Shown here: positions 1 to 64,000 of the stretch, one piece after another | Layout: the number at the start of each line of letters is the position of its first letter | Numbering within the stretch: position 1 is the stretch's first letter | Assembly (NCBI RefSeq): GCF_009882945.1 | Contig: NZ_WTUY01000005.1 | Location: forward strand, 1-64,000 | DNA length: 64,000 nucleotides | Source of the DNA: Alcanivorax sp. DP30 | GTDB taxonomy: Bacteria > Pseudomonadota > Gammaproteobacteria > Pseudomonadales > Alcanivoracaceae | Reading direction: 5' to 3' | Notes under the pieces: generated by a model | Seen by the model: the letters and a program-made list of their open reading frames with translations, nothing else | Database searches by the model: none | What the model was told of the DNA's origin: nothing | Program-made: the position numbers and the translations under genes

Positions 1-61
1 TTTTCTTGGGGGTTGTCTGTCTTGCCATAGTTCACCTCTGTCGCGTAGTTTACTCGCTTAA

Positions 62-445
62 CAGGGTGTCCATCAGTACTGGGCAGGATCAGAATCACCG
101 TTTGATGCCGGATCGCCATTCCGGGTGTATCTCGTCCTTGATGAGGCTGGATCGGTGATACGCCAGAAAGCGGATGACTGCATCATAAAGACCATTGCGA
201 AAGAGAGCCGGAAGTTCGGTGTTGGCCTGCTGCTGGCCGCTCAAACGCTTGATGAACTGAGTGAGGAAGTGGTCGCCAACGTTGACACCCACTTTGCGCT
301 GCCTACCAGAAGTGCCAAGGATGCCAGGAAGGTGGAGCAGAAGTTGGGCCTCTGTAAGGGCGCGCTAAACTGCGGAACAGGCCGTTGGTCCGGGTTCTAT
401 CAGTCTGGCCATAATGTATACAAAGCAAACTTCTACCATCTGTAA
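62..445 (+). pseudogene. C-terminal remnant of a HerA/VirB4-like P-loop ATPase
   Basis: The frame opens after a TAA at 59-61 and encodes only the last part of an ATPase. A Walker B-like segment (YLVLDEAG, hydrophobic strand then DEA) is followed by an ESRKFGVGLLLAAQT segment, typical of HerA/VirB4/DUF87 ATPases in which a conserved Gln ends the strand after Walker B. The Walker A part is missing, and the frame upstream is closed by a stop within the window. A GTG at 125 could serve as a start, but the product would lack nucleotide binding. Such ATPases belong to mobile elements and defence systems. The natural-looking C-terminus suggests a 5' truncation or frameshift. The exact family is uncertain. 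Confidence 0.55.
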
Positions 446-802
446 TAGGTGGGGTTCCTTGCTTAAAAGCGGGTAGCGCCCTCGGTCAATCCTCAGGAGC
501 CATTGGGGGCAGGGTGATGTCGTGGTCAGCGTATAGTCAGGGCTGCGAAATTTCTCATGTTAATAAAACTCCTACTAATACTGATGGCAGTATCAGTATT
601 AGTAGGGCTTGCTTAATAACGTACATGTTTTGCCCATTATATGAGCGGCGAAAATCAATAACCTCGGGGTTCAGGAGTGGTTTTCTTGTAAATCATAAAC
701 GGGAACATGTTTATTCTTTGGTTTTATTAATATTCAGATTTCCATTCTGGTTGGTTCGTTGCTCATAAAAAGCCATCAAAGAATAAGGTTAATACTGGAG
801 CA
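446..802. other. AT-rich intergenic region with a perfect stem-loop
   Basis: This stretch is markedly AT-richer than its neighbours and has no convincing coding frame; an 84-codon frame at 514-768 has no ribosome binding site and unusual composition. It contains the perfect inverted repeat described at 571-606. A ribosome binding site (TGGAG) for the gene at 803 lies at its right end. Confidence 0.5.
571..606. repeat. Perfect 15-bp inverted repeat with 6-nt loop
   Basis: The left arm CCTACTAATACTGAT (571-585) and right arm ATCAGTATTAGTAGG (592-606) are exact reverse complements around the loop GGCAGT. There is no T-run after it, so it does not look like an intrinsic terminator. It lies 197 nt upstream of an inovirus Gp2-like gene. 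It could be an operator, a replication or nicking structure for that protein, or a recombination site; the sequence does not decide between these. Confidence 0.8.
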
Positions 803-1945
803 ATGACGATGAAACAGGGGCACGGCATGATGCCGTCAGTAGAAGCTCAAGAGGAACGGCTGGAGCAGTTCCATGAAATGCTGGACTGTGGACTGGATGT
901 CTTCAATCCGAGAGATAACCCCCAAAATGTCTACATCACTGATCAGTCAGAGGCTGCACGTGCGCTTGCGGACGTCACGACGCTTTTAGATGAAATCGTG
1001 CCCCAGCGGCGACTGGTCATAAGCCGACGGCAGGAGACTAGCCAGGGGCTTATCCGCAGAATCCCCAATAAGAAGACACCAGCCATCGAATCCTGCATCA
1101 ATCTCACTGAGGATGATTTCTGGGGGTACAAGGTGGACCCGGATGTTCAGGTTGTCCTGGACCTCAATAGGGAAGAGGCGGTTCGCGTCTTGACGGGGCG
1201 TCGGTTGCATGATTGCGTTGGCGGTAAAACGGTACATGATCACTATCTCGAGTATCTTCATGAACTGAAACGGCGGCTATCGGCAACTGAGATCCTTCAG
1301 TTTCGTAGACAGCAGGTGGTCAGGGAGCAGCGCAGAGTAGACAGCATCACCGGGGCAGTGAATGAGGCGTTGAGCATTTGTCGAAAAGCTCGCTTGGTGC
1401 GTGTTGATGGCAGCTACAAACAGTCTGTGCGTAGGAATAAAACCCCAGAGTGCATATCAAACGATCTAGACCGCTTCATCAGAAACATGCGGCATAACAA
1501 GCGCCAGTTTTCTGCTCTGGTGTTGGCGGTGTTCAAGATTGAATACGGGGCAAAAAAGGGCTATCACTGGCATGGATACTTTATATATGACGGTAGTAAG
1601 GTCCGCATGGATGTTTTGCTTGGCACCTACTTGAAGAGCTATTGGTGTGACGTGGTTACTAAAGGTGAAGGGGCTGGATTTAATGTGAATGTAGGTGAGG
1701 TTAGAACGACGCTGTCGAAACGATTGCAGGTCCCTGAGCGACATTTGGCGATTGGAGAATTTCGTAAGGGCGATGCAATTCAGGAAGCCAATATGAGAGC
1801 TCTCATCCGTTACTTCGCAAAAAAAGAACAGTCCCTTCGGCTAACCGGACAAAAGAGCGTCAATCAATTGCGCATTGTGCGAGGGCCCCGCTACAAGGCA
1901 CTGAAGCAATGGAGAGACCGAACAGCGGCCAGAGAAGGTCGTTGA
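803..1945 (+). CDS. Inovirus Gp2 / YagK-YfjJ family protein
   Basis: A 380-residue protein whose C-terminal half resembles the inovirus Gp2 / YagK-YfjJ family found in filamentous prophages and P4-like islands. The signature is a GYHWHGYF segment (His255-x-His257) followed by a DGSKVRMD segment and, 30 residues on, a YW pair. The HxH next to hydrophobic residues recalls the metal-binding motif of HUH nucleases and rolling-circle initiators, so a replication role is plausible but unproven here. The N-terminal 150 residues are not recognisable. The start at 803 has TGGAG seven bases upstream. It stands alone, flanked by AT-rich non-coding DNA, like cargo carried on islands. Confidence 0.7.
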   Translation: MTMKQGHGMMPSVEAQEERLEQFHEMLDCGLDVFNPRDNPQNVYITDQSEAARALADVTTLLDEIVPQRRLVISRRQETSQGLIRRIPNKKTPAIESCINLTEDDFWGYKVDPDVQVVLDLNREEAVRVLTGRRLHDCVGGKTVHDHYLEYLHELKRRLSATEILQFRRQQVVREQRRVDSITGAVNEALSICRKARLVRVDGSYKQSVRRNKTPECISNDLDRFIRNMRHNKRQFSALVLAVFKIEYGAKKGYHWHGYFIYDGSKVRMDVLLGTYLKSYWCDVVTKGEGAGFNVNVGEVRTTLSKRLQVPERHLAIGEFRKGDAIQEANMRALIRYFAKKEQSLRLTGQKSVNQLRIVRGPRYKALKQWRDRTAAREGR

Positions 1946-2614
1946 CCTACAGTGTGAGTGCAATCAAGAGAAGGGTGGCGTGTGACAGTGAGCTACGAGT
2001 AACTATGCCCATTGCGTTGTGGACTCCGGTGACCTGAACTGTTGCCTCATGTACCACGGAGCTGAGATCTCTTGGGAGGCGAGGAATACGCTACCTTTAC
2101 CCTGAGCACGGTTGATACTGTCTATCACGGTAATGAGTCGGACAGCCTTCTCAGTCTGGCTTGGGTGCAGTATGTCGAACTAATGATGAATGCGGTCGCA
2201 GATGTTCACGAGCCCGACTCCGGCTTTTAGGAAGGCATGGCCCGGTTGATAGAGTCGAGCGGCTGTCGCTCTGGCCAATTTCACAATCTCCCGTGTATCG
2301 TCGGTAGGGTAGGGAAGCTGGACCCGGTCGCTGGCTGAGTGAAAGTTCGGCTCAAATGGCGAGGTGTACAGTTAATCAAAGACTGCCTTTCGCAAGTTGA
2401 TGCTTAGGATTCGGCCAAAGATGTCCATAACCTATGCAATACACCGTATATTGGGGGGTAGAGCAGAAAGCCGTTCTTACTCAGAAAGGTCTTTGCCTGA
2501 AAGTCAGAGTTACTGAAGCCAACAATCGCAGGCACGGCGACGGTTTTTGCGTAGCGGCTGGGCCTTCACTCAAAGTCGCGCGTGCATATGGATATTGGAT
2601 AGGAAATAGATGGA
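1946..2614. other. Non-coding or decayed region
   Basis: No frame here has a ribosome binding site and a plausible protein. A 72-codon frame at 2434-2652 runs into the next gene in another frame and is probably spurious. Short stretches of coding-like composition broken by stops around 2030-2340 suggest decayed genes, but I cannot name them. AGGAAA at 2601-2606 is the likely ribosome binding site for the SIR2 gene. Confidence 0.4.
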
Positions 2615-5600
2615 ATGCAGTTCATAACCAGTGGCCCCGATATTCCGGATGAGCTCTTGCAGGCTCATGAGGATGGGCGTGTGGTATTTTTTTGTGGTGC
2701 GGGCATTTCTTATCCCGCTGGCCTGCCAGGATTCAAGGGTTTGGTGGAGGAAATCTATCGACTGAATGGGGCGGTATTTTCAGAAATTGAGGAAGATGCC
2801 TTCGAGCATGGCCAGTTCGACGCAACACTTGATCTACTGGAGCGTCGCCTCCCGGGGCAGCGCCTAGCTGTGCGAAGTAAGCTGGCAGAGGCGCTGAAAC
2901 CGAAACTCCGCCGCAAGGGTGCTACCGATACGCAAGCTGCGCTGTTGCGCTTGGCTCGCAGCCGCGAGGGTGCCCTGCGGTTGGTCACCACCAACTTTGA
3001 TCGCATCTTTCATGTAGCGGCCAAACGTATGGGCCAAGCGTTCCAGACCTATTCCGCCCCGATGCTCCCAATTCCGAAGAATAGCCGCTGGAATGGGCTG
3101 GTCTATCTGCATGGCCTGCTGCCCGAAAAGATGGACGACACTGCACTGAACCGTCTAGTCGTCACCAGTGGTGATTTTGGTTTGGCATACTTAACGGAAC
3201 GCTGGGCGGCCCGCTTCGTGAGCGAGTTGTTCCGCAACTACGTTGTCTGCTTCGTAGGTTACAGCATCAACGACCCAGTGCTCCGCTACATGATGGATGC
3301 ACTGGCAGCTGATCGGATGCTAGGTGAGGTGACACTGCAGGCCTGGGCCCTGGGTGATTGCGAGCCGGGGCAAGAGCACCGTAAGACCATTGAGTGGGAG
3401 GCCAAGGGTGTTGCTCCTATCCTCTACACAGTACCGGCTGGCAGCCATGACCATTCTGCACTGCACCAAACCCTCCACGCTTGGGCAGACACCTACCGAG
3501 ACGGGGTACAGGGCAAAGAGGCCATCGTCGTTAAACATTCGATGGCCCAGCCACAAGACAGCACGCAGCAGGACGATTTCGTCGGACGAATGGTGTGGGC
3601 TTTATCGGACAAAACAGGTTTGCCGGCCAAGAGATTTGCAGATATCAATCCCGCCCCTTCACTGGACTGGCTGTTGGAGCCCTTCGTGCATGAGCGCTTT
3701 GGGCACAGTGATCTGGCACGCTTCGGCGTACCGCCCCGGGATGAGGAGGACACCAAGCTGCGCTTCAGTCTCGTTCGACGGCCTGCGCCCTATGACCGCG
3801 CACCTACAATGCTGCTCGTCTCTGGAGGTTTCGTTAGCAGCCAATGGGATGATTGTATGTTTCACCTCGCCCGCTGGCTGGTGCGCCATCTGGATGACCC
3901 CAGATTAATTATCTGGATTGCTGAACGCGGAGGGCAGTTGCACGACCGTTTGCAGTGGTTGATTGAGCACGAACTGGATCGCTTTGCCGCGCTGGAGCGG
4001 GATAGCAAGACTTCCGAGCTCGATGAAATTCGCTTGCATTCCCCTAGGGCCATCCCCGGTCTGCAAATGCGTACCTTGTGGCGGCTGCTGCTTGGTGGCC
4101 GAGTGAAATCTCTTGGGCATGCGTCGGACCTGTATCGCTGGCAGGGCCGTCTTAAACGTGAAGGAATGACAGCAACACTCCGCCTTGAGTTGCGCGATTT
4201 ACTCGCGCCCAAGGTGAGACTAAAGAAGCCGTTTCGCTGGAGCGGCGATGATTCTAATAGCACTGACGTGCCCATGCGAATCAGGCAGTTGGTGGATTGG
4301 GAGCTCGAGTTGGCTGCTCATCATGTGCATACGACCCTGCGGAGCCTTGCCGATGAGCCATGGAAATCTGCGCTGCCGCATTTGATCGATGATTTCCATC
4401 AACTGTTGCGCGATGCTCTGGACATTTTACGTGAATTGGGCGAGGCCGATGACCGTAGCGATCGTTCACACTGGGACCTACCGTCAATCACGCCCCACTG
4501 GCAGAACCGGGGTTTCCGAGACTGGGTGACCCTGATCGAGTTACTGCGCGATGCATGGCTGGCAGTTCACGCAACCGACTTCGCGCGCTCCACTCGAGTC
4601 GCTCAAGCTTGGTTTGACTTACCGTACCCAACCTTCAAGCGCCTTGCCCTTTTTGCCGCGAGCCACGACGATTGCATTCCGCCTGAGCAGTGGGTGGATT
4701 GGCTCTTGGCCGACGACGCGTGGTGGTTGTGGACCACAGATTTGGGGCGTGAGGTATACAGGCTCTTCGTTCTGCAGGGACGACATTTGACCGGGGCCGT
4801 TCAGGCGCGCTTGGAGGTTGCCATCTTGGCGGGGCCGCCCCGCGAGATGTATCGGGCTGACTTGGACGTAGATTGCTGGAAGGAGTTGGAGAGTCGCTCT
4901 GTTTGGCTTCATCTGGCCAAGCTGAAAAGTTCTGGTTTACCTTTAGGTGCATCTGCAGCGGCACGCCTAGAGGAGATCGCCAATGCCTATCCGCAATGGC
5001 AATTGGCAATCAACGAAAGTGACGAGTTCTCACACTGGATGAGTGGCACTGGCGATCCGGATTATGAGAATAGCCGGGACGTCGACATTGCGCCTCGCAA
5101 GAGGCGGGAATTAGTAGAATGGCTCACAAAGCCGCCTCCCGAGCGGCGCCCTTTATATGAAGATACGTGGAGTGACGTTTGTCGTACGCGTTTTTTTCAC
5201 TGTCTTTTTGCGCTATGCGACTTGGCACGAAATGACGTGTGGCCCGCAGGTCGATGGCGTGAAGCGCTGCAGACGTGGGCGGAAGACAGTATGGTGTTGC
5301 GCTCTTGGCAATATGCTGCTCCGGTAGTGCAGGCCATGCCAGACGCTATGCTGCAAGAGATTGACCATGCAGTGACTTGGTGGATGAAGGTCGGATCTAA
5401 ATCCATCAACCGCCATGAGGATATCTTGCTGGACCTTTGCCGTCGCGTGCTGGCACTGCCGTTGGAAACTGACTCAGGTTCCCGCATCATCCGTAGTGGC
5501 GTCGAGATCTATGACCCTGTCAGCTCTGCCATCAATCATCCCATCGGACATGTCACCCAGGCTCTAATCAACTTGTGGTTCAGGCAGACCCCGAAGGACA

Positions 5601-6448
5601 ACGACCTGCTTCCTGAGGAGCTCAAGCCAATCTTTACTGCTCTGTGTGATGAACAATTGGATCGCTTTCGCCACGGCCGGGTGCTGCTGTGTTCGCGTCT
5701 GGTTGCATTTTTCCGAGTGGACCGCCTCTGGACTGAGCAGCACCTGTTGCCGTTGTTTAGTTGGAGCAAGCCCGTCGAAGCAAAGGCCGCGTGGGAGGGT
5801 TTTCTCTGGTCGCCGCGCTTGCACCAGCCGTTGCTAACCGCCTTCAAGTCGCAATTCCTAGATAGCGTAAACCACTATGCTGATATGGGCGAGCATCGCC
5901 AGCAGTTCGCGACTTTTTTGACTTATGCGGCATTAGGGCCGACAGAGGCATACACCGTGGAGGAGTTCCGGTCTGCGATTAGTGTTCTCCCCAAAGAGGG
6001 CCTGGAGGTGTCCGCGCAGGCGCTCTCCCAGGCATTAGCAGGCGCAGCCGATCAAGCTGAGGACTACTGGAAAAACCGTGCTCAGCCGTTCTGGCAACAG
6101 ATATGGCCAAAGTCCCGGGACCTGGCCACGCCGCGCATAGCCGAGTCTTTGGCTCGTGTGGTGATTGCCGCCAGAGGTGAATTCCCAGCGGCCTTGGTCG
6201 CAGTGCAGGATTGGCTGCAACCGCTTGAGCACCCAGACTATGTCATACACTTGCTACACGAATCCGGTTTGTGCAGACACTTCCCTGCTGAGGCGTTACT
6301 TCTACTAAATGCCGTTATTTCCGATCAACAGTGGGCTCCCCGGGAATTGGGCCAGTGCTTGGACGAGATTGTGGAAACTGCGCCACAGTTTGGACAGGAT
6401 ATCCATTACCGGCGACTACAAGAGTACTACCGGAGGCACCGGATGTGA
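2615..6448 (+). CDS. SIR2-domain defence-type NADase (Dsr1-like), 1277 aa
   Basis: The N-terminal 240 residues form a SIR2-like NAD-binding domain: GAGIS at 28-32, TTNFD at 125-129 (candidate catalytic Asn127), LHG at 165-167 (candidate catalytic His166), and a VGYSINDPVLRYMM segment at 214-227. The remaining 1000 residues are Trp-rich, probably helical, and match no domain I recognise; by analogy they would sense phage protein and control NAD+ cleavage. Size and architecture fit defence-associated sirtuins such as Dsr1, which deplete NAD+ on infection. That function is inferred from the family. The start has AGGAAA eight bases upstream. Two small membrane-protein genes follow on the same strand. 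It lies among mobile-element genes. Confidence 0.75.
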   Translation: MQFITSGPDIPDELLQAHEDGRVVFFCGAGISYPAGLPGFKGLVEEIYRLNGAVFSEIEEDAFEHGQFDATLDLLERRLPGQRLAVRSKLAEALKPKLRRKGATDTQAALLRLARSREGALRLVTTNFDRIFHVAAKRMGQAFQTYSAPMLPIPKNSRWNGLVYLHGLLPEKMDDTALNRLVVTSGDFGLAYLTERWAARFVSELFRNYVVCFVGYSINDPVLRYMMDALAADRMLGEVTLQAWALGDCEPGQEHRKTIEWEAKGVAPILYTVPAGSHDHSALHQTLHAWADTYRDGVQGKEAIVVKHSMAQPQDSTQQDDFVGRMVWALSDKTGLPAKRFADINPAPSLDWLLEPFVHERFGHSDLARFGVPPRDEEDTKLRFSLVRRPAPYDRAPTMLLVSGGFVSSQWDDCMFHLARWLVRHLDDPRLIIWIAERGGQLHDRLQWLIEHELDRFAALERDSKTSELDEIRLHSPRAIPGLQMRTLWRLLLGGRVKSLGHASDLYRWQGRLKREGMTATLRLELRDLLAPKVRLKKPFRWSGDDSNSTDVPMRIRQLVDWELELAAHHVHTTLRSLADEPWKSALPHLIDDFHQLLRDALDILRELGEADDRSDRSHWDLPSITPHWQNRGFRDWVTLIELLRDAWLAVHATDFARSTRVAQAWFDLPYPTFKRLALFAASHDDCIPPEQWVDWLLADDAWWLWTTDLGREVYRLFVLQGRHLTGAVQARLEVAILAGPPREMYRADLDVDCWKELESRSVWLHLAKLKSSGLPLGASAAARLEEIANAYPQWQLAINESDEFSHWMSGTGDPDYENSRDVDIAPRKRRELVEWLTKPPPERRPLYEDTWSDVCRTRFFHCLFALCDLARNDVWPAGRWREALQTWAEDSMVLRSWQYAAPVVQAMPDAMLQEIDHAVTWWMKVGSKSINRHEDILLDLCRRVLALPLETDSGSRIIRSGVEIYDPVSSAINHPIGHVTQALINLWFRQTPKDNDLLPEELKPIFTALCDEQLDRFRHGRVLLCSRLVAFFRVDRLWTEQHLLPLFSWSKPVEAKAAWEGFLWSPRLHQPLLTAFKSQFLDSVNHYADMGEHRQQFATFLTYAALGPTEAYTVEEFRSAISVLPKEGLEVSAQALSQALAGAADQAEDYWKNRAQPFWQQIWPKSRDLATPRIAESLARVVIAARGEFPAALVAVQDWLQPLEHPDYVIHLLHESGLCRHFPAEALLLLNAVISDQQWAPRELGQCLDEIVETAPQFGQDIHYRRLQEYYRRHRM

Positions 6449-6558
6449 TGGCGACCTCATAAAGACGCTAAACCATCTGGGTCTAATAAACGGCATGACG
6501 ACGAACTAGTTTTTCGCTACGTTCCAGATCAGCCGCAAATACGGGCGTTATCTGACAA

Positions 6559-7020
6559 ATGGTTGTGTATGTTATGGCTGAAAAATTATTCGTCGGCTTT
6601 ATTGGTGCAGCACTGGCCCTGTTAATTCGAGAGATAGTCACGTTTTGGAAGACGACGATAAAACGGAAGCGTATTGCGGCTCTTTGCTGCGAGCACCTAA
6701 AGAAAATACAAGAAGACCTTCAGGGGCACGTCGAGATACATAACGGGAACGCCAAATTCAGCGAAACACAATACTCTGAAGTGGCTGTTGGCGATTTTTT
6801 GTACGATCTTGTGACGAGCAACATTGATTGCTTCGGAAGTGTTGACTCAGTAAAAGAGACTGTTAATTTTTTTCACCACTATATGGTGAATATGAGAACC
6901 ATAAGGTCAAGGCTTGACGCATCGATTAATGGAACAGCAAATCTTACTGAAGAAACATACAATAAGATTTTGGGGAATTTGAACGAGGCGATTAATGAAT
7001 TGAGGTTGGCTAGCACATAG
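6559..7020 (+). CDS. Small single-pass membrane protein, unknown function
   Basis: A 153-residue protein with one N-terminal membrane segment (about residues 9-25, rich in Leu, Ala, Gly and Phe), followed by a basic stretch (KTTIKRKR) and a soluble helical domain of about 110 residues. I recognise no family. It begins 110 bases after the SIR2 gene on the same strand and is AT-richer than it. A second in-frame ATG at 6574 could be the true start; neither has a strong ribosome binding site. Its position suggests a partner or separate cargo of a defence locus, which is inference from position only. Confidence 0.6.
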   Translation: MVVYVMAEKLFVGFIGAALALLIREIVTFWKTTIKRKRIAALCCEHLKKIQEDLQGHVEIHNGNAKFSETQYSEVAVGDFLYDLVTSNIDCFGSVDSVKETVNFFHHYMVNMRTIRSRLDASINGTANLTEETYNKILGNLNEAINELRLAST

Positions 7021-7110
7021 CAATCAGAGGCAAACAGGTCATAATCATGCACGTTATTCGAGCTAGTTTTCGTCGCTCCTAGCATTAAGTTGTAAGACTA
7101 TCAGGAAACT

Positions 7111-7530
7111 ATGAATAATTCGGAAATATTTAATGAATACACCGCCCATTGGATGTCGCGCGTAGAGTCGATGAATCACTCCGTCATCCTTATTTCGGGT
7201 GGTATTATGAGTATTACAATTGGGGCTTTCCTCACTTCTAATCCCCCTTTGTTAGACCCATGGGCGGCCAGTGTGATTCGTTCTGCTTGGGTTTTGCTCG
7301 CATTAAGTTTGGCCAGTGCTGTCCTGTTAAAATTTTTTTTGGTAATTTCAGGAGCACTTACGCTAACAGAACTTGAAGGAAAAACCACTAAGGGCGAGGA
7401 GGGAGTTGCTAATTCACCTAGGTGGTTGCGTGTGGTCGCTTGGTGCTTTGGAATAACTGCTGTCTCGGCATGTTTGGTTGGCTTTACATTAATAGCAATA
7501 GGTGCGGGCTCCCTTCTTGCAGTAGGGTAG
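7111..7530 (+). CDS. Small multi-pass membrane protein, unknown function
   Basis: A 139-residue protein with probably four hydrophobic stretches (about residues 24-42, 52-64, 66-82 and 108-136), separated by a short charged loop (ELEGKTTKGEEG). The start has AGGAAACT just upstream. It lies 90 bases after the previous gene on the same strand and ends before a hairpin that separates it from a convergent lipoprotein operon. No family is recognised. With its neighbour it could form the membrane part of a defence locus with the SIR2 protein, but nothing in the sequence proves it. Confidence 0.6.
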   Translation: MNNSEIFNEYTAHWMSRVESMNHSVILISGGIMSITIGAFLTSNPPLLDPWAASVIRSAWVLLALSLASAVLLKFFLVISGALTLTELEGKTTKGEEGVANSPRWLRVVAWCFGITAVSACLVGFTLIAIGAGSLLAVG

Positions 7531-7645
7531 CTATATAAGCCGACAGTGACTAAGCTGTGGCCGACTTTATTTAATGTCTCCTGCTATGGTCTCTGGTTGC
7601 GGATTATTAAATATAAAATTGTCAGGATACTTTAAATGGCTGGCT

Positions 7646-7679
7646 AAGCACGTTAGGCCCGAATGGGCCTAGCATGCTT
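7646..7679. terminator. Hairpin between convergent units, possible bidirectional terminator
   Basis: Arms at 7646-7660 and 7665-7679 pair over 15 positions with two mismatches; the core TAGGCCC/GGGCCTA is perfect with loop GAAT. There is no clean T-run on either side. Its location between the plus-strand gene ending at 7530 and the minus-strand gene ending at 7735 supports a termination role. Confidence 0.45.
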
Positions 7680-7734
7680 GTGATGAATTACTTGCTTGAA
7701 TTATTGATATTGGCGTCACCTTGAACAATTCAAA

Positions 7735-8547
7735 CTAGATAACCGGCTCGCCCAGCTCTTCCTTAATCTCCATGAACTCCTCCGGGTATGTCTTTTGCAA
7801 CGAGGCATACTGGATATAGTCGGCATCCTGCATGATGCTGAGTACGCGACGACCATCTGAAGTCGTTACATCGTAGATGTACCCTTGGACAGACAGGTTC
7901 TTGTTCAGGAAGGCCTCCTGGATTTGCTGGTCCCCGAAGGACGTAGCATAGGTATAGCCTGGTTGAAGTGGATCAGTGCTCAGGTCGGCGGTCTTGGTGT
8001 CAGAAAAGAGCTCTTCTCCTGTGCTGCGTTGGGTAATGCTGACGTTGAGAACGAATTGCTCAATGGCGAAGCTAGCATTGTTGTCCAGCTCCACTTTAAC
8101 GGCCACGACGCCCATATAGTCGCCTCCCAAAGGTGCAAGGGTGACAGGCAGCTCTTTCATGGATTGCTTGATGTTAGCCCGGCTATCCAGGAAGACCTTG
8201 TGTAGTTCCGTGAGTGTCTGGATATCCTTGTCGCGCTGGAGTGTCTCGAGGAACTCCTCATGCTTAGCCACGCGGTCGATCACCTGGCCGTAGGACAGTC
8301 CGTGAAGCGACTCGATATCGTTCTGGGCAATATCTATACCGGGATCATTCGGGTCAATCGGGAGCTCATAGGGGGCGGTATAGAGCTGGTACTGGCGCAC
8401 GAACTCTTCTTTCTCTTCGCCACCCAGTGATTTGAGGATGCCGTTGTAGGATGCCCGGATCAGGTTGTCCGTGGAGGCGTCGAATTTCTCTCCACAACCG
8501 GTTAGCAGGGCGGTGAGAGCAATGAGTATCAGAAGGTGTCCTTTCAT
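7735..8547 (-). CDS. Lipoprotein, DUF6694-like
   Basis: A 270-residue protein with a lipoprotein signal: short basic N-terminus, hydrophobic stretch and lipobox LTGC with Cys18. The mature N-terminus has a FDAST segment that recalls DUF6694-type lipoproteins; I am moderately sure of that family at best. The rest is acidic and mixed alpha/beta, without catalytic motifs I can name. The start has AAGGAAA upstream. It is the second gene of a two-gene minus-strand unit, 30 bases after the lipoprotein gene at 8578-9675, so the two probably act together in the envelope. Confidence 0.6.
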   Translation of the reverse strand: MKGHLLILIALTALLTGCGEKFDASTDNLIRASYNGILKSLGGEEKEEFVRQYQLYTAPYELPIDPNDPGIDIAQNDIESLHGLSYGQVIDRVAKHEEFLETLQRDKDIQTLTELHKVFLDSRANIKQSMKELPVTLAPLGGDYMGVVAVKVELDNNASFAIEQFVLNVSITQRSTGEELFSDTKTADLSTDPLQPGYTYATSFGDQQIQEAFLNKNLSVQGYIYDVTTSDGRRVLSIMQDADYIQYASLQKTYPEEFMEIKEELGEPVI

Positions 8548-8577
8548 GATCGTTTCCTTTTGGTTGAAGGGTGCAGG

Positions 8578-9675
8578 CTATTGGCAATCAAGCCCGGTTT
8601 GGGTCCGTTGAGTGATGTAATTGAAGAGGCCGCTGCTATTGGAGTACGCATCTCCAATGGCCTGCCTGAGGCGCGCATCCAGATAGGGAGCACGTTGGTG
8701 GGTTTCATCCTGTGGTTTGCGTAGCGCGAGACCTCCTCCTATCAGCACAAATGTGTTGTCTTCAGCGACTGACCATTGCAGGAACTCATAGGCGGATGCG
8801 ACGTTGAAGGTGCTCAAAATCTGGTTGATCTTGGCGAGATTTGCTTGCGCAGTTTCGTCGGCTTTTTCCTCATCTCGAGCTATGCCCTCTATCAGTGTGG
8901 TAAGCCGTGCAGCTTCTTCTTCAGCGGCTTGGATTGAGCCTTCAAAGTTGGCGCGGTGCGCCCTGATGCTGCCGTTCATCTCCTTTTCGTGATAACTGTA
9001 GGATTTTTCGAGTGAGGCAATGACTGCTGGTTTGACTTCGTCGAAGTTCTTGCGGGCGTAGTAGTTATACTGCTGGGCAGTTTTTGAGGTGTCGTTACGG
9101 TTCTCGGCAATCGTCTCGATATCAGAGATGTAGTTCAGTACATCACTGCCTCGGACAGGGAAGTACAGCCTATCGATCAGAGGAATCATTTGGTCGATGG
9201 TTTTGGTGCGGACCACATCCAAAGTGGCCTTGATCTTAGCCATCTGAGGTTCGTGTTCGGCGCGAACGGACGCATCATAGCTATCGTCTTCCAGCAAGAT
9301 CTTCAGCCTTTCGGCTTTCTCCAGCTCTTTCTCTCTTTGGGCGGTAAAGCGTCGTAAATGCGAGTCCAGGTACGTAGTTGTCAAGGCGGCCTCGCACTGG
9401 TCTGCCTGCTGGGCTAGCTTTTCCGTGTAGTAGGCATGGATGCCATTGATCTCGCAGCGGTACTCCACCAAGTCCCTCCCTCGGTCATCCTTGACGAGGT
9501 CCCAGGAAGTGCTTTCACAGAGAGAGCGGTGATCGAAGGTTTCGCCTATCTTGAACTCGGGATAATCGTCAAAGCGCCCCTCTTTGACGATTTCAATGTC
9601 GTTGCCCTGAAGGCAGCCGGATAGTGATATGGCCGTATAAAGGCCTGCAACTACGCGAAGGCATAAAGTGCCCAT
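8578..9675 (-). CDS. Lipoprotein with long coiled-coil region, unknown function
   Basis: A 365-residue protein with signal peptide and lipobox LSGC (Cys21). Two charged helical stretches, around residues 100-150 and 205-265, are rich in Glu, Lys, Arg and Ala and probably form coiled coils. No enzyme motif is visible. GGAG lies six bases before the ATG. It precedes the 270-residue lipoprotein in the same unit. Both sit beside backbone genes of a mobile element and may be surface cargo. Function unknown. Confidence 0.6.
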   Translation of the reverse strand: MGTLCLRVVAGLYTAISLSGCLQGNDIEIVKEGRFDDYPEFKIGETFDHRSLCESTSWDLVKDDRGRDLVEYRCEINGIHAYYTEKLAQQADQCEAALTTTYLDSHLRRFTAQREKELEKAERLKILLEDDSYDASVRAEHEPQMAKIKATLDVVRTKTIDQMIPLIDRLYFPVRGSDVLNYISDIETIAENRNDTSKTAQQYNYYARKNFDEVKPAVIASLEKSYSYHEKEMNGSIRAHRANFEGSIQAAEEEAARLTTLIEGIARDEEKADETAQANLAKINQILSTFNVASAYEFLQWSVAEDNTFVLIGGGLALRKPQDETHQRAPYLDARLRQAIGDAYSNSSGLFNYITQRTQTGLDCQ

Positions 9676-9954
9676 CGGTATCTCCTTGTTGGTGTGAATA
9701 TTGGAAAATCGGCCCTGTTGGCCTTTGGTGAGGCAGGGTGCTCTCTTTAGTCTTGTTTTTATGTCGTCAGATCAGCCGGGACTCTCAATATCGGTCTTCC
9801 CAGGTGGGTTTCCGATTTGAGGTTATCTGGCTTGTATTGGTCATAATGATGCTGATTGAATCAATATAACCTGTATAAAGGTCAAAGTGTCTTGTATGGT
9901 GCGTGGATGGTCAACCCCCGAATGGCCACTCTCTCCGATGTATATCGGAGGTGC

Positions 9955-10194
9955 ATGCGAGTGGATATTCAGGTGGCGTTTGGACGGGCGGTAAAACTTC
10001 GCCGTACAGAGTTAGATTTGAGTCAGGAAGAATTGGCCGATGCCTCTACATTGGCTCGTTCCTTCGTGTCTGGCGTAGAGCGCGGTGAATCAAATGCTTC
10101 CACAGCTTCTGTCTGGAAACTTGCCAAAGCCCTAAACTGCATGCCGTCGGACTTGTGGCTCGCTGCTGAGCGGATTTACCAAGCTGCTCGATAG
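9955..10194 (+). CDS. XRE-family helix-turn-helix regulator
   Basis: A small DNA-binding protein of 79 residues from this start. A Cro/C1-type helix-turn-helix covers most of it: LSQEELADAS forms the first helix, and ARSFVSGVERGESN matches the usual recognition helix and the xxxERGxxxP-type turn. The frame is open from 9856, but the extra N-terminal residues look unrelated to the family; GGAGG at 9947-9951 lies just before the ATG at 9955. It is divergent from the lipoprotein pair and faces the YqaJ block, so it may be the element's regulator. The target is unknown. Confidence 0.75.
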   Translation: MRVDIQVAFGRAVKLRRTELDLSQEELADASTLARSFVSGVERGESNASTASVWKLAKALNCMPSDLWLAAERIYQAAR

Positions 10195-10218
10195 AATGCA
10201 CGATGCCTACATCCCATG

Positions 10219-11088
10219 TTATTGATTGGCTAATTTGGCTCTAAGGTTGGTAGGGTCTACAGTTTTAGAAGAGGGGGGATCTCTTTTGTCTGAGCTGAAT
10301 TCCTCGACTACTTGAAGACCCTCATCCTCCCCATACTCGAACCAAGCATTCATCAGCCCAGCCTGAGCGACTCTGTCCAGCTCGGTTTGATTGATCCCCG
10401 CATCCTTGCGAGCCTTCCCCTCTTCCTTGGCATGGGTGACGGCCTCCATCATGGATTTCTCTGCCCGTAAGGTCAGATCCACGTAGTAGATCGGTGCCCG
10501 ATGGCTCTGGGTGGTGCTCTTGCCCCGTAGCTTGAGCTCCAGCGGTAGCGTGGCCAGGTTGTCGCCACTGATGGCATGGAAGTAACGCAGGCGAGCGGCG
10601 AGGGTGCGGATGCTGTTGTAGCCAGTAGTCCGGAACACAAAGCAGCCCAGTTCATCATCGTCACCGATCTGGACGTACAGTCGACCATAGGGCTTACACA
10701 GCCCGTGGCTGCCGTAGTCGCACAGATCCGGTGACGGGCAGGGGAGCGATTCCAGTCCATTCTCGGTATGCCGCCGGCATGTCTCCCCGTTGCCTGCACA
10801 CAGCGGCCTGCCACTCTTGCGGTCAAAGAAGGTGTATTCCGCCCGTAGATTCAGGTCCGGATCGTTGAACGGCAAGGTGACGGGAATGCTGCGGAGCTTG
10901 TTGCCCTTGGTGTCCTGGCGCAGGGCGTCATCCAGCGGGTGGGGCAGCCAGCCTTCCTTGGTCTGGATCTGGGTGGTGATGGTGAACTGATCGTCTTTCT
11001 CGGGCAGACGCTTGCCGTTCTTCTCCACCACGCGGCCGATGCTGATGCGGCCAATCACGGGGGGCGTAATCGCGAGTCCTTTAATCAT
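10219..11088 (-). CDS. Mobile-element metal-binding protein ('hydrolase or metal-binding protein' family)
   Basis: A 289-residue protein of a family that recurs next to YqaJ exonuclease, DUF932 and RadC-like genes on plasmids and integrative elements. A central Cys/His cluster (CAGNGETCRRH, later PCPSPDLC, then GLC) suggests a zinc site. Some relatives are labelled recombination directionality factor-like; I cannot confirm that role. The frame is open from 11115, but the ATG at 11088 has an AGGAG six bases upstream and starts the family-like MIKGLAI sequence. It ends the minus-strand block that begins at 14659. Confidence 0.6.
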   Translation of the reverse strand: MIKGLAITPPVIGRISIGRVVEKNGKRLPEKDDQFTITTQIQTKEGWLPHPLDDALRQDTKGNKLRSIPVTLPFNDPDLNLRAEYTFFDRKSGRPLCAGNGETCRRHTENGLESLPCPSPDLCDYGSHGLCKPYGRLYVQIGDDDELGCFVFRTTGYNSIRTLAARLRYFHAISGDNLATLPLELKLRGKSTTQSHRAPIYYVDLTLRAEKSMMEAVTHAKEEGKARKDAGINQTELDRVAQAGLMNAWFEYGEDEGLQVVEEFSSDKRDPPSSKTVDPTNLRAKLANQ

Positions 11089-11163
11089 GGGATGCTCCTG
11101 ATGGATAACAGGCATAGACGCAGCCGGGCCAGGCCCGGCTGTTATGCCGTGAGTCGTAGAGGG

Positions 11164-12171
11164 TTAAGCATTGGGGCGAACCAGGAAGCGACGGCTCCCG
11201 GCCTTGTGCTTGGGGTACTGCTTGAGCAGATCAGGCTGATCCTGCAGGAGAGCTTTCGTGTCCAGGCTAGTGGAGTCCTTGCTTCGCTTCCAGGTCACAG
11301 AGCCCTCTGTGAAGGTGGCCTTGCTGGCCAACCCCATGGTCTGCTGGATGCGTTGCTTGAGGGTGGATTCCCGGTTGCTCAATCGGCCCAGGGTGTCACG
11401 CAGATCCAGTAGCTCATTGAAGTCGCCTTCGATGGCCGGGTTGTCCGTGAGATCCATGGTTTCCCCTTTGTCCTGGGGGTAGAGCGCTTGCAGGGCGTTC
11501 CCTGCTGAGTCGGAGCCATCCGGGTCCGGTGGCGTGTCCGCTTCCACCAGCTGCCAGAACTCCCGCTCCAGCTCGTACAGGTGAGCGATCAACGCCTCAT
11601 CCCGTTCGATCCGATGAATCTGCAACTCCTGTCCGCAGATCAACACGGCCACATCGGCAGCCTGCTTTCCGGTGACCGCTAGCTGATGCTGCACTTGGCA
11701 TTGGATGTACTCGGGAACCCCATCGGCCCAGAGCTTGGCGCCGTACTGGCCGGTGGTTTTGCACTCGAGGATCTGTACGTCATCGTTACCCACCACGGCG
11801 TAATCCAGATTGGCGAGCATCCAGGGCTTGTCTTCATCCGGGTGCTGCAGAACGGAATTCACCCGCCGAACCTTGTTGCCGGTGATCTTGGCGTAAGCCT
11901 CGGCCACCTTGGGCTCCAGCAGGGTGCCCCAGTAGAGCGGCGATTGGATGTCATCGGGATCAGGCGCGGGTAACAGACCATCGCGCCCGGTCTTGATCAT
12001 CCACAGCTCCAGCGGTGACTGGTACGGGCTGATGCCGACGGCGGCAGCCGCATCACTGGCGCCAATGCCCTGCTTGCGGATCTTCAGCCAGTCCTCCCGG
12101 CTCATCTGCTTGGTAGAGACAAGGCGCAGTGCCGGGCGCTGGGTAGGAGTTGTGCTTTTCGGTTGTGCCAT
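11164..12171 (-). CDS. YqaJ-type viral recombinase / lambda-exonuclease family
   Basis: A 335-residue PD-(D/E)XK exonuclease of the YqaJ family. Visible motifs are WLKIRKQGIGASDAAAAVG near the N-terminus, LANLDYAVVG with the acidic metal ligand, ILECKTT carrying the E-x-K, and the QVQHQLAVTG segment. Such enzymes resect double-stranded ends for single-strand annealing. The ATG at 12171 has GGAG seven bases upstream. The open frame continues to 12204 but would run into a terminator hairpin, so the shorter start is preferred. The C-terminal third is a helical extension. No annealing protein (Bet/RecT) is recognisable nearby. Confidence 0.85.
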   Translation of the reverse strand: MAQPKSTTPTQRPALRLVSTKQMSREDWLKIRKQGIGASDAAAAVGISPYQSPLELWMIKTGRDGLLPAPDPDDIQSPLYWGTLLEPKVAEAYAKITGNKVRRVNSVLQHPDEDKPWMLANLDYAVVGNDDVQILECKTTGQYGAKLWADGVPEYIQCQVQHQLAVTGKQAADVAVLICGQELQIHRIERDEALIAHLYELEREFWQLVEADTPPDPDGSDSAGNALQALYPQDKGETMDLTDNPAIEGDFNELLDLRDTLGRLSNRESTLKQRIQQTMGLASKATFTEGSVTWKRSKDSTSLDTKALLQDQPDLLKQYPKHKAGSRRFLVRPNA

Positions 12172-12187
12172 GAGTGTTCTCCTGACA

Positions 12188-12217
12188 AAGAAAAGCCCCG
12201 GCACAATGGCCGGGGCT
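12188..12217 (-). terminator. Rho-independent terminator
   Basis: Read on the minus strand, a perfect 9-bp stem AGCCCCGGC/GCCGGGGCT (12209-12217 with 12194-12202) is followed by TTTTCTTTGT. It ends transcription from the gene at 12263-12688 and separates it from the YqaJ gene. Confidence 0.85.
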
Positions 12218-12262
12218 AGAAGTAAGGGAAGGGGATGGAGAGTGAGTGATGCCTAAATGGCA

Positions 12263-12688
12263 TCATGCGGCGCGGCCTGACGACGAGGGTGGCTCATCAC
12301 CTATCTCGAAGAAGTCATTCACCAGCGCTTCGATATAGCGTTCGGCTTGCTTGTCGCTGGGGAGGTGGCCGGTAGTAAGCAGTTGCTCACCCAGCCATTC
12401 GCCCAGCTCGCTGACCACTTCGTACTCGAAGATGCCGGGGCGTCCACGGGGTTCGAACCAGATGTGGGAGACGGTTTGCCACAGTGGGTCCAGGTATTCA
12501 CAGGAGGCGATGATCAGCTCGATGCAGCCACTGTCCCAGGTCTCCAGGATGCGGCGACTGCGCCCCGGATCGCCGGGGTGGCACATCAAGCCTTCATGCA
12601 GGAACGCGCCCCACACCGCTGCCAATTCAGCAGGCATAGGGCGGCAGTCCCATACCGCCAACAGGCGGTAGAGCCATTTCAGATCCAT
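12263..12688 (-). CDS. Hypothetical protein of the YqaJ/DUF932 block
   Basis: A 141-residue acidic, Trp- and Leu-rich protein with no signal peptide or membrane segment. I recognise no family. The start has GGAG seven bases upstream. It lies between the DUF932 and YqaJ genes and is followed by its own terminator, so it probably shares a transcript with the genes upstream. Codon use looks like that of its neighbours. Confidence 0.6.
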   Translation of the reverse strand: MDLKWLYRLLAVWDCRPMPAELAAVWGAFLHEGLMCHPGDPGRSRRILETWDSGCIELIIASCEYLDPLWQTVSHIWFEPRGRPGIFEYEVVSELGEWLGEQLLTTGHLPSDKQAERYIEALVNDFFEIGDEPPSSSGRAA

Positions 12689-12748
12689 GGTGTTCTCCAG
12701 GTTTTTTTAATGCGGGAATAGAGAGGGGAAGAAAAGATCCGACCGGTA

Positions 12749-13717
12749 TCAGGCGACCAGCAGGGAAGTTTGCTCCAGAGCACGTTGCTTGATCTGGGCA
12801 CCCTTGCCGAACCAGGCCGAGTCCAGCCGGTTGTCGGTGCTGCGGGCTCGTCGCTCATGGTCCACGAACTCGGTGACCGCATTGAGCAGGCCGTAGGCTG
12901 TGTTCTTGGCGGACGTCAGATCCGACCCGCGACCGGCACCCTCATACAGAGCCATGGCTTTCTTCATGGCCTGTTCGTTGGCCTTCACCGGCATGCCCGG
13001 TGGCTGATAGCCGGTGTCGGTGAAGATGGTCTGCATGACCTTCTTGGCGGTCTTGCGGGTAATGCGGCGCTCGCTGAGGGCCTTCAGGCGATACATGAAG
13101 TCATCCCAGGCAGAGACAGAGATGCCTAGCTGCTTCTTCACCGACTGCGGATCAAAGGTGGTGTTGTGGCGTACCTTCACCGCATGGGTATTGCCATTCA
13201 GTGCCTCCGCAAGGGTGTTATTGCAGACGACCCGGATACTGGTGAACTGCGCCGTGGTAGCCAGGGTGCCGTCACAAGCCGTGGCCAGCAGCACATAGCC
13301 GTTGGTTTGGTCATTCCCAGCCAACGTGCCGGACTGCCCGGTACGCGCAAGCGCCCAAAGCTTGCGGCCCCCTTTCAATACGCCAGCGGTCTCCAGCTCG
13401 AAGCCGGATTGCTCGGTGAGATCCCGGTAGAACTCCAGCACCTCACGGGGCTGAACCACCTTAAAGCGGTTGCTCACTACCGACAGGGGCTCTTGATTGT
13501 CAGAACGGAACAGCACCTTCTGATCCGGGAACGATGAGATCTGGCCGAGCGCGCCGGCTTCGCTGCTGATAAAGCGCACCGGGGTCTCACGGATCTCCCA
13601 ATCCATGCCCGCTTCGCGCATCCAGACTTCCAGCGGCTGTTGGCTGGCCAGCTGGTTGCCCAGCCCGTGCCAGGGGGTACGGCCTACATAGGCCATGTTT
13701 TCGACAAGATGTGCCAT
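12749..13717 (-). CDS. DUF932 domain protein (phage/plasmid-like protein)
   Basis: A 322-residue protein of the DUF932 family. It opens with the family's usual VENMAYVGRTPWHGLG segment and has the central TSIRVVCNNTL segment and a KVRHNTTFD motif. DUF932 genes travel with RadC-like and recombination genes on plasmids, integrative elements and prophages; biochemical function is unknown. The start has GGAG seven bases upstream. It lies 41 bases after the RadC-like gene in the same orientation, indicating one operon. Confidence 0.85.
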   Translation of the reverse strand: MAHLVENMAYVGRTPWHGLGNQLASQQPLEVWMREAGMDWEIRETPVRFISSEAGALGQISSFPDQKVLFRSDNQEPLSVVSNRFKVVQPREVLEFYRDLTEQSGFELETAGVLKGGRKLWALARTGQSGTLAGNDQTNGYVLLATACDGTLATTAQFTSIRVVCNNTLAEALNGNTHAVKVRHNTTFDPQSVKKQLGISVSAWDDFMYRLKALSERRITRKTAKKVMQTIFTDTGYQPPGMPVKANEQAMKKAMALYEGAGRGSDLTSAKNTAYGLLNAVTEFVDHERRARSTDNRLDSAWFGKGAQIKQRALEQTSLLVA

Positions 13718-13758
13718 GGTGAATCTCCTGTTAAAGAGGGAATGCCCAAAGGGCAGGG

Positions 13759-14253
13759 TTAGAGCCAGCCGCGCTCGGCGAGGCTCACGTAGCTGGAACG
13801 GGACACCACAAAGTGGTCCAACACCCGCACATCGATCAGTGCGAGGGCGTCCTTGAGGCGTTTGGTGATTTGCCGGTCGGCAGTGGAGGGCTCACTGCAA
13901 CCGGAAGGGTGGTTATGGGCAAAGATCACGGCGGCGGCATTGCAGGCTAGGGCCTGCTGTACCACCACACGGGGATACACCGCAGCGCCATCAATGGTCC
14001 CGGTGAACAGGGTTTCGAAACTGAGTACCTTGTGTTTGTTGTTGAGGAAGATAGCGGAGAAGACCTCGTTCTTCTCCTGGGCCAGCGCCAGCTGTAAGAA
14101 CTGCGCGACATCGGTGGGCGCAGTCAGCGCTTCCCGGTCGCAAAGTTCATCCAGCAGGATGGTGGCCGCCGTACTGACGATCTCCTCGGGTTTAACGCAG
14201 CCCTGTACGTGGTACAGGCCCTGCTCGTTCTTTACGAAAGTGGGAATATCCAT
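13759..14253 (-). CDS. RadC-like JAB/MPN-domain protein
   Basis: A 164-residue RadC family protein with the JAB metalloprotease-type motif His113-x-His115-PSG followed 11 residues later by Asp126, the ligand set that holds zinc in JAMM proteins. It lacks the N-terminal helix-hairpin-helix part of chromosomal RadC, as mobile-element copies usually do. Despite the name, a DNA-repair role is not established. GGAGG precedes the ATG. A terminator at 14272-14299 separates it from the small gene upstream. Confidence 0.85.
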
Positions 14254-14271
14254 TCAGGCCTCCAAAGGGGC

Positions 14272-14299
14272 ATAAAGAAGCCCGCACAAGGCGGGCTTC
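14272..14299 (-). terminator. Rho-independent terminator
   Basis: On the minus strand the stem AAGCCCGC/GCGGGCTT (14291-14298 with 14278-14285) with loop CTTGT is followed by CTTTATG. It lies after the glycine-zipper gene and before the RadC-like gene, so it probably attenuates rather than fully stops transcription into the block. Confidence 0.7.
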
Positions 14300-14326
14300 G
14301 GAGTGGTGGGCAAAGGGAAGAGGGGG

Positions 14327-14659
14327 TTACTCAGAATCGAGGCGGAAGCTGTGTCCGCAGTCCAGGCATTCCAGGTTGTCGAGATAGGTCTCGTCGAGCT
14401 TGGCTCCCAGCGCGGCACCGGCTTCACCTCCGGCAACGCCACCAGCTAGACCGCCGAGCACGGCACCTGCGATACCGCCGATGGCGGACCCGGCAGGGCC
14501 AAACGCCAAGCCGACAGTAGCGCCAACCCGAGCACCACTGGTCGCCATGGCAAACCCACTGGCAGCGCCGGCAGCCGTGCCAACAGTCCCGCCAACCTTG
14601 CGGCCATTTTGCAGGGCGACGATTCGGATGGAGCGGCAGGACGGACATTGAATGATCAT
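14327..14659 (-). CDS. Glycine-zipper protein with split zinc ribbon
   Basis: A 110-residue protein. A CPSC pair near the N-terminus and a CLDC pair near the C-terminus would form one four-cysteine zinc ribbon if brought together. Between them lies about 60 residues of Gly/Ala-rich hydrophobic sequence with repeated GxxxG spacing, as in glycine-zipper membrane proteins. The frame is open from 14692, but GGAGG six bases before the ATG at 14659 fixes the start. It is the first gene of the minus-strand mobile-element block. Function unknown. Confidence 0.65.
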   Translation of the reverse strand: MIIQCPSCRSIRIVALQNGRKVGGTVGTAAGAASGFAMATSGARVGATVGLAFGPAGSAIGGIAGAVLGGLAGGVAGGEAGAALGAKLDETYLDNLECLDCGHSFRLDSE

Positions 14660-15069
14660 GAAACCTCCATGAGATGGGGTCAGGAAGGACATTCCTTCCC
14701 GGCTTCATGGAGGTGATATGTGTTTGAAAATAATTAGATTAGAGCTGTTTATGTGAAAGCCAAGGAGATAGAGGCGCTTTGATAGGTTGTCAGAGTTTTA
14801 TGTCTCTTTTTGCTGCCTGTAGTCCGTAGACTTTTGTAAATCACATGTGTTGAATTGCGATCGTGAAAGACGAGAATATGAATAGCAAAATTCGCTATTC
14901 AGTTGGGGGTAATGTTCGCCCAAATGGAAGTGCGCTCTATGTCGCAAGAGAAGTTGTGATAAATGTTGTTTGGATAGATGCATGCACTATCGGCTGGATC
15001 ATATAATCCAAGAAGAGTGCGAGGGCTCATGCTAAGCTATGTTAGTGTGCGGAGTTTTCAAGAGCCCGC
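14660..15069. other. Intergenic region between mobile-element block and RND operon
   Basis: No convincing gene. It contains the leader of the minus-strand block and an 8-bp inverted repeat TGAATAGC/GCTATTCA at 14879-14901 with a 7-nt spacer. The region is AT-rich compared with both neighbours and may mark a junction between two insertions. Confidence 0.4.
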
Positions 15070-18000
15070 CTAGAACCGCACGCGGAAGAAAAGTGAATAA
15101 AGCACAGGTATTGCCACCATGGTAAGCAGAGTGGCGAAGGCAAGCCCCCCCATGATAGTAATCGCCATGCTCGAAAAGAAGGCGTCCCACATCAGAGGTA
15201 TCATGCCGAGAATGGTGGTGAAGGCCGCGAGGATCACGGGGCGCAGGCGGCTGACGCTGCCATCGACTAGTGCATCTCTCATTAGCTTACCGTCCTTGAC
15301 CTGTGCGTCGACTTCGTCAATTAACACGATGGCATTTTTCATCAGCATTCCGGAAAGGCTGAGGAAGCCGAGCATTGCCATGAAAGTGAATGGCTGACCA
15401 GTTAGTAACAGGCCGCCGCTCACGCCACAGATCGACATTGGTACGATCAGCCAGATTATCAGCGGCTGACGGACCTTTCCGAACAATAATACTGAAATTA
15501 CCAGCATCACAAGGATCCCCAGCGGTACCTGTTTCGCCAAGGACGCTTGCGCTTCGCTGGCTTTCTCATATTCGCCGCCCCATTCCAGAGCATAACCTTT
15601 TGGCAGCGGTAGCGTTTCCACCGCGTTATGTAATTGTCGCAATGCTTGGTCGGCAGTCAGGTCGCCAATCGGTTCGGCCTGAACTTTGAGCGCGCGTATA
15701 CGGTTGCGCCGATGAATAAGGGATTCTTCGGTGGCAATTTCTAGTCCGCTTAGCACCTGGCTAACAGGAACGTAGGTCTGTTCGGCGCTGCTCCACATAA
15801 CACGGTTGCCGAGTTTGCTGACGCTGCCACGTTCCTCGCTGGGAGGACGTACCACAATTGGTATTTGCGAGTCATATTCGCGGTAGGTGCCGGCTTGGAT
15901 ACCGGTAGTGGCAAATAGTGATGACGTTTTCACTTCTGCACGGCCAACGCCGGCGATACGTGCTCGTTCTTCATCGAAATGCGGTACCACGACAACCTCC
16001 CGCGTACGCCAATCGATTCTGATATCTTGCACAACATTACTCTCTTGGAAAATTTGTTGTGCTTGCTCACCAAGTTGACGAAGCACAGCAGGATCGTTGC
16101 CCTTAAAGCGTGCCTCAATCTTGGCCCCGCCACCAGGGCCGAACATCATCGTTTGTGGGTACACCTCGAGGGACGGATATTGGTTTGCTAGAACTACTCT
16201 TAATTCATCAATCAGGCCGTTAATCAACTGACGATTAGTTACGCGTACAATCAGCTGACCATAGGATGGATTTGGTAGCTCCGGTTCATAAGTCAGCATG
16301 AAGCGGCTGGCGCCCTGGCCAACAAAGGTGGTGACTGCTTCTACTTCATCGTGAGCGAGAATCAGACTTTCTATTTCGCTTATCTGCCGCGCGGTTTCTT
16401 GTATATCGGCACCCTGACGTAGCCACACATTAAGGTAGAACATTGGCATGTTCGATGGCGGGAAGAAAGCATGTCGAACAAAACCGAAGCCGACTATCGA
16501 AATTACGGTAATCATAACTAGTGCGGTAACGGTGATGCCTCGGTTTTTTAGTGCAAGCAGAAGGATCATGCGGTACTTGCCGTAGCTTGCATGCGCGTAG
16601 GGATCTTCGCCTTCTTCATACTGGTGGCCATCAAACAAATAGTGGCCCATAAGTGGCGTAACAGTGATCGCCAGCAGCCAACTTAACAACAGTGAAATGG
16701 AAATAACTGCGAACAGCGAGAACAGGAATTCGCCGGTCACGTCTTGCGACAGGCCGATCCCGGAAAATGCCATGATGCCGATAACAGTGGCGCCAAGCAG
16801 CGGGATTTGGGTGCGACGACAGGCTTCGCTTGCGGCATTCTCGGCACTTTTGCCGCGCTGGATACCGATTAGCATACCTTCGGCAATGACGATGGCATTA
16901 TCAACTAGCATCCCCATGGCGATAATCAAGGCGCCGAGAGAAATGCGCTCCATTTCGATGGCAAAAATTGCCATAAAAAACACTGTGCCAAGCACGGTAA
17001 GTAAAAGGGTGCTGCCGACGGCAACTCCGACGCGCCAGCCCATGGCCAGACAAAGGACACAGATTACAATAGCCACTGACAATGCAAGACTGGCAAGGAA
17101 GTCATCAATCGCTTTGTCAACCACAAGGTGCTGCTGGTAAATCGGCTTAATATGCACACCTAACGGAATATGGTGGCGAATTTTATCAAGGTGCTCGTTG
17201 ACCGCGTGCCCTACCTCGACAATGTTGGCATTTTGCAGGCCGGCGATAGCGAGGGTGAACGCCCTTTCGCCATCATAATTGATAAGTTCCCTGGGGATAT
17301 CGTCGGTAGCGCGGTATACGGACGCCACATCGCTCAGGCTGAATTGCTCCGTGGAACCGGGTCGACCGATGCGTAACGCCTCAATGGCTGCGACTGAATC
17401 AAAACCGGGTTCGCCGCTAATGCGAATGCGGCGTCCATCGATTTTAAAAGAACCGCCGGATTGCATGCGGTTTTCCGATTGTAGAGCGTTGAGCACTACT
17501 TCCAGCGGAATGCCGAGGCTGACCAGGCTTTCTTGGGAGATATCCACATAAATGACTTCTGACGGCTCGCCTGCGGTGGTGACTTTCGACACATTTGGCA
17601 CATTCAATAACTCGCGGCGTAGGAAGCGCGAGAGCTCGCGTACCTCGGAATCAGTTAGGTCTGGTGCGACGACCGCAAAGAAAATTCCGAACACATCGCC
17701 ATAGTCATCATGGACAGTGGAATTTAAAGCCCCAATTGGCAGGAAGCTTTGTGCGTCACCGACCTTGCGTCGCAGTTCATCCCAAACTTGCGGCATTGTG
17801 TCGCCGTCATACTGGTTCTTTATCTCGACCTTGATAATAGACTCACCGGGTCGAGATCGCGAGGTCAGTCGTTTCAGCTGTGGTAATTGCTGGATGGCGG
17901 ATTCCAGCGGCTCGGTGATTTCCTTTTCTACTTCTACTGCGGTGGCGCCAGGGTAGGGCGTGACCACCAGCGCCATCTTGATGGTGAAGGCAGGGTCTTC

Positions 18001-18105
18001 GAGGCGGCCAATATTGTTCATTCCCCACAAGCCGCCGAGCAGGCATGCAAGTATAATCAGCCAACTGTTGACAGGGCGCTTGATGGAGGCGCGTGCGATA
18101 TCCAT
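15070..18105 (-). CDS. RND-family multidrug efflux transporter permease
   Basis: A 1011-residue inner-membrane RND pump of the AcrB/MexB superfamily. It starts with the usual short cytoplasmic helix and first membrane segment, has two large periplasmic loops and about 12 membrane segments. Segment 4 contains GMLVDNAIVIAEG, with the acidic residues used for proton relay. It lies 11 bases after its adaptor gene. No TolC-type outer-membrane gene is present, so a housekeeping channel is probably used. It may export solvents or pathway intermediates, which is inference from context. It is closer in feel to the short heavy-solvent/lipid RND group than to AcrB itself. Confidence 0.9.
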   Translation of the reverse strand: MDIARASIKRPVNSWLIILACLLGGLWGMNNIGRLEDPAFTIKMALVVTPYPGATAVEVEKEITEPLESAIQQLPQLKRLTSRSRPGESIIKVEIKNQYDGDTMPQVWDELRRKVGDAQSFLPIGALNSTVHDDYGDVFGIFFAVVAPDLTDSEVRELSRFLRRELLNVPNVSKVTTAGEPSEVIYVDISQESLVSLGIPLEVVLNALQSENRMQSGGSFKIDGRRIRISGEPGFDSVAAIEALRIGRPGSTEQFSLSDVASVYRATDDIPRELINYDGERAFTLAIAGLQNANIVEVGHAVNEHLDKIRHHIPLGVHIKPIYQQHLVVDKAIDDFLASLALSVAIVICVLCLAMGWRVGVAVGSTLLLTVLGTVFFMAIFAIEMERISLGALIIAMGMLVDNAIVIAEGMLIGIQRGKSAENAASEACRRTQIPLLGATVIGIMAFSGIGLSQDVTGEFLFSLFAVISISLLLSWLLAITVTPLMGHYLFDGHQYEEGEDPYAHASYGKYRMILLLALKNRGITVTALVMITVISIVGFGFVRHAFFPPSNMPMFYLNVWLRQGADIQETARQISEIESLILAHDEVEAVTTFVGQGASRFMLTYEPELPNPSYGQLIVRVTNRQLINGLIDELRVVLANQYPSLEVYPQTMMFGPGGGAKIEARFKGNDPAVLRQLGEQAQQIFQESNVVQDIRIDWRTREVVVVPHFDEERARIAGVGRAEVKTSSLFATTGIQAGTYREYDSQIPIVVRPPSEERGSVSKLGNRVMWSSAEQTYVPVSQVLSGLEIATEESLIHRRNRIRALKVQAEPIGDLTADQALRQLHNAVETLPLPKGYALEWGGEYEKASEAQASLAKQVPLGILVMLVISVLLFGKVRQPLIIWLIVPMSICGVSGGLLLTGQPFTFMAMLGFLSLSGMLMKNAIVLIDEVDAQVKDGKLMRDALVDGSVSRLRPVILAAFTTILGMIPLMWDAFFSSMAITIMGGLAFATLLTMVAIPVLYSLFFRVRF

Positions 18106-18116
18106 GAGGCGCCCTC

Positions 18117-19241
18117 TCAGAATCCGTTGAATGGGGTGACGGGCATGTTATCGTGCAATAGCTGCACGCCAGCACTAACAACCTGTTCGTTACCTGAGAG
18201 ACCGGCGACCAGAGCGTGGCCCTGCTTGGTGACGCCATGTACCTTGACCGGCTGTGCAGTCACTACAGATTTTTTCGGTTGGTAAACCCACACACGAAAA
18301 TTGCCTTCGGCATCGCTGTCAAGTGCGGACTGGGGAATGTCAATCATGGCATCCGGGCGGTTGCTGGCTTCACTTACACGCACCGTGACGGTCATGCCCG
18401 GTAGAATTGTCTTTCCGTGCTGGCGCGCCAAGCTGAAGGTGACGCGATAGGATTGTGCTACGGAATTCGGCTCGGTTTCATGTTCGTGATATTTGAGCGG
18501 CAACGGATGCTCCGAGTCGTTACCGAAAATTGCCTCGGCCATCAGTCGTCCCGGTGATTCAAGAGTCGCCATCAAGTTTTCCGGGACGTTGATGTGCACA
18601 CGGAATTCCTCCACGTTTTGTACTCGCACGATTTGTGCGCCAGCGGGTACGTTGGTGAACGGATCGACCAGTCGTCGTGTTACCAGTGCATCGAACGGCG
18701 CGAGGATGCGTGTGTAGGCAAGGTTTCGTTGTGCTGTAACAAGAGCAACTTTGCGCAGTTTGTGTGCGGTTTCGGCCTGATCGAAGTTTGCTTGCGGCAG
18801 TGTGCCGCGCTCTAACAAGGTACGGGTTCTCTCAAGATCGCGGGAGGCCTGTTCGAGTTGCAGTTCAGCTTCGCGCACCGCGAGTTGATAATCAGATGAA
18901 TCAAGCGCAGCGATTAGTGTCCCCTTAGCAACAAACTTGCCCTGATGGACCGGCATATCGATGATGCGGCCACTCACCTGAAAAGACAGGTCCACTGTGT
19001 TGACTGCGTCGACGCGACCGACGAAGTGGCGAGCTGCTTGAAAGTTATTATTACTGCTGACTTGGTAGAGGCGGACCGCACGGGGCTCCATTGCTGCTTT
19101 GTCATTGCCGCCACAGGATGACAGCAACAGGGTAGCGTAGAGCAAGATAGCAAGAGTAATGCAGTCATTGCGTAGCGGTATTGGTGACACGCTTTTGGCG
19201 TGTGCATGCATTCCGGAAAAGGATGCTGGATGTTGTCTCAT
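18117..19241 (-). CDS. RND periplasmic adaptor (membrane fusion) lipoprotein
   Basis: A 374-residue adaptor of the HlyD/AcrA type. The N-terminus has a hydrophobic stretch ending in lipobox LLSSC, so the protein is probably a lipoprotein anchored to the inner membrane. The biotinyl-lipoyl-like halves (DLSFQVSGRI and APFDALVTRRLVDP) flank a coiled-coil hairpin around residues 115-160. Its ATG overlaps the TGA of the TetR gene (ATGA at 19238-19241), which supports this start, although the leader before the hydrophobic segment is unusually long. The efflux gene follows directly. Confidence 0.88.
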   Translation of the reverse strand: MRQHPASFSGMHAHAKSVSPIPLRNDCITLAILLYATLLLSSCGGNDKAAMEPRAVRLYQVSSNNNFQAARHFVGRVDAVNTVDLSFQVSGRIIDMPVHQGKFVAKGTLIAALDSSDYQLAVREAELQLEQASRDLERTRTLLERGTLPQANFDQAETAHKLRKVALVTAQRNLAYTRILAPFDALVTRRLVDPFTNVPAGAQIVRVQNVEEFRVHINVPENLMATLESPGRLMAEAIFGNDSEHPLPLKYHEHETEPNSVAQSYRVTFSLARQHGKTILPGMTVTVRVSEASNRPDAMIDIPQSALDSDAEGNFRVWVYQPKKSVVTAQPVKVHGVTKQGHALVAGLSGNEQVVSAGVQLLHDNMPVTPFNGF

Positions 19242-19783
19242 TTGAGCAGGTCCTTGGCCAGTCGTTGCAGTTGTTGGTAAACCTGACTGCGCTGGTCGCT
19301 GGGTACCGGTGAGATATTAAGTAATTCCTGGAACAACAGGCCGTCGGCGGCTGCCCACAGCAGCCATGCTGTGGGAGATTCCCGTTCTTCTTCGAGGATA
19401 CGTTTGCGGGTTTGCTGAATGTATTGACGCAGCGGGTCGAGCAGGGCCGGCTGCTCAGCGGCGGAGGTCAGTATGGCCATGGTGACCCTGGGGTCGAGCA
19501 CATCAGGATCCATCCGTGCTGCAAGCATGGCGCGCAGGACGCTCCAGGGCTGGCCCGACAACGTTTGCTCATGCGTCTCACGAACTGTTCTGGTGCGGGC
19601 GATTAGGCGTTCGAGCATTGCCTGGAGTAGAGCTTCTTTAGTGGCAAAGTGGTAGAGAAGTCCGCCTTTGCTGAAGCCGCTTTCACGGGCAACTTTGTCA
19701 AGGGTAATGCGCCCGGATCCGTGCTCTACGGCTATGCGCTGAGCAGCATCCAAGATCATGTCACGAGTAGAGGCGGTGTTCAT
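19238..19783 (-). CDS. TetR/AcrR-family repressor of the RND operon
   Basis: A 181-residue TetR regulator. The N-terminal helix-turn-helix is clear: ITLDKVARESGFSKGGLLYHF, then ATKEALLQAMLE. The C-terminal ligand domain is of the short TetR_C type. It is the first gene of the efflux operon and overlaps the adaptor gene by four bases, so it probably represses its own operon. Direct repeats in its leader (19795-19829) are a candidate operator. Confidence 0.88.
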   Translation of the reverse strand: MNTASTRDMILDAAQRIAVEHGSGRITLDKVARESGFSKGGLLYHFATKEALLQAMLERLIARTRTVRETHEQTLSGQPWSVLRAMLAARMDPDVLDPRVTMAILTSAAEQPALLDPLRQYIQQTRKRILEEERESPTAWLLWAAADGLLFQELLNISPVPSDQRSQVYQQLQRLAKDLLK

Positions 19784-19794
19784 GGCGGTTCCTA

Positions 19795-19829
19795 GTACGA
19801 ACTACATGGTCTGCTTAATGTACCAACTA
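19795..19829. promoter_or_regulatory. Candidate TetR operator: two direct repeats
   Basis: GTACGAACTA (19795-19804) and GTACCAACTA (19820-19829) match in 9 of 10 positions and start 25 bp apart, just upstream of the TetR-RND operon start at 19783. The role as repressor sites is inferred from position. Confidence 0.4.
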
Positions 19830-19948
19830 GACGGTAAAGTAGCCAGTTATTTGATCTTGGTGTGGATGGCTGTGTTGTAAGGGGTTGGATGATCGCCCGG
19901 GTTCGTTCATATGCTGTTGGTGGTTTGAATTATTCCTCTGGCATTGAC

Positions 19949-19968
19949 ATTTGGTTGTATGGCCAAAT
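19949..19968. promoter_or_regulatory. Shared operator, copy 1 (unit A)
   Basis: ATTTGGTTGTATGGCCAAAT: 6-bp arms ATTTGG and CCAAAT with an 8-bp centre. It lies 71 bases before the PF10118 gene at 20040. It matches copy 2 (32830-32849, opposite strand) in 19 of 20 positions. Copies 3 and 4 precede two other catabolic units. A TetR-family protein, perhaps the one encoded at 42383, is the likely binder. Confidence 0.7.
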
Positions 19969-20039
19969 AACATGTTTCGAAAGTGCCGCCTTTTTTGCGG
20001 CTTGACCATCCTGAAGAGCCCTGTCTATTTGGAGGAGCC

Positions 20040-20909
20040 ATGAAATCTATCCCTATTCAGCCGCGCAAAGTCGCCTTTGATGTCTCATCAGTGCCACGGC
20101 ACTGGAATGGCGGTGACCCCGTGCTGACCCGCTTTTTTGATGCTCTCTCAGTGCATTTCCCGGAGGGAGAGCGCTTCTTTATCCAATCAGTGCGTAACTT
20201 CAAGGATCAGGTGACAGATGATCAGCTGAGTGAGGATATTCGCCACTTTATTCGGCAAGAAGGTCAGCATGGGATTGTCCATGATCGCTTTAACGATGTT
20301 ATGGCAAGCCAGGGTGTAGACGTGGATAAGGTAACGGCGAATCTAAGGACGTTTATTCGCACCACACAAAAGTACCTGCCGAAGAAGTATCAGCTCGCCA
20401 TGACGGCGGCGTTTGAGCACTTTACGGCAACCTTGGGCGAAACCATGGTCAGCGAGAAGAGCGAGATGTTTAGCGAGGCTGACCCCGTCATGAGAGCGCT
20501 ATTTCTGTGGCACGGGGTCGAAGAAGTAGAGCACAAGGCCGTGGCCTATGATCTTTATCAGGGCGCAGCAGGTGGAGGCTACTTGACGCGCGCGTCTGCG
20601 TTGGTGGTTGCGACCCTGATGGTTCACCTTGTCGTGGCTCCAGTATTTTGGAATATGCTCAAGCTTGATGGCGTAACGCGCCAGCCTGGTGTGATTCTGC
20701 GGGGCCTGAACAAGCTTTATGGGCGAAAAGGTATTCTCACAGGCATGCTGCCTGATTTCCTCGCTTGGTTCCGCCCTGGGTTCCACCCTTGGGATACCGG
20801 TATGCCAGAGAAGGTTGCCGCGTGGTTGGCGGAGTATGAGACTCATGGAGATCCGATGCGGGCGTCGGAAACCATTTACGGTCCGGCTCCAGTGAGTGAG
20901 GCAGCCTGA
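20040..20909 (+). CDS. PF10118 protein ('metal-dependent hydrolase'), possible diiron enzyme, copy 1
   Basis: A 289-residue protein of the PF10118 family, labelled metal-dependent hydrolase without strong evidence. It shows Glu44 (GER), Glu74-x-x-His77, Glu126 (FEHFTA) and Glu162-x-x-His165 (WHGVEEVEHKAVAYD). This E/ExxH/E/ExxH order is the ligand pattern of ferritin-like four-helix diiron proteins. A hydrophobic stretch at about 184-203 may be a membrane or substrate helix. GGAGGAG six bases before the ATG at 20040 fixes the start; the frame is open from 19983. It opens unit A and its TGA overlaps the next ATG. Two paralogues lie at 28543 and 41257. A hydroxylase role is inference. Confidence 0.75.
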   Translation: MKSIPIQPRKVAFDVSSVPRHWNGGDPVLTRFFDALSVHFPEGERFFIQSVRNFKDQVTDDQLSEDIRHFIRQEGQHGIVHDRFNDVMASQGVDVDKVTANLRTFIRTTQKYLPKKYQLAMTAAFEHFTATLGETMVSEKSEMFSEADPVMRALFLWHGVEEVEHKAVAYDLYQGAAGGGYLTRASALVVATLMVHLVVAPVFWNMLKLDGVTRQPGVILRGLNKLYGRKGILTGMLPDFLAWFRPGFHPWDTGMPEKVAAWLAEYETHGDPMRASETIYGPAPVSEAA

Positions 20910-21910
20910 TGCATGGAGGCAAGCAGGATATCCCCAGTACCGTCGATGTTCCTCATACACATCGGCCTGGGCGTCACTGTGGCAGTTCAGCTATCAGAGA
21001 CCTGCTGGAGTTTCATGGGCTTAATTTGACGGAAGCTTTCTGCTTCGGGCTGGGTGCCGGGCTTGGTATTACTTATGTAGAAATACCAGACACGGCCACC
21101 CCGTTTATTGTCCATGTCCGTTCAATGGGTTTCGAAGAAAGGGTGTTCTCAACGCTGGGCGTGCCGTTTCGATGGGAGACTTGGCAGGATAAAAGTGCAG
21201 CAGCAGATGCTCTTGATAACCATCTTGAGGCCGGCAGGCCAGCCCTACTGTTAACTGATATATACCATCTGCCTTATTTTAAAAGTAGTACGCATTTTCC
21301 AGGTCATGCGATTGTGGCTTGGAAGCATGCAAGAGATAAAATGAGTGTACTTGTAAGCGACACCGAGCGCCCGGGGCTTATTGAGGTGCCACATAGTAAA
21401 TTAAGTGAGGCGAGATTTTCATTGTCCCCACCTTTTATTCATCATGGATCGTTGTTTGCGCCGGAATACATTGATGTGCAGGTCTCGGCCGAAAAAGTCC
21501 GCAATGCAATCCTTAATAATGCTCAGTCTCTCAAGCAGGGAAATCAAAAAAAAGGGATTGAAGCGCTAACGACCTGGAAGCAAGACCTTCCCAGGTGGAA
21601 AGCTTTTGAGAAATGGCCTTGGTTGCTTCGATTTGCGTATCAAGTAATCGAAAAGCGCGGGACTGGTGGTAGTGGCTTTCGCGCTATGTACTCAGAGTTT
21701 CTAGATGAATCAAGTGGAATTCTACCTGAAATAAAAAATATGGGCTTGGTGGTTTTAATGCGCCGTAGTGCTACGGCTTGGTCATATTTGGCGGATTGCC
21801 TTCGTGAAGGTTCGGAAAGCGAAACATTTCCAGAGAAAAAGATAGGTGAGGCCATCGAATATGTTCGGGAAGCAGAGCTTAGATACGTAAACGCTGCTTT
21901 AGAATTATGA
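20909..21910 (+). CDS. BtrH N-terminal / DUF4872 protein
   Basis: A 333-residue protein with a BtrH-like papain-fold half (PF14399) and a DUF4872-like C-terminal half. A candidate catalytic Cys24 lies in GRHCGSSAIRDLL, and His133 in FPGHAIVAW, with an Asp in the VLVSDTERPG strand. BtrH, from butirosin biosynthesis, transfers an acyl chain from a carrier protein to an amine; here an acyl-transfer or acyl-hydrolysis step is possible. The start overlaps the stop of the PF10118 gene (TGATG), indicating translational coupling. The C-terminal third is AT-rich relative to the flanks. Confidence 0.72.
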   Translation: MHGGKQDIPSTVDVPHTHRPGRHCGSSAIRDLLEFHGLNLTEAFCFGLGAGLGITYVEIPDTATPFIVHVRSMGFEERVFSTLGVPFRWETWQDKSAAADALDNHLEAGRPALLLTDIYHLPYFKSSTHFPGHAIVAWKHARDKMSVLVSDTERPGLIEVPHSKLSEARFSLSPPFIHHGSLFAPEYIDVQVSAEKVRNAILNNAQSLKQGNQKKGIEALTTWKQDLPRWKAFEKWPWLLRFAYQVIEKRGTGGSGFRAMYSEFLDESSGILPEIKNMGLVVLMRRSATAWSYLADCLREGSESETFPEKKIGEAIEYVREAELRYVNAALEL

Positions 21911-21929
21911 ATATTAAGTTGCGAAAAAA

Positions 21930-22868
21930 ATGACAGCCGAGAAAAAAATAGCAAATAAAATGCTTGCCGCCAAAGCTTTTTTTGGATCGGCACACCCTCT
22001 TTTTAATGCTTTTAATATCACAATGGATGACATTACCAAAGATGGCGCGGTAATGAGCATGCCTTGTGTGGAAGTGGTTTGTGATCAACAGGGAAAGCTT
22101 CATCGGGGAGCCATCGCTACCTTGCTTGATACGGCATGTGGTTTGGCGATTTTTGTGCGCCTCGGCGACATGCGCCCAATTGCGACAATTGACTTGCGCG
22201 TTGATTTCATCGCTAAACCCGAGGCTGGCGAAGGGGTGGCATGTAATGTCACCTGTTTTGCAGTTGAAGAGAATATTGCCTATGTCCGTGGAGAGGCATT
22301 TGGGCGTGATGGCGACAATTTGCTGGCGTCGGTATCAGGCAGTTTTGCGATAGGAACGGCAGGCCCGTCCTTTGATCAATCTGTGAATGCTGGCAATAAG
22401 AGAGCCCCCTCCAAGAAAAACACAATCGATGATGAAGGAATCATCAGCTTCGAAACAGAAAGGGTAACCGCTCTCTCTACTGTTGTCGGCGATGTATCAC
22501 CATACGAAAAATTTCTTGGTATGACGGCCTCGGACGATAACGGCGAAGCAACCTATAAAATGCCGTTTCGCGAGCAGCACATTGGCAACCCTCTGATCAA
22601 GACTTTTCATGGCGGTATTATCGCAAGCTTCGCGGAGCTTGTTGCTGGCGCGCACTTAACATCGAATCAGGCTGAACAAAATAAGCCAGTATGTTCAAGT
22701 ATGACTCTGGATTATTTGCGCCCGGCCTTTGCGGGTACGTTGGTGGCCAAGCCGAACATTATTCGTGAAGGAAAGCGCTTCATTGTGGTTGTTGTGGATG
22801 TGTTTCTTGATGGCGCCCAGGTTTCCCGAGGTCGCTTCATTTATAAGAGAGTCCTCGCTTCCAGCTAA
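21930..22868 (+). CDS. Double-hotdog PaaI-type acyl-CoA thioesterase
   Basis: A 312-residue protein with two hotdog domains in tandem: residues about 15-145 with GKLHRGAIATLLDTACGLA, and about 185-310 with LIKTFHGGIIASFAELVAG. Both carry the HRG/HGG loop followed by the long central helix of PaaI-like thioesterases. It would hydrolyse acyl-CoA esters, perhaps releasing CoA from dead-end intermediates. It starts 19 bases after the BtrH-like gene; the ribosome binding site is weak, and the ATG at 21960 is an alternative. Tandem fusion of two hotdogs in one chain is less common than the single-domain form. Confidence 0.8.
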   Translation: MTAEKKIANKMLAAKAFFGSAHPLFNAFNITMDDITKDGAVMSMPCVEVVCDQQGKLHRGAIATLLDTACGLAIFVRLGDMRPIATIDLRVDFIAKPEAGEGVACNVTCFAVEENIAYVRGEAFGRDGDNLLASVSGSFAIGTAGPSFDQSVNAGNKRAPSKKNTIDDEGIISFETERVTALSTVVGDVSPYEKFLGMTASDDNGEATYKMPFREQHIGNPLIKTFHGGIIASFAELVAGAHLTSNQAEQNKPVCSSMTLDYLRPAFAGTLVAKPNIIREGKRFIVVVVDVFLDGAQVSRGRFIYKRVLASS

Positions 22869-22925
22869 TCCAATCTATAAACAACCCTCCCCCTTCCTTT
22901 TCTGCCTCAATAGAGGAGTTCTGTT

Positions 22926-24476
22926 ATGTATATTTCACAGACTTTGCGCCGTGCGGTTCAATTAAACGGCAAAGGTACGGCTACCGTTTTTGCTGGCCGG
23001 CGGCAAACTTGGCGAGAGTTTGAAGACCGTATCGCATGCCTTGCTAACGGGTTGCTAAGTCTGGGCGTCAAGGCGGGTGACAGGGTTGCCATACTGGCGT
23101 TAAACAGCGATCGCTACCTGGAGTATTTCTATGCAGTGCCGTGGGCCGGTGCGGCAGTGAATCCCGTCAATATTCGGCTCGCATCACCTGAAATCGCCTA
23201 TACCTTGAATGACTCAGGTTCTAAAGTCCTTTTCGTTGATGACACCTTTGCAGCATTGCTGCCATCCCTGCAGCCACAGCTTGAGTCTATCAAGCATGTT
23301 GTCTTCATGGGCGAGGGTGAGTGTCCACAGGGGTGTATTGATTATGAGTCCCTTGTCGCCAACGCCGATCGAATCCGTGACGCCAATGCTGGCGGTGACG
23401 ATCTGGCGGGGCTGTTTTATACCGGTGGTACCACTGGGCGGTCAAAAGGCGTGATGCTGAGTCATGACAACCTGGTATTCAATGCCCTGAACGTGGTTGC
23501 CGAGATGGGCTATGACAGTGACACCATATATATGCATGCCGGGCCCATGTTCCACTTGGCTGATATGGCCAGCACGTTCGCCGTGACACTGGCTGCGGGA
23601 ACTCATGGCATTGTTCCTCGCTTTGATGTTGATGAAGTGCTGGCTTTCATTGAGCAGGAGAAAGTCACGAACACCCTGCTGGTGCCGACCATGGTCAATC
23701 TTCTAGCCTCATCTGGTCGCATCGCCAATTACGATGTCAGCAGCATAAAACGCATGCTGTATGGCGCCTCACCAATGCCAGAGGCGGTATTGATTAGTGC
23801 TATGGAACAAATGCCGACGGTGTCATTTGCTCAGGGCTATGGCCAGACCGAAGCCTCGCCAATCATTACCTCACTCGGGCCCGAACATCACATTCCCGGC
23901 GGAGAAAAATTACGTAGCGCCGGTCGCGCAGCACTGGGTGTGGAGGTGTTGGTGCTTGATGAAAATGATCAGGTGGTATCTCAGGGTACGGTTGGCGAAA
24001 TATGTGCGCGGGGACCAAACGTCATGTTGGGTTACTGGGGAATGGAATCAACAACCGCTGATACCTTGCGCAATGGTTGGCTACATACCGGCGACCTTGG
24101 CTACATGGACGAGGATGGCTTTGTCTTCATCGTTGATCGAGCCAAGGACATGGTAATTAGCGGTGGAGAAAATATTTTTTCTGTTGAAGTTGAGGGTGCC
24201 ATTTATGGCCATCCTGCGGTACAGGAGTGCGCGGTAATCGGTATTCCTGATGAGCGCTGGGGTGAAGCTGTGCATGCAATCGTGGTGCTGCGTGAAGGAG
24301 AGCGCGCTAATGAGGCAGAGATTATCGAACATTGCCGTGAACGAATTGCAGGTTACAAAGTGCCTCGTAGCGTTGAGTTTAAGGCCGAGTCGTTGCCGGT
24401 GAGTGGGGCAGGCAAGGTGCTGAAAAACGAACTGCGAGCCCCCTTTTGGGAGAACAACGGTAAACAGGTTAATTGA
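22926..24476 (+). CDS. Acyl-CoA synthetase (AMP-forming)
   Basis: A 516-residue ANL-family ligase that activates a carboxylic acid to its CoA thioester through an acyl-adenylate. The P-loop YTGGTTGRSKG is at about residues 165-175, the A5 region GYGQTEASP follows at about 305, the A7 motif HTGDLGYMDEDGF is near 390 and the PxxxxGKxxK-like end SGAGKVLKNE is near 495. GAGGAG lies nine bases before the ATG. It is in unit A between the thioesterase and the acyl-CoA dehydrogenase pair, so it probably feeds an acid from the oxidation steps into beta-oxidation. The substrate is unknown. Confidence 0.92.
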   Translation: MYISQTLRRAVQLNGKGTATVFAGRRQTWREFEDRIACLANGLLSLGVKAGDRVAILALNSDRYLEYFYAVPWAGAAVNPVNIRLASPEIAYTLNDSGSKVLFVDDTFAALLPSLQPQLESIKHVVFMGEGECPQGCIDYESLVANADRIRDANAGGDDLAGLFYTGGTTGRSKGVMLSHDNLVFNALNVVAEMGYDSDTIYMHAGPMFHLADMASTFAVTLAAGTHGIVPRFDVDEVLAFIEQEKVTNTLLVPTMVNLLASSGRIANYDVSSIKRMLYGASPMPEAVLISAMEQMPTVSFAQGYGQTEASPIITSLGPEHHIPGGEKLRSAGRAALGVEVLVLDENDQVVSQGTVGEICARGPNVMLGYWGMESTTADTLRNGWLHTGDLGYMDEDGFVFIVDRAKDMVISGGENIFSVEVEGAIYGHPAVQECAVIGIPDERWGEAVHAIVVLREGERANEAEIIEHCRERIAGYKVPRSVEFKAESLPVSGAGKVLKNELRAPFWENNGKQVN

Positions 24477-24523
24477 GTAATCGATAACCTTGTATTGCGA
24501 AATTTATTGGCTTGGAGGCTTCC

Positions 24524-25684
24524 ATGAATCTGGATTTCAGTAATGAAGAAAAAGAATTTCGTAAGAGTATCCGGCAGTGGATGAAGGAAAATGTGCCTGA
24601 TGATATTCGGCGCTGTACTGCCCGAGGAGCGATGTTAGATAAGAATATGCAGCAACGATGGGAGCGTTTGCTGGGCAGTCAAGGTTGGCTCACGTCTACT
24701 TGGCCAGAACAATTTGGTGGCCCGGGGTGGAGCGCAACCCAGCGGTATATTTTCGATCAGGAGCGCGCCTCGGCAGGGGCACCGCCAACAAGCCCTTTTG
24801 GTGTGGCTATGGTTGGGCCGGTGCTATATACCTTCGGTTCTGAAGCACAGAAGGAACGGTGGTTGCCCGGCATTCAGCGTGGCGAAACGCTATGGTGCCA
24901 GGGTTATTCTGAGCCCAATGCGGGCTCAGATCTGGCCTCGTTAAAAACGCGAGCCACGCGTAATGGCGACCATTATTTGGTTAATGGTCAAAAAATCTGG
25001 ACGACACAGGCCCATTGGGCGGACATGATGTTTTGCTTGGTGCGAACGGATAGCACCGTGAAACAGCAGCAGGGCATTTCATTCCTGCTGATCGATATGA
25101 AAACCCCCGGGCTTGAAGTACGACCGATTTATTCAATTGATGGGCATCATCACCTTAACGAAGTCTATTTTACCGACGTGAAAGTGCCTGTGGAAAATTT
25201 GGTGGGTCAAGAAGGAATGGGGTGGACCATTGCCAAGTTTCTTCTTACCCACGAACGCACCACCATTGCCGGTGTGGCGGATATTCACTACGAAATCAAT
25301 CGCCTTAAAAGTGCTATCGATGCGCTACCAACGGAAACAGATAAGCAGTTGGCGGTGCGTCGGTTGGCTGGATTGGAAGTCGATCTTATGGCGCTGGAAT
25401 ACACCAACTTTCGCACCGTTGCTGCCACAGATGAAGGCAAGCCGTTCGGCCCAGAATCGTCAGGACTGAAAATCAAAGGCACGGAACTACAGCAAAGGGT
25501 TTCCCAGGCGATGGTGGAAATCGGAGGTTTGATGTCTTTGCCATGGGATAACGAGGAGCCCATTGGTGAGCAAATTTTTAATCAGGCCAGTCGCCGCTAT
25601 AACTTCCTGCGTGCGTGCACCATCTATGGTGGATCTAACGAGATCCAGAAAAACGTGTTGGCGAAGATGTTGCTCGGATTGTGA
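24524..25684 (+). CDS. Acyl-CoA dehydrogenase, likely catalytic subunit of a pair
   Basis: A 386-residue FAD-dependent acyl-CoA dehydrogenase that forms the 2,3-double bond. It has QGYSEPNAGSDLASLKT near residue 126 and IYGGSNEIQKN near the C-terminus, where a Gly replaces the Glu used by MCAD. Glu244 in LLTHERTT aligns by eye with the helix-G glutamate of isovaleryl-CoA dehydrogenase and FadE-type alpha subunits. GGAGG precedes the ATG at 24524; an upstream TTG at 24512 is unlikely. The gene for a second, different subunit follows after 8 bases, as in the alpha2-beta2 dehydrogenases of steroid degraders. Confidence 0.9.
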   Translation: MNLDFSNEEKEFRKSIRQWMKENVPDDIRRCTARGAMLDKNMQQRWERLLGSQGWLTSTWPEQFGGPGWSATQRYIFDQERASAGAPPTSPFGVAMVGPVLYTFGSEAQKERWLPGIQRGETLWCQGYSEPNAGSDLASLKTRATRNGDHYLVNGQKIWTTQAHWADMMFCLVRTDSTVKQQQGISFLLIDMKTPGLEVRPIYSIDGHHHLNEVYFTDVKVPVENLVGQEGMGWTIAKFLLTHERTTIAGVADIHYEINRLKSAIDALPTETDKQLAVRRLAGLEVDLMALEYTNFRTVAATDEGKPFGPESSGLKIKGTELQQRVSQAMVEIGGLMSLPWDNEEPIGEQIFNQASRRYNFLRACTIYGGSNEIQKNVLAKMLLGL

Positions 25685-25692
25685 GGTGAAAA

Positions 25693-26808
25693 ATGGATTT
25701 CAAGTTACCCGAAAATACCACCATGATTGCGGATACCGCGCGCCGTTATCTTAAAGATAACTATTCATTTGACACCTACATTGCACAGTTGAATGAGAGT
25801 AATCACCTTGAAGCGAATCGCTGGCAGGCCATGAATGATTTGGGTTGGTTTGGCCTTCCGTTTGCTGAATCTGTTGGAGGGTATGGCGGCTCATTGCTTG
25901 ACGTGTGCGCCATTGTTCAGGAGTTAGGAGCCGCGCTTTGTCTTGACCCTTTTGTCGATTTAATTGTTTCCCCCGGCAAGTTATTGGAGTGCGCCAATAC
26001 GCCAACATCCTTGGCGTTGCTTGATCGCATTATTGCTGGTGAGGCACGTGTGGCTTGCGGCCTTTATGACCGGCATGCCGGTTATCACGTGCTGAACCCT
26101 TCCTTGAGGCTAAACGGAGAACGACTTTCCGGGCAGAAGCACGTTGTGTCTGATGGTGGCGTTGCAGACGCCGTGCTCGTCTCCGCTATGTCTGGTGATG
26201 AGTTGGTCATTGTCGCGCTACCTTTCGACGCCTGTGACGTTGAAAGATATCGACTGCTCGATGGAAGCCGTGCTGCCAGTTTGACGCTTGATGATGTGCT
26301 CATCACAGACGAAATGGTTTTGTGTCGTGGTGATGCGGCAAAGCAAGCGGTTTCTGCCTGGTTCGATTATCTGTGCGCATTGGACTGCGCACGTATGTAC
26401 GGCGCCTGCCGAGAGCTGTATCAGGCCACTCTGGAATACGCTCGAACGCGTAAACAGTTTGGTACAACGATTGGCAGTTTTCAGGTAATCCAGCACTACC
26501 TTGTTGATGCGTTTATTGATCTCCAGCAGCTAGAATCGATGCTCTTGATGGTGTCGGTGAAAGGGGAAAGCGAATGTAATTCTGAGCGCATTCGCGCTAC
26601 GTCAGCGGCAAAGGCTTACTACGCGAGCCAGGCTGTTGGTATAGCCCAGCAAGGTATCCAGATACATGGTGGCGTTGGCGTTACAGAAGAGCTGAACATT
26701 GGCCATTACTTCCGTCTGGTGACACATGCATCATTGAGTCATGGCGACCGAGAGCACCACATGTCACGGTTTATTCAGGCGGGGGAGAAGCAAAATGAAG
26801 TCGTTTGA
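25693..26808 (+). CDS. Acyl-CoA dehydrogenase-like partner subunit
   Basis: A 371-residue acyl-CoA dehydrogenase homologue. The middle domain is shortened and the TE/SEPxAGSD segment is degenerate (ACGLYDRHAGYH). It keeps YARTRKQFGTTIGSFQ and the C-terminal QIHGGVGVTEE, which in heteromeric enzymes help bind FAD. At the helix-G position it has Asp231 (CALDCARM) rather than Glu by my alignment, and the usual C-terminal Glu is also absent, so it may not be catalytic alone. GAGGTG precedes the start. The GMC gene overlaps its end by 14 bases. Confidence 0.85.
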   Translation: MDFKLPENTTMIADTARRYLKDNYSFDTYIAQLNESNHLEANRWQAMNDLGWFGLPFAESVGGYGGSLLDVCAIVQELGAALCLDPFVDLIVSPGKLLECANTPTSLALLDRIIAGEARVACGLYDRHAGYHVLNPSLRLNGERLSGQKHVVSDGGVADAVLVSAMSGDELVIVALPFDACDVERYRLLDGSRAASLTLDDVLITDEMVLCRGDAAKQAVSAWFDYLCALDCARMYGACRELYQATLEYARTRKQFGTTIGSFQVIQHYLVDAFIDLQQLESMLLMVSVKGESECNSERIRATSAAKAYYASQAVGIAQQGIQIHGGVGVTEELNIGHYFRLVTHASLSHGDREHHMSRFIQAGEKQNEVV

Positions 26809-28396
26809 TTTTATCGTCGTGGGGGCGGGCTCTTCGGGCTGTGTTCTTGCCAACCGGTTAAGCGAGTGCGGCAAGTATTCCGTTTGTCTTATTGAGGCCG
26901 GCCCCCACGATAATAGCGGTTTTATTAATATTCCGTTTGGACTCATCGGTCTAATTAAACAAGGAAAGCGAAACTGGGGCTACGACACCGCGCCACAGAG
27001 TCACCTGAATAAAAGGCGCCTCTACTGGCCGCGAGGAAAAACACTGGGGGGCAGCAGCTCAATCAATGCCATGGTCTACATTCGAGGCCAACAACAAGAC
27101 TATGATGACTGGGCAGCGCAAGGCGCAACAGGGTGGGCGTGGAAAGATGTGCAGCCGGTATTCAATGCACATGAAAACAATGAACAATACTCCGCTGACA
27201 ATTGGCATGGTGTGGGTGGGCCACTGAATGTTACCCGAGTCAGGGATGTTAACCCGTTAACCCCGCTGTTTATTAAGTCCGGTGAAGAGCTGGGTTATAC
27301 CCGAAACGATGATTTTAACGGGCCGGAACAGAAAGGCTTTGGCCGGTTTCAGGTAACACAAAAAGAAGGGCGCCGATGGAGTGCCGCGCGTGCTTTCCTG
27401 GATCCTGCACGTGGCCGCGATAACCTGCACATCATGACGGATGTGCAGGTAACCAAGGTGTTACTGGATTGCGGCAGGGCGATTGGCGTCGAAATTTGTG
27501 ATAGTGATGGTGCTCAATCGGTCATTCGTACGAACAAAGAAGTCATCCTGTCCGGTGGGGCGATCAATAGCCCTCAGTTGCTGATGTTGTCGGGTATTGG
27601 AGAGCGAGAGCACCTATCGAAAATCGGCATCACCTGTTTGCAAGACTCGCCGGAAGTTGGGGAGAACCTTCAAGATCACCTTGATATGACCGTCATGATC
27701 AAGGACAAAAGCCGTCAATCAATCGGCATGTCACCGTTTTTTATACCTCGGCTGATTAGTGCCTTCTACCAGTATTTTCGTCATCGGCGCGGCTTTCTTG
27801 CCAGTAACGCGGCGGAAGCGGGGGCTTTTGTCAGCCTGCTCAGCGAGCCGGATCGTCCGGATGCTCAGCTACACTTTTTACCGGCTTATCTTCGAGATCA
27901 TGGACGTCAGTTGACGCCTGGGTTTGGTTGTACGATTCATGTGTGCCAACTCAGGCCTAAGAGTCGAGGCCAGATTCGATTGGCCAATAGCGATCCATTT
28001 GCTGCGCCTTTGATAGACCCAAACTATCTTTCTCATCCTGACGATATTCTTGTGCTCCGTGAAGGCGTGAAACTAGCCAGAAAAGTGTTTCACAGTCATT
28101 CTTTCAGCTCTGCTTTTGGCGGTGATGACGAACCGGCCTCCAGCGTGGAGAGTGATGACCAGATTGATGCGGATATTCGCCAGCGCGCTGAAACAATTTA
28201 CCATCCCGTCGGCACTTGCCGAATGGGTAGTGATGAAAAAGCGGTGGTAGATGTCCGTCTGCGGGTAAACGGTGTGAAGGGGTTGCGTGTCGCGGATGCC
28301 TCAATCATGCCACTGTTGATCAGTGGTAATACGAACGCGCCATGTATGATGATTGGCGAGCGAGCGGCACAATTCATTCTAGAGGATGCGCAATAA
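26795..28396 (+). CDS. GMC-family FAD alcohol dehydrogenase (AlkJ/choline-dehydrogenase-like)
   Basis: A 533-residue glucose-methanol-choline oxidoreductase. The FAD Rossmann motif VVGAGSSGCVLA is at the N-terminus, followed by GMC signature 1 (RGKTLGGSSSINAMVYIRG) and signature 2 (GGAINSPQLLMLSGIG). The C-terminal HPVGTCRMG holds the catalytic His, and SGNTNAP the Asn partner. AlkJ-type members oxidise medium-chain alcohols at the membrane and pass electrons to quinone. The frame is open from 26741, but the ATG at 26795 with GGGGGAG upstream fits the FAD motif. It is the last gene of unit A, before a strong terminator. A second GMC gene lies at 45961. Confidence 0.9.
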   Translation: MKSFDFIVVGAGSSGCVLANRLSECGKYSVCLIEAGPHDNSGFINIPFGLIGLIKQGKRNWGYDTAPQSHLNKRRLYWPRGKTLGGSSSINAMVYIRGQQQDYDDWAAQGATGWAWKDVQPVFNAHENNEQYSADNWHGVGGPLNVTRVRDVNPLTPLFIKSGEELGYTRNDDFNGPEQKGFGRFQVTQKEGRRWSAARAFLDPARGRDNLHIMTDVQVTKVLLDCGRAIGVEICDSDGAQSVIRTNKEVILSGGAINSPQLLMLSGIGEREHLSKIGITCLQDSPEVGENLQDHLDMTVMIKDKSRQSIGMSPFFIPRLISAFYQYFRHRRGFLASNAAEAGAFVSLLSEPDRPDAQLHFLPAYLRDHGRQLTPGFGCTIHVCQLRPKSRGQIRLANSDPFAAPLIDPNYLSHPDDILVLREGVKLARKVFHSHSFSSAFGGDDEPASSVESDDQIDADIRQRAETIYHPVGTCRMGSDEKAVVDVRLRVNGVKGLRVADASIMPLLISGNTNAPCMMIGERAAQFILEDAQ

Positions 28397-28431
28397 AGAT
28401 CGGCTAGAGAAAAGCTATGATAAAAGGTGTA

Positions 28432-28470
28432 ATGCCGGAGTTGCATGGAAGCAATTCCGGCATTTTTTTG
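28432..28470 (+). terminator. Rho-independent terminator of unit A
   Basis: Arms ATGCCGGAGTTGC and GCAATTCCGGCAT pair over 13 positions with one G-U, loop ATGGAA, followed by seven T in the plus direction. It lies 36 bases after the GMC stop. Confidence 0.92.
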
Positions 28471-28542
28471 TGTGTCTTTTAGCAAACGGTGGTGACAGAG
28501 TCGTCAACTATTCAGAGGTTCCCTAAACCCCCTTGAGCATTA

Positions 28543-29427
28543 TTATGCCGCCGGATTGCTATACAGATCATGCAGTTGGCCACCTTCAGCGAACAACTTC
28601 TCACGCCACAGTTTTTCCAGCCCTTTGGTGTCATGTTGATCAGGGTGGAAATCCGGCTGAATGAACTCAGGAAGGCGCGAAAGGATTTGCGATACAAACC
28701 CGTTACGACCTAGCAAAATATTCAGACCTTTAACATTATCGCTGATGTTGCCGAGCTGGCCGTCTTTGACAAGCATCCAGCTCCAGGTGATGCCCAGCAT
28801 CGGCAGCAAGACGACCATCGAGGCGAGGGCTGCAGCCACGCGCTCTGTACGGCTGTTACCAATAAGCTCATATACGTCGTAGGCAACAGATTTGTGTTCC
28901 AGCTCTTCGAGCGCATGCCACTGCCATATTTTGAGCATTTCAGGGTCTGCCTGGCGTACAAAATTCTCGTCTTCAAGTAGCTGCTCGGCGAGAAGCGCAG
29001 TAAAGTGCTCCATAAACGTGGTGGCGGCTAGCCGAGTGCTCGGCGGCAACTTCTCTAGTATGGCCAAGCCAATTTTGACAAACCGATCTGGCGACTGCAT
29101 GTCATAGCCGTACTCGGCGAGAATCTGGTTCAGCCTGTCGTGCTCTCGTCCGTGAATGGCCTCCTGCCCCATGAAGCCCGATATGGCCGCCCGTAGAGAT
29201 TCGTCCTTAACCTGACCACGAAAGTGTCTAACGGACTCCATGAAATAGCGTTCACCAGGTGGGAAAAAACCGGAGAGCATGGCAAAGAAAGTCGTTGCTG
29301 TGGCATTTCCAGCATAAAAATACTTTGGAATGGAATCCGGAAATTGAAAATTGATATGACGCGGTGGAATGCCCACCAGCGCGCCGCTGAGTTTCTTAAT
29401 GCTTTTTACCGTATTAGACGAGCGCAT
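28543..29427 (-). CDS. PF10118 protein, possible diiron enzyme, copy 2
   Basis: A 294-residue paralogue of the proteins at 20040 and 41257. The proposed ligands are Glu59 (GER), Glu89-x-x-His92 (QEAIH), Glu140 (MEHFTA) and Glu175-x-x-His178 (LEELEHKSVAYD). The spacing from first to second is 30 residues in all three copies. A hydrophobic segment follows at about 200-220. GGAGG four bases before the ATG at 29427 sets the start; the frame is open from 29442. It is the last gene of unit B, 41 bases after the SDR gene. The product ends close to the terminator of unit A, with which it converges. Confidence 0.75.
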   Translation of the reverse strand: MRSSNTVKSIKKLSGALVGIPPRHINFQFPDSIPKYFYAGNATATTFFAMLSGFFPPGERYFMESVRHFRGQVKDESLRAAISGFMGQEAIHGREHDRLNQILAEYGYDMQSPDRFVKIGLAILEKLPPSTRLAATTFMEHFTALLAEQLLEDENFVRQADPEMLKIWQWHALEELEHKSVAYDVYELIGNSRTERVAAALASMVVLLPMLGITWSWMLVKDGQLGNISDNVKGLNILLGRNGFVSQILSRLPEFIQPDFHPDQHDTKGLEKLWREKLFAEGGQLHDLYSNPAA

Positions 29428-29468
29428 ATCGCCTCCAATCAATAATGTGATAGTTAAAGAGAAAAATG

Positions 29469-30335
29469 TCAGGCCATGCCCTGATGCGTTTTTTTATTTT
29501 TGCTGCTTTGCTGTTTTTTAAACATAATTTCAAGCAAGCGTTGGTAGCCTGTGGGTATCAGTCTCTGTGTGGTGTCCAGCATGACCGCGTCACCGCCTAC
29601 CAAAACTCTTCGCCGGTTTTTCCGCACGCCTTTCAGGATGGTTCTAGCGGCAGCTTCGGGTGTGGTCATGGCAATTTTTTCGAACATGCTGGCAATCTCT
29701 TCTTTGTCGCCCATGTTCATGCTGCCCATGTCTCCCATGCGACTATTACGCGCGATGTTAGTCTTTACTCCACCTGGATGAACGCAAGTCGCGCTGACAA
29801 GGCCGCCCGCGATATCCAGCTCTTCACGTAATGATTCTGTAAATCCGCGAACAGCAAATTTTGCGGCGTTGTAGGCTGACTGGGTTGGAACACCGATAAT
29901 GCCGAAAACGCTGGAGATATTGACGATATGGCCTTCACCTATTTTCTGGAGATGGGGAAGAAATGCCTTTGTACCGTATACGACACCCCAGAAATTGATA
30001 TTCATCAGCCATTCAAAGTTTTCATAGCTCATGTTCTCGACGGTCTCACCCAGTCCCACACCGGCATTGTTCATGATGAGATTTACTTTTCCGTGTGTTG
30101 ATACGGTATCTTCCGCGTATTGATAAACCGCATTTTTGTTGCTGACATCAACAACATGAGTGCTGATGTTGACGGCGTAGCCTGCCAGTAATTCGACCGT
30201 CTTCTCTAGGCTTTCTTCGCTGATATCAGAGATCGCTAAGTGGCAGCCTTCTTTTGCTAGAGCAATCGCCGTGGCTTGCCCGATGCCCGACCCGGCGCCA
30301 GTGATCGCCGCGACTTTTCCTGAAAATGATTTCAT
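29469..30335 (-). CDS. Short-chain dehydrogenase/reductase (unit B)
   Basis: A 288-residue classical SDR. TGAGSGIG (12-19) binds the cofactor, with Asp37 of the following AISDIS likely favouring NAD+. NNAG is at 89-92, and the catalytic Ser141/142, Tyr155-x-x-x-Lys159 are present. The extra C-terminal region of about 50 residues ends in a Lys-rich tail. Its ATG overlaps the TGA of the monooxygenase gene. In context it would oxidise a secondary alcohol to the ketone that the adjacent monooxygenase uses; this is inferred from the gene set. Confidence 0.88.
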   Translation of the reverse strand: MKSFSGKVAAITGAGSGIGQATAIALAKEGCHLAISDISEESLEKTVELLAGYAVNISTHVVDVSNKNAVYQYAEDTVSTHGKVNLIMNNAGVGLGETVENMSYENFEWLMNINFWGVVYGTKAFLPHLQKIGEGHIVNISSVFGIIGVPTQSAYNAAKFAVRGFTESLREELDIAGGLVSATCVHPGGVKTNIARNSRMGDMGSMNMGDKEEIASMFEKIAMTTPEAAARTILKGVRKNRRRVLVGGDAVMLDTTQRLIPTGYQRLLEIMFKKQQSSKNKKTHQGMA

Positions 30336-31858
30336 CGTTGCGCCTCTATATTGAGTGTGTTGCTCAGAAGTTTTTGGACGAGATTGCGTTTCGTTTTATG
30401 TAGGTTTGTCGTTTCGAATTTAAGGTGGCCATCATTCATTTTTCCATAACGAAGCGCCGGCAGGTCGTGAAGATAATCGTTGAGGTTTTGCCAAGGATCT
30501 TTGTTGCCTTGGCGTGGCAGGCGGTCATCAGCACGTTGAATGTAGCCAGATCGAAGGTTGAGAAAGTTGACATCAGAGCCACACCCTTCCTCGTCGATAG
30601 GGGTCACCTTTTCTGCGCCTGTCTTGCGCATATGCTTGAGAAGCCGACAAACAAATTCGGAGGCAATATCTGCCTTGAGGGTCCAGGACGCGTTGGTATA
30701 GCCAAAGACCAGTGCCATATTAGGCACTTTTTCAAGCATTAAGCCTTTGTACATCATGGTGTTTGAGAGATTGACGTGCGTACCATCAACACGTAGCTCT
30801 GCGCCGCCCAACATTTGCAAATCCAGACCGGTAGCTGTGACGATAATATCGGCAGGTATCCAATCCCCAGATTCCAGTTTTATACCGGTTTTGGTGACAT
30901 TTTTTATATGATCCGTCACCACGGAAGCCTTGCCTTCACGAAGCACCTTGAACAGATCCCCCTTGGGAACTGCGCACATTCGTTCCTCCCATGGGTTGTA
31001 GTGAGGTTGAAAATGCTTCATGTCGATATCCGGCCCCAGTTGTTTGCGAGCAGCGGCCAGCAGTAATCTGCGGATCGCTTTGGGCTTACGAATCGATAGG
31101 TTAAATACGGTTCTCTGCAGCAGGATATTGCGTGTGCGCGCCATGCGGTAAACAAGCATTTCTGGCAGTACTCGGCGCAGGTTTTTCGAGATGAGATCTT
31201 GCTCAGGGACGGAGGCAACATAAGTAGGGGAGCGCTGTAACATGGTGACATGCGCAGCGCGGTCGGTCATCGCGGGCACCAGTGTTACGGCGGTGGCGCC
31301 GCTGCCGATCACGACAACTCGCTTACCCGTATAGTCGTAGTTATCTGGCCAGTGCTGCGGGTGAATTACGTCGCCGCCAAAGCGATTGATTCCAGGAATT
31401 TTCGGTGTGTAGCCGGCGTCATAGTTATAATAACCGGTACAGTTGAGGACAAACCCAGCGGTGAAAACTTCTTCTTCACCGGTTTCCTCGTTCAACGCGG
31501 TAACCGTCCAGCGATTGAATTCGCTGCTCCAGTCCTCGGCAGTGACTTTCAGGCCAAAATGAATTTTCTTGTGGACCTGATGATGCTCAGCGGTTTCTTC
31601 GATGTAATTGCGAATAGAGGGGCCATCGGCAAGCATCTTGGTGTCTGTCCAAGGCCGAAAGTTATAGCCGAGTGTGAACATATCGGAGTCCGAACGGATG
31701 CCGGGATAGCGAAATAAATCCCAGGTGCCACCAACGCGCTTGCGTCGCTCAAGGATGCCATAGCGTAGATCTGGGCACTTGCGGCTTAGGTGACAAGCCG
31801 CACCGACGCCGGAAAGGCCCGCGCCAATGATCAGCACGTCGAGGTGTTTATGTTTCAT
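30332..31858 (-). CDS. Class B flavoprotein monooxygenase, EthA/AlmA-like (Baeyer-Villiger type)
   Basis: A 508-residue FAD- and NADPH-dependent monooxygenase. It has GAGLSG at 12-17, RYPGIRSDSDM at 50-60, the Baeyer-Villiger fingerprint FGGDVIHPQHWP at 160-171 and the second dinucleotide motif GSGATA at 185-190. Much of the chain resembles mycobacterial EthA as I remember it, and also AlmA, the long-chain alkane monooxygenase of Acinetobacter and Alcanivorax. EthA-type enzymes insert oxygen into ketones to give esters. The gene overlaps both neighbours by four bases (ATGA). The fingerprint and the adjacent hydrolase favour ketone oxidation, but an AlmA role remains possible. Confidence 0.9.
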   Translation of the reverse strand: MKHKHLDVLIIGAGLSGVGAACHLSRKCPDLRYGILERRKRVGGTWDLFRYPGIRSDSDMFTLGYNFRPWTDTKMLADGPSIRNYIEETAEHHQVHKKIHFGLKVTAEDWSSEFNRWTVTALNEETGEEEVFTAGFVLNCTGYYNYDAGYTPKIPGINRFGGDVIHPQHWPDNYDYTGKRVVVIGSGATAVTLVPAMTDRAAHVTMLQRSPTYVASVPEQDLISKNLRRVLPEMLVYRMARTRNILLQRTVFNLSIRKPKAIRRLLLAAARKQLGPDIDMKHFQPHYNPWEERMCAVPKGDLFKVLREGKASVVTDHIKNVTKTGIKLESGDWIPADIIVTATGLDLQMLGGAELRVDGTHVNLSNTMMYKGLMLEKVPNMALVFGYTNASWTLKADIASEFVCRLLKHMRKTGAEKVTPIDEEGCGSDVNFLNLRSGYIQRADDRLPRQGNKDPWQNLNDYLHDLPALRYGKMNDGHLKFETTNLHKTKRNLVQKLLSNTLNIEAQR

Positions 31859-32823
31859 GGTGTAAGTCTCCGATCGGTGGAGCGTATGTGATTTCCTTGC
31901 GGGTCAAGGTGCTGAAGAAAGTCCAGCACTGCTCCGGTAAAAATACTGTTGCGGTCACCCGCTACCATATGACCTGCTTGATGGATTACTCGGTACTTGG
32001 CATGTGGCACGAGGGCTAATAATTCCTGGGCTCCTGCTTCGCTGAGTACATCACTGTGATGGCCGCGGATGAGTAATATCGGTAATTTGAGTTTGCTTGC
32101 TGCAAGATTGAGTCGCGCTCGGCCGAACATGCCTTCATTTGCTTCAGGGATTACCGCATGATCAAGAAACGCAGGATCCCAGTGCCAATGGAGACGGCCA
32201 TTAGCGTCCTGGCGGAGGTTTTTTCGCAAGCCCTGTGAGCTTGATGGTGCTTTTCGTGTTGGGTTATAGGCAGCCACGGCATCCTGAACCTGATCCAGAG
32301 AGTCGAAACCGTCAGGGTGGCGGCGCATGAACTCAATCACCCGGCGAACGCCTTTGGTCTCAAGCCGTGGGGCCACATCCACCAGTACCAGACCTCGACA
32401 GGGCAAGGGGGGCTCCTCCCCAAGGGTAAGCATGGCCGTCAGTCCGCCCATTGACGCTCCCACGATATAAGGTGATGTGGGAAGTGATTGGATGATGGCG
32501 CGGAGGTCTGATACCAGCGCGGTGCCGCTGTAATCCCCTTCAGGGCACCACTGGCTTTGACCATGACCGCGGGCATCAATGCAGGTAGCGCAGTACCCTG
32601 ATCTGGCCAGAGCTGTTGCCGTGTGCGCCCAGGCATGACGGGTCTGTCCGCCGCCATGCAGCAAAAGCACCTGCGGTGACTTCGGGTCCCCGAACTGGGT
32701 TGCACTAAGAACCAACCCGCCGTTTCCCGGGAACTGTATATCCCTGCCAGATTCCGGTGAGTGCTTTGAATCGCTGTAGGCAAGGCTTGCGAGGCTGTCG
32801 TGAGGATGCATCATTATAGGCAT
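31855..32823 (-). CDS. Alpha/beta-hydrolase (unit B)
   Basis: A 322-residue alpha/beta-hydrolase. HGGGQTRHAW near residue 56 gives the oxyanion region, the nucleophile elbow is GASMGG with Ser124, a late Asp lies in the RGHHSD segment and the His in QAGHMVAGD. It could cleave the ester or lactone made by the monooxygenase downstream, with which it is translationally coupled. The first ATG is only 6 bases from the operator copy at 32830-32849 and no ribosome binding site is seen; the ATG at 32814 or 32811, or leaderless translation, should be considered. Confidence 0.85.
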   Translation of the reverse strand: MPIMMHPHDSLASLAYSDSKHSPESGRDIQFPGNGGLVLSATQFGDPKSPQVLLLHGGGQTRHAWAHTATALARSGYCATCIDARGHGQSQWCPEGDYSGTALVSDLRAIIQSLPTSPYIVGASMGGLTAMLTLGEEPPLPCRGLVLVDVAPRLETKGVRRVIEFMRRHPDGFDSLDQVQDAVAAYNPTRKAPSSSQGLRKNLRQDANGRLHWHWDPAFLDHAVIPEANEGMFGRARLNLAASKLKLPILLIRGHHSDVLSEAGAQELLALVPHAKYRVIHQAGHMVAGDRNSIFTGAVLDFLQHLDPQGNHIRSTDRRLTP

Positions 32824-32829
32824 TTATTT

Positions 32830-32849
32830 ATTTGGCCAAACAACCAAAT
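32830..32849. promoter_or_regulatory. Shared operator, copy 2 (unit B)
   Basis: ATTTGGCCAAACAACCAAAT; on the minus strand it reads ATTTGGTTGTTTGGCCAAAT, one base different from copy 1. It touches the 5' end of the alpha/beta-hydrolase gene, so bound protein would cover the transcription or translation start. Confidence 0.7.
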
Positions 32850-32930
32850 ATTAGCGTTTCTTCTACACAAAGAAAAGTCCTATTTGACGATATTGATGAT
32901 CATTCAGCGGTGTGGCATACGGTGAGGACA

Positions 32931-32954
32931 GAAAAAAGCCCCCATAAAGGGGGC
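32931..32954 (-). terminator. Rho-independent terminator of unit C
   Basis: On the minus strand GCCCCC/GGGGGC (32949-32954 with 32938-32943) around a 5-nt loop is followed by TTTTTTC. It lies 31 bases after the stop of the 1026-residue lipoprotein gene. Confidence 0.9.
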
Positions 32955-32984
32955 ATGAAAGTGCGTTAGCACAAGGGGAATATA

Positions 32985-35900
32985 TTAAAAATCTTTTACC
33001 GGCAAAAAGGTAAAGGTCAGATCTACGCCGAGGGGGGGGACTTCCAGCTCAACACCCGCCAAGCCGATTCCCAAGAGATCAATGTTGGCCGGTATGATGA
33101 GAGGGTCGGGGTTACGGACTTTGAGAATCAGACGACCATCATCGACAAAGCGCAGGGGCCCTTCGAGGACGACTCCGGTAATTACTTTGCTGCGGATGTC
33201 ATGCCCGAGTTCTATAATTAGCCGTGGTTCTAACTCTGGTGCATCCACCATGAGATCAAGCGTAGCACTGAACCAGGGGCCATCCGGGGTTTCGGTGATA
33301 TGGCCCGTAATGGGTTGATTGTTTTCGTATGCCAATCGAAGTATCAGAGGACCGGTGTCCAGCGGTATTGTGATTAATCCCAGTGCGCGAGCTTCCAGAA
33401 AGACACTGGTCGTTGAGAGAACGGTAGGGAAGACTTTGGCGATGACGGAGCCGGTAACTACATTTGACGTCATGGGGTTGCTGTCGATTAAACGGCGGTT
33501 GACACTAACATTCGAATCATAATTGCTTACACCCGCTTGTAACGCGCCTGACCCGACAAAGGCATATTTCTTTTCCGGGCAATCCTCGCCTATACCACAG
33601 CCAATGTTGGCACTGGTTACTACTCCCGATCTGCTTTTTAGCCTAAGCTTTAGGAAGTTGGCATCGGCAGTTGCTCCGCCGTTACCGTCGGGAACCGCAC
33701 CTTGCTCGTTGTCATCGATACTAAGATTAGCGTTAACATCTGCAACCGGCAGAGAGCGTAACGATACACGGGTGATCTGGTCCTCTTCCCCTGTTACAAC
33801 GAAGTGATTGGTTAGGTCTGGGCCTCCTTCTCTAAGTTCTGGGGCTGTGGAACTGGACTGAGAGATTTGACGTGTTTGTATCGGTGCACCATCGGTTGAA
33901 CATATGGCATTGGTGCCACAAACAGGCGAGTTTTGCTCGGAGTGCAGGGTGTAGCGATAAAGCTCGCCAATCTGCCACGGGTTGTCCGGAAAAAACTCTA
34001 CTCTCTGGGCAAGCACCTTGAGACGACCATTGATGGGCTCCCATTCGTTATTGTTGGTATCAAAGTGTTCAACAACAAAAGTCTGATCATTAACCGTGTC
34101 GGCGTCGATACTGCGGCTAAAGATGACTCGAATACTAAAATCCTTGAACATATTCGGTACAGGATAGAGCGGGTCGCTATTTTTACCTCCTACACATCGG
34201 CCATTGCGCCAAGTCTCTCTTTCGCCGGTAAGATCGACATCGGTTAACGCACAGGGGTAACCGGGAAAAACAGCCGCGACAAGTGGTGCACGTAACTCAT
34301 TGGTGCTGCCATTGGGAAGAACGAAGTCCGGCAGACGGATATTGAGTGTCTGGTCCTGGTTGAGCGGGTTCCCCTGCGTATCTCGGAGCAGGCTGGTGAG
34401 GGCGAGCTGGACGTCTTTTCCGTGTTGAAGGATATCTCCCCCGATGACAATCGTGGCGCCATCGTGTCGCATTGGGTACTTCATTACTACACCATCAACA
34501 GAAACCTGTACAGCACCGTCAAGGAAAACCGAAGCTGGGTCCAATGGTTTGTTGAAGTTCAGGATAACGGGGTCACCAGGTCTTGCATTGGGTTGGAACG
34601 TTTCCCCCGGTGCCCAAGACTGGAGCTGCAAGGGCCGTGTATCTGGGCTTGGGGTAGGCGCTTGGCGCTGGTTTTGATAGGCCTCCATGCGAAATGAGAG
34701 CAGGCCAGATGCCCTCTCTAAGCCCAGCACTTCAAGTTCAACCACACTGACCGCATCCAGTACCAGCACACCATCTTTTACAATGGCTAAACCCGCCACC
34801 TGCACATTTAGCAGATTCTGGCTGAGAGCCGCATTGGGTTCTGTACCCTCAGCTGTCATTGCTGCATCCATATTAAGAAGGGCATAGCGGGGGACCGATG
34901 GGGAATCACTGAAAGGATTCGGGATCAGATACCCATTAGCGTCGCTGAGTATCGTGATGGTGACTTCACCGGTTTCTAGCCCGGACGGTACTTCGCCCAG
35001 TATATTGACGTCGACGTCGGTGCCTCGCAGTACGGAACCAGCGGGGACTCGCAGAGGAACGGCATCAGGAAAGTTGGGAGCAAAAGCCAGATCTGCTGCT
35101 AGATTCCCGCTCAATACGGTAAATGATTCATCTCCCAATACAAAGGATTGTACTGGTACCTGATTGATCGGGTTGCCGGTTAAAATTGACGCTAGTTCAG
35201 GTTGCTCAGCTCCAAGGCTGCCAACTTTGAGAATGGATGTAGCACGGGGAAGTGTCGTTTTCGGTACAAAAGTCCGATTGTACACCGGTAACTGTTCACC
35301 GGTAGTCTGGGCGCGCAGCCCAGCAATCGTCAGTGTGTGTTCAACAGGTTGTAGATCTTGCTCAGGATCTAGTGTCAGGTAACGGCCCCGCAAGAAGAGG
35401 GAGGCGGGAACCAGCTTGCCCAGGTTGTCACGAAGTTGAACCGATCCGGTTTCGCCATATGCTGTGCTGACTGGGTCAACCGTCTGGTTAAACGACATCC
35501 TGAGGGTGCTCATGTCGTTGGGACGCCTGGCATCATCAATTGACTCTAGCAATGACGGTTGGTCTAAAGGAGTGGCTGAAAGCAGAGTGAAAGAGCCGCT
35601 TCCCATGCTTTGCGATGCGCCGTCTTGACTGCCTGCAGTCCGAAAGCCAACGCGGTTCACGGAGTCGTCATCAATGGCTCCTAAGCCACCATCGTTGACA
35701 ACCAGATGGTACCCTTCAGCCGGAGCCAGCTGCGATTGAGGATACAGGGCCAGGCCTCTGCCATTGTCTACCACTTGATAGTCAACCATGACGGTATTCC
35801 CATCAGTATCACTGGCCAGCTGTAGGCGTGAGTCAATGTCATCAATAACCTCTTGCTCAAGTGCAGAGGAAAATCGCAGGATCACTGGCGCGGTAACTGG

Positions 35901-36065
35901 CACTTCTGTCTGGCCGGGATAAGGGTATGAAAAAATTAGTGTCTCTGGTGTGCTCCAGGGATTGTTTACATCGCCCTTGTCGCCACCGCATCCGGTCAGA
36001 AGGGCTGCTATGGCGATCGCCAGAATAGTAAAAAACTGATGGATTGTGCTGGAATTATTATTCAT
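32985..36065 (-). CDS. Large lipoprotein with bacterial Ig-like (SbsA-type) repeats
   Basis: A 1026-residue protein with lipobox LLTGC (Cys26). The N-terminal part has Big-like repeats around residues 40-145 (SYPYPGQTEVPVTAPVILRF start, YPQSQLAPAEGY later) and again near 495-585 and 640-720, each with a segment of the type P.. ..I.i.FS/N..lD. A C-terminal region of about 250 residues is beta-rich and lacks Cys. Three Cys pairs in the middle may form disulfides. It lies 34 bases after the FadL-like porin gene and probably works with it at the outer membrane, for example binding or passing hydrophobic substrate. The start has AGGAG upstream. No enzyme motif is seen. Confidence 0.75.
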   Translation of the reverse strand: MNNNSSTIHQFFTILAIAIAALLTGCGGDKGDVNNPWSTPETLIFSYPYPGQTEVPVTAPVILRFSSALEQEVIDDIDSRLQLASDTDGNTVMVDYQVVDNGRGLALYPQSQLAPAEGYHLVVNDGGLGAIDDDSVNRVGFRTAGSQDGASQSMGSGSFTLLSATPLDQPSLLESIDDARRPNDMSTLRMSFNQTVDPVSTAYGETGSVQLRDNLGKLVPASLFLRGRYLTLDPEQDLQPVEHTLTIAGLRAQTTGEQLPVYNRTFVPKTTLPRATSILKVGSLGAEQPELASILTGNPINQVPVQSFVLGDESFTVLSGNLAADLAFAPNFPDAVPLRVPAGSVLRGTDVDVNILGEVPSGLETGEVTITILSDANGYLIPNPFSDSPSVPRYALLNMDAAMTAEGTEPNAALSQNLLNVQVAGLAIVKDGVLVLDAVSVVELEVLGLERASGLLSFRMEAYQNQRQAPTPSPDTRPLQLQSWAPGETFQPNARPGDPVILNFNKPLDPASVFLDGAVQVSVDGVVMKYPMRHDGATIVIGGDILQHGKDVQLALTSLLRDTQGNPLNQDQTLNIRLPDFVLPNGSTNELRAPLVAAVFPGYPCALTDVDLTGERETWRNGRCVGGKNSDPLYPVPNMFKDFSIRVIFSRSIDADTVNDQTFVVEHFDTNNNEWEPINGRLKVLAQRVEFFPDNPWQIGELYRYTLHSEQNSPVCGTNAICSTDGAPIQTRQISQSSSTAPELREGGPDLTNHFVVTGEEDQITRVSLRSLPVADVNANLSIDDNEQGAVPDGNGGATADANFLKLRLKSRSGVVTSANIGCGIGEDCPEKKYAFVGSGALQAGVSNYDSNVSVNRRLIDSNPMTSNVVTGSVIAKVFPTVLSTTSVFLEARALGLITIPLDTGPLILRLAYENNQPITGHITETPDGPWFSATLDLMVDAPELEPRLIIELGHDIRSKVITGVVLEGPLRFVDDGRLILKVRNPDPLIIPANIDLLGIGLAGVELEVPPLGVDLTFTFLPVKDF

Positions 36066-36099
36066 TGCTCTTCTCCTGGTATTAATCGCATGTCTGTTG

Positions 36100-37461
36100 T
36101 TAAAACTTTAGCGACAGAGAGGCAGAAAATACGTTTATCTCACCATCAGCCCTTACCGTTTCATAAGGGGCTGGATCGGTGGAAGAGTTGATGGAGGTCA
36201 ATTCGAAATCAGCTTCATCCAGCATTTGATACTGGTAAGCGAAGGCGAGTTCTAATGGCATTTCAATTATTGGTGCGCTGGCCAGACGGTAGCTGGCACC
36301 CAGACCGAAAACCTTTTTATCGGTGTCAAGATAGTTAACATCCTGGGATCGGCTGGATTTTAAAGGTGAGTCCTCCAGGGCTGCGCCGGCAAAGAGTTTC
36401 ATGGACTCCGACCACTGATAGCTAACGCCAATTCGGGGAATGGTGATGTCGTCAAACGCTAGATTAGCCTGATCGCGAATAGTATCGCCGGCAAACTCGC
36501 TTTCAAGCGCAGACCAATTGTGCTGCTCAATGCCTGCCGTCAATTCGAATTTGCCAACGGGAAGCAAAATGGCTGCGCCGAGAACTTCAGGTTGATAGGT
36601 ATCAATTGTACTAAGCGCTAGGCTCAGGCCTGGTTCAGGGATAACTCCCGGCACAACCACATTGGCATCCACGGATACCTCATAGCTACTTTCCCCCCGC
36701 CAGAAAAGAGCCAGCTCCATCTTATCCATTCCAAAAGGCATGCACTCGCTTGTACCGCAAAACATTTCTCCAGAGCGGATATTGATACCTAGTGCCGGTG
36801 ATAGGGATGGAGAGGCTTCCAGGGAAAGTTTTTCAGAGTCTGTGTTGCCGCCAAGGTCTGAAACTGCTTCCAGGTTGGCTTTGGCCTGGAGGGTAAGACG
36901 TGCTGATGCGCCGACGTCAACGCCCCTCAGGACGTTGCTGATAGCGCCACCAAAGGCGAGATAAAGTGGCTGAGATTCATAGCGTAGAAACTGCCCTTTC
37001 TGGCTGGTATTGGCCTGATAGGGCAATAGGTTGGATGTGTATTGGTCTACACCCACGTTCAGGCCAAAGTAAATGGGCTTGCCGATGCTGGAAATGCCGG
37101 CGACGCGGCTTTTGAAGCCGATTAATAATAGTTCGGAACTGGTGTCAGAGAGGATATCATTCTCTCGCTCCAAAGGGTCTGTTCCTCCCAGTGATTTGGC
37201 ACGTAATTCCTGGTCGCCATACTGCACAATGACTCCCAGTTCGCCCTCCGGAGAGCGGGCCATGGCGGCCGGGTTGTAGTACACCGACCAGCTGTTGGAT
37301 GCAAAAGGACTGAATGCCAAGGCAGTGCCGGCATTCATCGGGCCTAGCCCATAAGTGCTCGCTCCGTCGCCAGCACCGCCAATGGCCAAGCCGGGTGAGA
37401 GCAATGCTGTAGTGCACGTGAAGAAAAGGAGAGGTAACCGTTTTGTTTTTTTTGCAGACAT
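36100..37461 (-). CDS. FadL/OmpP1/TodX-like outer-membrane hydrocarbon transporter
   Basis: A 453-residue beta-barrel protein with a signal peptide (basic start, hydrophobic core, cleavage near residue 27) and a C-terminal Phe (SLSLKF), as for Bam-inserted barrels. The mature N-terminus has STYGLGPMNAGTALAFSPFASNSWSVYYNPAAMA, resembling the hatch of FadL-family porins with the conserved NPA. Long aromatic-edged strands follow. FadL proteins take up long-chain fatty acids or aromatic and aliphatic hydrocarbons. It heads unit C, with AGGAG before the ATG and an operator copy 61 bases upstream. Some tools label this group TraF-like. Confidence 0.8.
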   Translation of the reverse strand: MSAKKTKRLPLLFFTCTTALLSPGLAIGGAGDGASTYGLGPMNAGTALAFSPFASNSWSVYYNPAAMARSPEGELGVIVQYGDQELRAKSLGGTDPLERENDILSDTSSELLLIGFKSRVAGISSIGKPIYFGLNVGVDQYTSNLLPYQANTSQKGQFLRYESQPLYLAFGGAISNVLRGVDVGASARLTLQAKANLEAVSDLGGNTDSEKLSLEASPSLSPALGINIRSGEMFCGTSECMPFGMDKMELALFWRGESSYEVSVDANVVVPGVIPEPGLSLALSTIDTYQPEVLGAAILLPVGKFELTAGIEQHNWSALESEFAGDTIRDQANLAFDDITIPRIGVSYQWSESMKLFAGAALEDSPLKSSRSQDVNYLDTDKKVFGLGASYRLASAPIIEMPLELAFAYQYQMLDEADFELTSINSSTDPAPYETVRADGEINVFSASLSLKF

Positions 37462-37521
37462 TTCAGGCTCCTAAAGGGGCTGTTCTGGTTATAGATGGTG
37501 AGTTGTTCTGATTTTCTGTTT

Positions 37522-37541
37522 ATTTGGTTAAACAACCAATA
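37522..37541. promoter_or_regulatory. Shared operator, copy 3 (unit C)
   Basis: ATTTGGTTAAACAACCAATA; on the minus strand TATTGGTTGTTTAACCAAAT, 16 of 20 positions equal to copy 2. It lies 61 bases upstream of the FadL-like gene. The weaker right arm (CCAATA) suggests lower affinity. Confidence 0.6.
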
Positions 37542-37794
37542 TTGGTCTCAGGCCTAGCTGTCTGTGTCCATGACTGTAATGACGTTGTGCTCTGGCGCTC
37601 CGGTAATGTCACACATTATTGCGTGACGCCCAGTCGTCGTCTATGACGAGATGCCGTGTTCTGTTGCTGACCAGGCATGGGTTATCGAGTGGTGTAACGC
37701 CTCCTGGGCAGCGCTAAAGCGCACGGTCAACTGGATCTGGAGAGCTCTGCTGGCGTGACATGTACAAGCAGGCTCCACACTTTCTCTGGCACAG

Positions 37795-39438
37795 TCACTG
37801 AGAATTGTTATCTGTTTGTTTTGCCGGAATGCCCTTCTCTGGCAGCTGGGGATGTGGCTCACAGGCTTGTCTCCCGCCGTCGTTTCTGCTGGGAGTGTGC
37901 CCGGCCAGTACACTGAACCGGTAGTGATCCATCGGTAAATGCTTGGCTCGCCACAGCATTTCCAGAGAGGTAGAGGGCCGCAGCATTGGCGCGTCACCAT
38001 GATGGTCGAAGTAATAACTGTTCGACAGCGCGCAGTTGTGGTTAAGGAACACGGTGTTTTGCTGGCGTTTCTGGATATTGCGGAAATACGCGTCATGGAC
38101 GGACTGACGTATTTCCACTTGGCTGGCTCCACGTCGGTTGGCTTCGCGAATACAGCGAGAGAGGTGGATGGCGTTCCCTTCGACCATCTTGAAGTAAGAG
38201 GTGCCGATAAGGGCATAGGGACCGAGCATGATGTAAAAGTTCGGGTAGCCCGGAATGGTCAACCCTTCATAAGCCTGGTAACGGTAGTCATGCCAGAAAT
38301 CGCCCAAATTGATGTTGTTGCTGCCGATGACGTCGAACGAGGGAATATTTCCTTTCTCGAAGGTTTTGTAACCGGTGGCGAGGATCAAGGTATCGATACG
38401 CCGTGAGCGGCCGTCCTGGGTGGTGATGCCGCGGGACGTAATACGCTTGATCGGGGTCGTGACAAGCTCAACGTTGTTTCGGGCAAAGGTTCGGAAATAG
38501 TCGTTGGAAAACGTTGGCCTTTTGCACCCGAAGCCGTATTTCGGTGTCAGTGCTTGCCACAGGTCCTGGCGGTTGGGCAGCTGTTCGCGCAGGTTGTTTA
38601 TGCCCGCCTTTTCACACATGCGAACCAGCCAAGGGGCCTGCCGGTAATATATTGCGGAAAGCACCATCAGGGTTTCGCTGACGGTGTCGGTAGCGCCGCG
38701 AAGGCTGCGTTGCAAGCCCGGTACGGTTCGGAACAATACCTTGAGCCAGCCAGGCAGAGTCTGATCCGGCTTCTTCAGCACCCAGATGGGGGTGCGCTGG
38801 TAGACGTCAAGTTGACGAGCCTGGCGGGCAATTTTCGGAATCAGTTGCACTGCAGTGGCGCCAGTGCCTATTACCGCTACTCGCTTGTCACTAAGATCAA
38901 GGTCATCTGGCCAGCGTGCAGTGTGAATGACATTGCCCTGGAACGTATCAAGCCCTTCAATATCTGGCATCTTGGGTGATATCAAACCGCCACAGGCCGA
39001 GACAATATGGCGTGCACTAAGTCGCCTGCCATCCGTAAGATCGATCAACCAGGCATGGCTGTCGAGATCAAAACGGGCGCTAGCGACTTCGACACCAAAG
39101 CGAATCAGTGGGTAGATGCCATACTTGCTTGTTACCTGTCTTGTATACTGGTAAAGCTCGTTTCCCGGCGCAAAAACGCGAGACCAATTTGCGTTTTGTT
39201 CGAAGGAAAATGAATAGGTAAACGAGGTAATGTCGACAGCGATTCCCGGATAACGGTTGTCGCGCCAGGTTCCTCCCACATCCTTGCTTCGCTCAAGGAT
39301 CAAGATATCTTTGATGCCATCGGCACGCAGCTGGATTGCCGCACCAATTCCAGAAATTCCCGCGCCGATGATAATGACTTCATGATCAGGAGTAACGCTG
39401 GGACGAGGGTTATGGATTGCAACAGCAGCCATATTCAT
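37795..39438 (-). CDS. Baeyer-Villiger-type flavin monooxygenase (unit D)
   Basis: A 547-residue class B monooxygenase distinct from the one in unit B. It has GAGISG at 25-30, GGTWRDNRYPGIAVD at 55-69, the Baeyer-Villiger fingerprint FQGNVIHTARWP at 166-177 and GTGATA at 191-196. It resembles cyclohexanone/4-hydroxyacetophenone-type enzymes more than EthA. It would convert a ketone to an ester or lactone with NADPH and O2. It is the last gene of unit D and its start overlaps the esterase stop (ATGA). The C-terminal 40 residues are polar and unlike the family. A 250-base gap without a clear terminator follows. Confidence 0.9.
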   Translation of the reverse strand: MNMAAVAIHNPRPSVTPDHEVIIIGAGISGIGAAIQLRADGIKDILILERSKDVGGTWRDNRYPGIAVDITSFTYSFSFEQNANWSRVFAPGNELYQYTRQVTSKYGIYPLIRFGVEVASARFDLDSHAWLIDLTDGRRLSARHIVSACGGLISPKMPDIEGLDTFQGNVIHTARWPDDLDLSDKRVAVIGTGATAVQLIPKIARQARQLDVYQRTPIWVLKKPDQTLPGWLKVLFRTVPGLQRSLRGATDTVSETLMVLSAIYYRQAPWLVRMCEKAGINNLREQLPNRQDLWQALTPKYGFGCKRPTFSNDYFRTFARNNVELVTTPIKRITSRGITTQDGRSRRIDTLILATGYKTFEKGNIPSFDVIGSNNINLGDFWHDYRYQAYEGLTIPGYPNFYIMLGPYALIGTSYFKMVEGNAIHLSRCIREANRRGASQVEIRQSVHDAYFRNIQKRQQNTVFLNHNCALSNSYYFDHHGDAPMLRPSTSLEMLWRAKHLPMDHYRFSVLAGHTPSRNDGGRQACEPHPQLPEKGIPAKQTDNNSQ

Positions 39439-40394
39439 GATGCAACCTCGACTATGGCGCTATCGCTAGCATTGACCGTTTGGGATGGGGCTTTGCCAAC
39501 GTTATTGCTGGTCAGATACTTTCCCAGAATTCGGACGATGGTAGGGAAGTCCTGCTTTGCCTCTGGTAGCAAAAAGGTGAATACGGGCCACACGTGCGGC
39601 ATATCATCGCGCTCCAGAACCTGCACGGGCACCCCCGCATCTCGCGCGCATTGTGCTGCTGCATGGGTATCGTCGCGCAGACACTCTTCGCTACTGACAG
39701 TGAAAAGTAGAGGGGGCAAGCCGGTGAAATCCGCGGTGATTGGTGAGGCATACGGGTGAGCGGGGTCCGCGCCGGCCAGATAGATATCCGTTGCCACCTC
39801 AATCATGCCATGGGAAAGCATGGTATCGCTGTCGCTATTCGCCTGTCTGGACATCAGGGTGCCTCGCGCATCCGATGCCGGCGAAATGGCGAGGGCGCAA
39901 GCCGGCATTTTCAGCAGCTGATCACGGGCACGCAGCAATGTGACTAACGTCAGGTTGCCTCCCGCAGAGTCTCCTGCAATGACCACAGGGCGAGGGTCTG
40001 CGATCAGTTCACGATATACATTAAAGGCGTCATCCGTTGCTGCCGGGAAGGGGTGCTCAGGGGCTAGTCGGTAATCCGGAAGAAAGACCCGCGCATTCAG
40101 GGCGTGAGCCAAACGGCCACAAAAGTGGTGATAGGTATCAAGCCGCCCGCCGATGAAGGCGCCACCATGCAGGTAGAGTATGGTGATTTGTGGGTCTGCG
40201 GTGCCTAGCCAGTGGCCAGCTATTCCTGCAACCTTGCCTCGCTTGAGTCGCACTCCGCGTGGCAGCAGAGAGGGGGCCAAAGGCGCGTTCATCACCCTGC
40301 GAAGATGTCTTACCAGTTTGTCCGGGTCGCGTATATCACGCTTCATGCCGGCGCGAAAAAGTAGCTTCAAAATTGTTGTAGGAATGGAGGCCAT
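39435..40394 (-). CDS. Esterase of the HSL (hormone-sensitive lipase) type
   Basis: A 319-residue alpha/beta-hydrolase-3 family member with HGGAF (76-80) for the oxyanion hole and GDSAGG (141-146) with nucleophile Ser143. The Asp lies in the ECLRDD segment and the His in DMPHVWP. It would hydrolyse the ester or lactone formed by the co-transcribed monooxygenase. AAGGA precedes the ATG. It is unrelated at family level to the hydrolase of unit B, though it fills the same slot. The C-terminal 25 residues appear to be an extension. Confidence 0.9.
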   Translation of the reverse strand: MASIPTTILKLLFRAGMKRDIRDPDKLVRHLRRVMNAPLAPSLLPRGVRLKRGKVAGIAGHWLGTADPQITILYLHGGAFIGGRLDTYHHFCGRLAHALNARVFLPDYRLAPEHPFPAATDDAFNVYRELIADPRPVVIAGDSAGGNLTLVTLLRARDQLLKMPACALAISPASDARGTLMSRQANSDSDTMLSHGMIEVATDIYLAGADPAHPYASPITADFTGLPPLLFTVSSEECLRDDTHAAAQCARDAGVPVQVLERDDMPHVWPVFTFLLPEAKQDFPTIVRILGKYLTSNNVGKAPSQTVNASDSAIVEVAS

Positions 40395-40432
40395 ATTGAA
40401 TTCCTTGCGTGTTCCGTTTCCTCAAATGCGGT

Positions 40433-41260
40433 TTAATCAGCCAGCATTCTGTAAGCTTCGCCAATCGCGCGGGCGTATAGTCGTGGCGTCAGGCGTTTCA
40501 ACCGCCAGGCAAGCCGGCCGTCAATTTGTGGTAGCATGTAAAGCTCACCTCGATCAAGGGCACTGAGGGTCTGTCGGGCCACCTGGTCGGCGTTGGTGAG
40601 GGCATAGCGGGTCATCGCTGAACGGGCAAAGTCACGGCGACGTTCAGGCAGGCGCCCATTCTCGACGATATTGGTCGGGACCACGGTTGGGCACAGGGCC
40701 GTGATTTTTACGCCGGTTCCGGTCAGTTCAGAAGACAGCGTTTCGGACAGGGCCAGTACCCCTGCCTTGGTGACGTTGTAGGCGGCCATTTCCGGGGCGG
40801 ACCCGAATGCGGCAGCAGAGGCCACATTGATGATGCCTCCATAGCCCAGATCGCGAAGCTGAGGGGCAAAATAATGGCAGCCGTGAATAACTCCCCATAG
40901 ATTGACGTTCATGCACCAGTGCCAATCTTCAAGTGACACCTCGCCGATTGGGCCACCGAGGCCGACGCCGGCGTTGTTGATTACCAGGGTTACCGGCCTG
41001 CCGAGCAAAGGCTCGGCATTTTCCGCCAGGTATGCCATCTGTTTTTCATCGCCGACATCACACCCCAGGGCTACCGCGTGAGTACCGAGTGCTCGCAGGC
41101 TGATCGCCACCTGTTCGGCGCGCTCTTCATTGATATCGACACACAGTACCGAACCGCCTCGACGGGCAACTTCGTAAGCAAAGCTACGACCGATGCCGCT
41201 ACCCGCCCCGGTGATGACAGCTGCCGCCTGAGTTGACGGGTGCAAGGGTTTCTTTTTCAT
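40433..41260 (-). CDS. Short-chain dehydrogenase/reductase (unit D)
   Basis: A 275-residue SDR with TGAGSGIG (17-24), NNAG (95-98), Ser148 region and Tyr161-x-x-x-Lys165. Asp42 after the second strand (LCVDIN) suggests NAD+ preference. The frame is open from 41272, but the ATG at 41260 overlaps the PF10118 stop (ATGA) and has GGGGGCAGG just upstream. Expected role: oxidation of an alcohol to a ketone before the monooxygenase step. It shares the VGLGG/VGLGE loop after NNAG with the SDR of unit B, so the two may use similar substrates. Confidence 0.88.
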   Translation of the reverse strand: MKKKPLHPSTQAAAVITGAGSGIGRSFAYEVARRGGSVLCVDINEERAEQVAISLRALGTHAVALGCDVGDEKQMAYLAENAEPLLGRPVTLVINNAGVGLGGPIGEVSLEDWHWCMNVNLWGVIHGCHYFAPQLRDLGYGGIINVASAAAFGSAPEMAAYNVTKAGVLALSETLSSELTGTGVKITALCPTVVPTNIVENGRLPERRRDFARSAMTRYALTNADQVARQTLSALDRGELYMLPQIDGRLAWRLKRLTPRLYARAIGEAYRMLAD

Positions 41261-42201
41261 GCCTGCCCCCATGCGGGTTCAGGTTGTGGCGTTTCGAATG
41301 TACCGTGTACATTGTTGGCTCGGTGGTCTCTGAGCGCTTGATAGGCCTTATGAGGGTCGCCAGTTCTTTCGTAGGCGCGTTTCCAGATCCGGATTACATC
41401 ACGGTTATCGTCATCCCACGGGTGGAAAGTGGGGGAGAAATAGGGGGGCACGCCAGCGAGTACCTTGGAAAGAATGCCGGGACGCCAGAACAGGACTTTG
41501 GTCATTTTGGCGGCGGACCACAAATTCAGAATTTGACGATCCTTGTAGAGCAGATAGGTCTGGTTGCCGATCATAATGGGGAAGCCCAGGGCAATGGCCA
41601 GTAGCATGCCACTGATACGTAGTCGGTAACTGCGGTAGCCACCACCACTGGCATCGACGAAGACGTCATAACTGACGCTCTTGTGCTCGGTTTCTTCGAC
41701 AAAGTGCCAGTAGAGCATGGCACGCAAATCCGGGTGGGTTTCGTCAAACAGCTCCGGGTGCTCAAGCAGTACCGAGGAAATAATGGCCGTGAAATGTTCA
41801 AACGCCGCTGCGATGGAGCTCTGCATATCGTCACTGAGGCGGTGTTGGAGTTGCTTACGGATCAGCTTGAACACGCCTTCAACCTTGTCGATGGGAACCC
41901 CGTGTTGCACGCCGATGGCGTTCATTTCATCGTGCTCACGAGCATGAATGCGCTCCTGACGAATGAATTCTTTAGCTGCGTTCAGCACTTCTGGATCGTC
42001 AAGCTTGCCAAGCTGCCGTCTTGCAGAATTCATCACCCAGCGTTCACCGTCGGGGACGGCGGCGAGAATGGCATTCATCCAGTGAGTGGACCACGGGTCG
42101 TTGCGAAACCAGTGGCGAGCCACGTTTTCGATGTTCATGGGAAAGTGAATGTCACGGGTTACAACCTCGTCGTAACCAATCTTGCGGTTTGCCAGAGCCA
42201 T
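41257..42201 (-). CDS. PF10118 protein, possible diiron enzyme, copy 3
   Basis: A 314-residue PF10118 protein. Proposed ligands are Glu53 (GER), Glu83-x-x-His86 (QERIH), Glu135 (FEHFTA) and Glu170-x-x-His173 (VEETEHKSVSYD), at almost the same spacing as copies 1 and 2. A hydrophobic stretch lies at about residues 190-210. The frame is open from 42252, but GGGAGC before the ATG at 42201, and the operator at 42239-42258 inside the longer frame, support the shorter start. It is the first gene of unit D and is coupled to the SDR gene. Confidence 0.75.
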   Translation of the reverse strand: MALANRKIGYDEVVTRDIHFPMNIENVARHWFRNDPWSTHWMNAILAAVPDGERWVMNSARRQLGKLDDPEVLNAAKEFIRQERIHAREHDEMNAIGVQHGVPIDKVEGVFKLIRKQLQHRLSDDMQSSIAAAFEHFTAIISSVLLEHPELFDETHPDLRAMLYWHFVEETEHKSVSYDVFVDASGGGYRSYRLRISGMLLAIALGFPIMIGNQTYLLYKDRQILNLWSAAKMTKVLFWRPGILSKVLAGVPPYFSPTFHPWDDDNRDVIRIWKRAYERTGDPHKAYQALRDHRANNVHGTFETPQPEPAWGQA

Positions 42202-42238
42202 TGGATCGCTCCCAAGTAAAGTGCATTCATTGGACTTT

Positions 42239-42258
42239 ATTTGTATAACCAACCAAAT
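42239..42258. promoter_or_regulatory. Shared operator, copy 4 (unit D and TetR)
   Basis: ATTTGTATAACCAACCAAAT; on the minus strand ATTTGGTTGGTTATACAAAT, 16 of 20 positions equal to copy 2. It lies between the PF10118 gene at 42201 (minus) and the TetR gene at 42383 (plus), so one bound protein could control both. Confidence 0.65.
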
Positions 42259-42382
42259 TCAAGATTATAAGGTAGACAGCGTGTTTTTATCTGTATAGAT
42301 CGAATAGTGCCATCGGCCAGGAAGGCTGGGCCGACTTTAAAAGGAATGCTAGAATCAAAGGCTTATAGTATGGGAGTGGCTT

Positions 42383-42988
42383 GTGGGAAGAAAGAAAAAT
42401 CAGGTAACACCGGTAGCGCAAGCGGATCGAGAGTTTGTGCTCGGTGCTGCGGCACGTCTATTTCGTCAAAAGGGGTTCGATAAAACCACCGTTAAAGAAA
42501 TTGCCGAAGCTTGTGACATGTTGCCTGGCAGCCTGCATTACCGTTATCCCTCCAAGGAAAGCATCCTGGTAGACCTGATGCGTCTTGCGCTTGAGCAAGC
42601 CTCCACAGCTTTGTCTGAGGCTATTCGGGGGGAGAGTGAACCACTAGAGCAGTTGCGTCAGGGCATTAATGCTCACCTTGAGTTACTGGTCGGCGGTTCG
42701 GATATGGTCTATGTGCTCCTTTTTGAATGGCGCTCCTTGCAGGGCCAGTCACGCAAGGAAATGATTGATCTACGAGACAGATACGAACTTCTTTGGTCTG
42801 CTATGATCCAATCCTTGTCCTCTCAAAACCTGATTCGTGCGGATGTAGATCGTGATCTTTTGCGCCTTATCGGCTTGGGAGCGTTAAATTGGGTCGCAAC
42901 ATGGTTTAACGAGGGCGGGCGGTATACCGTAAAAGATATCGGTGACTTTGTGTGGGTGGTAATTAAAGACGGTGTGCTCAAGCGCTAG
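42383..42988 (+). CDS. TetR-family regulator, candidate controller of units A-D
   Basis: A 201-residue TetR protein. The helix-turn-helix is TTVKEIAEACDMLPGSLHYRYPSKESI; the C-terminal domain, with SRKEMIDLRDRYELLW, resembles KstR2-like regulators that sense acyl-CoA thioesters of ring-derived acids. That likeness is from memory and moderate. The start is GTG at 42383 with GGGAG upstream. It is divergent from unit D, with operator copy 4 between them. The four operator copies upstream of catabolic units make it the best candidate to bind them. Confidence 0.85.
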   Translation: MGRKKNQVTPVAQADREFVLGAAARLFRQKGFDKTTVKEIAEACDMLPGSLHYRYPSKESILVDLMRLALEQASTALSEAIRGESEPLEQLRQGINAHLELLVGGSDMVYVLLFEWRSLQGQSRKEMIDLRDRYELLWSAMIQSLSSQNLIRADVDRDLLRLIGLGALNWVATWFNEGGRYTVKDIGDFVWVVIKDGVLKR

Positions 42989-43044
42989 ACGATCTATTGA
43001 ATGAGAAGTCATGACCAGCGCTGATTGCTGACTGTCAGCACGGC

Positions 43045-44091
43045 TTATGTGCCCGTCCTTTGTCTGTACTGATCAGGAGTCTGACCAAACCAGCGTTTAA
43101 ACGCCCGTCTGAAGCTGGCAGTGTCATGATAATTCAACAGTGTAGCGGTTGCTTCGACCGAGAGCTGACTCTCGCATAAATAGCTTGCTGCTTGCCTGGA
43201 TAGCACTTCATCGCGAATCTTTCTGAAGCTGCTGTTTTCTTTCTTGAGCTTCCGTGCAAGGGTGCGTTTGCTCATGAAGAGGGAGGCGGCGGCTTCATCT
43301 TCACTCAGTGTCCCGGGTGGTCGGGAAAGCATCATTTTCTGTAGCCGAGTCCGATAGTCCGGTTCAGGGTTCTGAAGGCGCGCAAGCATGGATTCGCACT
43401 GCTGAAAGGCCAGATGATAGCTTTCATGATTGGCTGATGCGTTCGGCTTTCGACATAACTCCATTGCTAATTTTAGTTTGAAGTGATTGCAGTCGAAGTA
43501 AACTTTGCCTGGTAAATACTCCCGGTACATGTCCTGGTAGACGGGGGCTGGATGGGGGAAATGAACCTCTGATTCATACAATGGGCGACCTACGATGAAC
43601 TCGCCAATTTCAAAAAAAGCCTTGATCACAGTATCTGCCAAGCAGCGCTCCACGTCGTTGTCCATCGCTACCTGAAAGCTCACAACACATTCCAGATAAT
43701 CCTCAGTGTTTTGCAGGTTCACCTGAATAAAGCTTGCTCGCGTAGGCAGGAAAGTGTGAACGGCTTGCAGCGCGGTATAAAGGTCGGGGCTGCTGTTAGC
43801 AACAAAGCCCATCACCCCATGGGTTGCCGGGGTGAGGCGCCTGCCCAACCGCAAGCCGAACTCTGGTTTACCGGATAGATCCAAAGCATTACGCAAGATC
43901 TGCATCTGTTGGGTTGCGGTGAGTCGACTCTCATCTTTGAGTAATTGCGTAACATCCACATCTGTTTTGCGCAGGAGTCGGGGCAGCTCTCGTGCACTCA
44001 GACCAAGTTCACGGGCGATAAGGCGTGAGTAGTTCGATGGGATATCAGCATCCACGCTTTGCAAGCTATCACTCTGCGTAGTTATTGCCAT
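43045..44091 (-). CDS. AraC-family activator of the CYP153 operon
   Basis: A 348-residue AraC/XylS regulator. The N-terminal 200 residues form the Arabinose_bd-like domain of the OruR/ArgR type (LRLGRRLTPATHGVMGF), and the C-terminal 100 residues hold two helix-turn-helix motifs (LSEDEAAASLFMSKRTLARKL and LSVEATATLLNYHDTASFRRAFKRWFG). It is divergent from the ferredoxin-P450 operon, whose promoter carries direct repeats 21 bp apart. This matches the regulator/P450 arrangement known from Alcanivorax. GGAGAGG precedes the ATG. The inducer is presumably an alkane or its oxidation product. Confidence 0.9.
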   Translation of the reverse strand: MAITTQSDSLQSVDADIPSNYSRLIARELGLSARELPRLLRKTDVDVTQLLKDESRLTATQQMQILRNALDLSGKPEFGLRLGRRLTPATHGVMGFVANSSPDLYTALQAVHTFLPTRASFIQVNLQNTEDYLECVVSFQVAMDNDVERCLADTVIKAFFEIGEFIVGRPLYESEVHFPHPAPVYQDMYREYLPGKVYFDCNHFKLKLAMELCRKPNASANHESYHLAFQQCESMLARLQNPEPDYRTRLQKMMLSRPPGTLSEDEAAASLFMSKRTLARKLKKENSSFRKIRDEVLSRQAASYLCESQLSVEATATLLNYHDTASFRRAFKRWFGQTPDQYRQRTGT

Positions 44092-44123
44092 TAGCCTCTC
44101 CTCGGAAAGTCATTACTGTCTTT

Positions 44124-44160
44124 AAATGTCCCCGTCCTGTCAAGAAATGTCCTCGCTGGC
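44124..44160 (+). promoter_or_regulatory. Direct repeats at the CYP153 promoter, candidate AraC sites
   Basis: AAATGTCCCCGTCCTG (44124-44139) and AAATGTCCTCGCTGGC (44145-44160) share AAATGTCC-CG and start 21 bp apart, two helical turns. A TATATA box at 44168-44173 lies just beyond, so the second repeat would overlap the -35 region, as at AraC/XylS-activated promoters. Confidence 0.55.
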
Positions 44161-44213
44161 ATGCCGCTATATAGCCAATCTTCAGGTTAGACATAAATAC
44201 TAGGAGACGCGCT

Positions 44214-44534
44214 GTGGGAAAAATTATCTTTATTGAACATGACGATACCGAGCATGTGACGGAATTCAGGGCGGGTTCTACGCTTATGCAAGTTGCGGTT
44301 GATAACGCCGTGCCAGGTATCGATGGTGATTGTGGCGGCGAGTGCGCCTGTGGTACCTGCCACATGATTGTTGCCGATGAGTGGTTCGGCAATACCGGAA
44401 CGGTTGGTGACGCGGAAGAACAGATGCTGTCCATGACCCCGGAGCGGGCGAGAACCTCGCGTCTGGGCTGCCAGGTAGAAATTACTGAGGCGATGGACGG
44501 TATGACCGTGCATTTGCCTGAATTCCAGATGTAA
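44214..44534 (+). CDS. [2Fe-2S] ferredoxin (adrenodoxin/putidaredoxin type)
   Basis: A 106-residue ferredoxin with cluster ligands Cys40, Cys46, Cys49 (C-x5-C-x2-C) and Cys86. It passes electrons from the reductase encoded at 47714 to the P450. The start is GTG at 44214 with TAGGAG upstream. It is the first gene of the operon, 14 bases before the P450 gene. Confidence 0.93.
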   Translation: MGKIIFIEHDDTEHVTEFRAGSTLMQVAVDNAVPGIDGDCGGECACGTCHMIVADEWFGNTGTVGDAEEQMLSMTPERARTSRLGCQVEITEAMDGMTVHLPEFQM

Positions 44535-44548
44535 GCAGGGAGAAAGCT

Positions 44549-45961
44549 ATGTCAACAAAAACAAGCTCAAGCAACAGTTTGCAGACCAAGGTTTTCAACG
44601 TTTCGTCGAAAGTGGTGCCAATGCATTTTCAGATTAAAACCATGAAAATGTTGATGAAGGCAAAGAGAAAGGCCGTGGGTTCTCGCTCCACACAAATGGA
44701 GTTTGTCGAAACTCCCCTGCCTGATGTTAGCACCTTGGCACTGGAAGATATCGACACCAGCAACCCTTTTCTGTATCGACAAGATCAGTGGCGCGCCTAT
44801 TTTAAGCGGTTACGAGATGAAGCTCCGGTACATTACCAGAAGAACAGTCCATTCGGGCCTTTCTGGTCAATAACGCGCTATGAAGATATTTTGTTCGTCG
44901 ACAAGAGCCATGAACTGTTTTCCTCTGAGCCGCAAATTATTCTGGGTGATCCACCGGACGGACTATCGGTGGAAATGTTTATCGCCATGGATCCGCCCAA
45001 ACATGATGTACAGCGCCGAGCGGTGCAGGGCGTCGTTGCTCCGAAAAACCTTAAAGAAATGGAAGGGCTGATTCGTTCTCGTGCGGCGGAAGTGCTAGAC
45101 AGCTTGCCTCTGGATAAACCTTTCGATTGGGTGCCGGCGGTGTCCAAAGAACTGACTGGCCGTATGCTCGCTACGTTGCTGGATTTCCCTTATGAGGATC
45201 GTCACAAACTCGTTGAATGGTCTGATCGTTTGTCTGGCGCGGCATCCGCCACGGGTGGAGAATTTACCGACGAAGATGTCATGTTTGATGACGCGGCAGA
45301 TATGGCGAGGGCGTTCTCCAGGCTGTGGCGAGACAAGGAGGCGCGACGTGCTTCCGGCGAAGAACCCGGTTTCGATTTGATCAGTATGCTGCAGAGCAAC
45401 GACGATACAAAAGACCTGATCAATCGGCCGATGGAGTTTATCGGGAATCTGGCGCTGCTTATTGTTGGTGGAAATGATACCACTCGCAACTCGATGAGTG
45501 GTGGCGTGCTGGCTTTGAATCAGTTTCCCGAGGAATTTAGAAAACTGAAGGCAAAACCGGAGTTGATTCCGAATATGGTTTCGGAAATCATCCGTTGGCA
45601 AACCCCGTTGGCGAATATGCGCAGGGTTGCTACCCAGGATGTTGAGCTTCGTGGTCAGACCATCAAGAAAGGGGACCGGGTGTTAATGTGGTATGCCTCG
45701 GGAAACCGGGACGAACGCAAGTTCGAAAACCCTGATCAACTTATTATTGATCGCAAGGACGCGCGAAACCATATCTCTTTTGGTTACGGCATTCACCGTT
45801 GCATGGGTAACCGCTTGGCCGAGCTGCAACTTCGCATTCTGTGGGAAGAGTTACTGAAACGCTTCGAGAATATTGAAGTTGTTGGCGAGCCCGAGCGTGT
45901 GCAGTCTAACTTCGTGCGGGGCTATTCCAAATTGATGGTCAAGCTGACGGCAAAAAGTTAA
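44549..45961 (+). CDS. Cytochrome P450 of the CYP153 family, alkane terminal hydroxylase
   Basis: A 470-residue P450. The I-helix GGNDTT (307-312), the ExxR pair Glu346/Arg349 and the haem loop FGYGIHRCMG with Cys418 are present. The LIVGGNDTTRNSMSGG and GYGIHRCMGNRLAELQ segments are typical of CYP153A enzymes, which hydroxylate medium-chain alkanes or cycloalkanes at the terminal carbon. The long N-terminal extension of about 60 residues is also seen in that family. GGGAG lies upstream. Its TAA overlaps the next ATG (TAATG). Confidence 0.93.
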   Translation: MSTKTSSSNSLQTKVFNVSSKVVPMHFQIKTMKMLMKAKRKAVGSRSTQMEFVETPLPDVSTLALEDIDTSNPFLYRQDQWRAYFKRLRDEAPVHYQKNSPFGPFWSITRYEDILFVDKSHELFSSEPQIILGDPPDGLSVEMFIAMDPPKHDVQRRAVQGVVAPKNLKEMEGLIRSRAAEVLDSLPLDKPFDWVPAVSKELTGRMLATLLDFPYEDRHKLVEWSDRLSGAASATGGEFTDEDVMFDDAADMARAFSRLWRDKEARRASGEEPGFDLISMLQSNDDTKDLINRPMEFIGNLALLIVGGNDTTRNSMSGGVLALNQFPEEFRKLKAKPELIPNMVSEIIRWQTPLANMRRVATQDVELRGQTIKKGDRVLMWYASGNRDERKFENPDQLIIDRKDARNHISFGYGIHRCMGNRLAELQLRILWEELLKRFENIEVVGEPERVQSNFVRGYSKLMVKLTAKS

Positions 45962-47616
45962 TGAAATGTCTGAGCGGGGTGTCGCCTGAAGCATTCGATT
46001 ATGTGGTGGTCGGCGCGGGCTCTGCTGGGTGTGCGGTTGCAAGCCGTTTGTCCGAGAGCGGCCGCTATTCGGTGCTGCTGCTTGAAGCCGGACCTGAGAG
46101 CCGCGGTAACCCTTTTGTGAACATGCCGTTGGGTTTCCTGCAGCTGATGTTCAGCCGCCGATTCAATTGGCAGTTCAATACCGAACCGCAGCCCCATATG
46201 CATGACCGTGTCTTGTTCCAGCCGCGGGGCAGAATGCTTGGTGGTTCTAGTGGCATGAACGCGCAGGTCTACATCCGCGGGCATGCCTGGGACTACGACG
46301 AATGGGCGCGGCAGGGCTGTGATGGGTGGTCATACACTGATGTTCTACCTTACTTTCGTAGATCCGAACATTTCGAGCCGAAGCTGAACCCGGCCGAGGT
46401 TGAATTTCATGGCCTCGGAGGTCCGCTCAATGTTGCCGAGCGCCGTTACACCAACCCGTTAAGTGCGACCTTCGTTGAGGCAGCGAGGCAGGCAGGGTAC
46501 CGGCTCAATAGGGACTTCAACGGTAGTGAGCAGGAGGGAGTGGGGTTCTACTACGCTTATCAGAAAGACGGCATGCGGTGCAGTAATGCGCGCGCCTATC
46601 TCGAACCCGCCGAGGAGCGTTCCAACCTGACGGTTCGCAGCGGCGCGCATGTTACCCGTGTGCTGCTTGATGGCACCCGTGCCACCGGTGTCGAGTACCG
46701 AAGCGCTAAGGGGCTGGTGCAGGTCAGTGCCGGGCGCGAAGTTGTGCTCTGCGGCGGAACGTTCAACTCGCCGCAATTGCTAATGTTATCCGGCATCGGT
46801 CCGCGTGAGGAGCTGTACCGGCATGGCATTGAATTGCGTCATGTCCTGGAGGGCGTTGGACAGAATCTACAGGACCATATCGACGTGTTCGTGCGCGCCA
46901 GAACGCGCAGCCGCCAGAGTATCTCGATGCATCCTAGCTACTGGCTAAAGGGCCTGGGGGCACTGCTGCAATACCTGATCGGTCGGCGCGGTGTGCTGTC
47001 CAGCAACGGCGCCGAGGCAGGCGGGTTCATCCGCTCCCGGCCGGAGGAGGCGATACCCGACCTGCAACTACACTTTGGCCCTATGCTGTACGCCGATCAC
47101 GGGAGGGACATGAAGGTCGCAATGAGTGGTTATGGCTACATAGTGATGATCTACGGACTTAGGCCATTGTCGCGTGGGCGGATTGGTTTGCACAGTGCTG
47201 ATCCGTTCACTGCCCCGTTGATAGATCCCAACTACATGGCCGAATCCGCCGACGTCGAGCAGCTCGTTCGCGGGGTACGTCTGGTGCGTAAGATCTTGGC
47301 GCAGCCTGCATTCTGCTTGCACCACGAAGTCGAGATGTCGCCAGGGTCGGAGCTGCAGAATGATGAGGACCTGGCCGCATGGGTGCGGCGTAGCGGCGAG
47401 TCCGCCTACCATCCAGTCGGAACCTGTAAGATGGGTGTGGATCCGATGGCGGTGGTCGATTCGCGTCTGCGAGTGCACGGCCTGCGATCCTTGAGGGTAG
47501 TTGATGCCTCTATCATGCCGACACTGGTCGGCGGTAACACCAACCAGCCGGCAACCATGATCGGCGAGAAGGGAGCCGCGATGATACTTGAGGATGCTGA
47601 GATGCTCAGCAGTTAG
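45961..47616 (+). CDS. alkJ: GMC-family alcohol dehydrogenase, AlkJ-like
   Basis: A 551-residue GMC flavoprotein: FAD motif VVGAGSAGCAVA, signature RGRMLGGSSGMNAQVYIRG, second signature GGTFNSPQLLMLSGIG, catalytic His in HPVGTCKMG and Asn in GGNTNQP. AlkJ-type enzymes oxidise the primary alcohols made by alkane hydroxylases. It is translationally coupled to the P450 gene, which supports that role. It is a homologue of the GMC gene at 26795, with slightly higher GC. The AlkJ name is by family and context. Confidence 0.9.
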   Translation: MKCLSGVSPEAFDYVVVGAGSAGCAVASRLSESGRYSVLLLEAGPESRGNPFVNMPLGFLQLMFSRRFNWQFNTEPQPHMHDRVLFQPRGRMLGGSSGMNAQVYIRGHAWDYDEWARQGCDGWSYTDVLPYFRRSEHFEPKLNPAEVEFHGLGGPLNVAERRYTNPLSATFVEAARQAGYRLNRDFNGSEQEGVGFYYAYQKDGMRCSNARAYLEPAEERSNLTVRSGAHVTRVLLDGTRATGVEYRSAKGLVQVSAGREVVLCGGTFNSPQLLMLSGIGPREELYRHGIELRHVLEGVGQNLQDHIDVFVRARTRSRQSISMHPSYWLKGLGALLQYLIGRRGVLSSNGAEAGGFIRSRPEEAIPDLQLHFGPMLYADHGRDMKVAMSGYGYIVMIYGLRPLSRGRIGLHSADPFTAPLIDPNYMAESADVEQLVRGVRLVRKILAQPAFCLHHEVEMSPGSELQNDEDLAAWVRRSGESAYHPVGTCKMGVDPMAVVDSRLRVHGLRSLRVVDASIMPTLVGGNTNQPATMIGEKGAAMILEDAEMLSS

Positions 47617-47713
47617 GCATCCTGTGCGTGCGCGATCGATATCGCGGCCTCTTGCTCACCTGCGGTGTTGGGATATGAAAATACGCTTCCAAGGCGCACA
47701 AAAGAGACAACCT

Positions 47714-48946
47714 ATGGTTAACAAAAAGAAAGATACGACAGTCATCGTTGGTGGTGGACATGCAGCCGGTACGCTCTTGACAGCCTTGCTGCAAAAGAAA
47801 TATCAGCATGAGGTAGTACTGGTGAGCGATGAGCCTCATCCTCCCTACCAGCGTCCACCTTTGTCCAAAAGTTATCTTGCAGGAGAGGTTGATCAGTCGT
47901 CTCTGTACCTGAAGCCGCGTTCGGTGTATGAGAATGCGGGGCAGCAGTTGCGGCTCGGTGTGCGCGTCGAAGGGATCGACCGATACGCGAAAAGCATCAA
48001 GTTGTCGGATCAAAGCACATTGAAATACGATCGATTGGTTCTGGCGACGGGGTCACATGTTCGTCGCCTTAAAGCGCCCGGATCAGATTTGAAAGGAATA
48101 CACTATCTGCATGATATCGCTGACACCGATGCTCTGCGCAATCAATTAGTGCCGGGTAAACGCCTGGTCATCGTGGGCGGCGGTTATATTGGCCTTGAAG
48201 TGGCTGCCAGCGCTATCAAGAAAGGTGTTAATGTCACGGTCCTGGAAGCCGCCGAACGCTTGATGCAGCGTGTTACGGGGCCAGAAATGTCCACGTTTTT
48301 CTACGCCAAGCACACTGCTGCTGGCGTTGATGTGCGTCTTGGCACGGCGGTAACTGGCTTCGAAGCGGGTGATAAGGGGCGTGTGGCAGGCGTGACCTTG
48401 GCCGATGGTGGCAATGTTCCGGCTGATATCGTGCTCGTATCAATAGGTGTCATACCGGAAACTACATTGGCCGAGAACGCTGGCCTACTCTGCGATGACG
48501 GTATTGTCGTGGATGAATTTACCCGCACTGATGATCGCGACATCTTGGCAATCGGCGACTGTACCCGCCACCGGAATCTTTTTTTCGAAAAGATGCAACG
48601 GCTTGAGTCTGTTGCCAACGCGGTTGATCAAGCGCGTACGGCGGCGGCGACCTTGATGGGCGAGGAGATGCCCTACGATAGCGCACCATGGTTCTGGTCG
48701 AACCAATATGACGTCCGCTTACAGATGGTTGGGCTGTCGCAAAATCATGATCAGCGGGTGCTGCGCGGCACCACCAATGATAAGGGATTTGCGGTGTTCT
48801 ATCTGCTCGAGGGCTCTGTCATTGCTGTTGACGCGGTCAATCTGCCCATTGCTTTCATGGTGGGCAAGCAGTTGGTCCAGCAACGCAAGAGCGTTAGCGC
48901 TGACGCATTGAGTAATACGGATATCGAGCTGAAGTCTTTAATCTGA
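47714..48946 (+). CDS. NAD(P)H-dependent ferredoxin reductase
   Basis: A 410-residue FAD-dependent pyridine nucleotide-disulfide-type reductase (putidaredoxin reductase group). GGGHAAG at 13-19 binds FAD, the PPYQRPPLSK segment follows, LATGSHVRRL is the usual GG-doublet region, GGGYIGLE binds NAD(P)H and AIGDC binds FAD near the C-terminus. It completes the electron chain to ferredoxin and CYP153. The frame is open from 47588, overlapping the previous gene, but the ATG at 47714 starts the conserved fold. A weak AGAGAC lies upstream. Confidence 0.92.
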   Translation: MVNKKKDTTVIVGGGHAAGTLLTALLQKKYQHEVVLVSDEPHPPYQRPPLSKSYLAGEVDQSSLYLKPRSVYENAGQQLRLGVRVEGIDRYAKSIKLSDQSTLKYDRLVLATGSHVRRLKAPGSDLKGIHYLHDIADTDALRNQLVPGKRLVIVGGGYIGLEVAASAIKKGVNVTVLEAAERLMQRVTGPEMSTFFYAKHTAAGVDVRLGTAVTGFEAGDKGRVAGVTLADGGNVPADIVLVSIGVIPETTLAENAGLLCDDGIVVDEFTRTDDRDILAIGDCTRHRNLFFEKMQRLESVANAVDQARTAAATLMGEEMPYDSAPWFWSNQYDVRLQMVGLSQNHDQRVLRGTTNDKGFAVFYLLEGSVIAVDAVNLPIAFMVGKQLVQQRKSVSADALSNTDIELKSLI

Positions 48947-49627
48947 AGCATGCGAAGTGCGATCAGTAACCGGTCATCCTTTCGTGGTATCCCAATAGAG
49001 ATTCCGGTTTAAAGGAGGGATCCACTGGCATGGCCTCCTTGAGAGCATCGGCTGGGTAAATTGTAGTGAGATAGTTAATTTGACACTACATCTGAATGTA
49101 CGATCACTCATTGGGGCCTAAGGTGGATGCCTGTGTGGAAAGGAAAATATTATAGAGTGTTGGAGTCTCTTCAGTGGGACGATCCTGGCTGTGCTGGCGA
49201 TTTTCCATCGTTCGATGACTTGTCGTGAGGGCTGCGATACACTGCTACTCGCTAGGGGTTCGGGCCCCATCTTCAGGTTATTTTTGATGGGCTAACCGTG
49301 TTGGGCAACACCTTTTTCGACTTTGTACTTTTATTTAAATCAGCTGGTTAGGCTGTATTTCAGTCCGGCTTCTGTAACCGTACTGAAAGTGTAGTAATTG
49401 GTGTAGCCAGCCTCTTCCCTGTCTTGGAAATTCCACTGACTTTGCCCATAAACACCTGTGCATCAGTCGTAGCGATACTCGGGTACCTTTGTATTATTGG
49501 CGTATGCTCAACTGAGGATACCCCTGTCTGCCATTATCGCTGCTAGCCAGGGGCGAAATGCTGTGACATATCGAGTATTGGATAAGCGATACGTTGACAT
49601 AAACATGGCGTGCTGAGATAGCTACCG
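48947..49627. other. 680-bp gap with a possible gene remnant
   Basis: No intact gene. On the minus strand, 49340-49445 encodes a coding-like tail ending YTFSTVTEAGLKYSLTS after a stop, with Tyr/Phe alternation like the end of an outer-membrane beta-barrel; it may be a decayed gene. The rest shows nothing I can name. The composition is less GC-rich than the following operon. Confidence 0.35.
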
Positions 49628-50293
49628 TCAAACATCAGTCAGCGGTAGATCCCACCTGGGTGGATAAGGGGGCGGTGTCGTTACGCCCGCCCTAGCTCGC
49701 AAGTGAAGGGCAAGCGTGTCACACCAAAGCTTCAGATAACGGTCAAACAGCGCCTTGTCCGCAACGATGTGCAGGTCCTGTGCCATGCCGCGCAATAGCC
49801 ATTGCGTCAACATCATCATCGAGCGCACATCGGTATCTTCCTTGGTGGCCTCCAGGTAGTGATCGGCTGCGTTACCCACGATGAAATAACTGGATGTCCA
49901 GACGCGCTGCAAAATGGCGGCGAGTTCCTGATCGTGCTGGCTGGCGGTCAGTAGCTGCATCAACGGGATGTATTCCGGTTGATCAAAGACATTTTTCCAG
50001 GCGCCAAAGATCAGCTCTTCCAGTCGGTCCTCAGAGCCGTGCAGCTTGGCAATGGCTTTGCCCAGTTGAATATATTGCTGGCGAATCAGTTGCTCGGCAG
50101 CAGCGGCAATCATGGCGGCTTTGCTGTGGAAATGGTGTAGCGGTGCTCCCCGGGAAACGCCAGCGACCTCGATGATGCGACTCACTGTCGTGCCTGCAAA
50201 TCCGTCCTTCTCAAGACACGTGAGTACCGCCTGGATGATGCGTTCTCGCATGGCATCGCTACGTTGTTCCTGGGTTCGTCGCTGTGCCTTCAT
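49628..50293 (-). CDS. TetR-family regulator of the beta-oxidation operon
   Basis: A 221-residue TetR protein with helix-turn-helix TTVSRIIEVAGVSRGAPLHHFHSKAAM. It is divergent from the acyl-CoA dehydrogenase gene at 50456 and likely represses that operon, binding an acyl-CoA as effector by analogy with fatty-acid TetR regulators. A palindromic ACGTACGT lies between the two genes. The C-terminal tail is Pro-rich and ends DLPLTDV. Confidence 0.85.
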   Translation of the reverse strand: MKAQRRTQEQRSDAMRERIIQAVLTCLEKDGFAGTTVSRIIEVAGVSRGAPLHHFHSKAAMIAAAAEQLIRQQYIQLGKAIAKLHGSEDRLEELIFGAWKNVFDQPEYIPLMQLLTASQHDQELAAILQRVWTSSYFIVGNAADHYLEATKEDTDVRSMMMLTQWLLRGMAQDLHIVADKALFDRYLKLWCDTLALHLRARAGVTTPPPYPPRWDLPLTDV

Positions 50294-50392
50294 GACGTTA
50301 TCTGCCTGTTGTCGGGTTTGCTTTCTCTGGCGTAGGATGCTGATTCTAAACGATATATAGCTTATGCGCGCGAACGATTAAAAACAAGTTGA

Positions 50393-50400
50393 ACGTACGT
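50393..50400. promoter_or_regulatory. Palindromic ACGTACGT, candidate TetR site
   Basis: A perfect 8-bp palindrome inside AACGTACGTATT, in the divergent region between the TetR gene and the acyl-CoA dehydrogenase gene, 56 bases before the latter. It is short, so the call rests on position. Confidence 0.3.
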
Positions 50401-50455
50401 ATTGTAAGTTATAGAGTTCTTGTCATGTTTATGAATCAACAGTGGAAAACCTGTA

Positions 50456-51631
50456 ATGAGTGACGTGCATGTACCGGCGGCTGTGTCGCCAATGATTCCC
50501 CGTACCCTGTTCAATGAAGACCATGAAGCGTTTCGCGCCACCGCTCGACGTTTCTTCGAGACGGAAATTGCCCCTTATCACGAGAAGTGGGAAGAGCAGC
50601 AGCATCTCGATCGCGAGCTGTGGAACAAGGCGGGTGAGCTTGGGCTGCTGTGTGCCACCATGCCCGAGGAATACGGTGGCTGCGGCGTTGACCGCCTCTA
50701 CTCGATGATTCTTATGGAAGAGCAGGCCCGGGTGGGTGATTCGGCCAGCGGCTTTGCGCTGCATTCGGACATTGTTGCCAACTACATCAACAACTTTGGC
50801 TCCCATGAACAGAAAAGCCAGTGGTTGCCCAAAATGGCCACCGGTGAAGCGGTCACTGCCGTGGCCATGACCGAGCCGGGTACCGGTTCCGATCTGCAGC
50901 GCATCAAGACCACTGCCACCCTTGAGGGTGATCACTATGTGGTGAATGGCTCGAAAATCTTTATCACCAACGGTTACCTCTGTGACATGGCGGTGGTGGC
51001 GGTGCGAACCGGGCCGGCGGATCTGGGAGCACAAAGTGTATCCCTGATGATTATCGAGGCGGATCGCGAGGGCTTCTCCAAGGGCAAGCCGCTGAAGAAA
51101 GTGGGCATGCGCGGGCAGGACACCTGCGAGTTGTTCTTCGACAACGTCAAGGTGCCTAAGGAAAACCTGCTGGGCGCCGAGGGTATGGGCTTTATTGCCT
51201 TGATGAAGGAGTTGGCCTGGGAGCGGATGATGATCGCCATCATCTGTGCGTCGGCTGCCGAGCATGCGCTGGCAACCACCGTGGAATATGTGAAACAGAG
51301 GCAGGCGTTTGGCAAGCCGGTGGCGGCGTTCCAGAACACCCGTTTTGAACTGGCCGAGATGCGTTCTGAAATCCAGATTGCGCGGGTCTATGTGGATCGC
51401 TGTATGGAGTTGGTGGTGCGCAATGCCTTGTCCCCCGAGGCAGCCTGTGCGGCCAAGTACTGGGTGTCCGATTTGCTCAGTAATGTGGTTGATCGCTGTG
51501 TGCAGCTACACGGTGGCTACGGCTACATGCTCGAGTACCCCATCGCCCGCGCCTATATCGACACCCGTGCCAACCGCATCTACGGCGGCACCAACGAAAT
51601 CATGAAAGAACTCATTTCCCGCTCTATCTAA
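50456..51631 (+). CDS. Acyl-CoA dehydrogenase
   Basis: A 391-residue acyl-CoA dehydrogenase with AMTEPGTGSDLQRIKT, the YVKQRQAFGKPVAAFQ segment, QLHGGYGYM and IYGGTNEIMKELI. Glu in LAWERMMIA aligns with the helix-G catalytic glutamate of long-chain and isovaleryl enzymes. It performs the first beta-oxidation step, forming the 2,3-enoyl-CoA. It heads an operon with an MFE-2-like fusion and a thiolase. The start has only a weak GGAAAA upstream; ATG at 50492 is an alternative. Confidence 0.92.
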   Translation: MSDVHVPAAVSPMIPRTLFNEDHEAFRATARRFFETEIAPYHEKWEEQQHLDRELWNKAGELGLLCATMPEEYGGCGVDRLYSMILMEEQARVGDSASGFALHSDIVANYINNFGSHEQKSQWLPKMATGEAVTAVAMTEPGTGSDLQRIKTTATLEGDHYVVNGSKIFITNGYLCDMAVVAVRTGPADLGAQSVSLMIIEADREGFSKGKPLKKVGMRGQDTCELFFDNVKVPKENLLGAEGMGFIALMKELAWERMMIAIICASAAEHALATTVEYVKQRQAFGKPVAAFQNTRFELAEMRSEIQIARVYVDRCMELVVRNALSPEAACAAKYWVSDLLSNVVDRCVQLHGGYGYMLEYPIARAYIDTRANRIYGGTNEIMKELISRSI

Positions 51632-51636
51632 AGATT

Positions 51637-51669
51637 TTCCCGGGCTCGCGCGGCAAGTGGGCCCGGGAA
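51637..51669 (+). other. Intercistronic hairpin
   Basis: TTCCCGGGC (51637-51645) and GCCCGGGAA (51661-51669) pair perfectly over 9 bp. No T-run follows. It lies between the dehydrogenase and the MFE-2-like gene and may stabilise or process the mRNA, or lower downstream expression. Confidence 0.6.
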
Positions 51670-51687
51670 TGAAAAGAGGAAAGCATC

Positions 51688-54675
51688 ATGGCAGAACGTC
51701 GTTTTGATGATCGTGTGGCCATCGTCACCGGTGCCGGGGGCGGGTTGGGCCGCCAGCATGCACTGACCCTGGCCGAGCGCGGCTGCAAGGTGGTGGTTAA
51801 CGATCTGGGTGGTAGTGCCCACGGTGATGGCAAGTCATCGTCCGCCGCAGACAAGGTGGTGGAAGAGATCCGGGCCATGGGGGGAAAAGCGGTTGCCAAC
51901 TATGACTCCGTGGAAAACGGCGAGTCGATAGTGCAGACCGCCCTGGATAACTTCGGCACCGTGGACATCGTGGTCAACAATGCTGGCATCTTGCGTGATG
52001 TGAGCTTCGCCAAGATGTCGAAGCAGGACTGGGACCTGGTGCTAAAAGTCCACCTGGAAGGCTCCATGAGCGTGACCCATGCGGCCTGGCCGATCATGCG
52101 CGAGAAGGGCTATGGCCGCATCATCATGACCACCTCGGCAGCGGGCCTGTATGGCAACTTCGGTCAGGCCAACTACTGTGCCGCCAAGCTGGGACTGGCC
52201 GGGCTGGCCAACTGTCTGGCCGAGGAAGGGCGCAGCAAGAACATTCATGTGAATACCATCGCGCCGATTGCCGCCTCGCGGCTGACGGAAACCATCATGC
52301 CGCCGAATCTGCTGGAAAACCTGAAGCCGGAAGCGGTCAGCCCACTGGTGGCCTGGTTGTGTCATGAAGACTGTGAAGAGACCAAGGGCATCTTCGAAGT
52401 GGGCGCCGGTTACATCAGCAAGCTGCGCTGGGAGCGCACCCAGGGCAACAACTTCCCGCTCGGCAAGGCATTCAGCGTCGATGATGTGGCCCGTCGCTGG
52501 GACAAGATCACCGATTTTACCGACGCGGATCATCCGTCCAACGTCAACGAATCCTTCTCGCCGATCCTCGACAACATCAATAATCCGTCTCTGGGCGGCA
52601 ACGAGTTCATCGATCTGGATGTGGCCAGCAAGGAAAGCGTCGAGCTGGAATCGGCCTATGATGAAAATGATTTGTCGCTGTACGCGCTGAGTGTTGGCGC
52701 CGCCCGTGACCCGCTCGATAAAGATGAACTGAAATTCGTCTACGAGCTGGGCGGCAATTTCCAGGCGTTGCCCACCTATGGCGTCATGCCGCAGATCGGC
52801 GCGATGCTGAAAGCGGCGAAGGAAGGTGCGCTGACCTTGCCGGGGATGAACTTTGGTTTTGACCGCTTACTGCATGGTGAGCAGTACACCGAGATCAAGC
52901 GGCCACTGCCGCCGCATGCCAAGCTGAAACACACCTTCAAATTCAAGAAGGCGCTGGACAAGGACCCGAACGCAGTCGTCACCTTCGCCATTACTTCCAC
53001 CGACGAGAACGGTAACGAGGTGGCCTACAACGAGATGACCTCGTTCGTGAAAGGTGCCGGTGGCTGGGGCGGTGAGCGTGGCGATTCCGGCGAGATCAAT
53101 GTGCCGCCCGCACGTGAACCGGATGCGGTGATCGAAGAGAAAACCGACGCCAACCAGACGCTGCTGTATCGCCTGTGCGGTGACTGGAATCCGCTGCACG
53201 CCGACCCGGCGTTTGCCAGGGCGTTCGGTTATGACAAGCCGATCCTGCATGGGCTGTGTACCTTCGGTTATGCCGGACGCCATGTCATCAAGGCGTTCAG
53301 CAATAACGATGGCCGTTATTTCAAGAGCATCAAGGTGCGCTTTGCCAAGACGGTATTTCCGGGTGAAACCCTGGAAACGCGCATGTGGAAGGAATCCGAT
53401 AACCGCATCATCTTCGAAACCTGGGTGAAAGAGCGTAACGAGGTGGTGCTGAAGAATGCCGCCATCGAGTTGTTCTCGGAGATTCCGGCAGAAGCGCCGG
53501 TGCCGGAACAGGTGTCCGCCGAGGAAGTGTCTGCGCCGCAGGTGGAGCAGGCGGTGACGCCTGACGATGTGTTCGCGGCGGTGGCGACCTACATCAAGCA
53601 GAAACCGGAACTGGTTGATCAGACCGGTACCAGCTTCCAGTTCGAGTTCAGCAATCCGGATCAGCAGTTCTTTATTGATCTGAAAAATGCACCAGGCGCG
53701 GCAGGGCCTGGCACGATCGACAAACCGGACGTGACTCTGGCGCTGGACAGCGAGCATCTGGCGACCGTGTTTGGTGGCGATCTTGCGGCGGTGCAGAAAC
53801 TGTTCTTCGGTGGCGAGCTGAAAATTTCCGGCAACGTGATGGCGTCCAACAAGTTGACCGTGTTGCAGGACATGGACCCGAAACTGGCCGAGCAGGCGCG
53901 TGACAAGCGCGTGGCTGACGGTGGTGGTTCACAAGCTGTCGCAGTACCGGTCGAATCGCAGGAGCCGATCATGGCGGATGTGTTCAGTGCCATCGGCCAC
54001 TTCATCGCTGACAACCCGGATCTGATCGAGAAGGCCGCTACCAGCTTCCAGTTTGCGTTCAGCAACCCGGATCAGGATTTCTATATTGATCTGAAAAACG
54101 CACCGGGTACCGCCGGGGCGGGCCAGCTGGACAAGGCGGATGTGACGCTGGAGTTGGACAGCAAACATGCCCCGACCCTGTTTGGCGGTGATCTGGCTGC
54201 GGTACAGAAACTGTTTTTTGGTGGCGATCTGAAGATCGGAGGTAACGTGATGGCCTCCAACAAGCTCACCGTGTTGCAGGACATGGACCCTAAGCTGGTG
54301 GAGCAGGCACGCGACAAGCGATTGGCCTCCGGCCAGCCGGATAGCGCTACCGCACAACCGAAAAAGCAGAAAGCACCGCAGGCGGAGAAAGTGCTGCCGG
54401 AGCTGGCGGAAAAACTGTCGGCCATTGGTGGACAGGGTGGTGTGTTGCAGATCAAGGTGCGGAGCCCAGACAGTGCCTGGTTTATCGATCTATCCGCCTC
54501 GTCGCCCGGCATCGTCAGCGGCGAGAAGGACGCGGCGGCGGTGATCACGCTGGACGACAGCAAGCTTGCCGACCTGATTGCCGGCAAGGTGGCCTTGAGC
54601 ACCTTGTACCAGAAGGGCGACATGCGCGTCGACGGTGACCTGGCGCTGGTGCGCAAACTTGAACAAATCCTGTAA
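51688..54675 (+). CDS. MFE-2-like fusion: SDR, enoyl-CoA hydratase 2, three SCP2 domains
   Basis: A 995-residue multifunctional protein. Residues 1-300 form an HSD17B4-like 3-hydroxyacyl-CoA dehydrogenase (TGAGGGLG at 14-21, NNAG at 97-100, Tyr163-x-x-x-Lys167). Residues 330-600 form a double-hotdog hydratase 2, with catalytic Asp499 and His504 in GDWNPLHADP. Three SCP2 sterol-carrier domains follow (about 625-745, 760-885, 895-995), with acidic linkers. This is the order of the peroxisomal MFE-2 of animals, which has one SCP2. It would hydrate and oxidise branched or sterol-type enoyl-CoAs. GAGGAAA lies upstream. SCP2 domains 1 and 2 are near-copies. The thiolase gene follows after 23 bases. 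Confidence 0.9.
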   Translation: MAERRFDDRVAIVTGAGGGLGRQHALTLAERGCKVVVNDLGGSAHGDGKSSSAADKVVEEIRAMGGKAVANYDSVENGESIVQTALDNFGTVDIVVNNAGILRDVSFAKMSKQDWDLVLKVHLEGSMSVTHAAWPIMREKGYGRIIMTTSAAGLYGNFGQANYCAAKLGLAGLANCLAEEGRSKNIHVNTIAPIAASRLTETIMPPNLLENLKPEAVSPLVAWLCHEDCEETKGIFEVGAGYISKLRWERTQGNNFPLGKAFSVDDVARRWDKITDFTDADHPSNVNESFSPILDNINNPSLGGNEFIDLDVASKESVELESAYDENDLSLYALSVGAARDPLDKDELKFVYELGGNFQALPTYGVMPQIGAMLKAAKEGALTLPGMNFGFDRLLHGEQYTEIKRPLPPHAKLKHTFKFKKALDKDPNAVVTFAITSTDENGNEVAYNEMTSFVKGAGGWGGERGDSGEINVPPAREPDAVIEEKTDANQTLLYRLCGDWNPLHADPAFARAFGYDKPILHGLCTFGYAGRHVIKAFSNNDGRYFKSIKVRFAKTVFPGETLETRMWKESDNRIIFETWVKERNEVVLKNAAIELFSEIPAEAPVPEQVSAEEVSAPQVEQAVTPDDVFAAVATYIKQKPELVDQTGTSFQFEFSNPDQQFFIDLKNAPGAAGPGTIDKPDVTLALDSEHLATVFGGDLAAVQKLFFGGELKISGNVMASNKLTVLQDMDPKLAEQARDKRVADGGGSQAVAVPVESQEPIMADVFSAIGHFIADNPDLIEKAATSFQFAFSNPDQDFYIDLKNAPGTAGAGQLDKADVTLELDSKHAPTLFGGDLAAVQKLFFGGDLKIGGNVMASNKLTVLQDMDPKLVEQARDKRLASGQPDSATAQPKKQKAPQAEKVLPELAEKLSAIGGQGGVLQIKVRSPDSAWFIDLSASSPGIVSGEKDAAAVITLDDSKLADLIAGKVALSTLYQKGDMRVDGDLALVRKLEQIL
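53632..54321 (+). repeat. Tandem duplication of an SCP2 domain within the MFE-2-like gene
   Basis: Segments 53632-53910 and 54043-54321 are both 279 bases and encode 93 residues each, aligned without gaps at an offset of 411 bases. By hand count 77 of 93 residues are identical. The last 43 residues (from GGDLAAVQKLFFGG) differ in only three positions, with many identical codons, which suggests recent duplication or gene conversion. Confidence 0.9.
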
Positions 54676-54698
54676 CGCCATAATTCGGAGAACAGAGA

Positions 54699-55880
54699 AT
54701 GAAACGTAGAGTGAATGTGATCGGTGTCGGGATGACCAAGTTTGCCAAGCCCGGTGCCAGCGATGATTACCATGTGATGGCAAAAGCGGCTGGCCTCGCC
54801 GCAATGAAGGATGCCGGCATCCAGTACAGCGATGTTGAGCAGGCGTTCTGTGGTTATGTCTACGGCGATTCCACCTGTGGTCAGCGTGCCGTGTATGAAC
54901 TGGGCTTGACCGGCATTCCCGTGGTCAATGTGAACAACAATTGTTCCACCGGTTCGTCGGCCCTGTTCCTGGCGCGCCAGGCCATCGAAGGCGGTTTGGC
55001 TGAATGTGTCATCGCCCTGGGTTTTGAAAAAATGGAGCGCGGCGCGCTTGGTGCTAAGTTCAATGATCGCGAGAACCCCATGAGCCAGCATGCGCAGGTG
55101 ATGATGGATACGCAGGGCTTCAATCAGGCGCCGCCGGCGGCACAGATGTTCGGTGGCGCAGGGCGTGAATACCGCTGGAAGTACGGCACCAAACGGGAAA
55201 CCTTCGGCAAGATTGCCGAGAAGGCGCGTCAGCATGCCGCCAACAATCCTTACGCACTGTTCAATCAGGTGCTGTCGCTGGAAGAGATCATGGCGTCAGA
55301 CGAGGTGTTTGATCCGCTCACCCGTTTCCAATGCTGCCCGCCCACCTGTGGTGCCGGCGCCGCGATTCTGTGTTCGGACGAGTTCGCCAAGAAGCATGGC
55401 ATTGCTAACCCGGTGTATATCGCCGCCCAGGCGATGACCACGGATTTCGCCAGCAGCTTTGATGAAAAATCCATGATCAAGATGGTCGGTTACGACATGA
55501 CCCGTTCCGCCGCCGACAGCGTGTACGAGCAGGCCGGTATCGGCCCGCAAGACATCAATGTGGTCGAGTTGCACGACTGCTTTACCGCCAATGAGCTGCT
55601 CACCTATGAAGGTCTGGGTCTGTGCCGGGAAGGCGGCGCGGAGAAATTTATCTGGGATGGCGACAACACTTATGGAGGCAAGTTCGTGACCAATCCGTCC
55701 GGTGGCTTGCTGTCCAAGGGGCACCCGCTGGGGGCTACAGGTCTGGCGCAATGTGCCGAACTGGTGTGGCAGTTGCGTGGCCAAGCAGAAAAGCGACAGG
55801 TCGAGGGAGCTCGGGTAGCCTTGCAGCACAACCTTGGTCTGGGGGGGGCCTGTGTAGTGACCCTGTACCGCAACGATTGA
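54699..55880 (+). CDS. SCP-x-type thiolase (acetyl/propionyl-CoA acyltransferase)
   Basis: A 393-residue thiolase of the SCP-x/lipid-transfer type. The nucleophile Cys is in [11 protein letters not shown], the HDCF motif replaces the NEAF of classical thiolases, and the C-terminal GHPLGATG and [10 protein letters not shown] follow. SCP-x enzymes cleave 3-ketoacyl-CoAs with a 2-methyl branch or sterol side chain, releasing propionyl-CoA. The last gene of the operon; GGAG lies upstream. No clear terminator follows before the convergent integrase gene. Confidence 0.92.
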
Positions 55881-56138
55881 GCCGTTACATGCAAGGGATG
55901 GGCTGGCTGCGCTTCTGATCGGGATGTTGACCAAATAGGGCGGTATCTTAGACGGGCTAGGACGCTTTTGGATGCCTGGGGACTATGCTCAATGACTTGC
56001 TTTGCAGGCCTGCGTTATGCTGCCGCCCACGAAGGGTTAGGGTTCCATTTTTTTGCGATTTTTCGGCTGAAAGTCTGTGTTGTTACTTGCACCCGGTGAT
56101 TTCGAGCTACGGGTGTTTGGTAAAGATCGGAGTGGCGA

Positions 56139-57494
56139 CTAATCAGATGTGGGTTTTTCCTGGGATGCATAATTGCTAAATAAAGCTGTAAAGCTTTTCT
56201 TGCCATCCTTCTTTAGATTGCCATTCTCTTTTTCAGTCGATTCGCAGCTAAGGCTGTATTGAGTTTCTGGGGTTGTTCCCGCCCGTTCAAATTGTTTCCC
56301 ATCTCGAAGGGCGTCTAGGTAGTTGGCCCACTCCTGCATCATTTTGGTGCGCTGACTCAGGAAGCTGGTTCTATTATAGGCGGTACCATTGGGGTCTTTG
56401 ACGGCATGAGCCAGTTGGTGCTCGATCCACTCAATCCTATAGCCCAGTACTTCGTCCAAGATTGTCCGGGCTGTTGCTCGGAAGCCATGGGGGGTTACGT
56501 CATCGTTGCCGTAGCCCATATCCCGAAGGGCCACTCGGACGCCATTCTCGGATAGACAGCGGCTTGCCCCTCGTTGCGACGGAAAAACGTATTTGCCGCG
56601 TCCGGTAAACAGGTGGATATCCTGTAGTAACGCCATGGCTTGCTGCGGTAGTGGTACTATGTGGGGATGGCGCATTTTCATCTTGTCGGCAGGGATCTCC
56701 CAGCGCTGCTCTTCCCAGTTGATCTCGGACCATTCCATTTGCCGGATTTCGCCTGGGCGCTGGAATAAGATGGGGGTCAGAAGCAGGGCGGTTTTCACCA
56801 CTGGGCCTGCTGTGGACGCTTGCATGTCCCGTAGCAGCTTTCCCAACCGGGAAGGGTCGGTGATGGCGGCGCGGTGTTTTACCTTGGGTGACTTGAGCGC
56901 TCCTCGCAAGCTTGCCGTGGGATCGATTTCGGCTTTTCCCTCAATGATTGCATGGCGGAAGACCTGGCCGCACTTTGTCTTCAGGCGTTGAGCTGTTTCC
57001 AGCTTGCCGGTTGACTCGACTCGGCGGAGGACATCCAGCAGTTCTCGGGGGGATATGTCGGCAATAGGCCTGTGTCCTATATAAGGAAAGGCGAAGGTTT
57101 CCATGAGCCAGCGATTTTTCTTGTCTGTTTCGGGGGCTACCTGCTGGCGCACCAGCCATTCCTGGGCAACAGCCTCGAAACTGTTGGCCTGGGCTTCGGT
57201 GCGAGCCAGTTTCTCCTGGCGGCGAGCTTCGCTAGGGTCAATGTTGTCGGCAAGTTTGAGCCGCGCGTCTTTGTGAGCTTTTCGGGCGGCCTTGAGGGAG
57301 ATTTCGGGATACACCCCAAGTGCCAAGGATTTCTGCTTACCTAGGAAGCGGTACTGATAGCGCCAGTACATTCCTCCATCAGGAGAGATCTGTAAGTAGA
57401 GCCCGCCACCGTCAGCAAGCTTGTAGGTTTTGTCTTTCGGTTTGGCCTTTTTGATCTCAAGGGCCGACAGCTTTTCCATCGCATTCTTGCTCAT
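56139..57494 (-). CDS. P4-type tyrosine integrase
   Basis: A 451-residue site-specific recombinase with the N-terminal DUF4102 arm-binding domain (KLADGGGLYLQISPDGGMYWRY), a central core-binding domain and a catalytic domain with Arg246, His336-x-x-Arg339 (HGFR), His363 and nucleophile Tyr373. Such integrases insert islands in the 3' end of tRNA genes. It starts 183 bases from the tRNA-Leu 3' end and points away from it. The C-terminal 60 residues after the usual end are polar and unlike the family. It looks intact. AGGAA precedes the ATG. Confidence 0.95.
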   Translation of the reverse strand: MSKNAMEKLSALEIKKAKPKDKTYKLADGGGLYLQISPDGGMYWRYQYRFLGKQKSLALGVYPEISLKAARKAHKDARLKLADNIDPSEARRQEKLARTEAQANSFEAVAQEWLVRQQVAPETDKKNRWLMETFAFPYIGHRPIADISPRELLDVLRRVESTGKLETAQRLKTKCGQVFRHAIIEGKAEIDPTASLRGALKSPKVKHRAAITDPSRLGKLLRDMQASTAGPVVKTALLLTPILFQRPGEIRQMEWSEINWEEQRWEIPADKMKMRHPHIVPLPQQAMALLQDIHLFTGRGKYVFPSQRGASRCLSENGVRVALRDMGYGNDDVTPHGFRATARTILDEVLGYRIEWIEHQLAHAVKDPNGTAYNRTSFLSQRTKMMQEWANYLDALRDGKQFERAGTTPETQYSLSCESTEKENGNLKKDGKKSFTALFSNYASQEKPTSD

Positions 57495-57621
57495 TTCCTG
57501 TTCCTTGGGCGTTGTTGGTATCTGAAAGAGGCCAGCAGGGCAGTGCCAACATAAGTACCAACAGAAATGCTGGTATCTGGTTGGATTCCATCGGATGGGA
57601 TTAGAGCGAGTATAAACGAAA

Positions 57622-57652
57622 AAAGCCCTGAACCAGACGGTTACAGGGCTTT
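57622..57652 (-). terminator. Rho-independent terminator after tRNA-Leu
   Basis: AAAGCCCTG (57622-57630) and CAGGGCTTT (57644-57652) pair over 9 bp. Read on the minus strand, the stem is followed by TTTTTTCG. It would end the tRNA-Leu transcript before the integrase gene. Confidence 0.8.
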
Positions 57653-57676
57653 GTCGGACTCCGTAAGAGTCATGTT

Positions 57677-57763
57677 TGGTGCCGAGGAGAGGACTTGAAC
57701 CTCCACGGGGTTGCCCCCACTAGCACCTGAAGCTAGCGTGTCTACCAATTTCACCACCTCGGC
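57677..57763 (-). tRNA. tRNA-Leu (anticodon CAG), CCA encoded
   Basis: On the minus strand the 87-nt sequence has acceptor arms GCCGAGG/CCTCGGC, an anticodon stem CTAGC/GCTAG with loop TTCAGGT (anticodon CAG), a long variable arm GTGGGGGCAACCCCGT typical of class II tRNAs, a GGTTCAAGTCC T-arm and an encoded CCA at 57677-57679. Its 3' end is the likely attachment site of the island. Confidence 0.95.
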
Positions 57764-57861
57764 ATTTTCGTTCTGTCCCTTAAGTGCTTGTCGGTAAAGT
57801 TTTTACCGTTTCACGTAAGGTTCATCGCGAAAGCGCGTGCATTCTAGTATATGATGGCGGG

Positions 57862-60330
57862 ATGTCAAACCCCTTTTCGAAAAAATCTTCAATGCCCCCT
57901 AAAAAAAGTTATCGCGACCCCCATGCCGACCGAGAGGCGGAAAAGTACGAAAACCCGGTGCCCAGCCGTGAGCTGATCCTGGACGTACTCAATGATCAGG
58001 GTAAACCCCTGTCCTTCGACGAGCTCGCGGAGCTGCTGGAGGTGGGCGAGGACGGCGAAGTCGGTCTCGACCGCCGTGTCCGGGCCATGCTGCGTGATGC
58101 GCAGCTGGTGCAGAACCGTAATGGCAAGGTCGGTGTGGTGTCCCGCATGGACCTCATTGCCGGCAGGGTTCAGGGCCACAAGGATGGCTTTGGGTTCCTG
58201 ATTCCGGATGACAAATCCCTCAGTGACCTGTTCCTCGGCCCGCGGCAGATGGAAAAAGTCATGGACGGTGACCGGGTGCTGGTCAGCGATGCCGGGGTTA
58301 ACCGCTTCGGCAAGAAAGAAGCCCGCATCGTGGAAATCACCGAGCGCGTTGCCACGGAAGTGGTGGGGCGCTATTACCGTGAGGCCGGCATCAGCTTTAT
58401 CGAGCCGGAAAATCGCCGTATCACCAAGGAAGTTCTGGTAGAGGACAAGAATGGCATCAAGCCGAATCCCGGCGACCATGTCCGTGCCACCATCACCCAG
58501 TACCCCAGTCGTGACCATCATGTGCTGGTGCGTCTGGAAGAAATCATTGCTACTCCGGATCAGGCAGGCATGGAGATCGAGGTGGCCTTGCGCCGGTTCG
58601 AGATCCCCCATGTCTGGCCGGACGGTGTCGAAGACGAGGCCAACAAGTTTGGCGACAAGGTCCCTCACAAGGCCAAGGCCAACCGCGTGGATCTGCGTGA
58701 CCTGCCGTTGGTGACCATTGATGGCGAGGATGCCCGCGATTTTGATGATGCGGTCTATGTGGAGCGCCGCCCCCGCGGTGGCTGGCGCTTGATCGTCGCC
58801 ATCGCCGATGTGAGCCATTATGTGTATCCTGGTTCTTCCCTGGATCGTGAGGCGGCCAAACGTGGTAATTCGGTGTACTTCCCCAATCGGGTGGTGCCCA
58901 TGCTGCCGGAGGCTCTCTCCAATGGTCTGTGTTCCCTGAATCCCCATGTGGACCGGCTGTGTCTCTACTGTGACATGACCATCTCAGCCAATGGCCGCCT
59001 GTCCGGTTTCGTGTTCCGTGAAGGGGTGATGCGTTCCCGTCACCGCCTTACCTACACAAAGGTGGGGGCCATGATTGAGGAGCCGGAATCTGAACTGGCG
59101 CTGGAAACCGTCGCCAGTCTGGATGACGAATCCCTGGATATGTTGTGGGCCTACCACGAAATGTTCCTGGCGCTGCGAAAGCGCCGGGTAGAGCGTGGTG
59201 CCATCGATTTCGACAGCGAAGAAACCCGCATCCTCTACGACGAGAACCACAAGATCGAAGGCATGGTGCCGGTGGTGCGCAATGTGGCGCATATCATGAT
59301 CGAGGAGGCCATGCTGGCCGCCAATATCTGCGCCGCCAAGTTGCTGGAAAAGGCGAAGATTCCCGCCCTCTACCGCAACCATGAGCCGCCCAAGGAAGAG
59401 CGCCTGAGTAAACTGCAGCAGTTTCTCGGTGGTCTGGGCCTGAGTATCGCCTGGTCCGAAGGGGCGCCGAAGCCGGCGGTATTCCAGCAGCTGCGTGAGC
59501 AAATTCTGGATCGCCCGGACCGCAACGTGATCCAGACCATGATGCTGCGCTCCATGACCCAGGCCAAGTATGAGGCCGAGAACAAGGGGCACTTCGGGCT
59601 TTCCTACAAGGCTTATACGCACTTTACCTCGCCGATCCGGCGCTACCCGGATCTGCTGGTACACCGGGCCATCCGTTTCCTGATTCGTAGCGAAGCCATG
59701 CCTGCCCACGTAGATAATCCGGGCAAGCTGCCGGTCATTCCGCAGGAAAAAATCGTGCCTTATAACCAGGCCGACATGGTGGTCATCGGTGAGCAGTGCT
59801 CCATGACCGAGCGGCGCGCGGATGATGCTACCCGTGATGTGGTCTCCTGGCTCAAATGCCAGTTCATGGAGTCGCGTATCGGGGATGTGTTTGACGGCGT
59901 GATCAGTGGTGTTGCCAACTTCGGCCTGTTTGTTCAACTCAACGAGCTGCATATCGATGGTCTGGTGCATGTGGCGAACCTGGACAGCGACTATTACCAC
60001 TTCGATGAGGTGAATCTGAGCCTCAAGGGGGAAAGTAGTGGTCGCACCTTCAGTCTGGGGGACTCTGTCACCGTGCGGGTGGCAGCGGTGCACACCGAAG
60101 ATCGCAAGATTGACCTGCAACTGGAGTCGTCAACGCCTTCCCGCAAGGGGCGCCCGAAGGGCGGCAGCCGTCGGGGAGGCAAGGCTGGCGGTGGCGCTGG
60201 CGACGGGGCGGCCAAGAAAGGGTCATCCGAGCGAGAAAAGCTGGCCAAGGGCGAGATTCCCAAACCCAAGGCCAAGCGCAAAGGCCCGCCTCGCGGCAAA
60301 AAGGCCGCGCGGCGAACCAAGAAAAGCTAG
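57862..60330 (+). CDS. rnr: Ribonuclease R
   Basis: An RNase II-family 3'-5' exoribonuclease of 822 residues from this start. Order: winged helix (LILDVLNDQGKPLSFDELAEL), two cold-shock OB domains, the RNB catalytic domain with TIDGEDARDFDDAVYVE (metal-binding Asp cluster) and HFTSPIRRYPDLLVHR, an S1 domain and a Lys/Arg/Gly-rich tail. It degrades structured RNA and takes part in rRNA and tmRNA quality control. The frame is open from 57784; the ATG at 57862 (GGCGGG upstream) or 57892 are both possible. It is followed by rlmB, as in many gammaproteobacteria. Confidence 0.95.
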   Translation: MSNPFSKKSSMPPKKSYRDPHADREAEKYENPVPSRELILDVLNDQGKPLSFDELAELLEVGEDGEVGLDRRVRAMLRDAQLVQNRNGKVGVVSRMDLIAGRVQGHKDGFGFLIPDDKSLSDLFLGPRQMEKVMDGDRVLVSDAGVNRFGKKEARIVEITERVATEVVGRYYREAGISFIEPENRRITKEVLVEDKNGIKPNPGDHVRATITQYPSRDHHVLVRLEEIIATPDQAGMEIEVALRRFEIPHVWPDGVEDEANKFGDKVPHKAKANRVDLRDLPLVTIDGEDARDFDDAVYVERRPRGGWRLIVAIADVSHYVYPGSSLDREAAKRGNSVYFPNRVVPMLPEALSNGLCSLNPHVDRLCLYCDMTISANGRLSGFVFREGVMRSRHRLTYTKVGAMIEEPESELALETVASLDDESLDMLWAYHEMFLALRKRRVERGAIDFDSEETRILYDENHKIEGMVPVVRNVAHIMIEEAMLAANICAAKLLEKAKIPALYRNHEPPKEERLSKLQQFLGGLGLSIAWSEGAPKPAVFQQLREQILDRPDRNVIQTMMLRSMTQAKYEAENKGHFGLSYKAYTHFTSPIRRYPDLLVHRAIRFLIRSEAMPAHVDNPGKLPVIPQEKIVPYNQADMVVIGEQCSMTERRADDATRDVVSWLKCQFMESRIGDVFDGVISGVANFGLFVQLNELHIDGLVHVANLDSDYYHFDEVNLSLKGESSGRTFSLGDSVTVRVAAVHTEDRKIDLQLESSTPSRKGRPKGGSRRGGKAGGGAGDGAAKKGSSEREKLAKGEIPKPKAKRKGPPRGKKAARRTKKS

Positions 60331-60471
60331 ACCGCTTTTCTTTTGGCTGCGGCTGGCGTGCAGTTGGGGGGCAGGTTTGAGCGCCTGTTCCCCTGCAGGT
60401 GCTGGCGGCCCCTCCTATCGAATCCCACACCACCCGTTGCGTGGTGCATGTAGCGTGCAGGCGTTCCAACA

Positions 60472-61233
60472 ATGAGCAAAGCCCAAAAACCTCTGATGTA
60501 TTCCGGCTTCCACGCGGTGGAGGCCTTGTTGCGCCATCGGCCGGAAGCGGTGCTGGAATTGTTTGTTCAAGATACCCGGGCAGAGCGGGAAGAGCCGCGT
60601 CTGGCGGCCATGATCCAGGCGGCAACGGATTTTGGCGTGGCCGTTCAGCGGGCTCGCCGCGAGGTGCTGGAAAAGCATGCCGGTCCGCAGCATCAGGGTA
60701 TCGTGGCACGGGCTCGCCCGCGCCGGGCCGCAGATGAAAATGCCCTGCTCAAGTGGCTGGACAGCAAGCCGGCCAACCCGTTTCTGCTGATCCTGGAAAG
60801 CGTGACCGACCCCCATAATCTGGGGGCCTGTTTACGTAGTGCCGATGCGGCGGGTGTCAACGCGGTTATTGTTCCCCGTCGAGGGGCTGCGGGGCTCACG
60901 CCAGTGGCTTGCCGCACCGCCGTTGGCGCGGCGGAGAGCCTGCCTTACTACGAGGTGGGCAACCTGGCGACCCTGCTGGATCAGCTCAAGGAGCGCGGTG
61001 TTCAGGTGGTCGGCACGGCGCTGGAAGAACGCAGTACCTCCCTGTTTGACTACCAGGCGCCAGAGGCGCTGGCTGTGATCATGGGAGCGGAAGGGCCTGG
61101 CCTGAAACGACTTACCAAAGACAAGTGCGACCAGTTGTTGGAGATTCCCATGGCTGGGGAGGTGCAAAGCCTCAACGTGTCCGTGGCCACCGGGGTGGTG
61201 TTGTTTGCGGTGAAAGCGCAGAAGGGAAGTTAA
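60472..61233 (+). CDS. rlmB: 23S rRNA (guanosine-2'-O)-methyltransferase RlmB
   Basis: A 253-residue SpoU/TrmH-type SPOUT methyltransferase. The N-terminal substrate-binding domain (YSGFHAVEALLRHRPEAV) precedes the three SPOUT motifs: DPHNLGACLRSADAAG, VIMGAEGPGL and IPMAGEVQSLNVSVATGV, which form the trefoil knot that binds SAM. It methylates the G2251 ribose of 23S rRNA (E. coli numbering). No strong ribosome binding site is visible. It is 141 bases after rnr. Confidence 0.93.
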   Translation: MSKAQKPLMYSGFHAVEALLRHRPEAVLELFVQDTRAEREEPRLAAMIQAATDFGVAVQRARREVLEKHAGPQHQGIVARARPRRAADENALLKWLDSKPANPFLLILESVTDPHNLGACLRSADAAGVNAVIVPRRGAAGLTPVACRTAVGAAESLPYYEVGNLATLLDQLKERGVQVVGTALEERSTSLFDYQAPEALAVIMGAEGPGLKRLTKDKCDQLLEIPMAGEVQSLNVSVATGVVLFAVKAQKGS

Positions 61234-61293
61234 TAGCAGCGTCCAGATTCCGATTCAGCTTTGCCGGGTTTGTAGAAGGGAATCCTCAGCTTC

Positions 61294-61887
61294 TTATTTC
61301 ATCTGTGAGTGACTCACGAAGCGCTGTATCTCCAGGCTGGGCAGGGGGGGCTCTGCCTGCCGTGCGGTCATATCCCGTTGCAGTTGGGAGGCCTCTTCCA
61401 GAATGGGTTCAAGATTGTTGTCCGGGTTGTTGGTCTTGAGAGGTGGGCGCACCGGCTCAAGGCGCTCTTTTGCCAGTTGTTGTTTGCCGAGTGGCGGCAG
61501 CGGGAAGCTCAGGTGGGTGGTGCGGTCGTAGCGTCGGGGCTCTTTGTAATTGGGTTGCTGATAACCGCGAGCATTCTGAAGTGCAGTATCCAGATCTTCC
61601 GGGCCGGTGACATGATGCCAGTTGCCCGGTTGTTCGGGGGCGGGCGGGAGAATGGCTTCGCCCTTGAGCAGTTTGCGGGTGAGCGTCTTGCGTCGAGACT
61701 TCCAGGCCAGCAGGTCGGTAACGAACTGGTCCTGCTGGCTGTAATTGCGGATCTCCGGGCGGGGGCCCAGTGCGCGTTCAAGCATCACCTGCTGTTCTCC
61801 AGACAGCTCCTGATTGGCAAGGCTGGAGGCGGGAAGCAGTGCCCAGCACAACAGGCCAAGACACAGGATGACGTTGCCCCGGATCAT
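61294..61887 (-). CDS. Secreted protein of unknown function, paralogue of 61891-62592
   Basis: A 197-residue protein with a signal peptide (about residues 1-24, ending SSLANQ). The middle has YDRTTHLSFPLPPLG, matching YDRSTSRSFELPALE of the neighbouring gene, and both are preceded by a similar EDLDTAL/ETLEDAL stretch; the two are therefore probably distant paralogues. The rest is Pro- and Gln-rich. It overlaps nothing, starts 3 bases after its neighbour's stop and is convergent with rlmB. Confidence 0.65.
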   Translation of the reverse strand: MIRGNVILCLGLLCWALLPASSLANQELSGEQQVMLERALGPRPEIRNYSQQDQFVTDLLAWKSRRKTLTRKLLKGEAILPPAPEQPGNWHHVTGPEDLDTALQNARGYQQPNYKEPRRYDRTTHLSFPLPPLGKQQLAKERLEPVRPPLKTNNPDNNLEPILEEASQLQRDMTARQAEPPLPSLEIQRFVSHSQMK

Positions 61888-61890
61888 GAC

Positions 61891-62592
61891 TTACAGCTCC
61901 CCTGCGGCTATCCCCTCAATGCGAACCATGTTGCCGTTCGAGTCAAGGTAGAAGGTCAGGTTGTTGGCGAAATAGATGCTGGTAATCAGTGGCGCATTCT
62001 CTGCCCGGAACGCTGCCTCTGACGCCTCTGACTCCCGGGCGCCGAGGGTGCCGTAGATCATGTCGGATTCCTGATACAGGGCCTCGCCGCCATCATTTAC
62101 CCCGTCCAGTTGCATGCCCACGATAGTCATGGGTAGCACGAGAGGCTTATCGTTGCCGGCGTTGCCCAGCAGGGTACGGATATGCTCGCTGGACAGCAGG
62201 GGGGCCTCCAGAGCCGGTAGCTCGAAGCTGCGTGAGGTGGAGCGGTCATACCAGGTGGGGTGGGTCTGGTAGTCGATGGGGGCAATCCGGTTGGTCCGCG
62301 CCAGAGCGTCCTCCAGGGTTTCAGGCTCGACAATGACGGTGGGGTCAGTGCTGGTGATCCTGGGGGGGCGGTAATCCTCCGGACAGGCGCTTTCATGAGC
62401 AGCCTGCAGGTGGCTGGCCTGCTTGTACTTCATGATCTGGACCAGAAAGTCACTGTAATCCGGGTAGTCTTCCAGATCGGGCTTGTTTGGTACCGACACA
62501 GGGGTTCCGCACGGCGGGAGGGGCTCCTCGGCGTGAAGCGGGGTCAGCAAGCAAAGACTGCACAGGCCGGTGGCCAGGGCTCTCAAGTGCAT
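61891..62592 (-). CDS. Secreted protein of unknown function
   Basis: A 233-residue protein with a signal peptide (cleavage near HAEE, residue 21). It has two Cys in the first third, the YDRSTSRSFELPAL motif shared with the next gene, and a C-terminal segment (YFANNLTFYLDSNGNMVRIEG) that may be a beta-hairpin. No family recognised. First gene of a two-gene unit that is divergent from the rpsF operon. Confidence 0.65.
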   Translation of the reverse strand: MHLRALATGLCSLCLLTPLHAEEPLPPCGTPVSVPNKPDLEDYPDYSDFLVQIMKYKQASHLQAAHESACPEDYRPPRITSTDPTVIVEPETLEDALARTNRIAPIDYQTHPTWYDRSTSRSFELPALEAPLLSSEHIRTLLGNAGNDKPLVLPMTIVGMQLDGVNDGGEALYQESDMIYGTLGARESEASEAAFRAENAPLITSIYFANNLTFYLDSNGNMVRIEGIAAGEL

Positions 62593-62727
62593 GGTCGTAT
62601 CCCAATTGTTGTTGTTTTCCCCTTTTTAATCAGGGGCTTAGGGTAAACGACGCTTTCTGTAAGCGTTTGTAGTGTTTTGTTTCGGTTCAGGATACGACGG
62701 CAGGATGTAATTGGCAATGGATATGCC

Positions 62728-62757
62728 TTGAGCCGGACGGGGTGTATGGGATAGAAT
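62728..62757 (+). promoter_or_regulatory. Possible sigma70 promoter of the rpsF operon
   Basis: TTGAGC (62728-62733) and TAGAAT (62752-62757) with an 18-base spacer, about 130 bases upstream of rpsF. Confidence 0.5.
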
Positions 62758-62851
62758 CGCGCGCTTCCTGCGTCCCGCCTGTGTTTACACGGCGTGGGGC
62801 AGGTCTCCTTGCTTCACCGCGTCGCCAACTGGGCGCCCGGGAAGCTGATCT

Positions 62852-62867
62852 GACACCGTGAGGTGTC
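62852..62867 (+). promoter_or_regulatory. Leader hairpin before rpsF
   Basis: GACACC-GTGA-GGTGTC forms a perfect 6-bp stem 8 bases before the AAGGAG ribosome binding site. Leaders of rpsF operons often carry a structure bound by bS6:bS18; I see an ACACCG in the stem, but cannot show the full motif. Confidence 0.4.
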
Positions 62868-62886
62868 TCAACCGTAAGGAGCTACC

Positions 62887-63228
62887 ATGCGTCATTACGA
62901 AGTTGTGTTCCTGGTCCACCCGGACCAGAGCGAGCAGGTGCCGGCCATGATCGAGCGTTATAGCGCGATCGTGACTGATGGCAAGGGCACCATCCACCGT
63001 CTTGAAGATTGGGGTCGTCGCCAGCTGGCCTACTCCATCAACAAGATTCACAAAGCCCACTATGTGATGTTGAACATCGAATGTGACGGCGAAACCCTGG
63101 CCGAGCTGGAAAATACTTTCCGCTTTAACGATGCCGTAATCCGTCACCTCGTGATTCGTCGCGACAACGCTGTTACTGAGCCGTCGCCCCTGGCGAAGAA
63201 CGAAGAGAAGGAGGGGGCAGCCAGCTAA
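62887..63228 (+). CDS. rpsF: 30S ribosomal protein bS6
   Basis: A 113-residue bS6: [25 protein letters not shown], the [14 protein letters not shown] segment and the [12 protein letters not shown] strand are typical. AAGGAG six bases upstream. First gene of rpsF-priB-rpsR-rplI. The product partners with bS18 on 16S rRNA. Confidence 0.97.
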
Positions 63229-63230
63229 TT

Positions 63231-63545
63231 TTGGAAAGTAATCACTGTGAGCTCACCGGTGTAATCGCTGCCTTGGAAAAGGTTGCACTGACACCGGCAG
63301 GGGTACCCCGCCAACGGTTGTGGCTCGAGCATCGCTCTCGCCAGCTGGAAGACGGCCACCCCCGCGAAGTCCAGGCCCGCATTGCCGTGATACTGGCAGG
63401 CGGGATGACCCGACAGGCCCAAGGCCTGAAAGAGGGTCAGCGAATCAAAGTCACCGGATGCCTGAGTCGCGCCGGTTACAAGGGAGACGCCCGGGACCGT
63501 TTACAGCTGATTGCCCAAACGCTGGACACCCTCAACCAGGATTAA
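63231..63545 (+). CDS. priB: Primosomal replication protein PriB
   Basis: A 104-residue OB-fold protein of the PriB/SSB family in its usual place between rpsF and rps[33 protein letters not shown] fits the PriB core. It helps reload the replisome through PriA and binds ssDNA. The start appears to be TTG at 63231, two bases after the rpsF stop, with AGGAGGGGG upstream at a long spacing; no ATG lies near the N-terminus in this frame. Confidence 0.9.
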
Positions 63546-63559
63546 AGAGGAGATATCCA

Positions 63560-63790
63560 ATGGCCCGTTTTTATCGTCGCCGCAAGTTCTGCCGCTTCAC
63601 CGCGGAAGGTGTTGAGTACATTGATTACAAAGATCTCGACACCCTGAAAGCCTACATCACCGAAACTGGCAAGATCGTGCCCAGCCGTATCACCGGCACC
63701 AAGGCACGCTATCAGCGTCAGCTGGCTTCTGCCATCAAGCAGGCCCGCTTCCTGGCGCTGCTGCCGTACACTGACAGCCACGACAGCTAA
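63560..63790 (+). CDS. rpsR: 30S ribosomal protein bS18
   Basis: A 76-residue bS18: [13 protein letters not shown] start, [23 protein letters not shown], then the [21 protein letters not shown] end. AAGAGGAG precedes the ATG at 63560. The single Cys suggests the non-zinc form. Confidence 0.97.
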
Positions 63791-63805
63791 GCCGAGGGGA
63801 CTATC

Positions 63806-64000
63806 ATGCAAGTGATCCTGCTGGAAACCATCAAGAACCTGGGCGACCTGGGTGCTGTGGTTGACGTACGTTCCGGTTACGGCCGTAACTTCCTGATCCC
63901 CCAGGGCAAGGCTCTGCCGGCCACCAAGGCCAACCTGGCAGAAGTTGACGCCCGTCGTGCGGAACTGGAAAAGCACGCTGCCGAGCAGCTGGGTGCCGCT
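63806..64000 (+). CDS. rplI: 50S ribosomal protein bL9 (5' part)
   Basis: The first 65 residues of bL9, [21 protein letters not shown] with the [13 protein letters not shown] segment. The gene runs off the right end of the window. GAGGGG precedes the ATG. Confidence 0.97.

Follow-up and report, generated by a model that had tools for sequence, protein, structure and literature searches.

The window analysed here is the 64,000-nucleotide stretch from positions 1 to 64,000 of contig NZ_WTUY01000005.1 of Alcanivorax sp. DP30, and the features of the locus under study are collected in Table 1. A gene for a FadL-type channel is followed on the same strand, after a gap of 34 bp, by a gene for a large Ig-like lipoprotein. 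The channel protein scored 49.9 bits against PF03349, above the Pfam gathering cut-off of 29.7, and was matched by the NCBIfam AupA profile with an E-value of 2.7e-113; since its score of 378.9 bits lies below the cut-off of 840 of the AupA equivalog NF041571, it is regarded here as a homologue of AupA and not as a certified equivalog. The observation of this gene pair in the initial annotation was confirmed to the base, both open reading frames lying exactly at the coordinates that it had given, and its description of the two genes as one unit is supported as well.

Table 1. Features of the channel-lipoprotein locus and its surroundings (positions in the window).
Feature	Position	Strand	Basis or remark
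FadL/AupA-type outer-membrane channel gene, 453 aa, probable OmpT orthologue (ABO_0193/B5T_02055)	36100..37461	-	ORF, Pfam, NCBIfam, gene order compared with locus tags
AupB-type Ig-like lipoprotein gene, 1026 aa	32985..36065	-	ORF, Pfam, lipobox
Signal peptide with lipobox LLTGC; Cys26-Gly27 invariant in 16/16 aligned homologues	35988..36065	-	
First and best Big_5 Ig-like domain, residues 39-131	35673..35951	-	Pfam, structural matches
Predicted C-terminal beta-barrel domain, residues ~834-1020	33006..33566	-	Predicted structure
Palindromic operator 5' of the FadL gene, TTGGTTGTTTAACCAA	37523..37539	.	Pattern and conservation
Terminator-like hairpin and T run 3' of the lipoprotein gene	32938..32954	-	~30 bp past the stop codon
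Linked operon: alpha/beta hydrolase, AlmA-type flavin monooxygenase (30332-31858), SDR, PF10118 protein	28543..32823	-	
Second linked operon: flavin monooxygenase, alpha/beta hydrolase, SDR, PF10118 protein	37795..42252	-	
TetR-family gene, candidate reader of the operator	42383..42988	+	Inference from position

The N-terminal signal, the lipobox and Cys26 identify the second protein as a bacterial lipoprotein, with acylation of the Cys as a prediction. The position following the lipid Cys was compared in 84 FadL-type copies: 82 carry Gly there (all 7 Marinobacter copies among them), one carries Asp and one Asn. According to the Asp+2 rule, an Asp in this position retains a lipoprotein in the inner membrane, and Gly at +2 has been reported to permit inner-membrane retention in E. 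coli fusions. Under the Asp+2 rule, the sorting residues here would not hold the protein back in the inner membrane, which fits poorly with the fractionation published for the Marinobacter protein AupB, discussed below. Big_5 (PF13205) was found in three stretches of the lipoprotein (E-value 3e-18) and was the only Pfam family matched up to an E-value of 1, with no lipase domain and no OmpW domain (PF03922); a search of the PDB by sequence returned no match up to the same E-value. The model of the full-length protein was of modest confidence (pLDDT 70.9), and its Ig domains resemble those of S-layer proteins and L,D-transpeptidases. In the named collection, close copies occur in Alcanivorax, among them a partner in A. 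nanhaiticus that is 99.5% identical to that of the window.

In order to see how regularly the two genes occur together, as the initial annotation had proposed, the best 80 of 155 relatives of the lipoprotein in named genomes, distributed over 76 loci, were inspected. The pairing proved to be conserved: a FadL gene adjoins the lipoprotein gene in 75 of these 76 loci, directly upstream in 72 and directly downstream in three (L089, L095 and L101), and the one undecidable locus (L098) lies at a contig edge. The same pairing was observed in all 29 further loci of the window's family, and it is not due to chance. The three FadL genes with the strongest FadL scores in this genome have no such lipoprotein partner, so that the pairing seems to be confined to the AupA branch. 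Additionally, the flavin monooxygenase of the window's cluster was found beside the pair in all 30 loci of the survey where the lipoprotein has an identity of 51% or more to that of the window, many of which are close relatives and hence not independent, and in none of the 46 other FadL-paired loci within the stretch examined. In a tree of 71 rows, computed with a quick method, three groups each fall on one side of a branch: this subfamily (support 100), the remaining FadL partners (99) and the OmpW partners described below (100). Judged by these comparisons, the window pair is a distinct subfamily of the AupA-AupB kind, which travels with an AlmA-type monooxygenase cluster.

According to the report on Marinobacter hydrocarbonoclasticus SP17, aupA and aupB form one cotranscribed operon, AupB co-precipitates with AupA, and mutants in either gene lose both growth on and binding of micellar n-hexadecane, their adhesion to hexadecane droplets being normal; most of AupB was found with the inner membrane, and aup genes were listed for 76 bacteria, 31 of them Alcanivorax genomes, in up to six copies (PMC5989066). 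The main text of that report uses neither "lipoprotein" nor "Ig-like". In seven named Marinobacter loci (L115-L117, L119, L123-L125), the AupB homologues match most of the 1026 residues with 33-35% identity, and AupA lies upstream of them in each case. AupA-AupB, as far as described, and the window pair have in common a FadL-family gene followed at once by the partner gene, an operon with a terminator, an alkane-degrading host and several paralogous copies. The window copy differs in belonging to a separate clade, in falling below the NCBI AupA cut-off, in having its own operator and in its AlmA-type cluster; the paper, moreover, places AupB mainly in the inner membrane. The pair itself is thus, by homology, an alkane-uptake pair of the AupA-AupB kind, which has already been published. 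The statement of the initial annotation that no FadL partner of this kind had been described is therefore wrong, AupB being one, but its suggestion that the lipoprotein helps to hand over hydrophobic substrate gains support from a homologous pair that is required for the uptake of micellar hexadecane and whose proteins co-precipitate (PMC5989066), and the hydrocarbon-degrader setting that it had assumed is supported as well. As to its view that the lipoprotein might span the outer membrane or extend from it, the fractionation of AupB and the sorting residues point in different directions.

Our preferred interpretation, to which we give a probability of about 0.62, is that the pair serves alkane uptake of the AupA/AupB type, specialised for the AlmA route of long-chain or branched alkanes, and that the lipoprotein takes the alkane from the channel. 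The FadL-type channel would let alkane into the outer membrane. The lipoprotein, probably lipid-anchored at the outer membrane, would extend into the periplasm through its row of Ig-like domains, bind to the channel and receive the alkane in a soluble C-terminal barrel with a hydrophobic interior; the pair would, in addition, be specialised by chain length. This would make desorption easier, the slow step in which alkane quits the outer membrane on its way to the oxidising enzymes. The physical interaction and the need for uptake are known for the Marinobacter homologue and would carry over to the window pair by analogy, and acceptance of alkane from the channel is the most likely role of the lipoprotein. 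Several observations count against this interpretation, namely the 379 bits obtained against an AupA cut-off of 840, the membrane barrels that are the best structural matches of the C-terminal domain, the lack of a Foldseek match for it, the inner-membrane retention reported for Gly at +2 in E. coli fusions, and the recovery of AupB mostly in the inner-membrane fraction (PMC5989066).

A different location of the lipoprotein was also considered, in which it would be displayed on the cell surface, capture alkane or micelles outside and pass them into the channel. The conserved lipobox, with a +2 residue other than Asp in 83 of the 84 FadL-type copies, would suit such a display, and a precedent is described in VolA of Vibrio cholerae, a surface lipoprotein whose gene, vca0863, adjoins by tag the FadL homologue vca0862, as the window lipoprotein gene adjoins its own (PMC9496633, PMC12208996). 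VolA is, however, a lysophospholipase, whereas the window lipoprotein has no lipase domain. A VolA-type lipase domain comprises Lipase_bact_N and an alpha/beta hydrolase, and with Big_5 as the only Pfam match up to an E-value of 1, kinship of the window lipoprotein with VolA was ruled out. The lack of this domain, together with the inner-membrane fractionation of most AupB and the normal adhesion of aup mutants to hexadecane droplets (PMC5989066), makes surface display quite unlikely.

Because structure searches with the full-length model mostly returned Ig domains, the C-terminal domain (residues 782-1026, 245 residues) was folded alone from a 60-row alignment, which gave a mean pLDDT of 90.3 and a pTM of 0.85. 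The resulting model is all beta, with long strands. With VIA-align, two proteins ranked first with a Z-score of 10.7 each, OprG over 175 residues at 3.5 A and OmpW over 167 residues at 3.7 A, followed by OmpA (Z 8.5) and the polyisoprenoid-binding YceI-type protein 1wub (Z 7.3); Foldseek returned no match for this domain at an E-value of 0.001 or better. Membrane barrels as best matches raise the alternative that the domain is itself an OmpW-like membrane barrel and the lipoprotein a second outer-membrane channel subunit. In order to tell a membrane barrel from a soluble one, the conservation of the hydrophobic face of the strands was compared with that of the polar face. With overlapping windows throughout, the difference (hydrophobic minus polar) was +0.17 for the C-terminal domain, in 86% of windows, and +0.08 to +0.26 for the protein's own Ig domains, in 89-100% of windows, as against +0.03 (47%) for AupA and -0.02 (45%, from only 7 rows) for OmpW among the membrane barrels. 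As in the Ig domains, and unlike in AupA and OmpW, the hydrophobic face is the conserved one, a pattern that points to a soluble barrel, hydrophobic within, as the predicted nature of the domain. Outer-membrane barrels usually end in an aromatic residue signal, whereas the lipoprotein sequences end in PVKDF or PIK-type tails; with the Pfam search giving no OmpW match for the domain either, such a second channel subunit is unlikely. As predicted, the domain resembles the YceI and lipocalin barrels in being soluble and hydrophobic inside, but it differs from them in its long strands, a Z-score below the level of kinship and the lack of a sequence match.

The genome contains four such lipoproteins, two of which lie in tandem FadL-lipoprotein pairs (L129). 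The fourth (C20) has no FadL gene, and an OmpW-family gene (PF03922, E-value 8.9e-17), one of two OmpW genes in this genome in all, starts at its stop codon; that it might be a lone copy without a channel was thereby ruled out. The same arrangement was observed in 19 of 20 sister-clade loci of the window's family (L131-L150), where an OmpW homologue lies directly downstream of the lipoprotein gene, the one exception being a broken gene (L145), and AupA adjoins none of them. A profile of the C-terminal domain matched 4 of 369 genomes of the class, this one and three others. OmpW directly follows the lipoprotein in G126, where it is the only OmpW gene of the genome, and at one of the three match places of G236; it lies ~1.6-2.8 kb downstream, and hence is not adjacent, at L173, L175 and L177 (one place in G236 and two in G344), and no channel gene stands next to the distant lipoproteins L174 and L176 (G236 and G344). 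Within the order, the profile matched 48 of 390 genomes. Leaving aside a place in G469 at a contig end, 36 of the 37 match places outside the window's family were classified: AupA was adjacent in 26, OmpW in 6, neither in 4 and both in none. An intact lipoprotein gene with neither channel (L227) has a transposase-like ORF on its 5' side, as read from the translation; L241 and L242, also with neither channel, are broken lipoprotein genes, and L243 ends at a contig edge. In a sister clade of the lipoprotein, then, the paired channel belongs to the OmpW family and not to FadL; this speaks for a lipoprotein that works with hydrophobic channels rather than with FadL in particular. OmpW is the family of the alkane importer AlkL, and it is this family that supplies the partner channel of the sister clade. 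In the open literature searched, we found neither a paired lipoprotein of AlkL or OmpW nor a link of AupB with OmpW pairs or with the regulator AlmR.

In genome G029, which we take to be A. dieselolei B5, four genes on one strand encode a FadL protein of 465 aa, a lipoprotein of 1025 aa, a hydrolase of 334 aa and a flavin monooxygenase of 500 aa. In the published accounts, as far as available, OmpT of Alcanivorax is ABO_0193 or B5T_02055, with OmpT-1 of A. dieselolei assigned to long-chain alkanes, and almA of A. dieselolei B5 is B5T_02052 (PMC6850023, PMC4675940), so that ompT and almA of A. dieselolei lie three tags apart. The four-gene order of G029 fits the tags 02055 to 02052, and the FadL gene of the window is very probably the published OmpT, beside almA: both belong to the FadL family and share the distance of three tags from almA and an identical gene order. 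The accounts of OmpT, in the parts available, do not mention a lipoprotein partner, whereas the window FadL has one. As for expression, ompT was up on n-dodecane in strain KS-293, which counts for the uptake interpretation, and its transcription in A. borkumensis SK2 was not coherent with the substrate, which counts against it.

In G029, no Big_5 gene other than that of the lipoprotein lies near an AlmA homologue; the lipoprotein gene is located ~1.1 kb upstream of a flavin monooxygenase 73% identical to that of the window. AlmR, the repressor of almA in A. dieselolei B5, is described as lying close upstream of almA and as having a predicted Ig-like domain (PMC11784139). On these grounds of domain and position, the published AlmR may be this lipoprotein. 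The lipoprotein might then be no carrier but an envelope sensor or regulator, which would report or gate the entry of alkane and in this way influence the expression of almA; the review that lists the regulator family of AlmR as "None", with gene inactivation as evidence (PMC8784404), would agree with this. On the other hand, the reported fall of AlmR in the presence of long-chain alkanes (PMC5116465) is hard to square with a place in the ompT operon, and in Marinobacter the equal phenotypes of mutants in aupA and in aupB point to transport (PMC5989066), so that a purely regulatory role is unlikely.

Returning to alkane acceptance by the lipoprotein, we propose tentatively, and at somewhat less than even odds, that a single family of Ig-like lipoproteins, whose soluble C-terminal barrel would be lined with hydrophobic residues, provides a general acceptor of hydrophobic substrates in the periplasm, which was recruited by two unrelated channel families of the outer membrane, FadL (gene upstream) and OmpW (gene downstream), and one member of which has long been published as the "transcriptional repressor" AlmR in spite of being a secreted lipoprotein. 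The exit of long alkanes from the outer membrane and the crossing of the watery periplasm are named as an open step by the AupAB authors (PMC5989066). If the proposal is true, there would be a molecule on which to test that step, a dedicated acceptor barrel common to both channel types, the literatures on OmpT and almA in Alcanivorax and on AupAB in Marinobacter would be joined, and AlmR would call for a second look. New here are the conserved lipobox with Gly at +2, the link to the AlmA cluster, the OmpW-paired sister clade, the barrel prediction and the AlmR lead, and the last three lift the pair above the ordinary.

The initial annotation had placed the unit under a shared operator and had it end in a strong terminator, and both an operator and a terminator-like hairpin are present. 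As a bare pattern, with up to three mismatches allowed, the palindrome is not rarer in the window than expected (20 matches against 15.2 by chance), yet it is conserved 5' of the FadL gene in the subfamily, in keeping with an operator: taking the best site in the stretch upstream of that gene, all eight fixed bases were present in 19 of 29 subfamily loci, seven in 9 and six in 1, compared with all eight in none of 56 other FadL-partner loci (seven in 5) and in 7 of 375 random stretches. Another operator pattern, TTGGYNNNNNRCCAA, which was searched genome-wide, had the wrong spacing and was rejected (10 forward matches against 20 in the control). A hairpin with a T run does lie 3' of the lipoprotein stop codon, but such terminator-like hairpins are no commoner there than chance (7 against 5.2). 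Finally, palindromes of the same kind as the operator precede the first linked operon, at 32831-32847, and occur at the second, at 42240-42256.

An operon lies on each side of the FadL-lipoprotein pair, and both operons hold genes for a flavin monooxygenase, an SDR, an alpha/beta hydrolase and a PF10118 protein, so arranged in parallel as if by duplication. A palindrome of the type TTGG-N8-CCAA was located at four gene starts in the window (19950, 32831, 37523 and 42240), two of which are adjoined by TetR genes (19238-19783 and 42383-42988); the four genes or operons headed by it possibly constitute one regulon. The gene order of the AraC-P450 region matches that described for ABO_0199-ABO_0203 of A. 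borkumensis (locus tags partly from the literature). The BtrH_N/DUF4872 gene sits within an apparent lipid-metabolism operon.

The AupB-type lipoprotein of the window may be AlmR, which is described in PMC11784139 as the repressor of almA in A. dieselolei. In the DP30 genome, an OmpW-family gene directly follows a fourth AupB-like lipoprotein gene (contig C20), and this order can be observed in 19 of the 20 loci of its clade. Neither an OmpW nor a FadL gene adjoins the distant relative in genome G236 (locus L174); a downstream 771-aa ORF has an outer-membrane-receptor-like appearance.

Coordinates of the features discussed
Feature	Window	Other locus
Flanking operons	28543-32823; 37795-42252		
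AlmR-lipoprotein question	30332-36065	L127:8283-13927	
AraC regulator, P450, GMC oxidoreductase, ferredoxin-reductase-like genes	43045-48946		
BtrH_N/DUF4872 protein gene	20909-21910		
Fourth AupB-like lipoprotein and OmpW-family gene		L130:6040-10124 (G000:C20, about 34039-38123)	
Distant lipoprotein relative and downstream ORF		L174:2529-9891 (G236)
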